Source: Artocarpus heterophyllus (lineage: Eukaryota; Streptophyta; Magnoliopsida; Rosales; Moraceae). Taken from it: a stretch of DNA of 64,000 nt. Made by a program: the position numbers and the translations under genes. The notes under the pieces were generated by a model that was not told the origin of the DNA, did not search any database, and saw nothing but the letters and a program-made list of their open reading frames with translations. This document shows positions 1 to 64,000 of this stretch, piece by piece. The stretch lies in NCBI GenBank assembly GCA_025403435.1, contig CM046345.1:10296235-10360234 (forward strand). The letters are read 5' to 3'. Position 1 is the stretch's first letter. Each line of letters opens with the position of its first letter.

Positions 1-907
1 GGATTCATGAACTTTTCAGATAAAGCCACACAAATAATATGGTATATCTCTATCCATATTTAATTCATGGTTATATGTTAGATGAAGCATTTGCATAATT
101 CTCCCTTCTCAGTTTTAAACATGCACATCAGATCATTTAAATGGTAGCTAATCATTTAAAAGCATTAAACATAATAACAAATAACTCACATGAATAAAAT
201 CAATTATGGTGCATAAATATGAAATTCACATCGTCATGATTAGGCTACATCATAGCCCTAACTAAGAAAATTAAAACATAATTGAAAAAGAAAATAAAAA
301 CTAAAAATTTAATTGAATCAAACATTAAGAGAGCAAGAAATTTTGTCATCAATATCTCACTTCTTACTCCGGATTGCTTGACGGCTCCTAAGAAAAAATA
401 AACAGCGCTCTAGAAAATAAGAAAAACCTAGCCTCTAAGACTATTACATCGTTGTCTATTTATACTACTCTTAAGATAACAAAACCCTTGTTTCACGTCC
501 AAAAATCGTGGTTCAGAATCACCCTTGGTGCCACGGCCCTTCTTTCCAAGCGCTGCAGCGCTTCTTTTCTGTTTTTTTCTTCTTTTCCGCCATAGCGCCG
601 CGGCGCTCCTTTCCCAGCGCCGCGGCACTGAGTTCCTACCAAAATGCTTTGCTCAGACTTTCCTTGGGCGCCGCGACGCTTTTGCTCTGCCCACAAGGTC
701 CAGGTCCAAGTTCGTGCTTGATTTGCAATTTTTCTCCAATTTCTTGTGCTCGTGCTCCCTTTTGTTTTCTTTTCTTTCTTTCTTCAACCTACATCAATAA
801 AAGATACTTTCATGAAAAAGTTGGATGTTTTATGTAATTTTTCTGAAGAACATAGTATTATTTGCTAACTAAAAGTGGCCAAATAACTCTCTAAACTAGA
901 GTTATCA
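1..907 (-). repeat. 3' LTR of the Athila element (partial)
   Basis: This matches 12573-13486 almost base for base. Its inner edge at 907 is GTTATCA on the plus strand, which is the TGATAAC start of the LTR in element orientation. About 430 bases of the LTR lie outside the window. A TATA box (CTATTTATA at 456-464, minus strand) and four GC-rich 14-bp dyads (549-680) sit at the same places as in the other LTR. Confidence 0.9.
549..680 (-). promoter_or_regulatory. GC-rich dyad array upstream of the LTR TATA box
   Basis: Four 14-bp dyads of the form AGCGCCGCGGCGCT start at 549, 594, 616 and 667. The arms are 6 bp with a 2-bp centre. The array lies about 85 bp upstream of the minus-strand TATA box at 456-464, in what should be U3. 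The first copy is AGCGCTGCAGCGCT, a perfect palindrome. Function is inferred only from position and symmetry. Confidence 0.55.
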
Positions 908-916
908 AAACCCCCT
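908..916 (-). other. Polypurine tract of the Athila element
   Basis: On the minus strand AGGGGGTTT directly precedes the TGATAAC start of the 3' LTR. This is the expected place and composition for the plus-strand primer of reverse transcription. Confidence 0.75.
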
Positions 917-2461
917 AAACTAACTTTTGCTAGTCCTCGAGCAAAATCAAGAAGTAACACAAACATGGAACAACAAATCCTTCAAGATGTCCTCTAAAAT
1001 TTTTCCATCCTACAATTCACAGAAAAGAACAAATTCCACCCAAACATTGAGATCAATTTGCTATTTAAGACTAATTCTAATTTCATGTTCCGTGTGTGTG
1101 TGTTCTCCATTCTTTTCAAATTGTATGCAGTCCAGTAACATCCACATTACTCTGAGAGCTTTGATGAGTTGTGCAAAGAAACATGTTTCATAGGTTCACC
1201 TTTCATTCCTTTCTCCACTAATGTAGGCTAGTCATCCAACTAAAAATCATTAGGGCTTTATTAAGCTTGTAACGTAAGGCTGGGCTAGAGGTAAGATAAA
1301 AGTTAATTTTAGGCTCAATTCACCCCTCCCATGTTGATTTCCATACTCCAATTAGAATCACTCTTAGTTGTACACCTTTAAACCACTTCAACTGTACAAT
1401 CAACATTTACCCTTCTCTTCAAACCATTCAACTTCTGACCAATTTAGACCCTATCCCCAAGCTCATTCCATCGCCCTCAACTGCACTCAATTATGCACTT
1501 TCGTTTTCTTAGTCACTCACTGTTGTTGTTGTTTCATCCTTTTTTTTTTTTTTTCTGGTTTTGTGTTGTTGTTTTCTTTTTCTTTTTCTTTTTCCTTTTT
1601 TTTTTGCATAAAAATGATATGAATACTAATAAGATCCTTAAAGAGCAAAATTAATCCAACATAAGACTCAAAAACTTCTATGCTTCAAGTAACAACTCAA
1701 CAACTCCCTTGCTCCATTCTACCTCCCAAAATACGCTCACCTTCTTCAGAAATCAACATATTTACGGGATGTGGGACAAGGTATAAATGATTGGCTGGTT
1801 TAACAAATGTGGGTGACAAGAAAGAACGGCTAATGCATCAAGGCTCAACAAGGTGACTAGGGATATTTAACCAAGGTCGGCTTAAACGACTCAAACGATC
1901 CAAAAATGGCCTAAATCATGTTTTTAGTCAGATGTAGCCTAGGATTTCGCCTCGAGAGAAAATCAGATGAATTCTAAAACATGGGTGAACATCGACTGGA
2001 CATACACACAATTCAAAAATACAAGATTTTTGTGCTCAAGAAATAGATCATAAATTCAGAATTAGAATTAAACAACAAATCCATCACACGTTTAGACAAA
2101 AATTCACACCTCCTACGAATTTCAAGACATCCAAATAAAGGATTCAATCATATCCAGATTCATCAATGCATGAATGTATCACTTCAAGTTTCAAAAGGGT
2201 TAGCACAAGTTTTAACAAACAAAACATTTTGTTCCCCACCCCCACCCCCAAACTAAATAAAGCATTGCCCTCAATGTATAAATAAAAAAGAAAAGGTAAG
2301 GAAACCCCCTGAGTAACAAATGAGGCCAATTGGACTTGTGCAGCCATGTGAACTCCGAGAAGTGATCTGGACAACAAGGAAAACAAACAAAACAAAAAAA
2401 ACCTTAAGAAGTTGAGAATGAAAAGAAAACCTAAATAATGAAATAAAAATGGAAAGTGAAA
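917..2461 (-). other. Noncoding 3' region of the Athila element
   Basis: About 1.5 kb lies between the downstream ORF and the 3' LTR. It contains pyrimidine and poly(T) runs near 1540-1605 and a C-rich run near 2233-2250. I see no coding potential beyond short chance frames. Athila elements typically have a long noncoding stretch here. Confidence 0.6.
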
Positions 2462-3529
2462 TCAAGGCTCAGGGTGATCAGAAAAATGCGGTGGAGGGCG
2501 AAGTTGAGATTCATCCATGCCCAAGTGTCGAGCAATTGCCCGCGTCATGGCAATATTATATTCTAGGCCCAATTCCAAAAGACGCAAGTGATCACTGATT
2601 GGTAACTCAGGGGCAGGTACAGCAGGTGGTTGAGCTATAGGAGTGACTTGTTCGAGGTGAGAGGGTTGGCTCGAGGCTGAGGCACCAGTGTCCTGCCGAA
2701 ACGGAGGGCGTACTTCTTGGTCTTGGAAACTTCCCATGAACTTTCTATTAATGATTTTCATTGGTTGTAATAATTCTTCCTCTTGGTCGAATGGGACTCC
2801 GGCGTCGATACATAGTCGTGTGATGAGGGAAGAGTGACTTAAACCACCAGTCGTGGAACCCATAGCAGTTCTCAGAATACTGTCTTGGATTACTTTTCCC
2901 ACATCGATAGTTTTACCCGTAACAATGGCAAACAACAAGGCAGCTCTGTCCTTGGTAACATCAGAAAAATGCATTACAGGCATTAATTTAGATGCAATAA
3001 AATACAACCAAGCTTTGTACTTCCTGTTTACTGCGGAGGAGGGAAACGACACCGCTTCGCCTCCCCGTGTTAATTTCCACGTGGTGCCTGGAGTAGCTAT
3101 TGTGCCAAGAACTTCCTCAAAATCTAAATGTTCACTTAGGTATTTATAATAATCATCATTATCGATATTTCAGAGCCCATAATACCTTTTAATGGTTATT
3201 TTATCAAAACGAACCATCTTACCGCGTACACTTACCTAGAGGTTAGCGTGCTCTAGAACGTTAGCATAAAATTCCCAGACAAGTGGGACTACAGCCGCCT
3301 CGGGTTGCTCAAGAAATTTTCTCCATCCTCTTTGCATAACCATATTAAAAAAGACTGTAGAAAAACCATCACTAAAGTATAAACCCCGTTCCGGTACTAC
3401 AGTTTTCTTAACAATAGCATTGTTATGTCTTTTTCTCGCGGCCTCACTCACAAAACGGGTATATGGGGTGGATGATGAGGCTGTAGTTCGTGTGCGCTTA
3501 GAAGCCATTTTTTTTTTGGTGGCACACAC
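2462..3529 (-). pseudogene. Downstream ORF of the Athila element (env-position ORF, broken)
   Basis: Two open segments, 3529-3236 (97 codons) and 3052-2462 (196 codons), lie between integrase and the 3' LTR and appear to be halves of one reading frame. Stops and a frame change between 3236 and 3052 separate them. The first half carries a basic N-terminus (MASKRTRTT) and the pattern W-x-x-F-x-x-x-P ... FYAN. This resembles the 'putative plant transposon protein' domain often found after integrase in Athila-like elements. The second half is followed by a Pro/Gln/Ser-rich tail. I see no signal peptide or membrane segment, so an envelope role is not supported by the sequence; the position is that of the env-like ORF of some Athila elements. 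Confidence 0.6.
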
Positions 3530-4383
3530 GCTTAAAGACTAAACACTCAACACAAAGTATTGTTCTCTACAACTGCATAGAGGGTATCCAACACTGTCAA
3601 GATTTCACTTACCAAAGACCACCTATGGTAAAATCTAACTATGAATTATGAAAAAAAAACCTAAAAAGTTCAAATTTCAGAAAAAATTACACAAATAGAA
3701 AATAATAAAACAAAATAAAATAAAAATAACAAAAATTAAAAAAAATCAAAGATATGGAAAGGAGATAACTTACTTGAAGAGAAAGACGAACAGAAGAGAG
3801 AAGGCAGCCACAACATTGGAGGATGGCAAAGTTTTCTAGAGAGAGAGGAGAAGAAGAAGTGGGAGAGAGGAGTTTAGTTTAGAGAGAGAAAGTGAATGGG
3901 TGAGAATGAGGGAAAGAAAGGTGGGTGGTTATGTTTAAAGGCCTTTTTTTTCGAAATCACGCAAACAGCGCCGCGACGCTGGAATTCCAGCGCTGCGGCG
4001 CTAGTGTTCTGCCTTCCTTTTTTTTTTTTGTGGCGCCATGGCGCTGGTGTTATAGCGCTGTGGCGCTTTACTTCTGCCAACGAAGATTTTTCTGCTCATC
4101 CAAAACAGCGTCGCGGCGCTCTAAATTGAGGGCTGTGGCGCTTGGATTCTGCCCAAACCAAAAAAACTCAATTCACTCAGCGATTTTTTTCTGCATGCTC
4201 CCTGACTTCAACACCTGCAAAACAAGATCGACACTTGACAAACAAAAATAACCTGAATATTTATTTATTTATTATTATTTTATTTTATTTTATTATTATT
4301 TTTTGACATGATAAATAGGGAAATGCTTGGGTTGCCTCCCAAGATGCGCTTGCTTTATTGTCTTCAGCCAGATTGTCTCAATG
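3530..4383 (-). other. Noncoding spacer between integrase and the downstream ORF
   Basis: This 850-bp stretch holds a purine-rich tract (3750-3900), a second GC-rich dyad array (3967-4142) and an AT-rich simple tract (4260-4310). I see no gene in it. On the element strand it would lie in the leader of a subgenomic or spliced message for the downstream ORF, but no splice signal decides this. Confidence 0.5.
3967..4142. repeat. Internal GC-rich 14-bp dyad array of the Athila element
   Basis: Copies of the LTR dyad start at 3967, 3989, 4032, 4053, 4107 and about 4129. Examples are AGCGCCGCGACGCT and AGCGCTGTGGCGCT. Distances are 22, 43, 21, 54 and 22 bp, so several are one or two steps of about 21.5 bp. 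The sequence between dyads is unrelated from gap to gap, which argues against a simple tandem repeat. Confidence 0.7.
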
Positions 4384-7300
4384 TCACTTTGTAGGAGCTT
4401 GTAAATCGATGGTGGTTTTATGCCTGTTAACTCCACCTCCAAAGTAGGGCTTCAAGCGCTGACCATTGACCTTAAATGTGCCTTTGGTATCGTGTGCAAC
4501 CTCTATTGCTCCAGATGGAAAGACTTGTGTTACTGTAAACGATCCTGACCATCTAGACTTCAGCTTACCTGGAAACAATTTAAGGCAAGAGTTATAGAGC
4601 AAAACGTGTTGACCAACTACAAATTCTTTTCTGAGAATGTGCTTATCATGCCATCTTTTCGTTTTCACCTTGTAAAGCTTTGTATTCTCATAAGCATCGA
4701 GCCGAAATTCATCCAACTCATTTAGTTACAGCAACCTAGCCTCACCTGTCAATTGCGCATCAAAATTCAAACATTTAGTTGCCCAATAAGCCCGATGTTC
4801 TAGCTCCACTGGCAGGTGACATGCTTTTTTAAAAACTAGCCTAAAAGGGGACATCCCAATGGGAGTTTTAAATGCAGTCCTATATGCCCAAAGTGCATCA
4901 TCTAACTTAATAGACCAATCTTTCCTAGAGGCATTCACTGTCTTCTCCAAAATCCTCTTGATTTTCCTATTTGACATCTCCACTTGACCACTAGTCTGAG
5001 GATGATATGCTAGTGCCACCTTATGTGTAACCCCATATTTTCCCAAAAATGCCTCAAATTGCTTACTACTAAAATGCGACCCTTGATCACTTATGATTGC
5101 CCTAGGGGTGCCAAATCGGGAAAAAATGTTCTTTTTCAGAAATTTGACCACGACCTTAGTGTCGTTTGTTGGTACAGCAGCTGCTTCTACCCACTTAGAT
5201 ACGTACTCAATGGCTACTAAGATGTATTCATTCCCAAATGAAGGTGGAAATGGTCCCATGAAATCAATACCCCAAACATCAAATAGTTCACACACAATAA
5301 TGTTGTTTAAAGGCATCTCATTTTTCCTAGAGATATTTCCCATTCTTTGACATCTATCGCATGAGGCTACATAGAAGTGTGCGTCTTTAAAAAGTGTGGG
5401 CCAAAAGAAACCTGATTGTAACACTTTAGCAGTAGTTTTAGAACCACTAAAATGACCACCAGCCTCTCCATCATGACAAAGTTGTAAAATGCTTACTATT
5501 TCGTCCTCAGAAACACATCTTCTTATCACCTGATCTGCGAAAACTTTAAACAAGAAAGGGTCTTCCCAAAAATAGTGTTTAACATTAGAAAAGAATTTTT
5601 TCTTTTGTTGATATGACAAATCAGGGGGTAGAACATTACTTGCTAAAAAATTTACCAAATCAGCATACCAGGGGACTCGCGTGGATTTGATAGAGAATAC
5701 CTGCTCATTAGGAAATTCTGCCAGAATTGGGTTGCCCACTTCATCATGATTAGGAATTCTAGATAAGTGATCTGCAACTAGATTCTCAGTTCCCTTTTTA
5801 TCCTTGATCTCCAAATCAAACTCTTGAAGCAATAATATCCACTTGATTAACCTGGCCTTGGATTCCTTCTTTTCAAGTAAGTGTTTCAGAGCAGAATGAT
5901 CAGAGTAAACAACTACTTTTGAACTAATCAAATAAGAACGAAATTTATCAAAAGCAAAAACTATCGCCAGAAGTTCCTTTTCTGTTGTTGTGTAATTCAG
6001 TTATGCTCCCAACAAGGTTTAACTAGTGTAATATATAGTTTGAAAAATTTTATTCTTTCGTTGGCCCAGTACTGCTCCAACTACTGAATCACTTGCATCA
6101 TACATGAGCTCAAAGGGTAAATCCCAATTAGGTGCTGCCATGATAGGTGCCGATACAAGCTTTTCCTTCAAAGTGTTAAAGGCTTGCAAGCATTCATCAG
6201 AAAACACAACTGGTGCATCTTTAACCAACAAGTTAGACAAAGGTCTAGCAATTTTAGAAGAATCTTTTATAAATCACCTATAAAATCCAGCATGCCCCAA
6301 GAATCCGCGAACAAGTTTGACAGATGTGAGTGGAGGCAATTTTGCAATAACCTCCACTTTGGCTTTATCAACCTCTATACCGTCTTTCGAGATTTTGTGT
6401 CCAAACACAATCCCTTCCTGCACCATAAAATGACACTTTTCCCAATTCAAAACAAGGTTAGTTTCCTCACATCTTTGTAACACCAATGCCAAATTATGTA
6501 AGCATAAATCGAATGATGTGCCAAAAACATAAAAGTCATCCACGAAAATTTCAATGAATTTCTCAACCATATCAGAAAAAATGGCCATCATACAACGCTA
6601 AAAAGTTATCGGTGCATTACAAAGACCAAAGGGCATCCTTCTATATGCAAAAGTGCCATAGGGACAAGTGAACGTGGTCTTTTCTTGATCCTCGGGTGCA
6701 ATAGGGATTTGATTATACCCTGAATATCCATCTAGAAAATAATAAAATTCATGTCCTGCAAGTCTTTCCAACATTTGGTCAATAAATGGTAAAGGAAAAT
6801 GATCTTTTCTAGTGGCGTCATTTAATTTCCTATAGTCCATACAAACACACCACCCAGTAACTGTTCTAGTTAGAATTAACTCATTATTATGATTCTTTTG
6901 AATAGTCATACCTCCTTTCTTCGGCACAACTTGCACAGGACTTACCCATAAACTATCAGATATTGGATAGATGATCCCAGCATCCAATAGTTTGATAACC
7001 TCAGCTTTCACCACTTCTTGCATTTTTGGATTCAGACGCCTTTGGGGTTGAATGGTGGGCTTGTATTTCTCCTCCATAAGAATTTTGTGCATGCAAATGG
7101 AGGGGCTTATTCCCTTGATGTCTGCAATCTTCCATCCAATTACGCCTTTGTACTCTCTTAACACCCTAAGCAGTTTTTCCTCCATAAGATCTATCAAAGA
7201 AGAAGAAATAATTACAGGTAGTGAGGAATTGCCATCTAAATATGCATATTTTAAATGAGAAGGTAAGGGTTTAAGCTCAAGAATGGGAGGCTCTTCAATT

Positions 7301-9521
7301 GACGGCTTAGGCCTTGTGATGGACTGTCCCACTTCTACAAGTTGCAATGCCTTATGCCTCGGAATTGGTGAATTTGCCTCCATAAGGTCTACATATACCC
7401 TTATTTCCTCATTCTCAACATCCGCACCAGTAGATTGGGTTAGACAAGCTTCAAGCGGATCCTTGAAAACATCTTCTTGAAAAATCTTAGATACCAATTT
7501 ATCAATAGTGTTAATTCTAAAGCAAGAATCATCAGTTGAGGGATATTTCATTCCTTCAAACACATTAAAGGTGACATGATCATCTTGAACCCTGAGAATT
7601 AATTTTCCTTGTTGTACATCTATCAAGGTTCTTCCAGTCGTTAGAAAAGGACGGCCTAAAATGAGCGGAACCTCATGATCTTCCTCCATTTCTAGAACAA
7701 TGAAATCTGCAGGAAAAATAAACTTGTCAACCTTTACTAGTACATCTTCCACAATACCTCTTGGGTGCTTAATTGTTCGGTCTGCAAGTTGAAGTGACAC
7801 TGTGGTTGCTTTAACCTCTCCTAAACCTAATTTCTTAAAGACAGAAAAAGGCATTAAATTGATACTAGCACCTAAATCACATAATGCTTTTTCGAAATAA
7901 GAGTCACCAATAGTACAAGGAATGGTAAAACTCCCTGGATCTTTTAGTTTAGGCAGCAACTTATTCTGCAGAATGGCTGAACATTCCTCATTCAATTTCA
8001 CTGTTTCATAATCCTCCAGCTTCCTTTTGTTGGCCAAAATCTCCTTCAAGAATTTTGCATAGCTAGGCATCTGGGCTAAGGCATCTGCAAAAGGAATGTT
8101 AATATGCAATTTTTTAAACACCTCAAGAAATTTGGAAAATTGCTTATCTAATTTGTGCTGGTGGAGTCTTTGAGGGAATGGAATGGGAGGCACATAGGGC
8201 TTTGGATTATCTGGAAAAAGCTTGCTCTTGCGTGTCTCTTTGGATTGCTCATTACTCTCTTCTTCTTGTTCAATATTGACCTCCTGTTTAGCATCTTCTT
8301 GTCCCAATTGTTTGCCACTTCTCAAAGTAATTGCCTTTATGTTCTCAATAGGATTCTTTTCTGTGTTGCTTGGCAAAGAACCCTATGGTCTACCTGAGAT
8401 CATATTAGCCATCTGTCCTATTTGCATTTCCAAATTTCTGATAGATGACTCTTGATTCTGCAGTCTTGTATCTGTACTCTTCATGAAATCTTGAGTGGAG
8501 GTCGCCAGTTTAGCAACAATATCTTCCAGATTCGGCTTTTCCTCCTCCTGTTGCTTGAATCCTGGTGGTGGTCTCATTGCATTTTGATTGCCCCATGAAA
8601 AATTAGGATGATTCTACCACCCCGGATTGTAAGTGTTGGAATAAGGATTATTTTGTGACCTATTAAAATTTCCAACAAAATTAGCATTTTCAGAAGGTTG
8701 AGCAAAATTGTTACCTACCTGGCATTCATTGCTGGCATGTCCTCCACCACAAAATTCACATATGGCATTTTGAATTTTCAAAGCTAAAGCACTCATATGG
8801 TCTATCTTTCTGTTAAGTACTTCAAACTGAGCTGTGAGTGCAGATAATGCATCCACTTCATGAACTCCTGTAGTTCTCCTAGTTTGTAGCCTTTCAGTAG
8901 GCCACTGATAGTTGTTTGATGCCATCTCTTCTATTAGATCAAAAGCCTCCTTAGGTGTTTTATTATTTAATGTCCCACCTGCAGCTGCATCAATGGTAGC
9001 CCAGATACTTGCACTAGACCCATTGTAAAACGTTTGTACTGCATCCAGACTGGTAATCCATGATGTGGGCACCTCCTTAGCAGCTCCTTGAATCTTTCCC
9101 ATGCCTCATATAGCGACTCATTGTCCATCTGCAAGAAATTAATAATATCGTTACGCATTTTTGTAGATTTTGCTGGAGGGAAAAACTCACCAAGGAATTT
9201 TTGGGCCATAGTATCCCAGGTGGTGATTGATCCTGCAGGAGGAGATGTGAGCCAATTCTTGGCTTTATCCCTCAGCGAGAATGGGAACAATCTCAGTCTA
9301 ACTGCATCATCTGACACTCCATTAAATTTAATAGTGTCACAGATTTCGAAAAATGCATCAATGTGGGCATTTGGATCATCACAAGGTAGCCCACTAAATT
9401 GCACCGATTGTTGAATCATTTGGATGAGAGATGGCTTGATCTCAAAGTTGTTCGCTTGAATTGCCGGCCTCCTAATGCTTGAAGTGGCACCTTGAACAGT
9501 TGGTGCTGCATGATCTCTCAA
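4384..9521 (-). pseudogene. Athila gag-pol, broken by several stops
   Basis: On the minus strand this codes in order for gag (9521 to about 8614), a CCHC knuckle (CEFCGGGHASNEC, near 8760-8720), protease (LCDLGASINLMP, near 7890-7850), reverse transcriptase (about 7000 to 6280), RNase H (about 6240 to 5760) and integrase with its C-terminal part (about 5500 to 4384). In-frame stops or frame changes split it near 9000-9100, 8613, 8382, 6597, 6270, 6003-6015 and 4723. Most of the stops in pol can be explained by a single C-to-T change on the coding strand, as expected for deamination of methylated cytosine. The polyprotein would have served copying and integration of the element. As it stands no full-length product is possible. 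Confidence 0.88.
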
Positions 9522-9661
9522 AAGTCAGCGAGGGTTTTCAGCTTCACCTGCATCCGCCATTTTCTTAGTGCAATTTCTCTGCTCTCTTAACAGTCTTTTG
9601 AAAGTACGCTCGATTTCTGGATCAAACTTAACAAGTTCCCCTTGTTTAGTTCTTCTGATAC

Positions 9662-12021
9662 TGTAACGCCCCTATATGGGGGTTAACAGTTTTTAATGAG
9701 ATAAAATAAAAATAAAAAATAAAAGTAAAACCTTAAAAATAAAGTTGCCCGGGGCTTAAATAAAAACTCTCAATATCAAAAATAAAAATATAATCGACAA
9801 ATAATCCACAGTTTAATGTAGCACCTTAAATTTAATATTATAAACTGTCGTCGTCATCATTTTAACCATCAACGCATTGTAATACAGTCACAGAAAGTAA
9901 CAATTGATGCTTACATTATCATGAAGAACATTCTCAACAATTGAAGCAGTCCCAATGTAATATAACTACATCACTTCCTTAACTATTTTTCTCGCAGCCA
10001 CCTCACACTTAGTGAGTCTTGAAAAGATCAAAATATAAGGAAATGAGCGACACTATGCTCAGTAGAGAAAACCATTACTCACCTTTAGGTTTTTATCATT
10101 ACCACATTAAAACCTGCATGGTTAGTTAATAATTATCATTATCCAGATTATGAGATTTATTATAATCATATTCTGTGGATACCATAGTTAATCATTACCG
10201 AGTTTCATACATATACATATATACAAATATTATAGTTCATCATTATTCCTAGGTACCCACGTTCAATAGAGTATCACTCAACTCATCGAAACCCAAAATG
10301 GCGTGCTTGATCACCCTCTAAAAATTCCAAGGGTGTTCCAGTGAGGGGACATCAAGCCCCGAGTCCTCACCAAGTCGATTCCTGTACAGTGTGTTCTGGG
10401 ACTTTCAACCTAGGGAAGCGTCATCACCTTCCCCCTATTTTACCTTTTAGGGTATTCATGCCTAAGGACGTAACCACCGCCCTCTTCATGTCTCATCATT
10501 TCTCTATATTAAATCATTATTAATAGAGTCAGTTTTCCTAACCATGCTTTTCAATTTATAACATGTGTCAATTCATTATGTTCCTCGCCGTACAATACAA
10601 GACGAGTCCATGTCATAGTTTTATAGGTGATACTCATATAATATCAGTTCAACATAGATATATATATATTGCAGCAAAACAATCAATTTTAATTCTATAA
10701 AAACCTCACAAAAGATGAGTAATAGAATCCCTACCTTTCAAGCTTATCAACAATCTTTTAATCCTGGAATCAATTAACGTTAGCTCCATACTCCCTTGAT
10801 CCTAAGGCGTGCATAAGGACAATTAAAACTAAAGCACAACATACAACTACATTCATAAATAAATCATGTGTAAACCTATCTTACTAGTATGCCATTAAAG
10901 CTTTTATGTAAATCTCTTTTGAATACCACAGTAAACAATTTTTGTCTTAACACAATATAAAATGTGAACAAGTAATCTATATGTTTTAGTCCCTAATAAG
11001 ATTCATCAATCACTTAGGATAATATTGGAAAGGTTGCAAGACATTAAAGAATTAGGTGGTGAGCAAAGATGGGTTCTTGGTTCAGGTTAGCAGCTGGTAT
11101 ACCATAACAAACTGGTAGGTTTACTAGTTTTCAATCCAAAAATTGAATAATTCTTAGAAAATAAAATACAACTCTGATTTAGGTTTATGATAGCTCGTTA
11201 GAAAGCTTAGGATGCTACTTTTCAAATATGCAAACCAATTCATAAAATTGATTTTAATTTAATCCCAGAATTTCAAGAAATAGCCACTACCCATAGAGGT
11301 ATTACAAAGTTTAACAATATAAATTTTCTGTCTAGGGCATATATACTTAAACTTTATACATATGCTCCAAAATAGCAACAAACATATACTTAGGTTTAAG
11401 AACGCAAATTTGAATAATCCTTTAGTATAAAAGAAAATTTATAAATGAAAAACTAAATTTGTTCATAAGATTCTAACCTCGGATTATGGTTAGTTGGAAG
11501 CTTGAAATGGCTTCAAAACAGGTTCCTTTACTTCGGTATGACTGAAATTCTTGCTCAAATGGAGGTGATGGTGGCTGATTTTTATGGCTGCCTTGAAGAA
11601 GTTCTCTAAGTATTTTTCTTCAGCAAAGAAATGAGAAGAAGAGTGTGGGAACCGTGGAAGAGAAAGGAAGAAAAGATGAAGTCTTTGAAGAGAAGTGATA
11701 GAAAAAATTATGGAGAAGACATGTTGAAGCATGTCATGGAGGAAATAAAGAAAATGAGGGTCAAGAGTAGTTGGAAAAGATATCCTTATGTCTCATCTAG
11801 AGACTTTAACACACATAATGCCAATATGACATTTTTGAGATTTATTAGAAGCTTTAAGGCTTTTTTAGTAAACATACTAAATAAATATAGGAGAATTTTA
11901 GAAAATTTAAAAATAGATAAAAATAAATATTGTAAAATAAATTTAAATGAAGCATTTTTTTTATACACTAAAAATTAATTTAATTACCTTAATACCCGTT
12001 AGGAGAATAACGGTTGTCACA
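9662..12021 (-). mobile_element. Nested solo LTR (family C), minus orientation
   Basis: This begins TGTAACGCCCC and ends GGTTGTCACA on the plus strand. The flanks are GATAC (9657-9661) and CATAC (12022-12026), a 5-bp target duplication with one mismatch. Its reverse complement resembles the LTR at 33413-49327 in both termini (GTTACA versus GTTGCA ends), in an internal block (10247-10520 against 48480-48780) and in length (2360 versus about 2341 bp). No internal domain is present, so this is a solo LTR left by recombination. Short open frames such as 11631-11978 have no recognisable homology and are not called as genes. Confidence 0.72.
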
Positions 12022-12118
12022 CATACACCAACGCACTCCTAAAAATGAACAAAATAAAAGAAACTAGATTAGATCAAGAGTTATCCGGTATTAATATTAA
12101 TTAGTATTAAACAAGTAG

Positions 12119-12136
12119 TCCCTGGCAACGGCGCAA
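12119..12136 (-). other. Primer-binding site matching tRNA-Asp
   Basis: The plus strand TCCCTGGCAACGGCGCAA matches the 3' end of plant tRNA-Asp(GTC), TCCCCGGCAACGGCGCCA, at 16 of 18 positions. It lies 5 bp from the LTR edge at 12142. A tRNA-Asp primer is characteristic of Athila and Tat elements. Confidence 0.85.
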
Positions 12137-13034
12137 AAATTTGTTCGGTAAAATTCACTAACGCAAGTGCACGCTATCGATCAAGTAATACAATAGTGAG
12201 TAAGAGTATTGTCTCACAGGGACTATTATATAATAATCTAACTATGTACTAAAGTTGGATTGACTCTAAGGTTTATCTCGCTGATCATATGAAGTTGTGA
12301 TTGAATAAGCTACTGAACTAAAGTACTAAATTAAGAATAAAAATTGCAATTAATTTTAAGAGATACTTCAATAAGACAAGGCGTTAAGGCATTTGATTTC
12401 ACCATAATCACTAGATATGAATTTCGTAAAATTATGCAACCCAATTAACAATACACATGTGATGACAAAAATTCCTAAATTATTTACTATCCTATCTCTA
12501 GGTATAGCAAACCTACTCAGTTTATTAACTCACTATATCTCTATGTGAATTTAAATAAATCAGAATGCATTAGGATTCATGAACTTTCCAGATAAAGCCA
12601 CACAAATAATATAGTATATCTCTATCCATATTTAATTCATGGTTATATGTTAGATGAAGCATTTGCATAATTCTCCCTTCTCAGTTTTAAACATGCACAT
12701 CAGATCATTTAAATGGTAGCTAATCATTTAAAAGCATTAAACATAATAACAAATAACTCACATGAATAAAATCAATTATGGTGCATAAATATGAAATTCA
12801 CATCGTCATGATTAGGCTACATCATAGCCCTAACTAAGAAAATTAGAACATAATTGAAAAAGAAATAAAAACTGAAAATTTAATTGAATCAAACATTAAG
12901 AGTTAAGAGAGCAAGAAAATTCTGTCACCAATCTCAAACTTCTTACTCCGGATTGCTTGACGGCTCCTAAGAAAAAATAAACAGCGCTCTGGAAAATAAG
13001 AAAAACCTAGCCTCTAAGACTATTACATCGTTGT

Positions 13035-13043
13035 CTATTTATA
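13035..13043 (-). promoter_or_regulatory. TATA box of the Athila 5' LTR
   Basis: The minus strand reads TATAAATAG. It is conserved in both LTRs and placed so that transcription would run through the rest of the LTR into gag. Confidence 0.6.
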
Positions 13044-13127
13044 CTGCTCTTAAGGTAACAAAACCCTTGTTTCACATCTAAAAATCGTGGTTAAGAATCA
13101 CCCTTGGTGCCGCGACCCTTCTTTCCA

Positions 13128-13259
13128 AGCGCTGCAGCGCTTCTTTTCTGTTTTTTTCTTCTTTTCCGCCATAGCGTCGCGGCGCTCCTTTCCTAGCGCC
13201 GCGGCGCTGAGTTCCTGGCAAAATGCTCCGCTCAGACTTTCCTTGGGCGCCGCGGCGCT
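13128..13259 (-). promoter_or_regulatory. GC-rich dyad array in U3 of the Athila 5' LTR
   Basis: Four dyads start at 13128, 13173, 13195 and 13246 with the same 45, 22 and 51 bp offsets as in the left LTR. AGCGCCGCGGCGCT at 13195-13208 is a perfect 14-bp palindrome. Some copies differ between the two LTRs by transitions, yet the symmetry is largely kept. Confidence 0.55.
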
Positions 13260-13486
13260 TTTGCTCTGCCTACAAGGTCTAGGTCCAAGTCCGTGCTTGA
13301 TTTGCAATGTTTCTCCAATTTCTTGTGCTCGTGCTCCCTTTTGTTTTCTTTTCTTTCTTTCTTCAACCTACATCAATAAAAGATACTTTCATGAAAAAGT
13401 TGGATGTTTTATGTAATTTTTCTCAAGAACATAGTATTATTTGCTAACTAAAAGTGGCCAAATAACTCTCTAAACTAGAGTTATCA

Positions 13487-15482
13487 CTAACCATCTCAAT
13501 TATAAGTTAAGCGTTCAGGGTATGCTTAGTCCCCTCAAAAGTGATGGCATTCCCTTCCCTTGTATAAAAAAAAAAAAAAAGTCAAATAAATAAATACAAA
13601 ATAAACACTAGTTTCCACTACAGATTTGATAGCAGAAAAGAGTCCTGCATATAATTTATAAAATAACGCCGAGATCTTCAATGTAGAGAGGTTTTTATGG
13701 TAGATTCTTCAGTCATAGGCTGGTTCGCTTTTGAAATTTGTGCTCTGCTCTTTTTTTTTTTTAAATTAATACAAGAATAATAAATAAGTAAAACTATTTC
13801 TTTGAGAAATATTAAATCTGTATAAAAAATGCAAAAAAACTCATGCACGACGAGTCCACCTGTTATAACAAGTATATATTTATATACAGACACACGCACA
13901 CATAATATAGTATACGCACACCATGTTGAACAAATACCATTCAATGAATTAGCTCATTTAAAAACATTTAATGTATATATCCCAACGACAAGAAACCTAA
14001 GACGTTTAGACCTGACCTACCGTGTCGAACCAGACAATATTAATGAGAATAGAAGAACGAGGGAAGGTTAAAAATAGGCAGCACACCATTGGCTTGATTG
14101 GTTATAATAGATTTAACCAAAAATGTGCACAGAAATTTAAAATTTTTGTGAAAAAAATAGAACGTTTTACATTTATAGTAAAACTTCAGTGAGAGAATTG
14201 AAATATGTAAAATTTTGGGAGTATACTAATATACAAAAGTAGCAAAAATTTATATGATTAAACAATTGTTATGTAATTATATAGTACAAATTTTAATCAT
14301 TATGAGGTAATTTATGTTATTTTTGCAATATTCTAAAAATTTTGTTATAGTTCAACTCCATCATAGATATTTTGCCATGTAGTTCTCGAGAAAATATTGT
14401 TAAAAAAAAAGATTTTAATTGTGATATAAACCCACTAAAAAATGGGCCAACATAAATGTATTTTTCATATATAAATATATATGCCATATGTCACAAATTT
14501 TAAGTTTGTGTAACATTTGCGTATGGGGCTGAAAATATTGAAAATGATGGGCCACTATCAGATCCTTTTTTCTACCAAAAAAGTTTGTGTACGTTTTATT
14601 AACTATTGACTAGTTTATTTATATAATGCATATACCAAATTTAAATATCAGTGGCATAAATTTGAAGATAACATTTCTTTCTTTTTTTTAAGAATTTCTC
14701 AAAATTTCCTTAAAGAAAGTCTAAGTTAAGGTCTAACCAAGAGAAACAAATAACAAAACTCTATAAAAAGAAAAAAGTGGTTAAAATAGCATCACAATTA
14801 TTAGAAAATGAGCATGTATATAGGACTCGCTTTTTATTGCTCCTAACATCTAAACAGTTACTCTTAGCATCAAAAAAAAAAATTGTCCTATGTGTAATGA
14901 AAAAAATAATGATGCGATTTCAGATATTAATCCCAGAGAGAGTATTTAAACAAATTAAATAAGAACTCAGGTTTAAGACCTCAATATTTATGAGTTGTTT
15001 AGTTTATAAGTTTGAATAAAAAAAAAATGTTTGAACAAAACATTCAAATTTGTCTAAATTTTTGTGGATGAAAACACTGTAACATGAAAGATTTGTAACA
15101 AAACTTTTTGGATCAAACATATGAAAACAAACAAAGTGTAAGTTCGTGATTTAAGCATAAACTTCCTACTTGCAAACAAAGCCAAATTAATAAACTAAAA
15201 CCTAAACCAGATCCAAAACAAAGAAATTACTTAACTTAAATTGATAATAACGAGAAACTAATATTCCTAATCCCAAAATAACAAACGACCCTTGTTAAAT
15301 AAAACTATAAATATATTAAGATAAATATTGCCCTCACATTTATCACCTTTCTTGATTCTAAAACTGATACAACATATGCTAGCTTTGACATTGAAAATAG
15401 TGGGACCTTCAATAACCTTTCTCTTTCTCTCTCTATGCAAATTTAATGCAAGGAAACGTCATGTGGTCTTTGTGCATAGTAT
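13487..15482. other. Intergenic DNA, no gene seen
   Basis: AT-rich sequence between the Athila element and the 3' end of the split NPF gene. It contains short A and T runs. I find no protein homology and no clear element ends. The last few hundred bases would hold the 3' untranslated region of the NPF gene. Confidence 0.5.
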
Positions 15483-16377
15483 TTATACAACAGGCTTTTC
15501 AGATTTGATATTTTTCAGGTGAACTTCTAAGGCAGGAGCAATGGAGCTTTCTTTGTACTTGTACCACCTAGCACATACCAAAAAATAGGCAAAATTCACT
15601 GCACCCATTGCAGCAATCAAGTAATAAAAGTAGTCCAATTTCCCTTTGTTAAGATCATTGTCCAGCCAATCTCCCATTGAAGAGCCAGAAGTCAGGTTGT
15701 GAACTATTGACACCAAAAATCCACTAAAGTAGCTTGACAAGGCCATGCCAAGGAACGAGAAAGATCCACCAATGCTTCTCATGTTCTCCGGAAATTGCTT
15801 GTAGTAGAACTCAACGTGTCCAATGACGGAAAATCCTTCAGATAGTCCTATAAGTACCAACTGGGGCACAAACCAAAATCCCGAAAGCGAAGAAATCGCC
15901 CCTCTTCTTGGTAGAATTCCTATTGGCTTTGTGAGGGCCAAACTTCTTCTCTTTTCTTCAACCAAGCCAGATAACAACATTGCCAATATGCCAAGGACCA
16001 TTCCAACACCTATCCTTTGTAGGATTGTGATGCCGCTGTCTATCTTGGTGACTTTTCTGAGGGCGGGGACTAGAAGGCGGTCGTAGATCGGTATCCAGAT
16101 TGTGAGGGAGATCATGGCGAAGATGGCGTACGAGGCGGCGGGAATCTTGAAGTTGCCAAGACGCCTGTCAGCTTGAAGAGCTTGGAAGACCACATAGTTA
16201 CCTAGTTGTGAAATGGAAACATGGTACAAAATTAAGGAGGCCCATATTGAAATTACTCTTATTAAGCATTTCGCTTCCTCTACTTGCTGCATGCTGCAGA
16301 GTCTCCATGGATTGGCTGCTGATCCGTCTGGATTGATTGTGTCTTCATCCTCAATTATTGCGGCTTTGTCTAGGAAT
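15483..16377 (-). CDS. NPF2-type gene, exon 4 (C-terminal half)
   Basis: The exon begins after the acceptor AAG at 16380-16378 and ends at TAA (15485-15483). It encodes FLDKAAIIED..., the large cytosolic loop end and helices 7-12, including IPIYDR and LNKGKLDYFYYLIAA near the C-terminus. No stop or frameshift is present. The frame joins exon 3 through a split arginine codon (AG|A). Confidence 0.9.
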
Positions 16378-16518
16378 CTTTTATTGAAAAAAACCAAAAA
16401 CAAAAAAAAAAAAGAAAATCAGTTTTCTATCATGAAAAATTAATTAATGGTTCAAATCATGAGCCCGTTAATGGTTTATTTTATGTTGCTTTTAGCTTAT
16501 TCTTTTTAAAAACTACTT

Positions 16519-16745
16519 ATTAGCCCGTTTCGATGGCCCATAAAAAAATACTTATGACTTTTATAAGTACTTATTAGAGAAGTCATGTTAAAGGTGCTTA
16601 TAAAAAAATACTTATAAAAAGCTTTTTTTATATACTTTTGACCTTATATTGAAGAATAATAAATTAAAATTTTCATCTATATCTTCAAATTACACTACTT
16701 TTTATATCACTAAGAGCTTTTGACTTACTTATCAAACAGGTTCAA
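16519..16745. mobile_element. Possible small inverted-repeat element in the last intron
   Basis: Within the 882-bp last intron (17259-16378), GCCCGTTTCGATGG... at the left and ...ATCAAACAGG at the right resemble the degenerate ends of hAT-type miniature elements. Repeats of 'cttataa' lie between. No clean target duplication is visible, so the limits are approximate. Confidence 0.35.
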
Positions 16746-17259
16746 AAGAGCTCTTATAAAATAAAAATAATTTTTCCATACACTATCTAAATACTAATAA
16801 TAAAAGTTCTTATTTATACTTCTTTTTTTCTACGTAACTTGGAGATCTTATCCAAGATCTTATCATTGATCAGACCACTACACCAAAACACACAAAATGT
16901 GAAACTGTGTATGCATGAATTTTCTAATCGTGGGCCAGGTTTTAGTCCCATCTAATTCAGCATTTCGAGACAAAAGAGTTTATTTATAGTTTATTAAGAG
17001 ACCTTTTCCCATACGCTTTTTCAAACCCAAACATTATAATTAAGAAGAAATAGATAACGCTAAACAATGAAAACAACATAAAACCCGCACATTAAAAAGT
17101 GATGCTTCATGAACTTGGCCAAAACAGAATAATTATGAATTAACCTAAAAACCCTTTATATATTTCCTTTTCTATATGGTGTGCAATAAAAACCGGACAG
17201 AAAAGAAAAACAGAAAAATGGGTTAAGAAGACAAAATTTTGATTATTAAACATAAATAC

Positions 17260-17743
17260 CTGAACTGAGCGTTGTAAGAAAGCTTGGAGTTGAGAGAATG
17301 TGGGGGAATATGGTTAAAGAGGGAGAGCCAAGGCTGCTCTGGGGGCGTCAAATGCCTCTTTCTGAATGCAGCCACAAGGACGCTAACTGCACCCGTCAAG
17401 GGACTGCCACTAGGCCTAAATTTGACATAAATTTTCGTGCCGGCGAAGAAGAAGACGCAGGATAAGAGCATGAGAAACGTGGGGATTGCCAATCCCCAAG
17501 TCCAGCTAATATTAGACTGCACATACACAATAAGTGTGATGGATACCATGACGGCGAATATTAGGGTGAAGTAGTACCAATTGAAGAAGCTGTTGGTCGC
17601 CCTTTTCCCGGACTCGGTATTAGGATTAAATTGGTCAGCACCAAAAGCCAAGTTACATGGCCTAATCCCACCACCCCCTATCACAAGAAGTCCGAAACCG
17701 CTATATAGGAATGCCAATTGCCACGGCGTTGCACCGGGGCACG
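17260..17743 (-). CDS. NPF2-type gene, exon 3 downstream part
   Basis: This is the gene sequence left of the insertion, from the target duplication (17739-17743) to the donor GT at 17259-17258. It encodes residues from about 127 onward, with GGGGIRPCNLAFGADQFNP, the FFNWYYFT helix and IPTFLMLLSCVFFFAG. It is intact and in frame with the other exons. Confidence 0.9.
17739..17743. other. Target-site duplication, left copy (GCACG)
   Basis: GCACG abuts the TGTAACG start of the Ty3 LTR here and is repeated exactly at 26824-26828 after the GTGACA end of the right LTR. It duplicates codons of exon 3 of the NPF gene. Confidence 0.95.
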
Positions 17744-19910
17744 TGTAACGTCCCGAAATTTATTTAACATTAATGTAATGTAAATGGTGAATTAGTGTGC
17801 CATAATTAAAGTTTTAACTTTAATTAGATTATTTGGTTGGATTTTGAATTTTGGTTGTTTTGTTAAACTGATGTATTCAAATGATTTCTCATTTGTTTTA
17901 AAATGATGTTTTGAGTTTTAAAACACAACAATTTGTAAAATGTTAAAAATACCCTGTTTTACAAAACCGTGGGCGGCACATGGTTTTCGCACAGTAAAAC
18001 CGCCCACCGATTTTCTCTATTTATTTTCCTTTCCTCTCTCTCTCTCCTCACTCTCACGAACACTCTCTCTCTCTCTCTTCACTCTCTCATTCGGCAGCCT
18101 CTCTCTCTCTCTCTCAATCTCTCTAAAAATTTTGATTTCCGTTCGAATCCAAGCTTCGGAACAGCAAGGAGGAAGCTCGGGGACGTGATTCGGCGACCGA
18201 GAACGCGGATTGAAGCTTCGATTCGAGGTTAGATTCGAAATTTCTAAACTTTTTCAAAATTTTCGAATTTGTGTGTTTTTGAAATCTAAGCTTGTTTAAG
18301 CTTAGAAAACCGTGGATTTGTGTTAAATGAGCTTAGAACAACTAGAATCTAAACCTAGATTGAAGAAAAACGGATTGGATTCAAGATTTTCATTTTTCTC
18401 CTCTTTTTCTCATTTTCGGATTTTTGAGGATTTCGAGTTCAAATGTTGTTTAAATGATTCCAAATATGTTTTAGAATGTTTTTCTATCAACTATAGTTGT
18501 TTTTCATGCCTGGGATTTGAGAAAAACAGGTTGGAATTCAGATTTGGATTTTGGGGATCGAGAAACCCGTGGCTGGGATTTCTGGATTTTCCCAGTTCGG
18601 CAGGCCGAAGTTCATGTTCGGCAGGCCGGAGTGATGATCGGCAGGCCGGTGTTCTTCCGATCGGCAGGCCGAATCTGGGGAAATGTTCGGCAGGCCGAAC
18701 CTCGTTTCCGGCAGGCCGAACTGTACAGTTCGGCAGGCCGAAGCAGGGTGTCCGGCAGGCCGACCGAGGCATGGAAAATTTTGTGATTTTTACCCGATTT
18801 CACTGTTTTGAACCCTGATTTAAATCCCAACCTTATAGGATGATTTTAATGATACAAATGGCACACTAGGACATCATGAAATGATTTAGTAACATAGAAT
18901 GTCTCAAACTAGATATTGATTGACTTAGTTTGTATCTAGGATCGTTCGTGGTTCCGTGGAGCTAAAGTATAGCGGACCGGGATTGCGGTGTGGGGTACCG
19001 GCACGAGTATTGAGGTAGGACTTCTATCCTATTTCTTTGGTAGCCTGGTTTTGAAATGATTTGGCTTTGAAAATGATTTCTATCAAAATGTTTTCAACGG
19101 TTGTTTGGAAATGATTTTATCGGTTATATTTTTATATACCGTGACATGAAATGAATTTCATAATGAATGTAATTGACAATACTCGGTAATCGGGTTTGAA
19201 TGATAATGATAACAAACACTAAGGCATGATGCCATATCAGAGATCGGGTCGTGTAGCGATCGACCTTGGGGGCAGGTCCCGAAACCCAGCTGGGCCACTA
19301 CGGTGGTGATATCATGGTTTGCCTAGGTAAAAGTAAATTGGTGTTTTGATTTGACGAGTAGACTGTTCTGTGTCAGAACGGTTCTACTCAATTTATTTAT
19401 TTATTTATCTAACGTTTTATTTCTGTATACTCCTGATAATGTTTTGTTTCCTTGCATCGAATTATTTTATAAAACCTAGTCCTACTGAGCCTTTCGCTCA
19501 CGTTTTATTGTTTTAAATTTCCCCCCCCTTCTAGGTGGTTTTCCATATAGGTTTGGAGGAGATTCTTCAGACCGGACTCAGGAGCACTAGGAGAATTTAT
19601 TTACATTCGGTATTATTAATCAAGGCATGTAAGACTTAACCATATTTGTACTTGGGCTGTAATTGTATTTGTGATATTGTCAGATCCATGTGTGTGCACA
19701 AGTTGTGGGTTGTGGAACCCATATTCGCGGTTTTTATTCAATTATTGTTATTTGTTTAATGATTTTAAATTCCTTTATAAAAAAATGTGGTGGAAAAATC
19801 TTCTTAATTTTTATTTAATTTGATTCTTAAACGCCCGATTTTTAATTAAATTCGTTTTTAATTAATCTAAATATTCCGCCACGTCACCTCCCGTACTCCG
19901 GGGCGTGACA
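17744..19910 (+). repeat. 5' LTR of the Ty3 element
   Basis: It begins TGTAACGTCCCG and ends GGGGCGTGACA. A long CT-rich tract (18034-18125) looks like a 5' untranslated leader, and the dyad array lies about 500 bp downstream of it. Overlapping open frames at 17940-18830 are by-products of the CT tract and the dyads. Left and right copies are equal in length. Confidence 0.95.
18596..18764. promoter_or_regulatory. Array of eight 14-bp dyads in the Ty3 5' LTR
   Basis: Dyads of the form TTCGGCAGGCCGAA start at 18596, 18617, 18637, 18660, 18686, 18707, 18729 and 18751. The spacings are 21, 20, 23, 26, 21, 22 and 22 bp. The core CGGCAGGCCG is unchanged in all eight, while the 6-12 bp between dyads is unrelated. 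That pattern fits repeated protein-binding sites on one face of the helix better than a decaying tandem repeat. The role is unknown. Confidence 0.7.
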
Positions 19911-19913
19911 GAA

Positions 19914-19925
19914 TGGTATCAGAGC
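19914..19925 (+). other. Primer-binding site, initiator tRNA-Met
   Basis: TGGTATCAGAGC lies three bases after the LTR end at 19910. It is the usual complement of the 3' end of plant initiator tRNA-Met. Confidence 0.95.
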
Positions 19926-20015
19926 TCAAGGTTATGAACCTTGGGAATTGTGCACACATAGGTTTGACAATGAAATACATCTGACAGTCCAAATTTTGTT
20001 TTCAGAAGTGAGAGA

Positions 20016-23000
20016 ATGGCACCTAGACGTCATTCGACAGCTGACGCGGAGTTCGGAAATGATGAGGGCCTGATGAGGTCTATGATGGCGGCTTTCCGGC
20101 AGATGGCAGCCAGGGCTAGACCGGAAGACTCCAGTGTTGGTAGTCGGCATGCCTTCTTTAAGGAATTTCGGCGGGCGTCTATTCCGACTTTTGATGGCAA
20201 TGGGGATCCGCAGTTAGCAGAGTATTGGTTGGATTCGATTTTGAAGCATCTTGATACCCTTGGTGTGCCTGAGGAGTATCGTGTAGAGTTTGCGGCGTAT
20301 AAGCTCGAGGGTGGCGCTAACACCTGGTGGAAACAAACTAAGCGTCTGGAGCGCGGTGGCGATATCAGTTGGGACAAGTTCGAGGAGCTGTTCTATGATC
20401 GGTATTTTCCGCAGGGATATAGAGACCAGAAAGCAGCTGAGTTTTATAGATTGCAGCAGGGTGATATGTCAGTTCGGGAGTATGAGGCAAGGTTTAACGA
20501 GTTGGCTAGGTTTGCTCCATCAGCTGTGGCATCGGAGCGTGAGAAATGCATCAAGTTTCAGGAGGGACTCAAGGCTCCTATTCGGCGGCAGTTGGTTGCT
20601 CTACGGCTTAGGAGTTTCGGAGAGCTTGTGTCGTCGGCGATCTCCGTGGAGAATGATTACGTGCAGTATTGTGAAGATCGAGCCAAGGCTTCAGGAGGAC
20701 CGCAGAGGAGTGGCAGGAAGAGCACCAGTAGTCGTCCAACTCCGGGGAAAGGCAAGCAAGGCGGTGCGACCAGTGGTAGCAGCAGTTCGTCTGGCAGCGG
20801 GCGCAGCAATCCCTACAGCTTCCATTGTCATTTCTGTCAGCAGCCCGGACACATCAAGAGGAATTGCCCAATCAGGAGTGCTCGTCTTGGATCGCAGACC
20901 GAGGAGGATGCCAGTCGTTCGTCTCAGCCTCAACTTCAGCCCCTACCTCCACCTCCGCAGTACCCGCAGTTGCAGTATCCGCAGTTTTCTCCTCAGCAAT
21001 TCACATATCCGGCACGGGGACAGCAGCCGCAGTATTTTCAGCGCAGTGTTCCTCAGTATAGAGCTCCGAGTGCAGGTAGTGTGCAGTTGTCTCCATCTCA
21101 GCAGCATCGACCGAGTAATGCAGGACCCAGCAATGTCGGTAGAGGAAAAGGAAAAGCGCCAGTGCAGGTTCATGCGATGGCATCTGGAGGGTCAGATTCT
21201 CAGACCGGTAACGCAGTTGTTGATGGTATGATCTTGGTTTCCAGATCTCTAGCACGCGTTCTATTTGATACCGGTGCATCTCATTCTCTCATTTCGAGTT
21301 CTTTTGTACATGCCTTGGGATTAGAGATAGAAGAGTTTAATGAACCCCTAGCTATAATTTCTCCCTTGGGGCGGGTGTGTGTAAATCATATGTGTAAATC
21401 TTGTAAAATAAAGATTGGGGATGAGATTTTGAAAAGTGATTTGATTATACTCCCCATGAGTTCCTATGATGTGATTCTAGGAATGGACTGGTTGTCCAGG
21501 TATAGTGCAGTTGTGGACTGCCAACTTAGAAAAGTGACCCTAGTGTCTGATAGGGGGACGGTAATCACTTACCAGGGTGGTGGTGATTGGCTAATGAGTG
21601 AGCGTCTCATGAAGTCATGTCTAGGAGGGCGAAGGAATCTAGATTGTTTTGCTTTTCTTGCCAATCTAGATTGCGAGCCCTATGTTTCGAGTAGTAGTGT
21701 AGCGATTCCGGTGGTTGGTGAGTTCGAGGATGTTTTCCCCGACGAGTTGCCAGGATTGCCACCGTATCGGGAAATTGAGTTTGGTATTGAGTTGTTTCCA
21801 GGGACATCACCGATTTCTATGGCACCTTATCGGATGGCGCCGGCAGAAATGAAGGAATTGAGGAAGCAACTTCAGGAGCTTGCTGATAAAGGATATATTC
21901 GGAATAGCACATCTCCGTGGGGAGCACCAGTTTTGTTCGCTAAGAAGCACGATGGGACTCTCAGGTTATGTGTGGATTATCGGCAGCTGAACCGTGTTAC
22001 GGTGAAGAACAAGTATCCTTTGCCTAGGATTGATGAGCTATTTGATCAGTTGGGAGGTTCGCGATACTTCTCGAAGATTGATTTGCGGTCAGGTTATCAT
22101 CAGCTCAGAATCAAGGAAGAGGATATTCCAAAGACAGCTTTTAGGACTCAGTATGGGCACTTCGAGTTTCTGGTTATGTCTTTCGGGTTGACGAATGCTC
22201 CAGCAGCTTTCATGGATCTGATGAACAGGATATTCAGGCCGTATCTGGATCAGTTTGTGATCGTGTTCATCGATGATATTCTTGTGTATTCTAAGACATG
22301 GGAGGAGCATGAGCAGCATCTTCGGATCGTGCTTCAGACTCTGCGGGAGCACCAGTTGTATGCTAAAAGGGAAAAATGTGAGTTCTGGTTGACCGAGGTC
22401 AAATTTCTGGGTCATGTCATTTCGGAGCATGGTATTTCAGTGGATCCGTCCAAGATTGAAGCTATATTGGAGTGGGAACGACCAAGGAATATAGCGGAGA
22501 TTCGCAGCTTCTTAGGTCTTGCTGGTTATTACAGGAAATTTGTAAAGGACTTTTCGAAGATTGCAGCTCCGTTGACGAGGTTGACCAAGAAAAATGTCAG
22601 GTTTGAGTGGGATGAAGACTGTGAGTCTGCTTTTCAGGAATTGAAGAACCGGTTGACTTCAGCTCCAGTGTTGATTATTCCGAGCAGTGACGAGCCGTAT
22701 GAGGTTTATGCTGATGCTTCAGGGCGCGGACTTGGATGCGTGTTGATGCAGCATGGACGTGTGGTTGCGTACGGATCGAGACAGCTACGCCCTCACGAGC
22801 GGAATTATCCTACTCACGATTTAGAGCTTGCGGCAGTGATCTACGCGCTGAAGATTTGGAGATGTTACTTGTATGGAGCATCGTTTCAGGTCTTCTCCGA
22901 TCACAAGAGTTTGAGGCATTTGTTCACTCAGAGGGATCTCAACTTGAGGCAGCGCAGATGGGTGGAGTACATGGAGGATTATGATTTCGCGTTGCAGTAT

Positions 23001-24608
23001 CATCCCGGGAAAGCTAATGTGGTAGCGGACGCGCTTAGCAGAAAGTCTTCAGGGATTCTCGCTTGTTTGATTTTTGAGGACTGGAGCAGGGATGCGACAG
23101 TGAGTGAGTATCGGCTACAGTATCATGACGACGGTGATCGAGTTTTGTTATATCACGTGAAAGCGACTCCAGCTCTTGTTCGGATGGTGAAGCAAGGTCA
23201 GTGGCAGGATCGACATTTGCAGGGGATTTGGTCGCGGATTCAGAACGGAGAGCAGTTCGAGGAATGGAGCGTGCATGCAGATGGATCGTTGTACTTCCGG
23301 GAGCGTCTTGCAGTTCCAGTTATCGCCGAGGTGACGAAAGCCGTTCTAGATGAAGCTCATAGGTCTCAGTTCGCTATTCATCCGGGGAGCACCAAGATGT
23401 ATCGTGATTTGAAGAGGCACTATTGGTGGAGAGGCATGAAGAAAGATGTTCGAGAGTACGTGGCCAAGTGTTTGACGTGTCTCCAGGTGAAAGCCGAGCA
23501 TCAGAAGCCTGCAGGTCAGCTTCAGCCGCTTCCTATTCCAGGGTGGAAATGGGAGCATGTGACGATGGATTTTCTCACAGGTTTGCCGAGGACGGAGCAG
23601 CGGCATGATGCAGTTTGGGTTGTGGTCGACAGGTTGACGAAATCGGCGCATTTCATTCCGTTTAGGTCGACGTGTTCCAGGAAGATTCTCGGGGAGCTGT
23701 ATATGCAGAACATTGTGAGGTTGCATGGAGTTCCTTTGTCCATCACCTCTGATCGAGACACCAGGTTTAATGCTAAGTACTGGAGGAGTTTTCAGGAGGC
23801 TTTGGGTACGGATTTGAACTTCAGTACGGCGTTTCATCCTCAGACTGATGGGCAGTCTGAGCGGGTTATTCAGGTTCTCGAGGATATGTTGCGTGCTTGT
23901 GCGTTGGACTTCGGCGGGAATTGGAAGCAATGTTTGCATTTGGCGGAGTTCGCGTACAACAACAGTTATCAGGCGAGTATCGGTATGGCACCATTTGAGG
24001 CATTGTATGGGCGACCGTGTCGGTCACCTGTGTGTTGGGCCGAGCCGGAAGATAGAGTTATTCTTGGGCCGGAAGAGATTCGTGATAGCAACGAGAAAGT
24101 CGCGGTGATTCGAGATCGGTTGAGGGCAGCTCAGAGTCGGCAGAAGAGCTACGCGGATAGGAGACGTAGACCCTTAGAGTTCGCGGTTGGAGATTTTGTT
24201 CTCTTGAGGGTGTCACCTCGTAAGGGAACTATGCGGTTCGGGGTGAGTGGAAAGCTCGCGCCGAGGTATATTGGGCCGTTCGAGATCACTCAGCGTGTTG
24301 GTGTGGTCGCTTATCGGCTTGATCTTCCGCCCGAACTTTCTCATGTGCATGATGTGTTTCATGTGTCTATGCTTAGGAAGTGTCCACCTGGGCAGGATAA
24401 GATAGTTTCGTTTCGCGATGTGCAGGTTCAGGAGGATACGACGTACGAAGAAGTGCCGATTCAGATCATCGACCGGAAAGTGATTAGCTTGCGTCGTCGT
24501 GAGATACCGTTGGTAAAGGTCGTGTGGCAGCATCACGGGGTTGATGAAGCCACTTGGGAACTAGAATCGAATATGCGGGAATTGTATCCGCATTTGTTTT
24601 GTTTCTAA
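20016..24608 (+). CDS. Ty3 gag-pol polyprotein, 1530 residues, intact
   Basis: The reading frame opens at ATGGCACCTAG, about 90 bp after the primer site, and closes at TAA. Domains in order, with approximate residues: gag (80-190), a Ser/Gly-rich linker, a CCHC knuckle ([14 protein letters not shown], 271-284), a Gln/Pro-rich linker, protease (DTGAS, about 417), reverse transcriptase with FIDDILVYS (about 750), RNase H (from about 890, YADASG), an integrase zinc-binding region and DDE core (1100-1350), and a C-terminal chromodomain-like segment ending [17 protein letters not shown] (about 1500). The length and the lack of stops are those of an active chromovirus polyprotein. It would form the particle, copy the RNA and insert the DNA, with the chromodomain steering insertion. 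Codons are visibly richer in G/C than the flanking DNA. Confidence 0.96.
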
Positions 24609-24640
24609 AATGAGTTGTAAATTTCGTGGACGAAATTTCT

Positions 24641-24656
24641 TTTAGGGGTGGAGAGC
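24641..24656 (+). other. Purine-rich tract before the 3' LTR
   Basis: TTAGGGGTGGAGAGC directly precedes the TGTAACG start of the right LTR and is the likely second-strand primer. Confidence 0.7.
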
Positions 24657-26823
24657 TGTAACGTCCCGAAATTTATTTAACATTAATGTAATGTAAATGG
24701 TGAATTAGTGTGCCATAATTAAAGTTTTAACTTTAATTAGATTATTTGGTTGGATTTTGAATTTTGGTTGTTTTGTTAAACTGATGTATTCAAATGATTT
24801 CTCATTTGTTTTAAAATGATGTTTTGAGTTTTAAAACACAACAATTTGTAAAATGTTAAAAATACCCTGTTTTACAAAACCGTGGGCGGCACATGGTTTT
24901 CGCACAGTAAAACCGCCCACCGATTTTCTCTATTTATTTTCCTTTCCTCTCTCTCTCTCCTCACTCTCACGAACACTCTCTCTCTCTCTCTTCACTCTCT
25001 CATTCGGCAGCCTCTCTCTCTCTCTCTCAATCTCTCTAAAAATTTTGATTTCCGTTCGAATCCAAGCTTCGGAACAGCAAGGAGGAAGCTCGGGGACGTG
25101 ATTCGGCGACCGAGAACGCGGATTGAAGCTTCGATTCGAGGTTAGATTCGAAATTTCTAAACTTTTTCAAAATTTTCGAATTTGTGTGTTTTTGAAATCT
25201 AAGCTTGTTTAAGCTTAGAAAACCGTGGATTTGTGTTAAATGAGCTTAGAACAACTAGAATCTAAACCTAGATTGAAGAAAAACGGATTGGATTCAAGAT
25301 TTTCATTTTTCTCCTCTTTTTCTCATTTTCGGATTTTTGAGGATTTCGAGTTCAAATGTTGTTTAAATGATTCCAAATATGTTTTAGAATGTTTTTCTAT
25401 CAACTATAGTTGTTTTTCATGCCTGGGATTTGAGAAAAACAGGTTGGAATTCAGATTTGGATTTTGGGGATCGAGAAACCCGTGGCTGGGATTTCTGGAT
25501 TTTCCCAGTTCGGCAGGCCGAAGTTCATGTTCGGCAGGCCGGAGTGATGATCGGCAGGCCGGTGTTCTTCCGATCGGCAGGCCGAATCTGGGGAAATGTT
25601 CGGCAGGCCGAACCTCGTTTCCGGCAGGCCGAACTGTACAGTTCGGCAGGCCGAAGCAGGGTGTCCGGCAGGCCGACCGAGGCATGGAAAATTTTGTGAT
25701 TTTTACCCGATTTCACTGTTTTGAACCCTGATTTAAATCCCAACCTTATAGGATGATTTTAATGATACAAATGGCACACTAGGACATCATGAAATGATTT
25801 AGTAACATAGAATGTCTCAAACTAGATATTGATTGACTTAGTTTGTATCTAGGATTGTTCGTGGTTCCGTGGAGCTAACGTATAGCGGACCGGGATTACG
25901 GTGTGGGGTACCGGCACGAGTATTGAGGTAGGACTTCTATCCTATTTCTTTGGTAGCCTGGTTTTGAAATGATTTGGCTTTGAAAATGATTTCTATCAAA
26001 ATGTTTTCAACGGTTGTTTGGAAATGATTTTATCGGTTATATTTTTATATACCGTGACATGAAATGAATTTCATAATGAATGTAATTGACAATACTCGGT
26101 AATCGGGTTTGAATGATAATGATAACAAACACTAAGGCATGATGCCATATCAGAGATCGGGTCGTGTAGCGATCGACCTTGGGGGCAGGTCCCGAAACCC
26201 AGCTGGGCCACTACGGTGGTGATATCATGGTTTGCCTAGGTAAAAGTAAATTGGTGTTTTGATTTGACGAGTAGACTGTTCTGTGTCAGAACGGTTCTAC
26301 TCAATTTATTTATTTATTTATCTAACGTTTTATTTCTGTATACTCCTGATAATGTTTTGTTTCCTTGCATCGAATTATTTTATAAAACCTAGTCCTACTG
26401 AGCCTTTCGCTCACGTTTTATTGTTTTAAATTTCCCCCCCCTTCTAGGTGGTTTTCCATATAGGTTTGGAGGAGATTCTTCAGACCGGACTCAGGAGCAC
26501 TAGGAGAATTTATTTACATTCGGTATTATTAATCAAGGCATGTAAGACTTAACCATATTTGTAATTGGGCTGTAATTGTATTTGTGATATTGTCAGATCC
26601 ATGTGTGTGCACAAGTTGTGGGTTGTGGAACCCATATTCGCGGTTTTTATTCAATTATTGTTATTTGTTTAATGATTTTAAATTCCTTTATAAAAAAATG
26701 TGGTGGAAAAATCTTCTTAATTTTTATTTAATTTGATTCTTAAACGCCCGATTTTTAATTAAATTCGTTTTTAATTAATCTAAATATTCCGCCACGTCAC
26801 CTCCCGTACTCCGGGGCGTGACA
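24657..26823 (+). repeat. 3' LTR of the Ty3 element
   Basis: It is nearly identical to 17744-19910 at a constant offset of 6913 bp, with equal length and four visible substitutions. It ends GTGACA and is followed by the GCACG duplication at 26824-26828. Confidence 0.95.
25509..25677. promoter_or_regulatory. Array of eight 14-bp dyads in the Ty3 3' LTR
   Basis: This is an exact copy, at offset 6913, of the array at 18596-18764. None of the four LTR differences falls inside it. Confidence 0.7.
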
Positions 26824-26907
26824 GCACGCCTCCCCGGTTTTCAACATTTCGCAGGATGGAGGGTGTAGCTTTTCCACTCCTGCTGTTAGTGTGAGAACCA
26901 ACATTCC
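26824..26907 (-). CDS. NPF2-type gene, exon 3 upstream part
   Basis: The exon starts after the acceptor TAG at 26910-26908 with GMLVLTLTAGVEKLHPPSC and runs into the retrotransposon at 26823. The last codons (GAG GCG TGC) overlap the GCACG duplication. On its own it reads through into LTR sequence. Confidence 0.88.
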
Positions 26908-26975
26908 CTAGACAAAGAATAAATAAGTAAACAAATGAAGTTCACATTTATTTGAATTGTTGTTCCATGTAGAAT

Positions 26976-26999
26976 ATTATATATATATATATATATATA
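26976..26999. repeat. (AT)n microsatellite in intron 2 of the split NPF gene
   Basis: A run of about 12 AT units lies in the 111-bp intron between exons 2 and 3, close to the donor site. Confidence 0.9.
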
Positions 27000-27018
27000 C
27001 GTATATATGTGGATGTAC

Positions 27019-27236
27019 CAAAAGAGAAGCGACTGAAGCAAATCGAATGGTCTTGTAACGACCAAAGTAAGTGTCACAAAGAAAGGCTCCAGGGAGAGTG
27101 GCAAAGTTGGCGGTGCCATTGAAGACGTTGAGGAGAGTGTTGGCAGTTATGCTATTCATGTTGAAAACAGTTGTTAGATAAATCAACAAGTTGTATGCGG
27201 TCCCAATTGTTCCTAGCTTCTCAAAGGCCTCATTTC
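27019..27236 (-). CDS. NPF2-type gene, exon 2
   Basis: The 218-nt exon runs from the acceptor GCAG at 27240-27237 to the donor GT at 27018. It encodes [12 protein letters not shown]..., helix 1 with the ExxEK motif, helix 2, and [11 protein letters not shown]. Exon 2 of the NPF2.8-like gene (55863-56080) has exactly the same length, a sign of shared gene structure. Confidence 0.92.
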
Positions 27237-27360
27237 CTGCACAAAAAAAAAAAAAAGGTTTCAAAGCCAATTATTATATATTTACCATACCAAAAAGAAA
27301 AATTACAAAATTCTTGAATTTTGAATCAAAAATAATAATAATAAAAATTGTCATGGTTAC

Positions 27361-27442
27361 CTATAATTAAGGGCATGACTTTGAGACCCCGGTAGCGAAC
27401 TTCAGGTTCTTTGGTATTGACATCTTGCTCATTCTTCTCCAT
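27361..27442 (-). CDS. NPF2-type gene, exon 1 with start codon
   Basis: ATG at 27442-27440 (context CCATGGAG) opens MEKNEQDVNTKEPEVRYRG and ends at the donor GGTAAC (27361/27360). The exon supplies the short cytosolic N-terminus. No upstream in-frame ATG fits better. Confidence 0.9.
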
Positions 27443-27521
27443 GGTTTTTGTTAATACTTTGAAGGGTTTTTTTCCCCCCTTTTTTTGGCTTCTGTTTCTG
27501 TTTTGCAGTTAAGCTTAATAG

Positions 27522-27533
27522 TTATATATATAA
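27522..27533 (-). promoter_or_regulatory. Likely TATA box of the split NPF gene
   Basis: TTATATATATAA lies 80-90 bp upstream of the start codon on the minus strand. This is a usual distance for a short 5' untranslated region, so the promoter seems preserved although the coding sequence is broken. Confidence 0.5.
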
Positions 27534-29350
27534 GTTGGAAAATTGTAAGAAGAAAAAGAGAGAAAGAAGAAAGGTAGGGAGCCAAATGATTGTGCATCTG
27601 AGGTTGAAATGTAATTGTCGCCCATGAGTTTCTTTCTTTATTTTAAAAAGCTATCCAGATGACGACAATATACAGCACAATCCCAAGTCACTCATCTCCA
27701 TTTTTATTATTATTATTACAGTTTAGTCTTTTCAGATAAGTAACTACTTTGTTTTAATTGTTTTTAAAAGAAGAGAACAATAATGAAGTCGGCCTATCGC
27801 TCTGTCTCCAGAATGTGAAAGCTGTAAAGTGTTCCTCCGCAGGCTTTAATTTGTGATGTTTGTTTTTATATTTTTTCTTCATTTCTGTGTTAAAAAAAAA
27901 AAAAAAAGCACCAGTGAAATTTCTCTTAAACAAGAACTAAAAATTATATAAAAAATAAAAAATGAAGGTAATTACAAACATCATGCTTGATGTAGATGGA
28001 TCTATTGGAGTGGATATATAGTTCGTGTTCAAAGTGTGGAGTTCAATTGTCATCTTAACATAAAGTTAGTGCCTAAGTTGGAAATATATATAATTACATA
28101 TATATATATATATATATATATAGGATTCTACTTTCATCCAGATGGGAAGTTTCATTCAATGTTCTAAACATAGTTAGGTAGGATAATGTGGTTTTATTAT
28201 AGTTAATTAGTCTAGTGGCATTATTAGGGGGTGTAGGTTAAGATAAATAATCCTGTTGCAACATACTACAACCGGTTTTTAGCTTGGTTGACCTAGGCAA
28301 GTGGCAATTATGTATGCATGTTGAGGGTATTTCTTGTAAAAATGTACTGACTGCCTTGCCGGAATCACCTCATAACTTGGGAATGGTCAAACATAACTTG
28401 CATTGATATCATACGTAACATATTGTACAAAAGTAGTTTAAAAATCAGTTATTTATCTAATTATGTGTGGGCATTATCGTCAATTTACATTTAAGAATAG
28501 AAGGGTGAGAAAGACAACGTAACCCATCGACATTGAAACATAACTTGCATTGTCATCATATGTAACTTTTGTTGTCCCCATACACCAATGGTATAAAAAT
28601 CCAATTTTTTTATGTCATTTGTGTGGAGATTGAATTTTTTTTCTAATATTAAAGATTAGTAATGATAATAATACAGCACATTACACATAAATTCGAAAGG
28701 TGAAGTCAGTTTTTTTTTTTTTTTTGGTTACAAAAGTTGGAGGATCTTCTTTTTTTGCAATTTTTTTTAACGGATAACATGGGACAAGTTTAGGCAAACA
28801 ATATAATACAAGCGCCAATGTAATTATATAATTCAAACCAGAAGGTCTCCTCAGGTATAGGTAAACAATTTTATTTACTACAGTCAAACAATTAAGTAAT
28901 TGCTTATATTACCCTTTTATTATTTTTTTCTGCTCAGTTAATTGCATATTCAAACATTACATCTAACACATAATACAAATCATTAATTGTGATCATTAGG
29001 ATTGTGTATGATATTCTAGAAGACAACGTTGTAATGATCATGATCATATGGATTATGTTTTTTTTTTTTTTTTTTTTGCTGCTTTTGTATATGCTAATCC
29101 TTCCCCAAATATATTTCCATCTCTTTCTTCTCCTCATCATTTTTCTCCCAAATCTCTACGTACTCCAAGCTCTGACGCTACGCTAGGCTCTTTAAGCCTA
29201 TATTGCGAAATGTTGGCTCGTAAAAATTGTAGAGATAAATTTAAAGCATGGAAAAAATCATGAATATAGTGATGCCCAGTATCAGAAATATCTTATCAAA
29301 AAATTTGAAGAATGTATGAGGAGGCCTGTTCAAATATTGCCACCAATTTG

Positions 29351-29388
<38 letters not shown>

Positions 29389-29620
29389 TTTATGCATGAG
29401 AGTTTATAAAGTCATGATTTTAAGTCGATGTATTTTTAGATGCAAGTATCCATAAATTTAGAATCTCATTTACCAAACTTCTCTTGATTAGACAACTGGT
29501 TATATCTTTATTAATTATATACACAAAAATGCTTCAAAAAATTAAAGGGTTCTCAAAAGACACCTAAAAGTACAAAATTAAAATAATTAAAAATATACGG
29601 AAAAACTTATGCCTCTTTGC
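27534..29620. other. Intergenic DNA upstream of the split NPF gene
   Basis: AT-rich with (AT)n runs at 28097-28122 and 29351-29378. An open stretch near 29080-29260 encodes a Ser/Pro-rich then basic segment that I do not recognise. No gene can be supported. Confidence 0.5.
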
Positions 29621-29730
29621 TTGAAAAGCAAGCGTTAAAACGTATAGAGGTTATGCAATTATTGTCTATCGTGGAAAGAATTATGAGAGGCCTGCTTCTT
29701 TGAGGCCTCAGGCGCTTTTGAAATGAGACT
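29612..29730 (+). pseudogene. Scrap of a CRM-domain (CRS1/YhbY) gene
   Basis: From 29643 one frame reads YRGYAIIVYRGKNYERP, then SLRPQALLK and a stop. This closely follows the pattern of the CRM RNA-binding domain of plant organelle splicing factors (CAF/CFM family). Just upstream another frame gives SLLEKQALKR, like the helix that normally follows this motif, so the order looks rearranged. There is no start codon and no exon structure. It is a fossil fragment, perhaps carried by a mobile element; the call rests on motif recall only. Confidence 0.5.
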
Positions 29731-29934
29731 GACGAGGTCAAAACGTATTGTGATTTTTTATCCTTTAATGGTGTGACTCAGCCGGTTACTCTTGGTTTTA
29801 ACTACGATGCTTTGCCCCTTGTGTGTTGGGACGATCCTCATCATAGATTTTAATCTGAGTGGTTGAAATTCATTGAAGGGAACTTCCATCGATGGAAGTG
29901 CCTCTATATATACGTATATATAAAGTTAGCACCT

Positions 29935-30065
29935 AAGCACCAAAACATAAACTTTAGGAGCCTCGACTTTAGTGAGAATTAACGAGATTGAAAAAAAAAT
30001 GTACATTTAACACCTGCCTAAACATAAACATAGGGGAAGCGACTTCAGTGAGGATTAATGAGATT
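29935..30065. repeat. Diverged local tandem duplication of about 70 bp
   Basis: CACCTAAGCACC...ATTAACGAGATT (about 29930-29990) and CACCTGCCTAAAC...ATTAATGAGATT (about 30011-30065) are related copies. No element ends or genes were seen around them. Confidence 0.6.
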
Positions 30066-30248
30066 ATATGTATATAGTATATGAGGTGTGTGATTCTCTT
30101 GTAATGTTATTATATTTTATTTTGTTGTAAGAGAGATTGTAATCAAATGTTATAAGATCAAAGATATACAAGAGAACATATCAACATGTAGCACTATGAC
30201 ACTAAAAATTGCAAACAGCATTCTCGGGCAAAGTGGTACCTAGGAGCT

Positions 30249-30298
30249 GGCGCCGCAGTGCCCACTCCGTGGCACCCAAAAACTAGCACCACGGTGCT
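30249..30298. repeat. Two GC-rich 14-bp dyads in an unassigned repeat
   Basis: GGCGCCGCAGTGCC (30249-30262) and AGCACCACGGTGCT (30285-30298) have the 6-2-6 dyad form seen in the Athila LTR. The surrounding 29900-30600 shows no LTR ends or proteins, so the host element is unknown. Confidence 0.4.
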
Positions 30299-30299
30299 C

Positions 30300-31799
30300 A
30301 CCCAAACTGTTATGGTTTAAAATGGTGTGTCCCTAGAGTTGGTTTGAACCGATATACTATACTGGTGGTATGTTTCATACAAACCTGAATGTCTATTATT
30401 GACGGGTATCTGTTATAATAGATCTGATGATAATGAAGAGACTCCTTTACAATGAGAAGGCACAGTTAAATGTGAAGGTTACATGAGTTGATATAGTTGC
30501 AACAGTTCATGAAAATACCCCCACGTGTTATCAGATCTCTAGAAAATTACAAGTTTATATCTTGTTCTGAAACACAAGATTATCGCTAGATATTGCGTTT
30601 AAAGGTTTGTTATATCCTGTGAGTGATTTGTCATTAAATTTGTTAGCAAACTTTGTAGTGAGGACAAATAAATCTTTAAGAAAAATATTCATTATGCGCC
30701 TCAAACCCATTCATTTCTTAGCCTCCATTTCTTGTTCTATTTACAAATTCTCTAACATATTTGTGACAGAATTTTTACATCAAAAAAATATTGTAATTTT
30801 GTGTCTGCTTGACTGCCTTTCTTTTATTTTATTCCTCTTTTAGATGAGGTGATATTAAGAAAAGAAAACCAATAATATTAGAGACGATACGATGTTATGT
30901 TTAACTTTAAAAATTGTATTTATTTATATAATTTTAAAAGGTTGCTATATTATCACTCATATAAGTACATGTTTAAGTTACGCCACACTTAAACATATAT
31001 AATATTTATAAAAAGTAAGTTTCATTACTGTTCTAGTTCTTTTGACCGTGGAATTAAAGTTCTCCTAATTTAAACTTCTTTCTAGTTACTTCGCTTGTAG
31101 TAGGTATTTGGTTTATTAACATATGGGGATCAAATTGTGTATATATAATCTAATCACTACAAGACAATTTTTATTAATTATGGGCTAAAAGAATCCGGGT
31201 GTTTAGCACATAACACGTTCAATTTCTGTCTTTATTTTCAGTCAAACCAGTAACGTGTATACACGAGCTCTACAAAAATAGTTATGATTAGTCCGTAATT
31301 AACTCCATCATTTGTGCTTAATGACATCACAATATCTGTGGGAAGGATCACGTCGGCCTTACTTAATAATTTAAGGCTCAAGAACACGTCAACCTAATCA
31401 ATGACAGACAAAAATATGGGTGTCACTTGTCATTTGACTTTTTTGTTCACGTAAAATGCTTGCGATTTACGCGTTAGGTGTTGCATGATATTCCCATCGC
31501 ATTCGTCTTCTTGTGCTAAAAGATGAAGTAGTAGAGTGTTCTTTGCGGTGCTTATTACTCGGCAGTTTGTAGAGGTGTTTGAATGAAATGTTGAAAGAGA
31601 CACTTTTAATGGAAGTTCTCGTAAGAAGAGCTAGACAATTCGAATTACTTCTCTTGGAAAGAATTAGGGCGCTTGGGATCAGCCGATAAGCCTAAAACCC
31701 CCGCCGAATGACCGATGTCAACTTCTGCCAATAACTCTAGAGTGAGTGCGGCGTTAGCACTTTACACTAAACGGTCTTTATAAATCGGGAAGTTTGCCA
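30300..31799. other. Intergenic DNA, nothing assigned
   Basis: AT-rich sequence with short chance frames only. I see no protein motifs, LTR ends or inverted repeats that I can support. Confidence 0.4.
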
Positions 31800-33040
31800 A
31801 AACGACAACCATGGATAGTGAAATTAGCAAAATGATCATAATTTTAATTTTACACTAAGCAATCCACGTAGGGGTCAATTTGATAATTACCATTTTTGTG
31901 ATATTGTTCTTTAGTTTTATCACATGGATGAGAAGGTTTAAGACATAACACTTCCAATAAATAGGAAGACACTACTGTGTCTATATATTTTGAGTTAGAA
32001 TTAAGTAAATATATGTTGTATGATAATATTTTGATTTTTTTTTAGCTAAGAGAAATTGTATAAATCAAAGAGAGGGGAAAAAAGTAGTAAAACACAATAA
32101 CGGTAGTGAAAAAATGGTATACCACCTAATTTACTCCCATATGGGTCGCACAGTATATAAAATGGGCCGTGCATGCTGATTCTTTCAAAAGTCATATTTG
32201 TATAAAGGTGGTAATTTTGGTCATGACACTACAACATAACACAAAACCCGCACAAAGTTAGAGGGTTAGGGTTTACTATATATGAGTTTGGGTCAATAAG
32301 TCAATGGTTAACACGATTATTTAATGAGTTAGGTTAGGGTTGACAATCCTAACATGACTCACACGAAATAACATGATTAACTACATGAATGATTTGAAAC
32401 TTAATTATATATGATATAATATAAAAGCTTATATAATTCATAAAGAAACCTCACTTGCTTTTATTAAATATAAATATTATGATTTTTAAAATCTTAGGTA
32501 ATCTGAAAATAAATGATAAAAATTAGCCAATAAATCTATTATATGTGTTATAATCATGTTAAATAAGTCATAGTTATATAAATTATTTATTAAATATACA
32601 AATTTAAATGGGTTACGCGGTTGACACAATTAACACGATTATTTAATGGGTCGTGTTTGGGTTGACAACCTTTGACACGTTTAATAAATGGGTCATAATT
32701 GGATTGATGTTTTCTGACACAATTAATAAACAGGATGACACAAATATGACCCATAAATATAAATTGCCACCCTTATACTTGTAGACTAAAGTTGTTGAAA
32801 GTTATTTTACTAATAAAGCTTTATGTTAAAGTCATTTAAAAAAAAGTTATTACATCTATTAGTGAGGAGCATGTGTTGAAATCTTTATGGGTACATTTTG
32901 TGATGGAGTCAGGTATGAAATTACCGTTCAATTATACTAGAATTGCAAGGCAAGTTTAATGTACTATATAACACTTGTTTACTTTTTTTCTTGTTTCAAT
33001 AAGCAAAATATATATTTTAAACAATAACTTATTATATAGA
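31800..33040 (+). repeat. Segmental duplicate A1 (partner at 50670-51045)
   Basis: Three blocks match A2 in order: about 31827-31873, 32150-32202 and 32776-33035. Shared phrases include 'attagcaaaatgatcat', 'ctgattctttcaaa' and 'ttgttgaaatctttatggg'-like text. A1 has two extra insertions, about 280 bp at 31874-32149 and the hAT-like element at 32203-32775. The copies are noncoding and clearly diverged. Confidence 0.7.
32203..32775. mobile_element. hAT-like miniature element with 8-bp target duplication
   Basis: The ends are TAAAGGTGGTAATT and, as reverse complement of the right end, TAAGGGTGGCAATT. The flanks TATTTGTA (32195-32202) and TACTTGTA (32776-32783) are an 8-bp duplication with one mismatch. 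The duplicate segment at 50800-50815 reads straight through this point, giving an empty site. The 573 bp contain no transposase, so the element depended on one supplied elsewhere. Confidence 0.75.
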
Positions 33041-33412
33041 GAGTTGGAGGGATGAAGAAGATTGTAGTAACTTTTATGTTGTTTGGTAGGATAAAGAGAG
33101 AGTTGATAGAATAGATTATAGTTATTTGTGAAATTATTATATAATACATTGCTTACTAGTCATTAATTATTTATTTAAAAAGTAAAATAGTCTTGTTAAA
33201 ACTTAAAGTGATGGATTGCTTGGATCCTTCTATTGATAGAAAGATCCAATTTGGTGAGCCATAGGGGAGACCACATCTCGTCCACTTCTCTTCTTTCCCT
33301 CTCCCTTCAACCAAACAAAGGATTTTACATTTCTTCCTATCTCTCACCTTCCACCCTTTTCCCTCTCTCCATCTCTCTCTCCTACCAAACATATTCTTAC
33401 TCATAATAGTTT
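33041..33412. repeat. Possible inverted-repeat element, related to 49520-49737
   Basis: GTTTGGTAGGATAAAGAGAG near 33081 and the reverse complement of the CT-rich right end (GTTTGGTAGGAGAGAGAG) form loose inverted repeats. A related CT-rich block, 'gatggatt...ggatcc...ccctctccctt...ccaaac', recurs at 49540-49735. The limits are not certain. Confidence 0.35.
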
Positions 33413-36400
33413 TGTAACGCTCGTTATTTTTAACAAGTACAATTGCTTCGAATTTAATTATTAGTATACCAAATTAATTTTATAAAATTTTGTTGGATCA
33501 AAAATTTATCTCATGGTATTTATTATGCATATTTTTAATTTTTCTAAAAAATTTTCACACCTATTTTTCAAATTACCAAAATGCCTTCACAATTCTACTT
33601 TTACGAAAATGCCATTTGATATTTGCTCCCAAAATTTCCCCATGAAAAGACTTAGGAGACAAACTCTCCCTAATCTCCTCCCTCTTTTCCTTCTTTTGTC
33701 TCCCACCTTCTCATCTTCTCTCTTTCTTTCTTTTCTTTTCTTTTCTTTCTTCTTCTTCCTTCCTAACCTACTCTGCTTTTCCCTGCTCTCAATTTCCTTC
33801 TTCTTTTCCTTCTTTCTTTTCTTCTTCTTTCCTCCATGATAGCCCAAATCAGAGGAAACCCAAGAAAAAAACCAAACATCACACCAAGTTCTTTTCTACC
33901 CAAAGTCACAAAAACAACCTCCCACAAACTCATAGATCAAGGAAGCTTGGACATTTTCAAGATCAAACAATATTTTTAAACTAAGTTTTAAGGTTAGATT
34001 TTTTTAACTTAAGCTTTCATTTAAATTTGTATTTTAGTATAAAATTTGTGAGAAATGTGTTTTTGATGTTTGTGGATGATTATATATAGTATTTTTGAGC
34101 TTTATATGTATGTGTCTCTATTTTGAATAGGTTCTTGAGTTAGTTTTTAAAAAAAATTATGATTTTATTTTTAGATTGTATGTTGAGCATGAATAGTGTA
34201 ACACTCGAGATTTTTAATGCATTAAAAATGCATTAAATTAAGGATTATATTAAGACAAAGCACAGTTTCAAGAAAAATACTGTATAATAACATGAAAAAT
34301 TATACAGTATTAGAGCAATGCAGTATAAGAATTAGATTGTGTGGACCACAATTTCTTTTTTAAAAGTTCAAAAAGAAAAGAAGAAAAAAAAAGAAGGAAA
34401 AATCAGAAAATCTCACAAAATTGAGGTCTCTCTCTCTACTTTCCTCTCTAGATTCTCTCTCTCTCTCCTCAAATCTCGTTCGAGATTTCGGCGTCCTTTT
34501 TCGACACCTTCTGCACCAATAGAAAGCTATCGATGAGCTGAGTCTAACGAGGTGTCGTGCCACCCAAAAAGCCACCGGAGGGAGCCTCACGCGCCGCCCA
34601 ACGTGGGGGAGAAACCCATTTCTTCTAGACGTGATTTCTCCACCGTCCGACCACCAATCGACGTGATCTTGGTGTCTATGGACTCACATGAGGAGAGGAG
34701 CAAGATGGTACCAATTTTCTAGCCCAATTTTGGCTGGAAAAGCCTCACCGGAGGAGTTCCATCGTCGCGGTGGAGCCACCGCTGTCGGACCTCCGGACCC
34801 ACCATCTCCGGCGGCAGTGTGGCACACCACCGGTGCCAAAATGACCAGAGGGCGACAGCGAGCAAGACCCCTCAGTCAATTGCATCGTTCTGCTGCCCCT
34901 CACCGAAGATCGATCTCCCCCGTCGTGCACCACTACAAGAGAGGTCGAGGCGACCCATTTCACCACCGTTGGGCCAAATTGAAGGGGCAGCCACCTTTAG
35001 AGGATCAAGAGGAGCAAATTCAGCTCCTTAATTGCACAAGACGAGGGCCGGTCATTGGAGAACCAAGACCCGCAACCTAGCGCAGCCGTGGAGAGGTGGA
35101 GCCATCGTTCCACGCGATGTTGAGCTGCCCCACCATAGGGGAAACACTCAGAGGGCCACGGGGAAGGAAACGCCCAACTCAATTTCACGGTAGCTCCGCC
35201 GGAGATAGGAGATCGGAGCCGCCGGTTTTGGCCGAGAATTTCATCTTTGATTAGCATAGATGGAGGCCAAGTTGGATGAAATTGACCCCACCAATGGACT
35301 CAGGAGGGTCAAATTAGGGGGGGTAGGCTCGAGCTTAGCCCTCAACAGAGCCAATCGCCGCTGGTCAACAACCGGTTAACGTCAAATCAAGATTTTGTGA
35401 TCCGGACCTTCGATCGAAGATCCGAGACTGCCTCCTGACTCGTTTCGACGCTCTGAATGTAATGGTGACCTCCGTTCGAGCTAATTTCACTTTGGTGAAA
35501 ATCATTTGGTACCGATTGCACATAAATCGAGGCGATTTAAACAGCAGTATCGGAGTCCAGAATGACAGTTCTAGTAATGTATGATCTTCAAGAAGCATTC
35601 TTAGCTATTCATGGTCGCTCGAGGAGCACTGCAGAAGATGCTTCACATATTATAGATGCAGCGAGATGCAACTGGATCCGCTTAGCTTGGAGTCCAAGTA
35701 AGTAGGAATCTCGCCTATAGTATGAACCATTTTAAAATAAATTATTTTAGATGCTTTCAGAAAAATTTATGAAATGCATTATTAGTGATTGTTACACTGT
35801 TTTATGTGAGAATGGGTTTTATAACATTACAAGGTTGACGAAAAACCCGTTAAGGGTAAAATCATCATTATTAAGGAAACGGCTAGAACGGAGTCGAACA
35901 CTTTGATTTAGCATAACGTTATTAGATGAAAAATGTTCAGTAATACGTTAAGTAACGTAACCGTCATGTGAGACTAGAGATTTAATAAGGGATGTTTAAG
36001 TAAACGAGAGGTAAACCGATGGGTTACGAGGTCAAAAGGAAAAGTAACCCCGGTGGATTACAAAGCTAAGTGAAGGAAAGGTAAACCGACGGTTTATAAG
36101 GATAAGTAAAGACAAGGGTAAACGAAAGTATACTAGTTAAGTTAAAAGGAAAGAATGGATAATGTTTACGTTTTATTATCAATCGAGTAGATTGATAATA
36201 AAGAAAGTTAACTAATAAGTCGGATGTTGTTTGATCAGGACACAGAGGCCGACTAATGGAAGGAAAAGAAACGGAATAGAGAACACTAGAGCATAGTTCG
36301 GGTAAGTTTCAAATCTCACCTACAGCATGAAATAAATGAATTTTTAAATATTTATTTATATAATTTGCAAATGAGTTTGCAATTATTATGCAAGTTTCTT

Positions 36401-36531
36401 TTAAAGTATGTTTGCATTTATTATGCAAAAAGTTTTAAAGTTCAAGAAAAAGATTTGCAATGAATTTGCAACCGTTATGTTAAAGGTTTATTTGCATATT
36501 GATATGCATAACATTTCTTAAAAGTGTAAGT

Positions 36532-38563
36532 TGTTGGAAACAAAGTGCGCAGCGGAATTTTTTAAAATTTTCATCAGAGTATTTTCCAAAATACAAGTAT
36601 GACATGTTATATGTATAAATTAAACAGATCTTACTAACCTCAGTGTGCCGAAGAACCTCCGCGACCTGTGTAGAGAAGTAACGTTCCAGAAGAGCCTCAA
36701 CCAACTGGTCTTCTTTGCTATTCTCTATCCACAACCGGAGTGAGTGTGGGCTCACACGTACAGCTCTTCCACCGGTGACTCTCCTTCCAACCAATAGAGA
36801 GAACCCAAAGCTAGTGTTCGTGATTTGTGAACAAAAGCTCTCAGGGAGTTTTCAGATGCTCACTAGAAGAGTATCACTCTTAATCTCTCAAATTGATCTG
36901 AGTAAATCATTAGACTCACTCCCTTTTTATACCTATTGGTCCTTGGGGTCAGTCCATATCAGATTAGGTCTCAAAAATCGAAACAGAATCAAGTTCGGAT
37001 CAATATCTGATAAGATACGCGTGAAAAACGCGTAATCTTAGCTGTCGCGGTCGGCATGCCGAACTGTGAGATAGGCAGGCCGAACTGGCCAGTTCGGCAG
37101 GCCGAACTTTCTGATCGGCAGGCCGAACTGCCGAGAAAAAATCTCCGCGAATCTTTTATTTTCCACCCGAGATTCTAAAGGATAAAGTCTCAGTTTTGAT
37201 TCAAATAGCCCAATAGAAAAGATATCTGATCAAAACAAACTCTATCAAGATAATCTCTAAGAAAATAAATCAATTCAAATAATTCTACAAGTTTATCTTG
37301 TTCTAATTGTCCAAAATTAAAACAACCGATAAACAGACAAGAATTATCCGAACGCCATAATTCAACAAGTTCATCTTGAACTAATTTCTTACAAAATTAA
37401 TTCAACCGATAAACAGACATGAATTATTTGATTCTTATAAATTTTAAACCAATCTGATAAATCCGACATAAGTCACCAATTATTGGAAAAACACGCCGTG
37501 TCGTTACAGGATTTTGTGAGCTAGCAAAGGGGACCAAAATGGACCTATAAAGTTCAAGCTCATGATAATTATGAAACCCAATATCCCAGATATACATTTC
37601 ACAATTATCAACTCCAACGCTACTCCACTAAAAGCTTGGAGCTGCACTCTCGAACTTTACAGAATTACGAAGCTCATGTAGCTAAGTCTCCATGACATAT
37701 CATAGTGTATCGCATCCCCATATGATCATCCATAATCGGCTTAAGGACAAGTTCTGTCTTACCTTCCCGATTATTTTTATCTTACGTTCCATTGTCTCAC
37801 CATTAGAAAACTTACCATCCAAAGATAGTATACCATTCGGTTACACCTATGTATCCAAATGGTTGAGCGCTCCAGTTTTCCAATTACAGGACAACGCATA
37901 TAAGAGGATATCATTACTCCTAAAGAGGAGCTATGGATTCCATATCTATGAATAACAAGTCTACGCTATCAAGAGTCATGCCTCCAACGTACCGGCATGC
38001 ATGCCACTATAGAGATGTGGGAGTCACCCATTGGTACATCAAAAGACACAAGTCGAGACAACGGGCCCATTATTCATCTCAGGATTAAGATACAATACAA
38101 ACGACTGTCTAAAGTGAATCGATTTGCCAAGACAGAATTATTAATCCAAATCAATTCACTTTATGTCCCGATCCAACACATCGTCACCTATGACAACGCG
38201 CCAATGTTTCTATTCACGGAGTCCAACTCCGATGGCCAAGACAAACCATCTCCCAAAAGGGATATAGACAACATAACAATCTTTACATGAATAAAGCGCC
38301 CAACTTTATTCCCTCGATTGCGGATCATATATTTTAGACCATCACCTTAAGAGTCGTGTCTACCGCATAATCATCCCATCATATGCCCAACTCTTAAGGT
38401 TTAGACTGACAGTCTCAGACTACTGTTTGCTTATCATACATTCAACGAATATGAACGTAAAGAGGACAATATTTGGTATATATAAATGAATAAATTCTTT
38501 ATTGATAAAAATGTCTCCAAAAACGTATTACATTTTTACTCCTTAGAGCATACATGTCTAACA
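36532..38563 (-). repeat. 3' LTR of the Copia element
   Basis: The plus strand runs TGTTGGAAAC...GTCTAACA. A minus-strand TATA box (CTTTTTATA at 36923-36931) and the dyad array (37050-37127) are present. Open frames in it are duplicated exactly in the other LTR and have no recognisable product. Confidence 0.95.
37050..37127 (-). promoter_or_regulatory. Four 14-bp dyads upstream of the Copia LTR TATA box
   Basis: Dyads start at 37050, 37071, 37093 and 37114 (GTCGGCATGCCGAA, ATAGGCAGGCCGAA, TTCGGCAGGCCGAA, ATCGGCAGGCCGAA). Spacings are 21, 22 and 21 bp. In element orientation the array ends about 119 bp upstream of the TATA box. The core is the same as in the unrelated Ty3 LTR. The same array is at 44704-44781 in the other LTR. 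Confidence 0.7.
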
Positions 38564-38577
38564 ATCTCCCACTTGCA
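38564..38577 (-). other. Polypurine tract of the Copia element
   Basis: The minus strand TGCAAGTGGGAGAT directly precedes the TGTTAGAC start of the 3' LTR. The gag-pol stop codon is at its upstream edge. Confidence 0.8.
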
Positions 38578-41500
38578 CTAAGTGAGTAAATACTGCAAAT
38601 TTCGCATCCCCATAGCTTCCACATGCCTTTCGAAGACTCTCCCAGAAAGTGTCTTCGTAAATGGATCAGCTAAATTGTCCTCTGACGCGATCTTGCACAC
38701 CGTGACATGCCCGCTCTCAACGAAGTCCTTTATCACATGATACTTCCGATCAATATGCTTACTCTTCTTGTGAAATCTTGGTTCCTTAGCATTAGCTACC
38801 GCCGCACTGTTATCACAGTACAGTGATACCGCTTTATCCATACCAGGAACTACCTCAAGATCCCCAAGGAACTTGCGGAGCCACACTGCTTCTTTCGAAG
38901 CATCACTAGCCGCCACATACTCGGCCTCCATCGTTGAATCCGAAGTGCAATCTTGCTTCGCACTTCTCCAACTGATGGCACCGCCACCCAGAGTAAACAC
39001 AAACCCTGAAGTCGATTTCCTAGAATCCAGGCAGGATTGAAAATCCGAATCAGTGTATCCTAGAGGAGTTAAATCCTCACCCGAATACACAAGCATATAC
39101 CCTCGAGTCCTTCTCAGGTACTTGAAAATGTGCTTTACCGCAACCCAATGGTTCGGTCCTAGATCCGCCTGAAATCGACTTACAATCCCGACCGCATAGC
39201 TAATATCCGGTCGAGTGCAAAGCATGGCATACATGAGACTACCCACTGCCGAAGCATAAGGCACCTTCTTCATGTATTCTCTTTCTTCATAAGACTTTGG
39301 AGAGTCTTTCTTAGAAAGAGTAATTCCAGACCTAGATGGTTGCCCACCTTTCTTGGAATCCTGCATTGCAAACCTCCTGAGAATTTTATCTATGTAGCCG
39401 GCCTGTGACAAAGCTATCATTTTGTTCTTCCTATCCCGCAAGATCTGGATACCGAGAACAAAATTAGCCTCACCCAAGTCCTTCATGTCAAACTGCTTGG
39501 TCAACCATAATTTGACCGATGACAACGCCCCAATGTCATTGCCAATTAGCAGAATGTCATCTACATAGAGCAGTAGAAAAACCACCTTCTCATCCTTAAT
39601 GTGTTTGTAAACACATGGTTCATCCACATTTTGTGAGAACCCATAAGTCTTGATTACTTGATTAAATCTTATGTTCCAAGAACGAAAAGCCTGCTTAAGT
39701 CCATAAATAGACTTTAGCAGCTTACAAACCTTACCCTCTTGACCCGTGACCTTGAACCCGTCTGGTTGTTCCATATAAATGGACTCATCAAGATATCCAT
39801 TTAGAAAGGCCGTCTTGACATCCATCTGCCAAATCTCATAGTCGAGAGCGGCAACTATGGACAAGAGAATCCGGATGGACTTAAGCATGGCTGCAGGCGA
39901 AAAGGTTTCCTCATAATCGATTCCTTCTTTTTGCGTATAACCCTTAGCTACCAGTCTAGCCTTAAAGGTTTCGACCTTTCCATCCACTCCTCTTTTCCTC
40001 TTGTAGATCCACTTACACCCTATGGGTTTTACCCCTTCGGGAAGATCCACAAGCTCCCAGACCCGATTAGTCTCCATAGACTTCATCTCAATGTTCATGG
40101 CCTCTGTCCAGAGTCTTGAATCAACATCCTCCATAGCTTCTGCGTAAGTATAAGGATCCCTGTCATGTTCATCCGGTTCAGCCAAAAAGACCTCCCCATT
40201 GAACATATACCTTTCAGGTTGACGCCCGATCCTCCCACTACGCCGAAGCCCCTGTGGTTGTTGTTCAGGTTTGTTTGGTTTTTCTACACCGATCGGAATG
40301 GTTTCGTTCGGAACCTCCGGAGTAAACGGATTACCCCTCAACTCCTCAAGCACCACTTTGCTTTGAGGTTTAAAGTCGTTCATGTAACTCTCCTCAAGGA
40401 AAGTTGCATTAGTTGAAACCACGACTTTATTTTCCTTTGGGTTATAAAAATAACCCCCTTTAGTCCCTTTTGGATATCCTACAAACACGCAAACTTCTGA
40501 ACGTGCTTCCAACTTATTCGGATCCTTAAACAGGACATGAGCTGGACATCCCCATATGCGAATATGGTTTAAGGATGTCTTCCGTCTTGTCCACAACTCG
40601 TGAGGAGTTTTAGGGACCGATTTTGAAGGCACATTGTTCAAAAGATAACATGCGGTTTGTAGTGCATATCCCCAAAAGGATAAAGGCAATGATGAATAAC
40701 TCATCATGGACCGAATCATGTCCAACAAAGTCCTATTCCTTCTCTCCGCTACGCCATTCTGCTGCGGAGTGCCCGGCGCAGTCAAATGGGATAAAATCCC
40801 ATTCTCTAACAAGTGTCCCAAGAACTCATCAGAAAGGTATTCCCCACCTCGATCAGATCGAAGTGCCTTTATGGGTCTACCCAATTGCTTTTCCACTTCA
40901 GCCCGAAACTCCCTGAACTTATCATAAGTTTCGCTTTTGTGGTGCATTAGGTACACATACCCATATCTTGAGTAATCGTCAATAAAAGTGACGAAGTACT
41001 CATACCCTCCTCGTGCCCGGATGTTCATCGGTCCGCAAACATCACTATGCACAAGTTCTAGAACCCCTTCGGCCCTATTGCCCTTAGACCCGTATGGTCT
41101 TTTGGTCATTTTACCCTCCAAACAAGACTCACATTGAGGTATAGATTCCACCTTTAAGTGACTTAAAGGTCCATCCCTTACCAACCTTTGAATCCTATTC
41201 AGGTTAATATGGCCAAGGCGCAAATGCCAAAGATAAGTCTTATTAGAGTGAGAAGTTTTAAGTCTTTTTGAGTCATTATCATTTATCTCAGCATTAAGCA
41301 ATAAGTCCATCTTAGGTTTGATAAAATATAGATTATTTTGCATCCATCCAGAACAGATAAAAGATTTGTTTTTACGAATCACCACTTTTTCATTAAAAGA
41401 TACCACGTAGGAGTCTTTAAATAAAGAAGATACAGAAATTAAATTCCTTTTAAATTTAGGAACATAAAAACAATCTCGCAAAATTAAACTCCTATAATTA

Positions 41501-42531
41501 TCAAAATAAAGATGGACATCTCCCACTGCTTCCGCTGAGACCAAGGATCCATCGCCCATCCGAAGCGTTAAGTCTTCACGAAGTAGACTTCTCGTTTCTT
41601 TGAATCCCTGCAGAGAAACACAAACATGATTAGTTGCACCAGAATCTATGACCCAAATGTCACTGGATTCCTCAACCAAACAAGTTTCTAAATATAGAAG
41701 ATCACACCTACCTCCCTTGGAAAGGAAGTCCTTGCAATGCTTCTTTATATGCCCGACCTTACCACAGAAGAAGCACTTAAGCTTCTTTGGGTTCTTCTTC
41801 TTTTTCTTCTTGCTCTTGGTAGCAATAGGAATAGAAGACTTACCACTCTTGGCCCGTTGCTTCTTTCCATTCCCAGAGTTAGGATTGGAACCAGAAGCAG
41901 CTACCATATTGGCCTCTCCACCAGCAGGAGACTCCCTGATCAGCAGTTCAAACTCCTGTAACTGTTTCATCAGTTCTGTCAAGGTCATATCCCGTCTATT
42001 GCTCAAATTAAAAGTAGCTCTAAACGGAATAAATTCCTTAGACAGAGTCTCAAAGACCATAGTCATCTGAGTTTCAGCATCGATGTCGGCTCCATTGGTT
42101 TGAGCCTCAGCGAGGTAACCCATGACCAACATCATGTGCTCCTTTACAGATGTCCCCGGTCTCTGTCTACAGTTTAAGAGTTTCCGAAGCGCCCCTTGCC
42201 GCTTTGTTATGGCCTGGCCTCCAAACATATCCTCAAGATTATCCAAGATCTGCTTCGCAGTCTCATAATCCTGATGTTGAGCCTGCAGCACGTTATTCAT
42301 GCTAGCCATAACATAGCAGCGGGCCTGATCATTAGCATCTTTCCAGCGTTCGTACGCTTGGAATTGCTCATTAGTTGAGTCTCCCGTAGGCTCGGGAGGA
42401 CAAGGAGTTGTCAGTACATACTTCAGTTTCTCAAAGGATAGGACGATATCCAGGTTCCGTTTCCAATCATTATAGTTCTCACCGGTTAATTGGTTTTTGT
42501 CAAGTATCGATGATAAAGCGTTTTTAGACAT
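38578..42531 (-). CDS. Copia gag-pol polyprotein, intact
   Basis: The frame is open from 42603, but the ATG at 42531-42529 ([17 protein letters not shown]) matches the usual Copia gag start and gives 1317 residues. Domains in order, with approximate residues: gag (1-240), a CCHC knuckle ([14 protein letters not shown], near 251), protease ([11 protein letters not shown], near 292), the integrase zinc-binding region ([14 protein letters not shown]) and DDE core (about 470-640), reverse transcriptase with YVDDILLIG (near 987), and RNase H (about 1180-1310). Integrase before reverse transcriptase is diagnostic of Ty1/Copia. No stop or frameshift is seen. It resembles plant TNT1-94-type polyproteins; I do not assign a finer lineage. 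Confidence 0.95.
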
Positions 42532-42693
42532 TTTCAATCTACAATAAAGAATCATATACCAAACATAAGCAAACATATATAATAATTTAGTAAGATAACA
42601 CAATCATGTAAAATATACAAATGTGTTTATGTGTCAAAACCTTGAAAATATCACAACCTTACAACGATAATTCCCAACTCAGAATTCAACAAG

Positions 42694-42996
42694 CTCCTAG
42701 GGGAGTCATGCCAAATTCAATCAGGAACACGGATCCCCTCCTGATTAATATATGCCATCCAGGACCCGTATGATCCAGCATATACTAATAATCGTTTCTT
42801 TGGCCATTAATTTTATTAACAGAGCTCCTAGGGGAGGTTAATAATAAAATTAACGTGAGTGTATAACCATCGTTTCAATATTTTATCCATGATTTATAAT
42901 CACCACCTAGGGGTGTGCAACCATAAATCATACTAAAATACCTTATCCTTTTAGAGATCCAATCTGGTACATAATAGAAATCCCTTCCTAGGGGTT
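42694..42996. repeat. Four CTCCTAGGGGAG-type palindromes in the Copia leader
   Basis: Copies are CTCCTAGGGGAG (42694-42705 and 42825-42836), CACCTAGGGGTG (42904-42915) and TTCCTAGGGGTT (42985-42996). The arms change together in the third copy, which suggests that pairing is kept. The region between is AT-rich. Confidence 0.6.
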
Positions 42997-43496
42997 GGGA
43001 CCATCATGTTCTTCCTATGGACCAACGATGGAGGCCTTAGGTTCTCTCTTCGAAAACCTTCTCCCACTCAATCTTTTGAAGTCAAGGTTTTATTTTAAAA
43101 TTATGCATGAACAATTTTAATATGAGCGGCACTCCCTATTCTATATGACATGTTATCAATATACATGGTAAATCATATTATAATGCAGACAAGCAAAGCA
43201 ATCAAGCAAAGCTACAAGCATAATAATAATAACCGTAATATTATGGTTCCACCCTAGAGAATAGAAAAACTAAGATTACAAGAGAATAATCGAGACATTT
43301 ATCGATTCTTCATCCTTGAATCCTCAAGCTGTATCCTTCTTCATGTAATATCCATCTTCAAGTCCTCAATCCCGTATGAATCGAACACTTCATATTTCCG
43401 GTCATATCCAAATTTAATGTTTCTCAGAATCGTCCCAAAAATAAAATTAAAACTGCACCAAAAATTGCACCTTTTCTGGACACCTGGATGCTCTCT

Positions 43497-43679
43497 GTCG
43501 GCAGGCCGATCTAGGTGATCGGTCTGCCGATCATGGTGGTTCGGCCTGCCGAACATGAAGGTTCGGCCTGCCGGCAGAGCACCAAAATTTCTGCCCCACT
43601 GTCGGCCTGCCGGACCGTACGTCCGGCCTGCCGGTCTGTGACCTTCGGCCTGCCGAACTGTGAGGTCCGGCATGCCGAC
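43497..43679. repeat. Eight 14-bp dyads in the Copia leader
   Basis: Dyads start at 43497, 43518, 43540, 43562, 43601, 43622, 43644 and 43666, spaced 21, 22, 22, 39, 21, 22 and 22 bp. Most read TTCGGCCTGCCGAA, the reverse complement of the LTR form. This is a second array within one element, in the opposite sense to its LTR array. Confidence 0.7.
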
Positions 43680-44170
43680 CGAGCAGAAAACCCTCAATCC
43701 AGAAAATACAATTTTAATGCAATTCATCAATTTTATTTTCAACAATTCAAAAACATAAAATTAGAGACTCAGGAAATACCTGGAGGCGCCATCATCTATC
43801 TTCAAGATCCGACTTCTCGTTCCGTCTTCTCCGAATAATTATTTAATTACAAAATTCTTACAAATTAAATAATAATTCCTAGACGGAGATGATAGTCCGC
43901 CATCTAATTACATGAAAAACCTAGATACACATTCTAACCTCTAAGGAACCATAACCGGTATTAATTAATTAATAAATAATTAAACAACAATTTAATCAAC
44001 CATAATTAATTAAAAAACATTCACCACATAATCCATGACAACATATATATTATATAGAAACCTAGAGTGCCATCTCTCTATAAAATTCAATTCAAGCATA
44101 GGAGAGATTAAGATCACAAAATTTATGCATATAACATGATCACAAACTTGCAAATTTATGTAAAAACCTC

Positions 44171-44184
44171 GGCTCTGATACCAA
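44171..44184 (-). other. Primer-binding site, initiator tRNA-Met, of the Copia element
   Basis: The minus strand TTGGTATCAGAGCC lies one base from the 5' LTR edge at 44186. Confidence 0.92.
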
Positions 44185-44185
44185 T

Positions 44186-46217
44186 TGTTGGAAACAAAGT
44201 GCGCAGCGGAATTTTTTAAAATTTTCATCAGAGTATTTTCCAAAATACAAGTATGACATGTTATATGTATAAATTAAACAGATCTTACTAACCTCAGTGT
44301 GCCGAAGAACCTCCGCGACCTGTGTAGAGAAGTAACGTTCCAGAAGAGCCTCAACCAACTGGTCTTCTTTGCTATTCTCTATCCACAACCGGAGTGAGTG
44401 TGGGCTCACACGTACAGCTCTTCCACCGGTGACTCTCCTTCCAACCAATAGAGAGAACCCAAAGCTAGTGTTCGTGATTTGTGAACAAAAGCTCTCAGGG
44501 AGTTTTCAGATGCTCACTAGAAGAGTATCACTCTTAATCTCTCAAATTGATCTGAGTAAATCATTAGACTCACTCCCTTTTTATACCTATTGGTCCTTGG
44601 GGTCAGTCCATATCAGATTAGGTCTCAAAAATCGAAACAGAATCAAGTTCGGATCAATATCTGATAAGATACGCGTGAAAAACGCGTAATCTTAGCTGTC
44701 GCGGTCGGCATGCCGAACTGTGAGATAGGCAGGCCGAACTGGCCAGTTCGGCAGGCCGAACTTTCTGATCGGCAGGCCGAACTGCCGAGAAAAAATCTCC
44801 GCGAATCTTTTATTTTCCACCCGAGATTCTAAAGGATAAAGTCTCAGTTTTGATTCAAATAGCCCAATAGAAAAGATATCTGATCAAAACAAACTCTATC
44901 AAGATAATCTCTAAGAAAATAAATCAATTCAAATAATTCTACAAGTTTATCTTGTTCTAATTGTCCAAAATTAAAACAACCGATAAACAGACAAGAATTA
45001 TCCGAACGCCATAATTCAACAAGTTCATCTTGAACTAATTTCTTACAAAATTAATTCAACCGATAAACAGACATGAATTATTTGATTCTTATAAATTTTA
45101 AACCAATCTGATAAATCCGACATAAGTCACCAATTATTGGAAAAACACGCCGTGTCGTTACAGGATTTTGTGAGCTAGCAAAGGGGACCAAAATGGACCT
45201 ATAAAGTTCAAGCTCATGATAATTATGAAACCCAATATCCCAGATATACATTTCACAATTATCAACTCCAACGCTACTCCACTAAAAGCTTGGAGCTGCA
45301 CTCTCGAACTTTACAGAATTACGAAGCTCATGTAGCTAAGTCTCCATGACATATCATAGTGTATCGCATCCCCATATGATCATCCATAATCGGCTTAAGG
45401 ACAAGTTCTGTCTTACCTTCCCGATTATTTTTATCTTACGTTCCATTGTCTCACCATTAGAAAACTTACCATCCAAAGATAGTATACCATTCGGTTACAC
45501 CTATGTATCCAAATGGTTGAGCGCTCCAGTTTTCCAATTACAGGACAACGCATATAAGAGGATATCATTACTCCTAAAGAGGAGCTATGGATTCCATATC
45601 TATGAATAACAAGTCTACGCTATCAAGAGTCATGCCTCCAACGTACCGGCATGCATGCCACTATAGAGATGTGGGAGTCACCCATTGGTACATCAAAAGA
45701 CACAAGTCGAGACAACGGGCCCATTATTCATCTCAGGATTAAGATACAATACAAACGACTGTCTAAAGTGAATCGATTTGCCAAGACAGAATTATTAATC
45801 CAAATCAATTCACTTTATGTCCCGATCCAACACATCGTCACCTATGACAACGCGCCAATGTTTCTATTCACGGAGTCCAACTCCGATGGCCAAGACAAAC
45901 CATCTCCCAAAAGGGATATAGACAACATAACAATCTTTACATGAATAAAGCGCCCAACTTTATTCCCTCGATTGCGGATCATATATTTTAGACCATCACC
46001 TTAAGAGTCGTGTCTACCGCATAATCATCCCATCATATGCCCAACTCTTAAGGTTTAGACTGACAGTCTCAGACTACTGTTTGCTTATCATACATTCAAC
46101 GAATATGAACGTAAAGAGGACAATATTTGGTATATATAAATGAATAAATTCTTTATTGATAAAAATGTCTCCAAAAACGTATTACATTTTTACTCCTTAG
46201 AGCATACATGTCTAACA
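44186..46217 (-). repeat. 5' LTR of the Copia element
   Basis: Same length as the left LTR (2032 bp) at a constant offset of 7654 bp, with no difference noticed. The TATA box is at 44577-44585 and the dyad array at 44704-44781. It ends GTCTAACA and is followed by the TAAGT duplication. Confidence 0.95.
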
Positions 46218-46974
46218 TAAGTTATGATTTTTAAAGTATTTAAAGTATGTTTTGCATTATGACAATGCAAAATGTTTTATAGTTTAAGTTAGAAGTTTCA
46301 TGATGCATTTGCTATGCAATAAGTTGCATTTATTGTGCAATAAGTTTTAGAAAAAAAGTTATAATTTGTAAAATGTGATTGCGTTATATGATGCGTTTGT
46401 GATACAACAAGTTGCATTTGTGATGCAATAAATTTCAGAGTACAAATTATGATTAGCAAAATGTGTTTGCATTTTATGTTGCTTTTGTTATGCAATGAGT
46501 TTCATTTGTTATGCAATATGTTTTATAGTACAAGCTATGAATTGCAAGTGTATTGCATATGATGTGATTGCATTTGAAATGCTCACAAAAGTTAATAAGA
46601 AGGTAACGTAAAGATAAAAAGAAAGTGTCGTACCAGCCTCTTTGTTATGAGGTAATGAAAGTAAAATTAAAGTTTGACCTCCTAAATGTGAGGTATAAGA
46701 CCTCAATGTTTGATGGTCTCAAGTCTTCCACAAGGGAAGCATCATGTTTATGATCTCATGATTAATGAGTTGGTACGAACACTAAAGTAAAATAAGAAAA
46801 AGGAAGGTTTGAAGATAAAGAAAGTTAAGGAACAAGAATAAAGGTTGAGAAAGAAAGGAATATTTAAGTTTATAGAATGTTCATAAAATGCTCATAATTA
46901 AAGTTCATAATTGAGCATAATTGGAATAATGCATTATGAATTTGCTTGTATTCCTTATTATAAAGTATTTACGT

Positions 46975-47184
46975 TAAATGTTTATGGAAAACATTCTGAA
47001 AAATGTTTACGATAAATGTTTATGAAGAACGTTTTCATGTTTTCAAGAAACGGTTTATGAACGACGTTTTAAGATAAACGTTCAAGAAATGTTTTACGAA
47101 AAACGTTTATGCAAAACGTTTCAGAAATGTTTTATGAAAAACGTTTTCAGAAATGTTTATGGAAAACGTTTGTGTAAAATGTTT
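46975..47184. repeat. AAACGTTT dyad array in LTR B, about 13-bp period
   Basis: AAACGTTT or AAATGTTT starts at 47101, 47114, 47125, 47138, 47151, 47164 and 47177, mostly exactly 13 bp apart. Looser copies extend left to about 46975. It lies in the downstream third of solo LTR B. Confidence 0.6.
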
Positions 47185-47938
47185 CAAGAGGAAGGTTTTT
47201 ATGAGAAAAGTTTTAAAGCATGATTAAATGATTTGTGAGTTTATGTTTGAACTTACTGAGCGAAAGCTCATTAAAAGTTTTTCATGCTGTAGGTAATTTA
47301 TGGGTGACCAATAGGACCCGCTAGAAGAGCGGGGTACTGCGGAGGACAGATGCGAAGATTTGGGTATGGATACCATCACTGTTTGCTTCCGCTACGTAAA
47401 GAAAAGGTTTTCCATTGTTTAATGTTGTGTTTTCAAAGTTTAAAGAAAAGCAAAGTTCTAAGAATTGTATTCAAAGTTTTAAGATACAGTTTATGATCTG
47501 TTTTATGTAATTATAAAGTAAAATTTTGAACTATGATTTAATAAATGTTTCTTATTAAGTTTTAAGAAATGATTTGAAATGATTTTAAGGGCAAGTGTTG
47601 AGCGATGTCTCAACTTGAATGGCGACAGAGGTCGCATTAGTTTTAAAGAACGTTTAAAGAAAAAAAAATTATTTCAGTATTTTTTTTACTAAATAAGTAA
47701 GATTACTATTTATGAAACGATGTTCAAGTAAGTAAAGTGACTGCCCAAAAAGGCGGGTCGTCACAAATAGTTTGAGAAAAGGGTTTATATATGTTTTACT
47801 AGGGTATTCTAAAGTTTTTGTGCATCTTTCATATTCTGGATTTTAATAAAATAGGTCGAATTGAACTTTGAAGCTAGAAATCTTTAAACAGGAAACTAGG
47901 ATTTTCCAGATCTAGAATCAGGCAACAAGCTGAACTAG

Positions 47939-48022
47939 ATTGGTAGGCCAGACTCCATCAATTGGTAGGCAAGTAAACCAAACTCAACCAACAAGCCGGA
48001 TTCAGCTGCTCGGCAAGCCGAC
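47939..48022. repeat. Decayed 14-bp dyad array in LTR C
   Basis: Four diverged copies start at 47939, 47961, 47987 and 48009, for example ATTGGTAGGCCAGA and CTCGGCAAGCCGAC. The spacing is 22, 26 and 22 bp. Sequence and period match the Ty3 and Copia arrays, but the symmetry is partly lost. Confidence 0.5.
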
Positions 48023-49332
48023 CGTGCAGTCTGAACCCGTCTGTTTTTTGTCATTTTTTTGTTACAAATTGTTTCAATGATTGCATATTGATGATTATGA
48101 CACACTAATAAAAATAGATGGTAATTGACATAATTATAAATTAGGGTTTAATTAAAGTATGGTTATTTTATACGTCTTAAGATAATGACGTACTCAGAGC
48201 TTACGTGATGAACTTAATTTTGTGAGCTAAAAGTTATCAGTAAATCATTCGCCAAAGAGGTGGGGATTCTATTACTCATCTTTTATGAGGTTTTATTAAT
48301 TAAAGTTAGTTCTTTATATTGCAAGATAATCATATGTTATTTTGTTAATATATAAATATCACTTATGACACAATAATGTGAACTCGTCCTGTAATGTACA
48401 GCAAGGTCAAGTTGATTTGACATGTTTTGATATAATTTGAGAAGAATGGTTAGGTAATATTGACTATACATATCAGTAAGGATATGAGAGGATGGTTGAA
48501 TGTGAAGAGGGCGACTATTATGTCCTTGGGCACATATACGCTAAAATATAAATAGGAGGATGCGATAGTGCTCCCTTGGGTCAAAAGTTCTAAAACGCAC
48601 TATATAAGAAATGACTTAGTGAGGATCTAGAGCTCGATGTCCCCTCATTCAACAACCCTTGGAAGGATTGATTTGAGTTTTCAAGCATGCTTTTGTGGTT
48701 TCGTTGAGTAGAGAGACGTGATTCTCAACTTTGTTGTGGATGCCAATAAACATTGTTTAATCATGAACTAATATATATCTATGTATAGAACTTGGTAATG
48801 TTTATTATAGGGTATACACCAGATATGAACATAATGGAATTGTTATTATCGGATAACTAACCATGCAGGTGTTAACACGGAAAATAATAAAACTTAAAGG
48901 TAAGTAATAGTTTTTCTACTGAGCATGTTGTCACTCATTCTCCTATATTTTTATCTTTTCAGGATTCATAAAGTTTAAGGTAGTAACGAGCAAAATAGTT
49001 ATGGAAATGATGTCTCTATATCCAGTTAGAACAGCTTCATTTGTTAAGAGCGGACCTCATTATGATGTAAGCTTCATATGCTTCTATCTGTGACTGTATT
49101 ATGTTGCCTTGAGAGGTTGGAATAATAATGATGATAGATTTATAATATTACATCAAATGTGCTACATTAAACTATGGTTTTGTTATTTTCTTTTATGTTT
49201 TCTTTAATTTAAAATTTTTCGTTTAATTCCCAGGTAATTTTTTTTGAAGTTTTAGGAGTTTTATTTTATTTTCTAATCTTTTTATTTAATTTATTAAAAA
49301 CTACTAATCCCACATATAGGCGTTGCAAATTT

Positions 49333-49344
49333 TGGTATCAGAGC
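49333..49344 (+). other. Primer-binding site, initiator tRNA-Met, after LTR C
   Basis: TGGTATCAGAGC follows the LTR C end by five bases. It fixes LTR C as a 5' LTR in plus orientation. Confidence 0.85.
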
Positions 49345-49736
49345 CTAGGTTTGGTCAACCTAAGGAGTGTAGCACCACTTTTTATTTTTGGATAATATTT
49401 CTTATTAGCACTACTTTTTATTTAATTTATTAAAAACTACTAACTCACACATATGGGTATTTTAATATTTCTTATTATTTTTTGAAGGGTAAAACAATCT
49501 TTTCAATTTTTTTTAGGGTACAATCTTTTCAATATTAATATGATGGATTTGTTGAATCCTTTTTTACTGGTGAAGGTATTCAAAATAGAAGGCTCATAGA
49601 TAGACTCTCTCCCTCTATGTCTTCTCTCCTTCCCTTCCATGCTCTAACCTAATAATGAATAACCATCTTCTTCAACACTCTCCCTTCATCCTTCCCTCTT
49701 TCTCTCTCAATCTTTTCCTTTAACCAAACACACTGT

Positions 49737-50270
49737 TAGAGTATCTATCTGATAGTATTAAATTAGTATATCAATGTCAAATTTTGATATTTAAGTAGGA
49801 AAATTACTCTATAATGCACTATTATTTTTAGTACTAAATTTAACACATGATGGTGACCATATCTAGTAGAAAATACTAATGCCAATGCTATATTTTGTTT
49901 AAAAAAATTGTGGAAATGACCTATTTGATATATTTCTTTTATTTTTGCTTCGATGCATAATATTATCAAATGCTCTAACTATTTTTTTGTCATAATCGTT
50001 AAGATTTGAAAGTTATGAAAACACATGTTTAATTGTAACATAATTTAAAAATGTCAATACAGTAATAATTAAATAAAAAATATATATAAACAACCAATAT
50101 CAATAAAATGCTAAAAAATTGACATAATTTGACATCAAGTATATTACATGTCAAATTTAACACTAAAAAAGCATTAGATTGGAGAGCAATTTTCCTACTT
50201 AAATGTTAAAATTTAACATTAACATACTAATTTGATATTGCATTAGAACTGCTCATAAATACTACATTTT
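49737..50270. mobile_element. Inverted-repeat miniature element, about 530 bp
   Basis: The left end (GAGTATCTATCTGATAG...TTTAAGTAGGAAAATTACTCT) and the reverse complement of the right end (GAGCAGTTCTAATGC...TTTAAGTAGGAAAATTGCTCT) pair over about 75 bp with mismatches. The interior is AT-rich and noncoding. The right half recurs at 51848-52075. No clear target duplication is seen, so the superfamily is not assigned. Confidence 0.6.
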
Positions 50271-50665
50271 AGTCATTAATTTTTGTTGGTTGATGTATTA
50301 ATTTTAGTTTAATTATTAAAATATCATTATTTTCAGCTAAAGGATAAGGATTATGATAAAAAATATACATAACTTCTAAAATAAAATTATGTATTAGACC
50401 GCCACCTAAAACTTATTTTTACACTTTTGTGTGCCAATATATATTGACATTAACATCTGTACTAGATAATGTCTTAACCTGTCTAGTTTTTCATGCAATA
50501 AAGGGGTATGAAGGCGAAACACCATACTGTTTTTCTGATGGCTGTGTTGCTGTGTTTTTTTTTTTTTTTTTTTTTTTTCATTGCCTCATTATTCTTGTCG
50601 TACTTTAAGTATGAGGGCGTACTTTTTGACAAGAAAGTGACATGATTATGAGTATAAAAAAAAAT
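50025..50665 (+). repeat. Direct duplication B, copy 1
   Basis: This matches 51848-52585 over nearly its whole length, for example 'tttttcatgcaataaaggggt' and 'attcttgtcgtactttaag'-type phrases. It begins inside the inverted-repeat element at 49737. Copies differ by many substitutions and small indels. They are noncoding. Confidence 0.75.
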
Positions 50666-50669
50666 GAAA

Positions 50670-51045
50670 AGGTTTCACAATTAGCATAAAAAGTGACATT
50701 AGCAAAATGATCATGACTTTATTTTTGCACCGAGCGATCCACATGGTTGACGCAGCATATAAAGTGGGTCTTGCGCTCTGATTCTTTCAAAGTCGTTTTG
50801 TAGATTAAAGTTGTTGAAAAGTTATTAAACGAATAAAGCTTTCTGTTAAAGTCATTTTTAAACAAAGAGATTTACATTTATTGTAAGGAGCGCATGTTGA
50901 AATCTTTAGGGGTATACGTATTGTGGTGGAGTCAGATGTAATGTCATTCAACCATGTTAGAATTGCTAGGGGTGGCAAGTTTAATGTACCATAAAACATT
51001 TGTTTACTTTTCTCTCTTCAAATGTATATTTTAAATAATAACTTA
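50670..51045 (+). repeat. Segmental duplicate A2 (partner at 31800-33040)
   Basis: This is the shorter version of the A segment and lacks both insertions found in A1. It follows directly on duplicate B copy 1. Confidence 0.7.
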
Positions 51046-51847
51046 GGGTCTGTTGGTTTTTGGTCCAAAACATAATAGTTTGTACTTTTTTGTTTGAGAA
51101 AAAAAGCTTAAAAAGTATGGTTTGAAACCGTAACTTGAACTAACATTTGAATCTTAATTGATTTTGTATTTGAAAAAAAATAAAATGTATATGAACTTGG
51201 GTTGGTATATGTAAGCATAAAACGCAACCTTGTCAGGACCAAAAAAAAAAGATTTATAAATGAGTGAAAACATTTATATTTATAAGAAAACGATAAGCTA
51301 AAAAAACGTATAAAAGTACATGAGAAAAGGATTGCTTATAGACTTTTGCGGGAAAAAATTGTCCATGAGAGTTTGGATATCTTGACACAGAGAGAAGGGC
51401 AATTTTTGGCTCAACCTATCCTTTTTTCTTTAAGGGGAAATTCATTGCACCCTAACACAAAGAATACAGACTCAAAACCCAACTGAAAGACCCAACGGTG
51501 CTAGAGACGTGTCTTCCTTTTGAGATCAAATCCATCACTAGGTTTAGATATCGGTCAAAGGGGTAAACGTAAAACCAAGGCCCAAAAACGGAAACATCTC
51601 TTGGAACGCTGAAAATGAGCTTGGGTAAGGCTCTTGTTGATATTGTTGAGGCATTATGGCCACCAACAACCCCACTTACAATTGATGGATCTGTTTGATC
51701 GTTCTAGGGGTACCAAACTCTGGCATTGTGGCCAACTACTCCTTTTCTCAAAACGAGCTCTAGGGGAACATAATTTCGGCACATGTCGAATGAACTTAAT
51801 AAACTCTCTAGGGGTAGAAAAATCACTCCCTTTATTACATCAAAAAA
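51046..51847. other. Unassigned sequence between duplicates
   Basis: The stretch 51440-51830 is less AT-rich and contains three CTAGGGG motifs (near 51705, 51760 and 51810), reminiscent of the Copia leader. A short frame at 51634-51870 has no recognisable product. I see no gene. Confidence 0.35.
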
Positions 51848-52585
51848 AGTTTAGTTGTAAAATAATTTGAAAATATTAATGTAGTAATAATTAAATGAAA
51901 AAGTACATATATAAACAATATCAATAAAATGCTAAAATTTGACATAATTTCACAGCAAGTATAGCACATGTCAAATTCAACACCAAAAAAGTATTGAATT
52001 GGAGGGTAATTTTCCTACTTAAATGCTAAAAATTTAATATTAACACACTAATTTGATATTAAATTAGAGATACTCACATATACTACATTATAATAATTAA
52101 TTTTTATTGGCTGTTGTATTCTATTTTTAATTTAATTATTACAATATTGTCATTTCAACTAAAGCTTAGCAATTATAAGAAAAAAGCAGATATAACTTTT
52201 AAAATAAAATTATGTATTGGAGCACAAATTAAAATAACATGTCAAAATAGTATGTTCATTTTACACTTTTGAGTGCCAATATACATTGATATTAACATCT
52301 GTACTAGAAATTGTCTTAGCCTGTCTTGTTTTTCATGCAATAAAGGGGTTTTTTTTAGGAAAACTTTTTTTTTTTAAGAAATTAAATGAAGAAAGAGACA
52401 CCTTGTGAGACTATCTTTGCGAGGTTTGAGCTGAACACCATACTCTTTTTCTCATGGCTGTGTAACTGTGTTCTGTGTATTTTTTCATTGCCTTATTATT
52501 CTTCTCGTACTTTAAGCATGGGGGCATATTTTTGTCAAGAAAGCGACATGATTATAAGCATGAAAAAGTTTCACAATTAGCATTA
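51848..52585 (+). repeat. Direct duplication B, copy 2
   Basis: Partner of 50025-50665, lying about 1.8 kb downstream in the same orientation. It carries only the right part of the inverted-repeat element. The poly(T) run of copy 1 (50557-50578) is short here. Confidence 0.75.
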
Positions 52586-53157
52586 TGAATGCGTTAACAT
52601 GTTATTAAAATCAATGTTGTTGAGAACTGGCATTCATTTCGGCACATAAGTTCAAACAAAAAGTCTTGATTCACACAAATTTTACTAATTTGTTTTCAGT
52701 CCTGACCTTTAGTTTGAACCTATATTCTTAAAAAAACTCTAAACTATTAAAGACAGTATAATTCAGTCTAAGTTGTGATTATCTTATTATACACCCTAAT
52801 ACCAAATTTGAAAAATTCAGCCATATTTCTATGTTTTACTATTAAAAAAAAGACCACAAAAATATTTATGCACCAAAGAATCTAAATACAACATCTGCAT
52901 CTCAAGGATTGAAGAAACTTAATTGAATGAAATATTTACTATGAAAAAAACAATAAAAGCTCTTCTGCTGAAAAGTTCTTTAAGCCTCATTGCACAATCT
53001 TCTGCATCAAGCTTTTTTCAAACACCCTTTGGAGATCAAAATGTTGATGAGATTTTTCTGTTATCTATGTTTGCTAAACAGCCGTACATACATATCAACA
53101 TCCTTCTTTTTTTTTTTTTCAATTTAGATGGATTTTCTTTCTTGGAAAGCATCCATA
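52586..53157. other. Short intergenic stretch at the 3' side of the NPF2.8-like gene
   Basis: AT-rich, no gene seen. The last 200-300 bases should hold the 3' untranslated region of the minus-strand gene ending at 53158. Confidence 0.5.
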
Positions 53158-56100
53158 TTATATTTCCTCTACTGGGTCACTATCTTGAGAACTAGGTAGC
53201 ACATAATCACTAGCAAAGAAGTGGAAGTATATTAGATTTAGACACGCAAGAACAGCCAAGAAGAAGTAGAAGTAATCTAGCCTGTTCTTGTTAAGATCAT
53301 GACCTCCCAACCATGGGGATTTGCCTGTCTTCTCAGTAACCAAGTGGATAACATTCACCACCATGGACCCCACATAACTTGCAATTGAGAGGCAAAGAAA
53401 GAAGATTGCCCCAGCAACAGTCCTCATGCTCTCTCCCAATTGCATGGTGAGAAATTCCATTATAGCCACTGCAGCAAAAGCTTCAGTCAGGCCAGACAGG
53501 GAGAATTGTGGAACTAGCCAAAACACACTTGTTGGTGAAATGAAGGAATCTTGTTTCAATGCTGAGTCTTTTCTGTACCTCTCTACAACCCCAGATACTA
53601 CCATTGAGAGTATTGACATTACAATCCCAACCCTGATTCTCTGCTTCATTGACAATCTCTTGTCCCTTGATCCAGTAATTTTCCGCGCCTGCGGTAGGTA
53701 AATCCGCTCGTAGATGTAGATCCAAATGGAGAGGGAAACCATTGACACAATGTTCATCCATCCTGGTGGGAACATTAAGTGGTTCTTCCCAATTGACCTC
53801 TCCATTTGCAATGCTTGGAGGATTCCAAATGTGTTGTTTTGGTCCATTGTCATTAGGGCTACAACTCCGGAGAGCCCAACCGGCAAAACTGCTACCAAGC
53901 ACTTCAATTGCTCAACTTGGTGCACACTGCAAAGCCTCCACCCATTCTTGGCCACTCCTTGGCTGCACAGCTCATCTGGGCTTGTGATCACGGCCGCCTT
54001 GTCAAGGCACCGGAACCTTTTGGTACGAGGGAGTTTAAACTCGGCTTTGGTCACCGGAGGATCATAAAAGGTACCATCATTAGTCCCAACACCGCGCTTT
54101 CGACAGGCTGCAGTGATCACCTTCACCATGTCTGCGAAGACACTGCCTTGGGGCTTTATGATGATGTAGGTGTGGTGTCCGAGGAGGAAAATGGCGATGG
54201 AGAAGGCAAGGCAGGCCGTGGGGATGGCAAATCCTAGAGGCCAGCTGACATTGGTCTGGACGTAGACAACACCGGTGAGGGCCACAACTAGGGCAATGGT
54301 GAAAGTGAAGTACCACCAGTTGAAGAAGCTCTCTAATTGAGCCTTCCCTTTCTCTGTCCTCGTGTCGAATTGGTCCGCTCCGAACGCAATGTTGCAGGGC
54401 CTAATTCCCCCTGCTCCTACGGAGAGTAAGCCAAGGCCGGAAAAGAGGATTCCCAGCTGCCAGCTCTGCGGCGCGTGTGAGCATTCGGATCCAGAATTTT
54501 GGTTGCAGGGTAAGGGTCTTAAGAAACTTACGCCTGCGGTTAGAGTCATGATCCCCATACCCTGAAAAACGAGGAACAATATTATACCTTGACCAACTTT
54601 TTGTGTCTCCTTCTGTGTCCAAATAATATGGTTCTCCTTAAACAATATAAATGAGTAAAGTAAACTTATAAAACTAACAGAGTAGTTTCAAACTTCAGAT
54701 CAGATCATGTGCCATATATACATTGTTAAGAAATAATCTACAAACATAATAATTAAACATAACTTTTAGAAACTTATTTGGAATGCATGAAACACAAGAA
54801 TAGGATAAACATCTACTTTATAAGATACCTTGAACCATATTGAGAAAGCAGTAGTGTTACAAAGTTTAAAATCTTTTTATTAGTACTTAAGAGACTTAAA
54901 AGAAGGGTACAAATAAAATATAACACAAGTACCCTATGATCTCTACACTTGAAAATTCAAGTGTAATATATTAGGGTTCGTCATGCATTAGATTTTTGGG
55001 TTAATCCCACAAATGGTCATGTGATTTACCATCAATTCCGCTTTAGTTCCTGACGTTTAAAAAGTCCCACTTTAATTTCTAATTTATTACTTTATTTCAG
55101 TTTCTTTCCTCCACTTGTTAAGAGGAATATTTAAAGAAAATTTTAAAAATATCCTACTTTAGTTCCTAACCTATTCTATTAGTATTAGAGGAACCAAAAA
55201 AAAATCAAATAATAGATTAAGAATTAAACTAGTATTTACGTCAATGCAATATCACTCAACGATAAAAAGAAAACGTTTCAGATTACACATCTATAATTTT
55301 TCATTAATGCAATATTACTCAACGATACAAATACCTTCTCAAAGTTATATATATTATTAACAGCAATTACTTGAATCAATGAGCTTTTTAATGAAATTAG
55401 AAAAATAAAGGTGATTTGCTAATTCATATAAGTCGCAAAATTCGACAAAATATCTGAGTTTTAAAGGTTCAATCTGCTAGGTGGAATTATGTTTTGGTGG
55501 AATTAATTAAAACCTTGATGGATTTCAAAAGCTTCAAACTAATTATTGTCCTTATTTCAGCATAATTCCAACTTGGGCCTGATTTCCAAATTACAATTAG
55601 AACTAATTATTTTCTTCTCTTTTCTTTATAAATGCGACAACTAGAACCGATTTACATGGAAAGAGAAGAAATATGAAGGAATCGGGAAAACAAGAGAGAG
55701 AGACTTTGACTGATGTTTCAGCATTGTGACATGTTCCAGCATAACATTAGGAAAAATGGTCACAGTATATATTTTTAATCAAAATTTTTTCATGTGTATG
55801 TTTCTTGGACTGATGCCCTTAGCAATCTGGAAAAAAAAAAAAAAAAGAGTTGATGAATTTACCGAGAGAGAAGCAATGGAGCCAAAAAGGAGAGTGTAGA
55901 ACTTGCCCAAGTAAGCGTCAGAGACAAAAGCACCGGCCAAAGATGAAATATTGGAAAATCCACTCCACAAATTAACCACCGTTACCAAAAATATACCGCT
56001 CAGATTGTATTTCGTACTCAAATATACTGTTATATTTGCTATTAAGCTCATCGAAGCCAATTTCTCGAACGACTCGTTTCCTGATCATTTTTATAACCCC

Positions 56101-56480
56101 AATAAAATAAAATTTAAAAAAAAATCATCTCCAATAAAAATACACATTTTTGTTATGATCTAAATAGACGGTGCATCAAACCTAATATATAGAGGTGAAA
56201 AATATAATAATAATTTTGAAAAGAGACGTAACATAGTTAATATTACGTTGAATAACTGTTATATTAAAAAAATAAACTGTCAATCTGTGTTGACTACAAA
56301 TATATATATATATATATATAATAAAAATTTTTACATACCCAGAATGTATCCGATGGATTTCCATCCTCCTGCTTTTCTTTCAGCTGCAAAATTTCCAGGA
56401 GCAGAAGGTATCGCAGAGTATTGATCTGCTAAAAAAGAAGAAGAAGAAGAAGAAGACGGGTGGTTTTCTCCAGTCTCCAT
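53158..56480 (-). CDS. NPF2.8: NPF2.8-like (NRT1/PTR family) transporter, intact, three exons
   Basis: Exons are 56480-56339, 56080-55863 and 54561-53158; all borders are GT/AG and the frame totals 1764 nt, 587 residues plus stop. The start at 56480 gives METGENHPSS, a serine run, then GGWKSIGYILG. Residues 48-54 are GNESFEK, holding the ExxEK motif for proton coupling. Exon 3 holds GAGGIRPCNIAFGADQFD, FFNWWYFTF, RFRCLDKAAV and the late helices to FFASDYVLP. The wording of helices 1-4 and of the PPGWMNIVSM segment matches Arabidopsis NPF2.8 better than other members. NPF proteins are proton-coupled importers of small solutes with 12 helices; the substrate of NPF2.8 is not settled. Unlike the other two NPF loci here, no intron separates RFR from CLDKAA. 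The gene shows no lesion and is probably functional. Confidence 0.92.
54562..55862 (-). other. Large intron 2 of the NPF2.8-like gene (1301 bp)
   Basis: Between the donor at 55862 and the acceptor CAG at 54564-54562. The part near 54995-55220 ('gggttaatcccacaaatggtcatgtg...') looks like one end of a Mutator-type miniature element. A pair of short repeats, 'tgcaatatcactcaacgata', lies at 55246-55265 and 55306-55325. Confidence 0.5.
56431..56456. repeat. Trinucleotide (GAA/TTC)n tract coding a serine run
   Basis: The tract lies in exon 1 of the NPF2.8-like gene and encodes seven consecutive serines near the cytosolic N-terminus. Length changes here would add or remove serines without shifting the frame. 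Confidence 0.85.
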
Positions 56481-56546
56481 TCTTGATCTTTCCCTCTCTC
56501 TTGATAGTTTTATTTAATCTCTAATTATGCGTAACTTCCAAGTATG

Positions 56547-56554
56547 TATATATA
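56547..56554 (-). promoter_or_regulatory. Likely TATA box of the NPF2.8-like gene
   Basis: TATATATA on the minus strand lies about 67-75 bp upstream of the start codon, similar to the distance at the other NPF loci. Confidence 0.5.
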
Positions 56555-56559
56555 CTTAT

Positions 56560-57615
56560 TGAATAAACAGCTTGGACAACTTAAAAATAGACAAGTAAAG
56601 AAATGACAGCTTGTGTTTTTTGTTACATTAATACCTTAAGTAGCGTTATGTTTGAGCTGGTACTGGATTGGTCACAACTTTGAATATTGTTGTAGGAATT
56701 AACCAGGTCTTTTTTTTTTTTTTTTTTTTTCCTTTGGGGGACGTAGTCGGATAGATTTCATACGGGTTGAAACGTGCATGTTTTCCTGAACCATCTACGG
56801 TTATGATTTTGTGATATTTTAACATAGTACTTCTTGTGGCGTTGGATCTTAACTTTACGTGATTTCTCTAGAGACTTGTTTTGAAGAAAGTAGCTAAAAA
56901 TAGGGTTAGTCCTCTTCCATGTCCCCCTTGCTCCAATAGTAGTTTGACACATCAATCTCTTCAATTATTTATTTTAAAAAGTTATTATTTTTAGATAGTT
57001 TGAAATTCTTTCGGTTAACTTTCGTCCTTAATTGTAATTGCAAGTCACAAGTTTATTTCTTTTCTTCTTCTTGACAACAAAATAAAACTAGATAATTAAT
57101 TATTTTAATTAAAAAATGATAAATATTCAAATCTGAACCCTAATGACTAGTGTGAATGGATCAATTTGAAATTTGTGGTCACACCCGAGGGCTCAAAAAA
57201 CCTGTTGTGGCAGCATGAATGTCAGCCTTGCTAATATGGAAGCCGCTTGCAACGGCAGAATCTATTAATCCTTTAACAATATGTGTAGATCAATGCTAGT
57301 TGGAATTACCAATGGTGGTGAACACTACAAGCTAATAAAAGTGGGTTCTATAGTATAAGATTCAGTTATATGACCTACTTTTTATTAGTGGTGATACTTA
57401 ACACTGGTGGTATCCCACATGTTTTTTATTTGTCAACAAGTCTTTCATAATTTCTTGTACCTGTTGATGTGGCAAATTTCTGCTTGGGGACCGAATATGG
57501 GAATGGGGAAGAGGGGACAGGAGGAGTTTAGATTTAATGCCATGAATTTTTATCCTATTATCCATTCCTCCAATACCATTTTTCCATATAACATCACTGA
57601 CGATTGACGAGCAAG
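56560..57615. other. Intergenic DNA upstream of the NPF2.8-like gene
   Basis: AT-rich, with a poly(T) run at 56710-56730. An antisense frame around 57300-57185 looks protein-like but I do not recognise it. No gene is supported. Confidence 0.4.
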
Positions 57616-58495
57616 TTAATTAAAGGATTGATTCAAAAATTTCCCCTGAGTTGTGCTCTTTGCTAATTCTGGTTATAAAAATGACAAAAAAAATTAAAAG
57701 TATAATAAAAATCTTCTTTATTGATGAATAAAAACAAAAAAAAATAGAATCAATTAAAAATGTATTACTATCTAGATCTCTTTTTTTCATTATACTGAAA
57801 TTTTCTTCAAAATTTTATTTTGAAATTATAAAACATATAAATACTAATGAAAACTTCAAAAATATGAAAGCAATTTTATTAATACTATCAGAGTTTTTTT
57901 CTATTTAAAATTTTTTTGTTATATTGAATCTATTTGTGTTACATTCTTTTTCATCTCACTAATATATATAACTTTTGAAATTATAAAACATATAAATACT
58001 AATGAAAACTTCAAAAATATGAAAGCAATTTTATTAATACTATCAGAGTTTTTTTCTCTTTAAAAATTTTTTGTTATATTGAATCTATTTGTGTTACATT
58101 CTTTTTCATTTCACTAATATATATAACTTTTAAAATTTCAAAATTATTTTTAGATGTGTAAAAAATTAATAAAATTTTGAAGAAAATTTTGGTATATCAA
58201 AAAAGAAAAGAAGGATTCTAATGGTGTAATGGTTTTAATTGATTTTTTTGTTTTATCATCAATAAAGACTATTTTTATTATAGTTTTAATTTTTATGGTT
58301 ATTGTTTATAATCGTAATTGCTAAAATACCTCTAAATTTATAATCGTTTGTCAATTTTACGTTAAAATTCTAACAGATAGACGATTTGTGCAAATAGTTT
58401 ATACTTTAACGGGAACAAATGTTACTATTTAAAATTCGAGAGATAAAGTATTACAAAGGGTATAATTTAAGAGAAGTTTTTTTAATTAATCCTTT
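57616..58495. mobile_element. Long inverted-repeat (foldback, Mutator-like) element
   Basis: The left arm from TTAATTAAAGGATTGATT (about 57616) matches the reverse complement of the right arm ending ATTAATCCTTTAATTAA (about 58495). Similarity continues inward for roughly 200 bp, including AATAAAAATCTTCTTTATTGATG against AATAAAAATAGTCTTTATTGATG. The centre carries a 155-bp tandem duplication (57818-58127). No transposase is encoded. The exact target duplication is obscured by AT-rich flanks. Confidence 0.65.
57818..58127 (+). repeat. 155-bp tandem duplication inside the foldback element
   Basis: 57818-57972 and 57973-58127 are nearly identical head-to-tail copies; I see only one or two base differences near 'tttttctatttaaaa' and 'tttttcatctcac'. 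Confidence 0.9.
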
Positions 58496-59174
58496 AATTA
58501 AATTAGTTGTATATGTACACAACATCTAGTACCTAGAAATTTTAACAAATAGTGCTTCTGTTTTTTGAATTTACAAATACTTATAAATTTAGAACATTGC
58601 TTGTTGATCCTCTACAAAAAGAACCATTCAAATTATAGTTATAATAATTGTTGTATTTACTAATATAATAAAAAAAACTACATCAAATCATTTAAAACCA
58701 TGTTACCATCTACATTTTTTATATACAGATAATTAAGTTAAAGTGCTGAATTTTTTTCTAACCGAAAAGTAATGAATATGATTTTTAAGTTACAAGTACT
58801 AGTGCAAAAATCACAAACATGCATTTACAATTCTAATAAATGCCATATCAGTTTCTTTCTTATCTTTGACAAATTTGTGTCTCATTTCGGGCTATATTGA
58901 CAACTAATTTTGTTGCATTCTTTTTCGTCTACCGTCATCTATTACTTGTAAATTTTGAGAATACTTTGAACGGGTTAAAAAGAAAAAAGTGAAGACCAAG
59001 TATCGGCGCATCAAGGAAATTGTAAATCAGATGGCATCATAGGTTTAACTAATACTTTTTGTTTCTAAGCATCTGTGAAGAATATTCTTGCATGGTCTTA
59101 ATAAAAGTGTTTCTTTTCATAACGAATAGATTACAAAATCCCGTAACTTCTAAATTTATTAACAAACGGTTCTC

Positions 59175-59268
59175 TTTGGTATAGTTTAGTTATGTTTGCC
59201 ATAAATCTCACAAATTATGGTTTTGGTATAGTTTAGTTATGTTTGCCATAAATCTCACAAATTATGGA
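59175..59268 (+). repeat. 47-bp perfect tandem duplication
   Basis: TTTGGTATAGTTTAGTTATG...CACAAATTATGG occurs twice in a row. The surrounding 58500-59900 is AT-rich intergenic DNA without a recognisable gene. Confidence 0.85.
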
Positions 59269-59902
59269 ACAATTTAGTAACGTTTCATGATTGTAACGCA
59301 AACATTTATTTCACTTCCATTTTGACCAATTCACAAATAATATGGTTCACTGACATTTTCTACTTCTTAAACGATATATAGTTTTATTAACATTTTAAGT
59401 TGTCACCAAAGACTTATTTGTGGTGAAATTTTAAAATACCACTAAACATAATTTAACCACAAAAAATAATTTTGTAATTTAATCATATCACAAAATATAT
59501 TTTTATCTTCTTTATTGACATGCATTAGTAGCATTTGTTGCGGCTAATTTTTAAAAATGCATCTAGAAATAAAGTTTCCGCCGCATTTTTAAGGAAATAC
59601 TTGCCCCAAACCAAAACAAAACTCTTTATAAAAGCCTAATTTTAATTCAGTCTGATTCATAGAACTTGCCATTACAATCTAACTGGGATGAGGTTCTATT
59701 TTTGAGGTTATAATTGACTAGCTGTGAACTTACCATAAGTTAAACTAATGCGACCGTAGCTTACCAAGCTTGGACTCACCCAATCTCCCATGTCAGCAGT
59801 GTAACTTATAGAGTCGGAGAATGTCAGATGGTAACACAGATTAGTAATCGATTCCTATCAGCCATAAAATCTGTTCTGGAGAACGCAAAGTTGCATTGAT
59901 AC

Positions 59903-60087
59903 GGTGGTATTTGATATCACGACTTATATTGTATTAATTTTTTATTTCATATTAAATAACTTAATATATAAATGTCATCAAATATTATATTATTTTTAAA
60001 TAATGTAATTTTAATATAATATTAAATGTTAATACGACGTGCTAAACATGTTATTATATTAAATAAGCCATAAAATCAAACACTCCC
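59903..60087. mobile_element. Harbinger-like miniature element, 185 bp
   Basis: The left end GGTGGTATTTGAT and the reverse complement of the right end, GGGAGTGTTTGAT, start imperfect inverted repeats of about 35 bp. Both flanks are TAC (59900-59902 and 60088-60090), a 3-bp duplication as in PIF/Harbinger elements. The interior is very AT-rich. Confidence 0.55.
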
Positions 60088-60630
60088 TACAATGAGTAGA
60101 TTAAGCGGGCCGTCGCCAAAGGAGGAAAGTACAAAGTGCACCCCGACCATCATGATCAGTTTTCAGTGGCAAGCAATAAATCTTTTCAGTATTTTTTTAT
60201 TTTAGCATATTCTATAGTGTTTTTTTCTCTCCTCTGTTACTTCTGTGTCCATGCTCAAACATTATCTCTCATATGTTATGGTTCCTTTGGGAGATAAGTG
60301 CTATGGCAGTGGAATATCAGTCAGGAAGGTAGATATCATGGCTATGGTCATAAACATTAAATAACTAATGTGTCCACTGAAGGTCAAGGGAAAAAAATAC
60401 TTATAACATATGAAAGATAATGCTATACATATATCATCATGAAAATATTGGTCACAACCATAAGATTTAAATCAAATGGCACATACAATGTCAGATAAGA
60501 TACAGTGAGTGAATTTGTCAGGTAGCATAATTATATTTATAGCTCCTTCATAAAAGTAATACTAATGGTCCTGTAGATGGGGAGCCCCCATAATAGAATT
60601 TCTCAAGAAAATTGAAATCTTGGCGTCATC

Positions 60631-60639
60631 TATATATAG
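60631..60639 (+). promoter_or_regulatory. TATA box of the NPF pseudogene
   Basis: TATATATAG lies 66-74 bp upstream of the old start codon at 60705, the same spacing as at the intact gene. The promoter core has outlived the coding sequence. Confidence 0.5.
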
Positions 60640-60704
60640 CATAAGACATCAAGCTTGAGAAAGAAACAGACTTCAAACACCTTGAAAAAAACAAACTTCA
60701 AACG

Positions 60705-63175
60705 ATGAATATGGGAGAAACCATGGAGAAGAATAAGAAAGGTGATACAACTGAGGACTGTAAGGTTACATACAAAGGATAGGAAAGCCATGCATTTGTC
60801 TTAGGTGAGTCCGAGGAATTTTGGCTTTCTTTCTTTCCTTTTTTTTTTTTTTTGGGCCCCTTTGATTCTACTAATGTTGCATTGATTTCAGGAAATGAAA
60901 CTTTTGAGAAGCTAGGAACAATTGGCCCCTCGTCAAGCCTCTTGGTCTATCTCGCAACTGTTTTCAACATGAAGAGCATTACAGCTGCAACTCTCATTAC
61001 CATCTTCACTTATGGTACTACTAGCAATCCATATGAAAGTTGCAACCATAATATTATTCTGTGAAATTATCATGTGGATCAAGAGGATTAAGTTGGTTCA
61101 ATTTATAGATTTAATTCTCTTTTTCTTTTTTTCTTTTTTCTTTTTGTTTATCTGCTTTTAAGGGTCTACTTGTAATAGACCTAACAGCATTTATAAAATA
61201 AAATTTAAAAAAAAAAAAAAGCATCCTTCTCATTGTGGCACTGGAGAAAGTCACACATGCAATCGGCCAACAGCAGGGCAAATGGCATTTTTACTAACCA
61301 GTTTCGGACTCTTACTACTTGGAGCAGGCGGGATCCGACCGTGCAACTTGGTGTCCGGAGCTGACCAATTCAACCCCCCCCAAGACAGAATCCGGAAAGA
61401 AGGGAATCAACAGCTTCTTCAATTGGTATTTTTTCACCTTTACTTTTGCCAAGATGGTGTCCACAACGCTCATTGTCTATGTCCAATCAAACATAAGCTG
61501 GTCCTTGGGTTTAAGTATCCCACAAATTCTTATGTTCACATCCACTCTGCTCTTCCTTTTGGGCTCTAAAATGTATGTGAAAGTGAAAGCCACAGGAAGT
61601 CCATTGACCAGTGTGGCACAGGTCAATGTGGCTACTATTAAGAAAAGGAGGTTGAAGCTGCCAGAGCAGCCATTGATCCCTCTCTACAACTATATGCCTC
61701 TTAAATCCGTAAATTCCAATCTTCCTTGCACAGATCAATTCAGGTAAGCCTTGTCCTAAGCAATCTCTATGAACCCATTTTGTGTCTTTAACTTTTCGTC
61801 AGGGAAAATATTTACCTTCATGCCTTGTGTTTTCGGAAAAATCACTTTGATACCCTGTGTTTTTTTTAAGGGTGGTACCACATGCTTTTTAAAATATTAA
61901 TGTAGTACCCTCATGTGTTTTAAGTGTCATTTTAGTACCCTAAAGTTGATCTTTTTAAAAAATATTATAGGCCCTTTTTACCTTTTTTTTCCTTTTATTT
62001 AATTAGTCTAAAGCTAGAGGAAAAAGGACACGAAGATATAAATTTTTAATATTTGGACATATTTTGGTCTTTTTCCCCCTTAAATTTGGACCAGTAAAGT
62101 AAAGAAGTAGAAAATGGTAGAAAAACATTTCATGTCTCAAAAAAAAAAGATTCAGATACTAGAATAATATTTTTTAAAACATCAAGGTACTATTTTAATA
62201 TTATAAAAAAAAGATACTAAAGAGATTTTCTCAAAACACAGAGTGCCAAATTGATATTTTCCCTTTCATTGACTGGTGTATATTATCATCACCAGCTTTC
62301 TCAACAAAGTAGCAATTATGACTCCAGAGGACCCAATAAACTCAGATGGTTCACCATCTAATCCTTGGGGACCATGCAGTGTACAACAAGTGGAAGAAGT
62401 AAAATGCCTGCTGAGAATCATGCCAACATGGCTAGCAGCCGTTGTTTACTACGTTGCCATTGTCCAACAGCCTACTTATGTTGTCTTCCAAGCCCTTAAA
62501 TCCAACAGACGCCTCGGATTAAGCAACTTCCAGATCCCAGCAACATCTTACACCGTCTTCACCATGCTGGGCATGATGATCAGGATTCCCATCTGTGACA
62601 GAATCATTGTTCCTCCACTCCAAAGGCTTAACAGAAAAGAAGGTGGCATAACACTCCTTCAAAGAATAGGCATAGGCATCTTTATCTCCACCCTCACCTC
62701 ACTAGTATCTGTGTTGATTAAATCCCGATGGAGAGAAATCGCTCTAACCAAGCCAACCGTTGGAATCAGTCCAAGAAGAGGTGCCATATCATCCATGTCA
62801 GGCTCATGGTTGATCCCTCAGTTCAAGTTAGCTGGAGTCATCGAGGCGTTTTCTGTGATTGGCCAAGTTGAGTTCTACTCCCTAGAACATGAGAAGCATT
62901 GTTGGTCTTTGTGATTTTGTGGCTTGGCAGGCTCAATTTATTTGCGTACCTTCTTGCTAACAATAGTTCATAGGACTACCAAAGAGTCTACAAAAGGGAA
63001 TTATGTGCTTGAAGATCTTAACAAGGGGAGATTGGATTACTTCTACCATATGGTCGCTGGTTTAGGGGCTGTGGACTAGGTGTACTTTTTATTGTGTGCA
63101 AATTGGAACAGGTACGAAGGTTCAAGAGAAAGTAATATTGAAGTCCAAATGGGTTCTCAGAATCCTGCAGTTTGA
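60705..63175 (+). pseudogene. NPF2-type transporter pseudogene
   Basis: Remains of a four-exon NPF gene like the split gene at 15483-27442. Exon 1 (60705-60804) keeps ATG and MEKNKKGD but has a TAG stop at about 60780 and small indels. Exon 2 (from 60892) keeps [12 protein letters not shown], then loses its second half after about 61010. Exon 3 (about 61240-61743) keeps GAGGIRPCNL but is frameshifted at an eight-C run (61374-61381). Exon 4 (from 62295) keeps FLNKVAIMTPEDPINSDG through GQVEFY, then has a frame change near 62880 with loss of part of helix 10-11, and a TAG at 63077-63079 before the old stop at 63173-63175. Intron borders are mostly kept. No transporter can be made. Confidence 0.92.
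61801..62264. mobile_element. Mutator-like miniature element in intron 3 of the pseudogene
   Basis: AGGGAAAATATTTACC at the left and the reverse complement of the right end, AGGGAAAATATCAATTTGG, begin inverted repeats that continue through TTGTGTTTTCGGAAAAATCACTTTGATACC against CTGTGTTTTGAGAAAATCTCTTTAGTATC. The flanks do not give a clean 9-bp duplication. It occupies most of the 550-bp intron. Confidence 0.6.
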
Positions 63176-63354
63176 CAATAAATAGGCCATAAATTGTATA
63201 TAACAAGGGTTCTAAGAATAAGGCTCCAATGAAATTTTAGCACAGGTCATTGGAATATAATTTCCATTGTCTGTTTGAATATGAATTTGCTCTCCTTTCC
63301 TCTTTTTCATGTCCCTTCTTAGTCTCATTCATGCACCAATTCATATTAGAACAC

Positions 63355-63392
<38 letters not shown>

Positions 63393-64000
63393 CACCACAC
63401 TGGATATTTACTAGGATGGAATTGAAATATAACAGTTTTGTAGAACTTTTTAGGAATAACATAATTATACGCTAATTATTTTGTGGTTATCACATTTTAT
63501 GCTACATAAGTACATAATTGTTAAAACAATGATTTTAAGTTTTGCTATTTGTAAAATATTTAATCTGTTGTCACATTTCAACGTGACTAGTAAATTTTTT
63601 AAAAAAAAAAAAAGACTTGTAAGAACTATTATGCCACATGTGTAAGTTTGTGAAGAAGAATTTCTATTCTAATGCTAAAATCTCGGACTATGCTCGAGTT
63701 CTTGTTAATTAACCAGTTGCAACTACACTTCCAAGGACAGAAACTTGTAAGCATAAAGCTTATGCAGAAGGTCCCGCCAAGAGGGAAAAAGGAAAATTGT
63801 AGAATGATTTATAGATTAAGAAGCTAATTTGCGGTACTCTTTTTAAGGTGTGCTCAGAACAAAAAGCATAGTAGGCGTAAAATTTTAATTGCCTGTTTTA
63901 AGAGGGGCAACAAACAACTAAATGCTCATTACATGTCTTTACTCTCAGCATTAATAGGGTCTGGTCTTTCACAGTAAAGAGTAAGGCCAAGAAAAACAAT
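63176..64000. other. Intergenic DNA with a (GA)n microsatellite
   Basis: A (GA)n run of about 16 units lies at 63358-63389. The rest is AT-rich sequence without a recognisable gene up to the window end. Confidence 0.7.

Follow-up and report, generated by a model that had tools for sequence, protein, structure and literature searches.

Arrays of one 14-bp dyad motif, repeated at intervals of about 22 bp, were found in LTR retrotransposons of both the Copia and the Ty3 superfamilies of Artocarpus heterophyllus. The possession of one dyad motif by the two superfamilies is the new observation here, and its nearest known counterpart is the RM boxes of Sireviruses. Among the papers listed when the literature was searched for LTR motifs that are shared or palindromic, none reported Copia-Ty3 sharing in its title or at the start of its abstract. 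In addition, neither TTCGGCAGGCCGAA nor GCGCCTAGGCGC was found in the literature searched, and CGGCAGGCCG does occur in it, none of the matches listed dealing by title with plant retrotransposons.

The sequence analysed consisted of one 64-kb stretch of the 985-Mb assembly, hereafter the window, together with loci from contig C1. Self-comparison, LTR ends and ORFs revealed three LTR elements in the window: a first element of Ty3 type, the Ty3 element C and the Copia element A (Table 1). The domain search identified RVT_2 and Copia gag domains in A and assigned C to Ty3. As elements C and A are each bordered by their own target duplication, they are separate insertions. Outside the three LTR elements, a single CTCGGCAAGCCGAC was located at 48009-48022. 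Pieces of NRT1/PTR family (POT) transporters were present at 15483-16418, 53158-54687 and 62273-62914, the middle one being the longest, and perhaps represent a tandem gene cluster with fragments. For one NPF transporter, the best named of the 120 matches listed (783 in total) came from Trema (76%) and from Humulus, Ulmus and Cannabis (70-71%), with two others closer, which probably indicates a plant of the order Rosales. A 155-bp unit also occurred as two tandem copies of about 98% identity at 57818-58127.

Table 1. LTR elements and dyad arrays of the window (positions are those of the window).
Feature	Position	Strand	Details
First Ty3 element, LTR pair	1-907 / 12573-13486	- (element)	95.7% alike
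Dialect-2 array, first Ty3 element, left LTR	549..680	-	4 dyads, AGCGCC-NN-GGCGCT type
Dialect-2 array, first Ty3 element, gap between pol (ORF end 4726) and Transposase_32 ORF (3169-2462)	3967..4142	-	6 dyads
Dialect-2 array, first Ty3 element, 5' LTR	13128..13259	-	4 dyads; followed after 84 bp by TATAAATAG near 13043
Ty3 element C, 5' LTR	17744..19911	+	3' copy 24657-26824, identity 99.8%
Ty3 element C, gag-pol ORF	19974-24608	+	domain and ORF analysis
Ty3 element C, target duplication			GCACG, read by eye from LTR ends
Dialect-1 array, Ty3 element C, 5' LTR	18596..18764	+	8 dyads; intervals 21,20,23,26,21,22,22
Dialect-1 array, Ty3 element C, 3' LTR	25509..25677	+	8 dyads; letter-identical to 5' LTR array
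Copia element A, 3' LTR	36531..38563	-	5' copy 44185-46217, 0 mismatches
Copia element A, gag-pol ORF	38578-42603	-	domain and ORF analysis
Copia element A, target duplication			TAAGT, read by eye from LTR ends
Dialect-1 array, Copia element A, 3' LTR	37050..37127	-	4 dyads; intervals 21,22,21; end 118 bp upstream of TATAAAAA
Dialect-1 array, Copia element A, 5' LTR	44704..44781	-	4 dyads; 118 bp upstream of TATAAAAA
Dialect-1 array, Copia element A, leader (5' LTR to gag)	43497..43679	-	8 dyads; intervals 21,22,22,39,21,22,22

An earlier reading of the window, made from its sequence only, had described dyads of the first type (dialect 1) in the Ty3 LTRs, the Copia LTRs and the Copia leader. 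A sequence scan located all of these arrays at the positions that it gave. The core, which it had called invariant in the Ty3 array, was CGGCAGGCCG in all eight dyads of the C LTR. The spacing, said to be nearly always 20-23 bp, had this value in 15 of the 17 dialect-1 intervals of the window when each array was counted once, the remaining two being of 26 and 39 bp. The LTR array of Copia A contains one ATAGGC-AG-GCCGAA unit and one unit with an AT centre, and the dyad centres of its leader array, read on the + strand, are CT (six), AG (one) and AT (one). The second kind of dyad array (dialect 2), carried by the first of the window's three LTR elements, had not been mentioned in that reading.

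The abundance of dialect 1 in the genome exceeds chance by far. TTCGGCNNGCCGAA (TTCGGC-NN-GCCGAA) was present at 33,063 sites, against 27 for the reversed control AAGCCGNNCGGCTT, which is also a palindrome and has the same letters, and the exact 14-mer TTCGGCAGGCCGAA gave 29,070 sites (14,626 + 14,444), against 1 for the reversed word; as counts of repeats over a whole genome, these numbers are lower bounds. This strong genome-wide enrichment supports the sequence-only reading. A census of all-G/C 4-base arms separated by a 2-bp gap, covering 264 kb (the window and 20 evenly spaced stretches), gave 73 occurrences of CGGC, 12 of CGCC and at most 2 of every other arm.

For identifying the carriers, 68 loci of contig C1 were studied: 20 evenly spaced 10-kb stretches, eight loci from listed hits and, within the initial 4 Mb of the contig, 40 short stretches surrounding listed hits. 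Hence 48 of the 68 dialect-1 loci, as well as all ten dialect-2 array loci described below, were chosen via listed hits on one contig. At least two neighbouring dyads appeared in seven of the 20 evenly spaced stretches (L010, L013, L016, L020, L023, L024 and L027). Throughout the 68 loci and the window, all dialect-1 arrays of at least two dyads belonged to three LTR families, one Copia (A) and two Ty3 (B and C). Older relatives of family C were found at L016, L024 and L038, and family B was recognised as Ty3 by pol pieces 46-61% identical to the C pol. Family A has arrays in the LTR and in the leader, B has two within one LTR of about 3.1 kb, and C has one per LTR. A leader position was considered for the second B array and rejected, and both arrays were placed in one long LTR, because the block of about 3.1 kb that holds them precedes gag in L010 and follows pol in L013. 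The AG centres are oppositely directed between the two arrays of a family in both A and B, and element A has this centre in both orientations relative to the gene.

After masking of the dyads, comparison of modules across families gave no match at E < 0.01 (lowest E, 0.048), in agreement with the earlier statement that the Ty3 and Copia arrays have no other sequence in common. Whole units have been gained or lost between copies at L023, L063, L031 and L053 and the adjoining bases are nearly constant, so that the array is a fast-changing island within the LTR. Finally, when IMG/VR was scanned for pairs of adjacent dyads, 28 contigs were obtained; 26 of these had no array above two, and the other two corresponded to an 8-bp minisatellite (L078) and a three-unit tandem repeat (L081).

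The profile of the dialect-1 site was built with 375 sites of 71 arrays, called by motif likeness and with L002 and L003 omitted as they overlap L001. Each position of the core CGGC-AG-GCCG is constant at 90-99%. The degeneracy of the arms is mirrored, position 2 being T or C and position 13 A or G; C and G are nearly absent from positions 1 and 14, and G is preferred immediately before the site and C after it. No covariation between half-sites was detected (136 of 290 complementary versus 128 expected, p = 0.12; 201 versus 203, p = 0.70). This mirrored degeneracy in halves that do not covary fits the independent half-sites of a DNA-binding dimer. Turned one way, the centre is AG in 243 of 290 sites and mostly AA, AT or CG in the rest, and such an asymmetric centre is odd for a purely symmetric site.

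Concerning spacing, 160 of the 180 dialect-1 intervals of up to 31 bp, taken from 49 distinct interval vectors, measured 20-23 bp, and the peak at 21-22 bp anticipated in the earlier reading is present in the sampled arrays. The helical phasing that it had also claimed was not supported for the longer gaps of this dialect, as no helical period was found among 32 gaps of up to the 60-bp limit when periods of 9.5-12 bp were tried (R = 0.18 at 10.5 bp). Within most arrays the spacers are unlike and the dyads alike, the exceptions that repeat whole units being L023, L027 and L031. The dyad arrays are therefore different from a simple minisatellite, whose units are alike over their full length.

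The excess of CGCC-NN-GGCG, the sole all-G/C arm besides CGGC with an excess in the census, led to the dialect-2 arrays in L027 (7581-7835) and in the first element of the window. Dialect 2 is AGCGCC-NN-GGCGCT and has the 6-2-6 layout of dialect 1 and a spacing of 21-22 bp. Its exact arms occur at 5,213 sites of the genome, versus 3 for the reversed pattern. Ten array loci obtained from listed hits (L097-L106), L027 and the window were compared, several of them being copies of one family. Intervals of up to 31 bp were of 21 or 22 bp in 62 of 64 cases, and of the 26 intervals above this length, counted up to 60 bp and contributed by few families, 24 were of 40-45 or 51-53 bp. The centres were TA in 58 and GC in 33 of 99 sites, and the outer positions covaried weakly (61 complementary versus 49.9 expected, p = 0.01). 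Both superfamilies carry this dialect as well, in a classification that leaves out L098, L103, L104 and L106: the Copia carriers are L107 and L108, about 34% alike to the A pol and joined by position to arrays L100 and L099, and the Ty3 carriers are the first element of the window and L109, 66% alike to the pol of that element and joined by position to L102. In the region 3100-4150 of the window, within the first element, the internal dialect-2 array is succeeded in coding direction by a pyrimidine-rich stretch, which may be an internal promoter of the 3' ORF.

The arrays were also examined for their placement relative to TATA boxes. Dialect-2 arrays end 64-108 bp ahead of TATAAA in nine of the ten loci (the exception is L102), and the 5' LTR array of the window's first element falls, at 84 bp, within this range. 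Among 20 copies of the Copia A LTR array, 16 end 115-120 bp ahead of TATAA(A/G)A; re-inspection of the remaining four gave TATAA words at 117, 118, 106 and 121 bp, which places all 20 at 106-121 bp. No canonical TATA box was found near the Ty3 C array, and in family B TATA-like words stand ahead of the first array in two of three copies, without a placing such as that of Copia A. As a consequence, placement at the promoter is not universal.

Comparison of 50 aligned copies of five modules (12, 10, 12, 10 and 6) indicated that the CpGs of the dyads are better kept than those of the flanks and that the spacers change fastest. Mismatch at CpG bases was 0.037-0.110 in dyads and 0.140-0.318 in flanks, and mismatch in spacers was 1.2 to 4 times that of flanks; 37 of these 50 copies owe their selection to a dyad hit, and a bias of the aligner towards dyads is possible. 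A stricter set was limited to the window and the evenly spaced stretches (13 sequences), and its figures are pooled ordered pairs that are non-independent and for which no significance is claimed. In this set, CpG differences were 36/426 in dyads, 179/783 in flanks and 25/52 in spacers, and non-CpG differences were 172/1278, 2587/15948 and 285/1043, respectively. The earlier proposal that the dyads are selected, the gaps between them being unrelated, agrees with the behaviour of the CpGs. It does not agree with that of the Copia A LTR, where all dyad bases taken together mismatch more than the flanks (0.159 versus 0.100 in the 50-copy set). The same counter-trend was seen at non-CpG bases of the 13-sequence set, both in the A leader (0.104 in dyads versus 0.040 in flanks) and in the A LTR (0.258 versus 0.161).

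From these sequence features we predict that each array is a homotypic cluster of 14-bp binding sites, with two-fold symmetry, for a host dimer, and that these sites probably raise the transcription of the retrotransposon that carries them. Host proteins would bind each site as dimers, with one subunit on each half-site of a 6-bp arm on either side of the 2-bp centre, and the 22-bp period would set neighbouring dimers two helical turns apart on one face of the DNA. Binding would lead to activation, that is, to more transcription of whichever retrotransposon carries the array, and arrays located in the leader or towards the end of the LTR would behave as downstream enhancers. The factor would be encoded by the host, since gag-pol and frames overlapping it are the only ORFs of at least 200 aa in elements A and C (introns left aside), which makes a factor encoded by the element itself unlikely. 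A literature search on LOB-domain sites offered nothing related to the dyads. With respect to their origin, the arrays probably expanded through duplications of a unit of about 22 bp, as most dialect-1 centres point in the same direction within an array, and the spacers would then have diverged while the dyads were kept. Taken as a whole, the earlier interpretation, in which a host dimeric factor or a silencing or anti-silencing system had come to be used by several element families, is partly supported.

An alternative, to which we give a low probability, is that the arrays act as RNA, adjacent dyads pairing into long hairpins in transcripts of the LTR or leader for RNA dimerisation or packaging or triggering host small RNAs. 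The predicted folds of the three window arrays were strong (z = -5.8, -9.0 and -3.6, with none of 200 shuffles equally stable), and palindromes of maize Sireviruses have been described, in the parts of the sources used here, as small-RNA hotspots (PMC5311732; PMC10760457). Moreover, the weak covariation in the outer positions of dialect 2 is what a hairpin would also give. However, any dyad array would be expected to fold comparably, and hairpins are accordingly kept as an alternative of lower weight. The halves of dialect-1 dyads do not covary and hairpins do not require a spacing of about 22 bp. Additionally, the A LTR array and most dialect-2 arrays lie upstream of TATA and would be included in the element RNA only at its 3' end.

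A similarly improbable alternative is a mobile or exchanged minisatellite that recombination or template switching carried from one family to another and that persists without function. The single main orientation of centres within arrays and the gain and loss of units between copies (L023, L063) would agree with it, as would the layout of four dyads, a gap and four dyads, which is seen in the leader of A, in the C LTR and in the second of the B arrays. Visual inspection of the last two shows, besides this layout, the common string ATG[ATCGGC..GCCGG.]GTTC.....[ACCGGC; a transfer of arrays between families was considered and homology is not claimed. Spacers were compared with shuffles in 56 comparisons of 200 shuffles each, for which the lowest attainable p is 0.005. 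Three reached it, namely two within-family controls and the A leader against the A LTR. The best values between families were 0.010 (A leader against a B array) and 0.015 (twice), and none of them survives the number of tests. The third within-family control, A LTR against L031, gave p = 0.124, which reflects the rapid turnover of spacers; with one of three such controls failing, an old exchange of arrays between families is possible. Against a functionless minisatellite are also the dissimilar flanks of the different families, the better preservation of CpGs in dyads than in flanks and the existence of a second dialect with identical geometry, which suggests that what is kept is the geometry and not one sequence.

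VANC proteins recognise VANDAL elements of Arabidopsis through anti-silencing motifs, and VANDALs are DNA transposons that encode their own factor and carry clusters of short motifs in noncoding DNA. The dyad arrays resemble them in being short motif clusters in the noncoding DNA of the elements, perhaps with one reader factor, and in addition the sites are CpG-rich and the dialect-1 centre is CHG; nevertheless, a silencing or anti-silencing factor coded by a mobile element in this manner is very improbable, given that no ORF of at least 200 aa for such a factor was seen in A or C and that the motif is common to different superfamilies.

The dyad arrays can be better compared with the RM boxes of Sireviruses. 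These are palindromic, have a CGG-CCG core, number at least eight per element and form clusters in the LTR shortly upstream of a conserved TATA, with further internal clusters ahead of an extra 3' gene (PMC2829016). In the part of that source considered here, the motifs of its Table 3 are mostly element-specific, all carriers are Copia of one genus, and no common binding factor is named for the boxes (Bousios et al., 2010; PMC2829016). As far as described there, the dyads resemble RM boxes in being symmetric, in their copy number, in the CGG-CCG core found in dialect 1 and in the cluster before an extra 3' gene; the placing relative to TATA is that of RM boxes in the A LTR and in nine of ten dialect-2 loci plus the window element, and was not seen for B or C. 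Palindromes with this core and at least eight units per element were found in A (4+8+4) and in C (8+8), although one unit of the A LTR lacks the first CGG, and dialect 2 is without the CGG-CCG core where its centre is TA. Unlike the RM boxes of that account, dialect 1 is common to one Copia and two Ty3 families, dialect 2 is common to another Copia family and Ty3 elements, and one of the arrays sits in a 5' leader (Copia A). With regard to the features that define Sireviruses, element A has a Ty1/Copia polymerase and B and C, as Ty3, do not; multiple polypurine tracts are absent from A, in which about 14 bp separate the ORF stop (38578) from the start of the 3' LTR (38563). Since A lacks this feature and both B and C fall outside Copia, the dyad arrays would work in the manner of RM boxes but not as a trait of Sireviruses.

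A palindrome abundant in two superfamilies of a single genome has also been described in maize, where CACCGGAC...GTCCGGTG is frequent in Copia and Helitron and, in Copia, is discussed as having a cis-regulatory role (PMC10760457). In the portion of that source used, the maize case differs from the present one in its sequence and in having a DNA transposon as its other carrier, and no sharing with Ty3 is described (PMC10760457). The sharing with Helitron could be explained by nesting or capture.

The control of plant retrotransposons is usually considered family by family. A more tentative extension of the host-dimer reading, rather doubtful as yet, is that a family of host dimeric proteins with one geometry (6-2-6 and 22 bp) and at least two specificities may be a common switch for unrelated Copia and Ty3 elements, which would then form regulatory guilds according to motif dialect instead of descent. 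Were a single host factor to drive unrelated families by way of one repeated site, their bursts of activity would be coupled across families, and a single protein could be put to the test. The occurrence of two dialects with one geometry also reopens the question of the Sirevirus boxes, that is, whether one protein family may be behind all of them.
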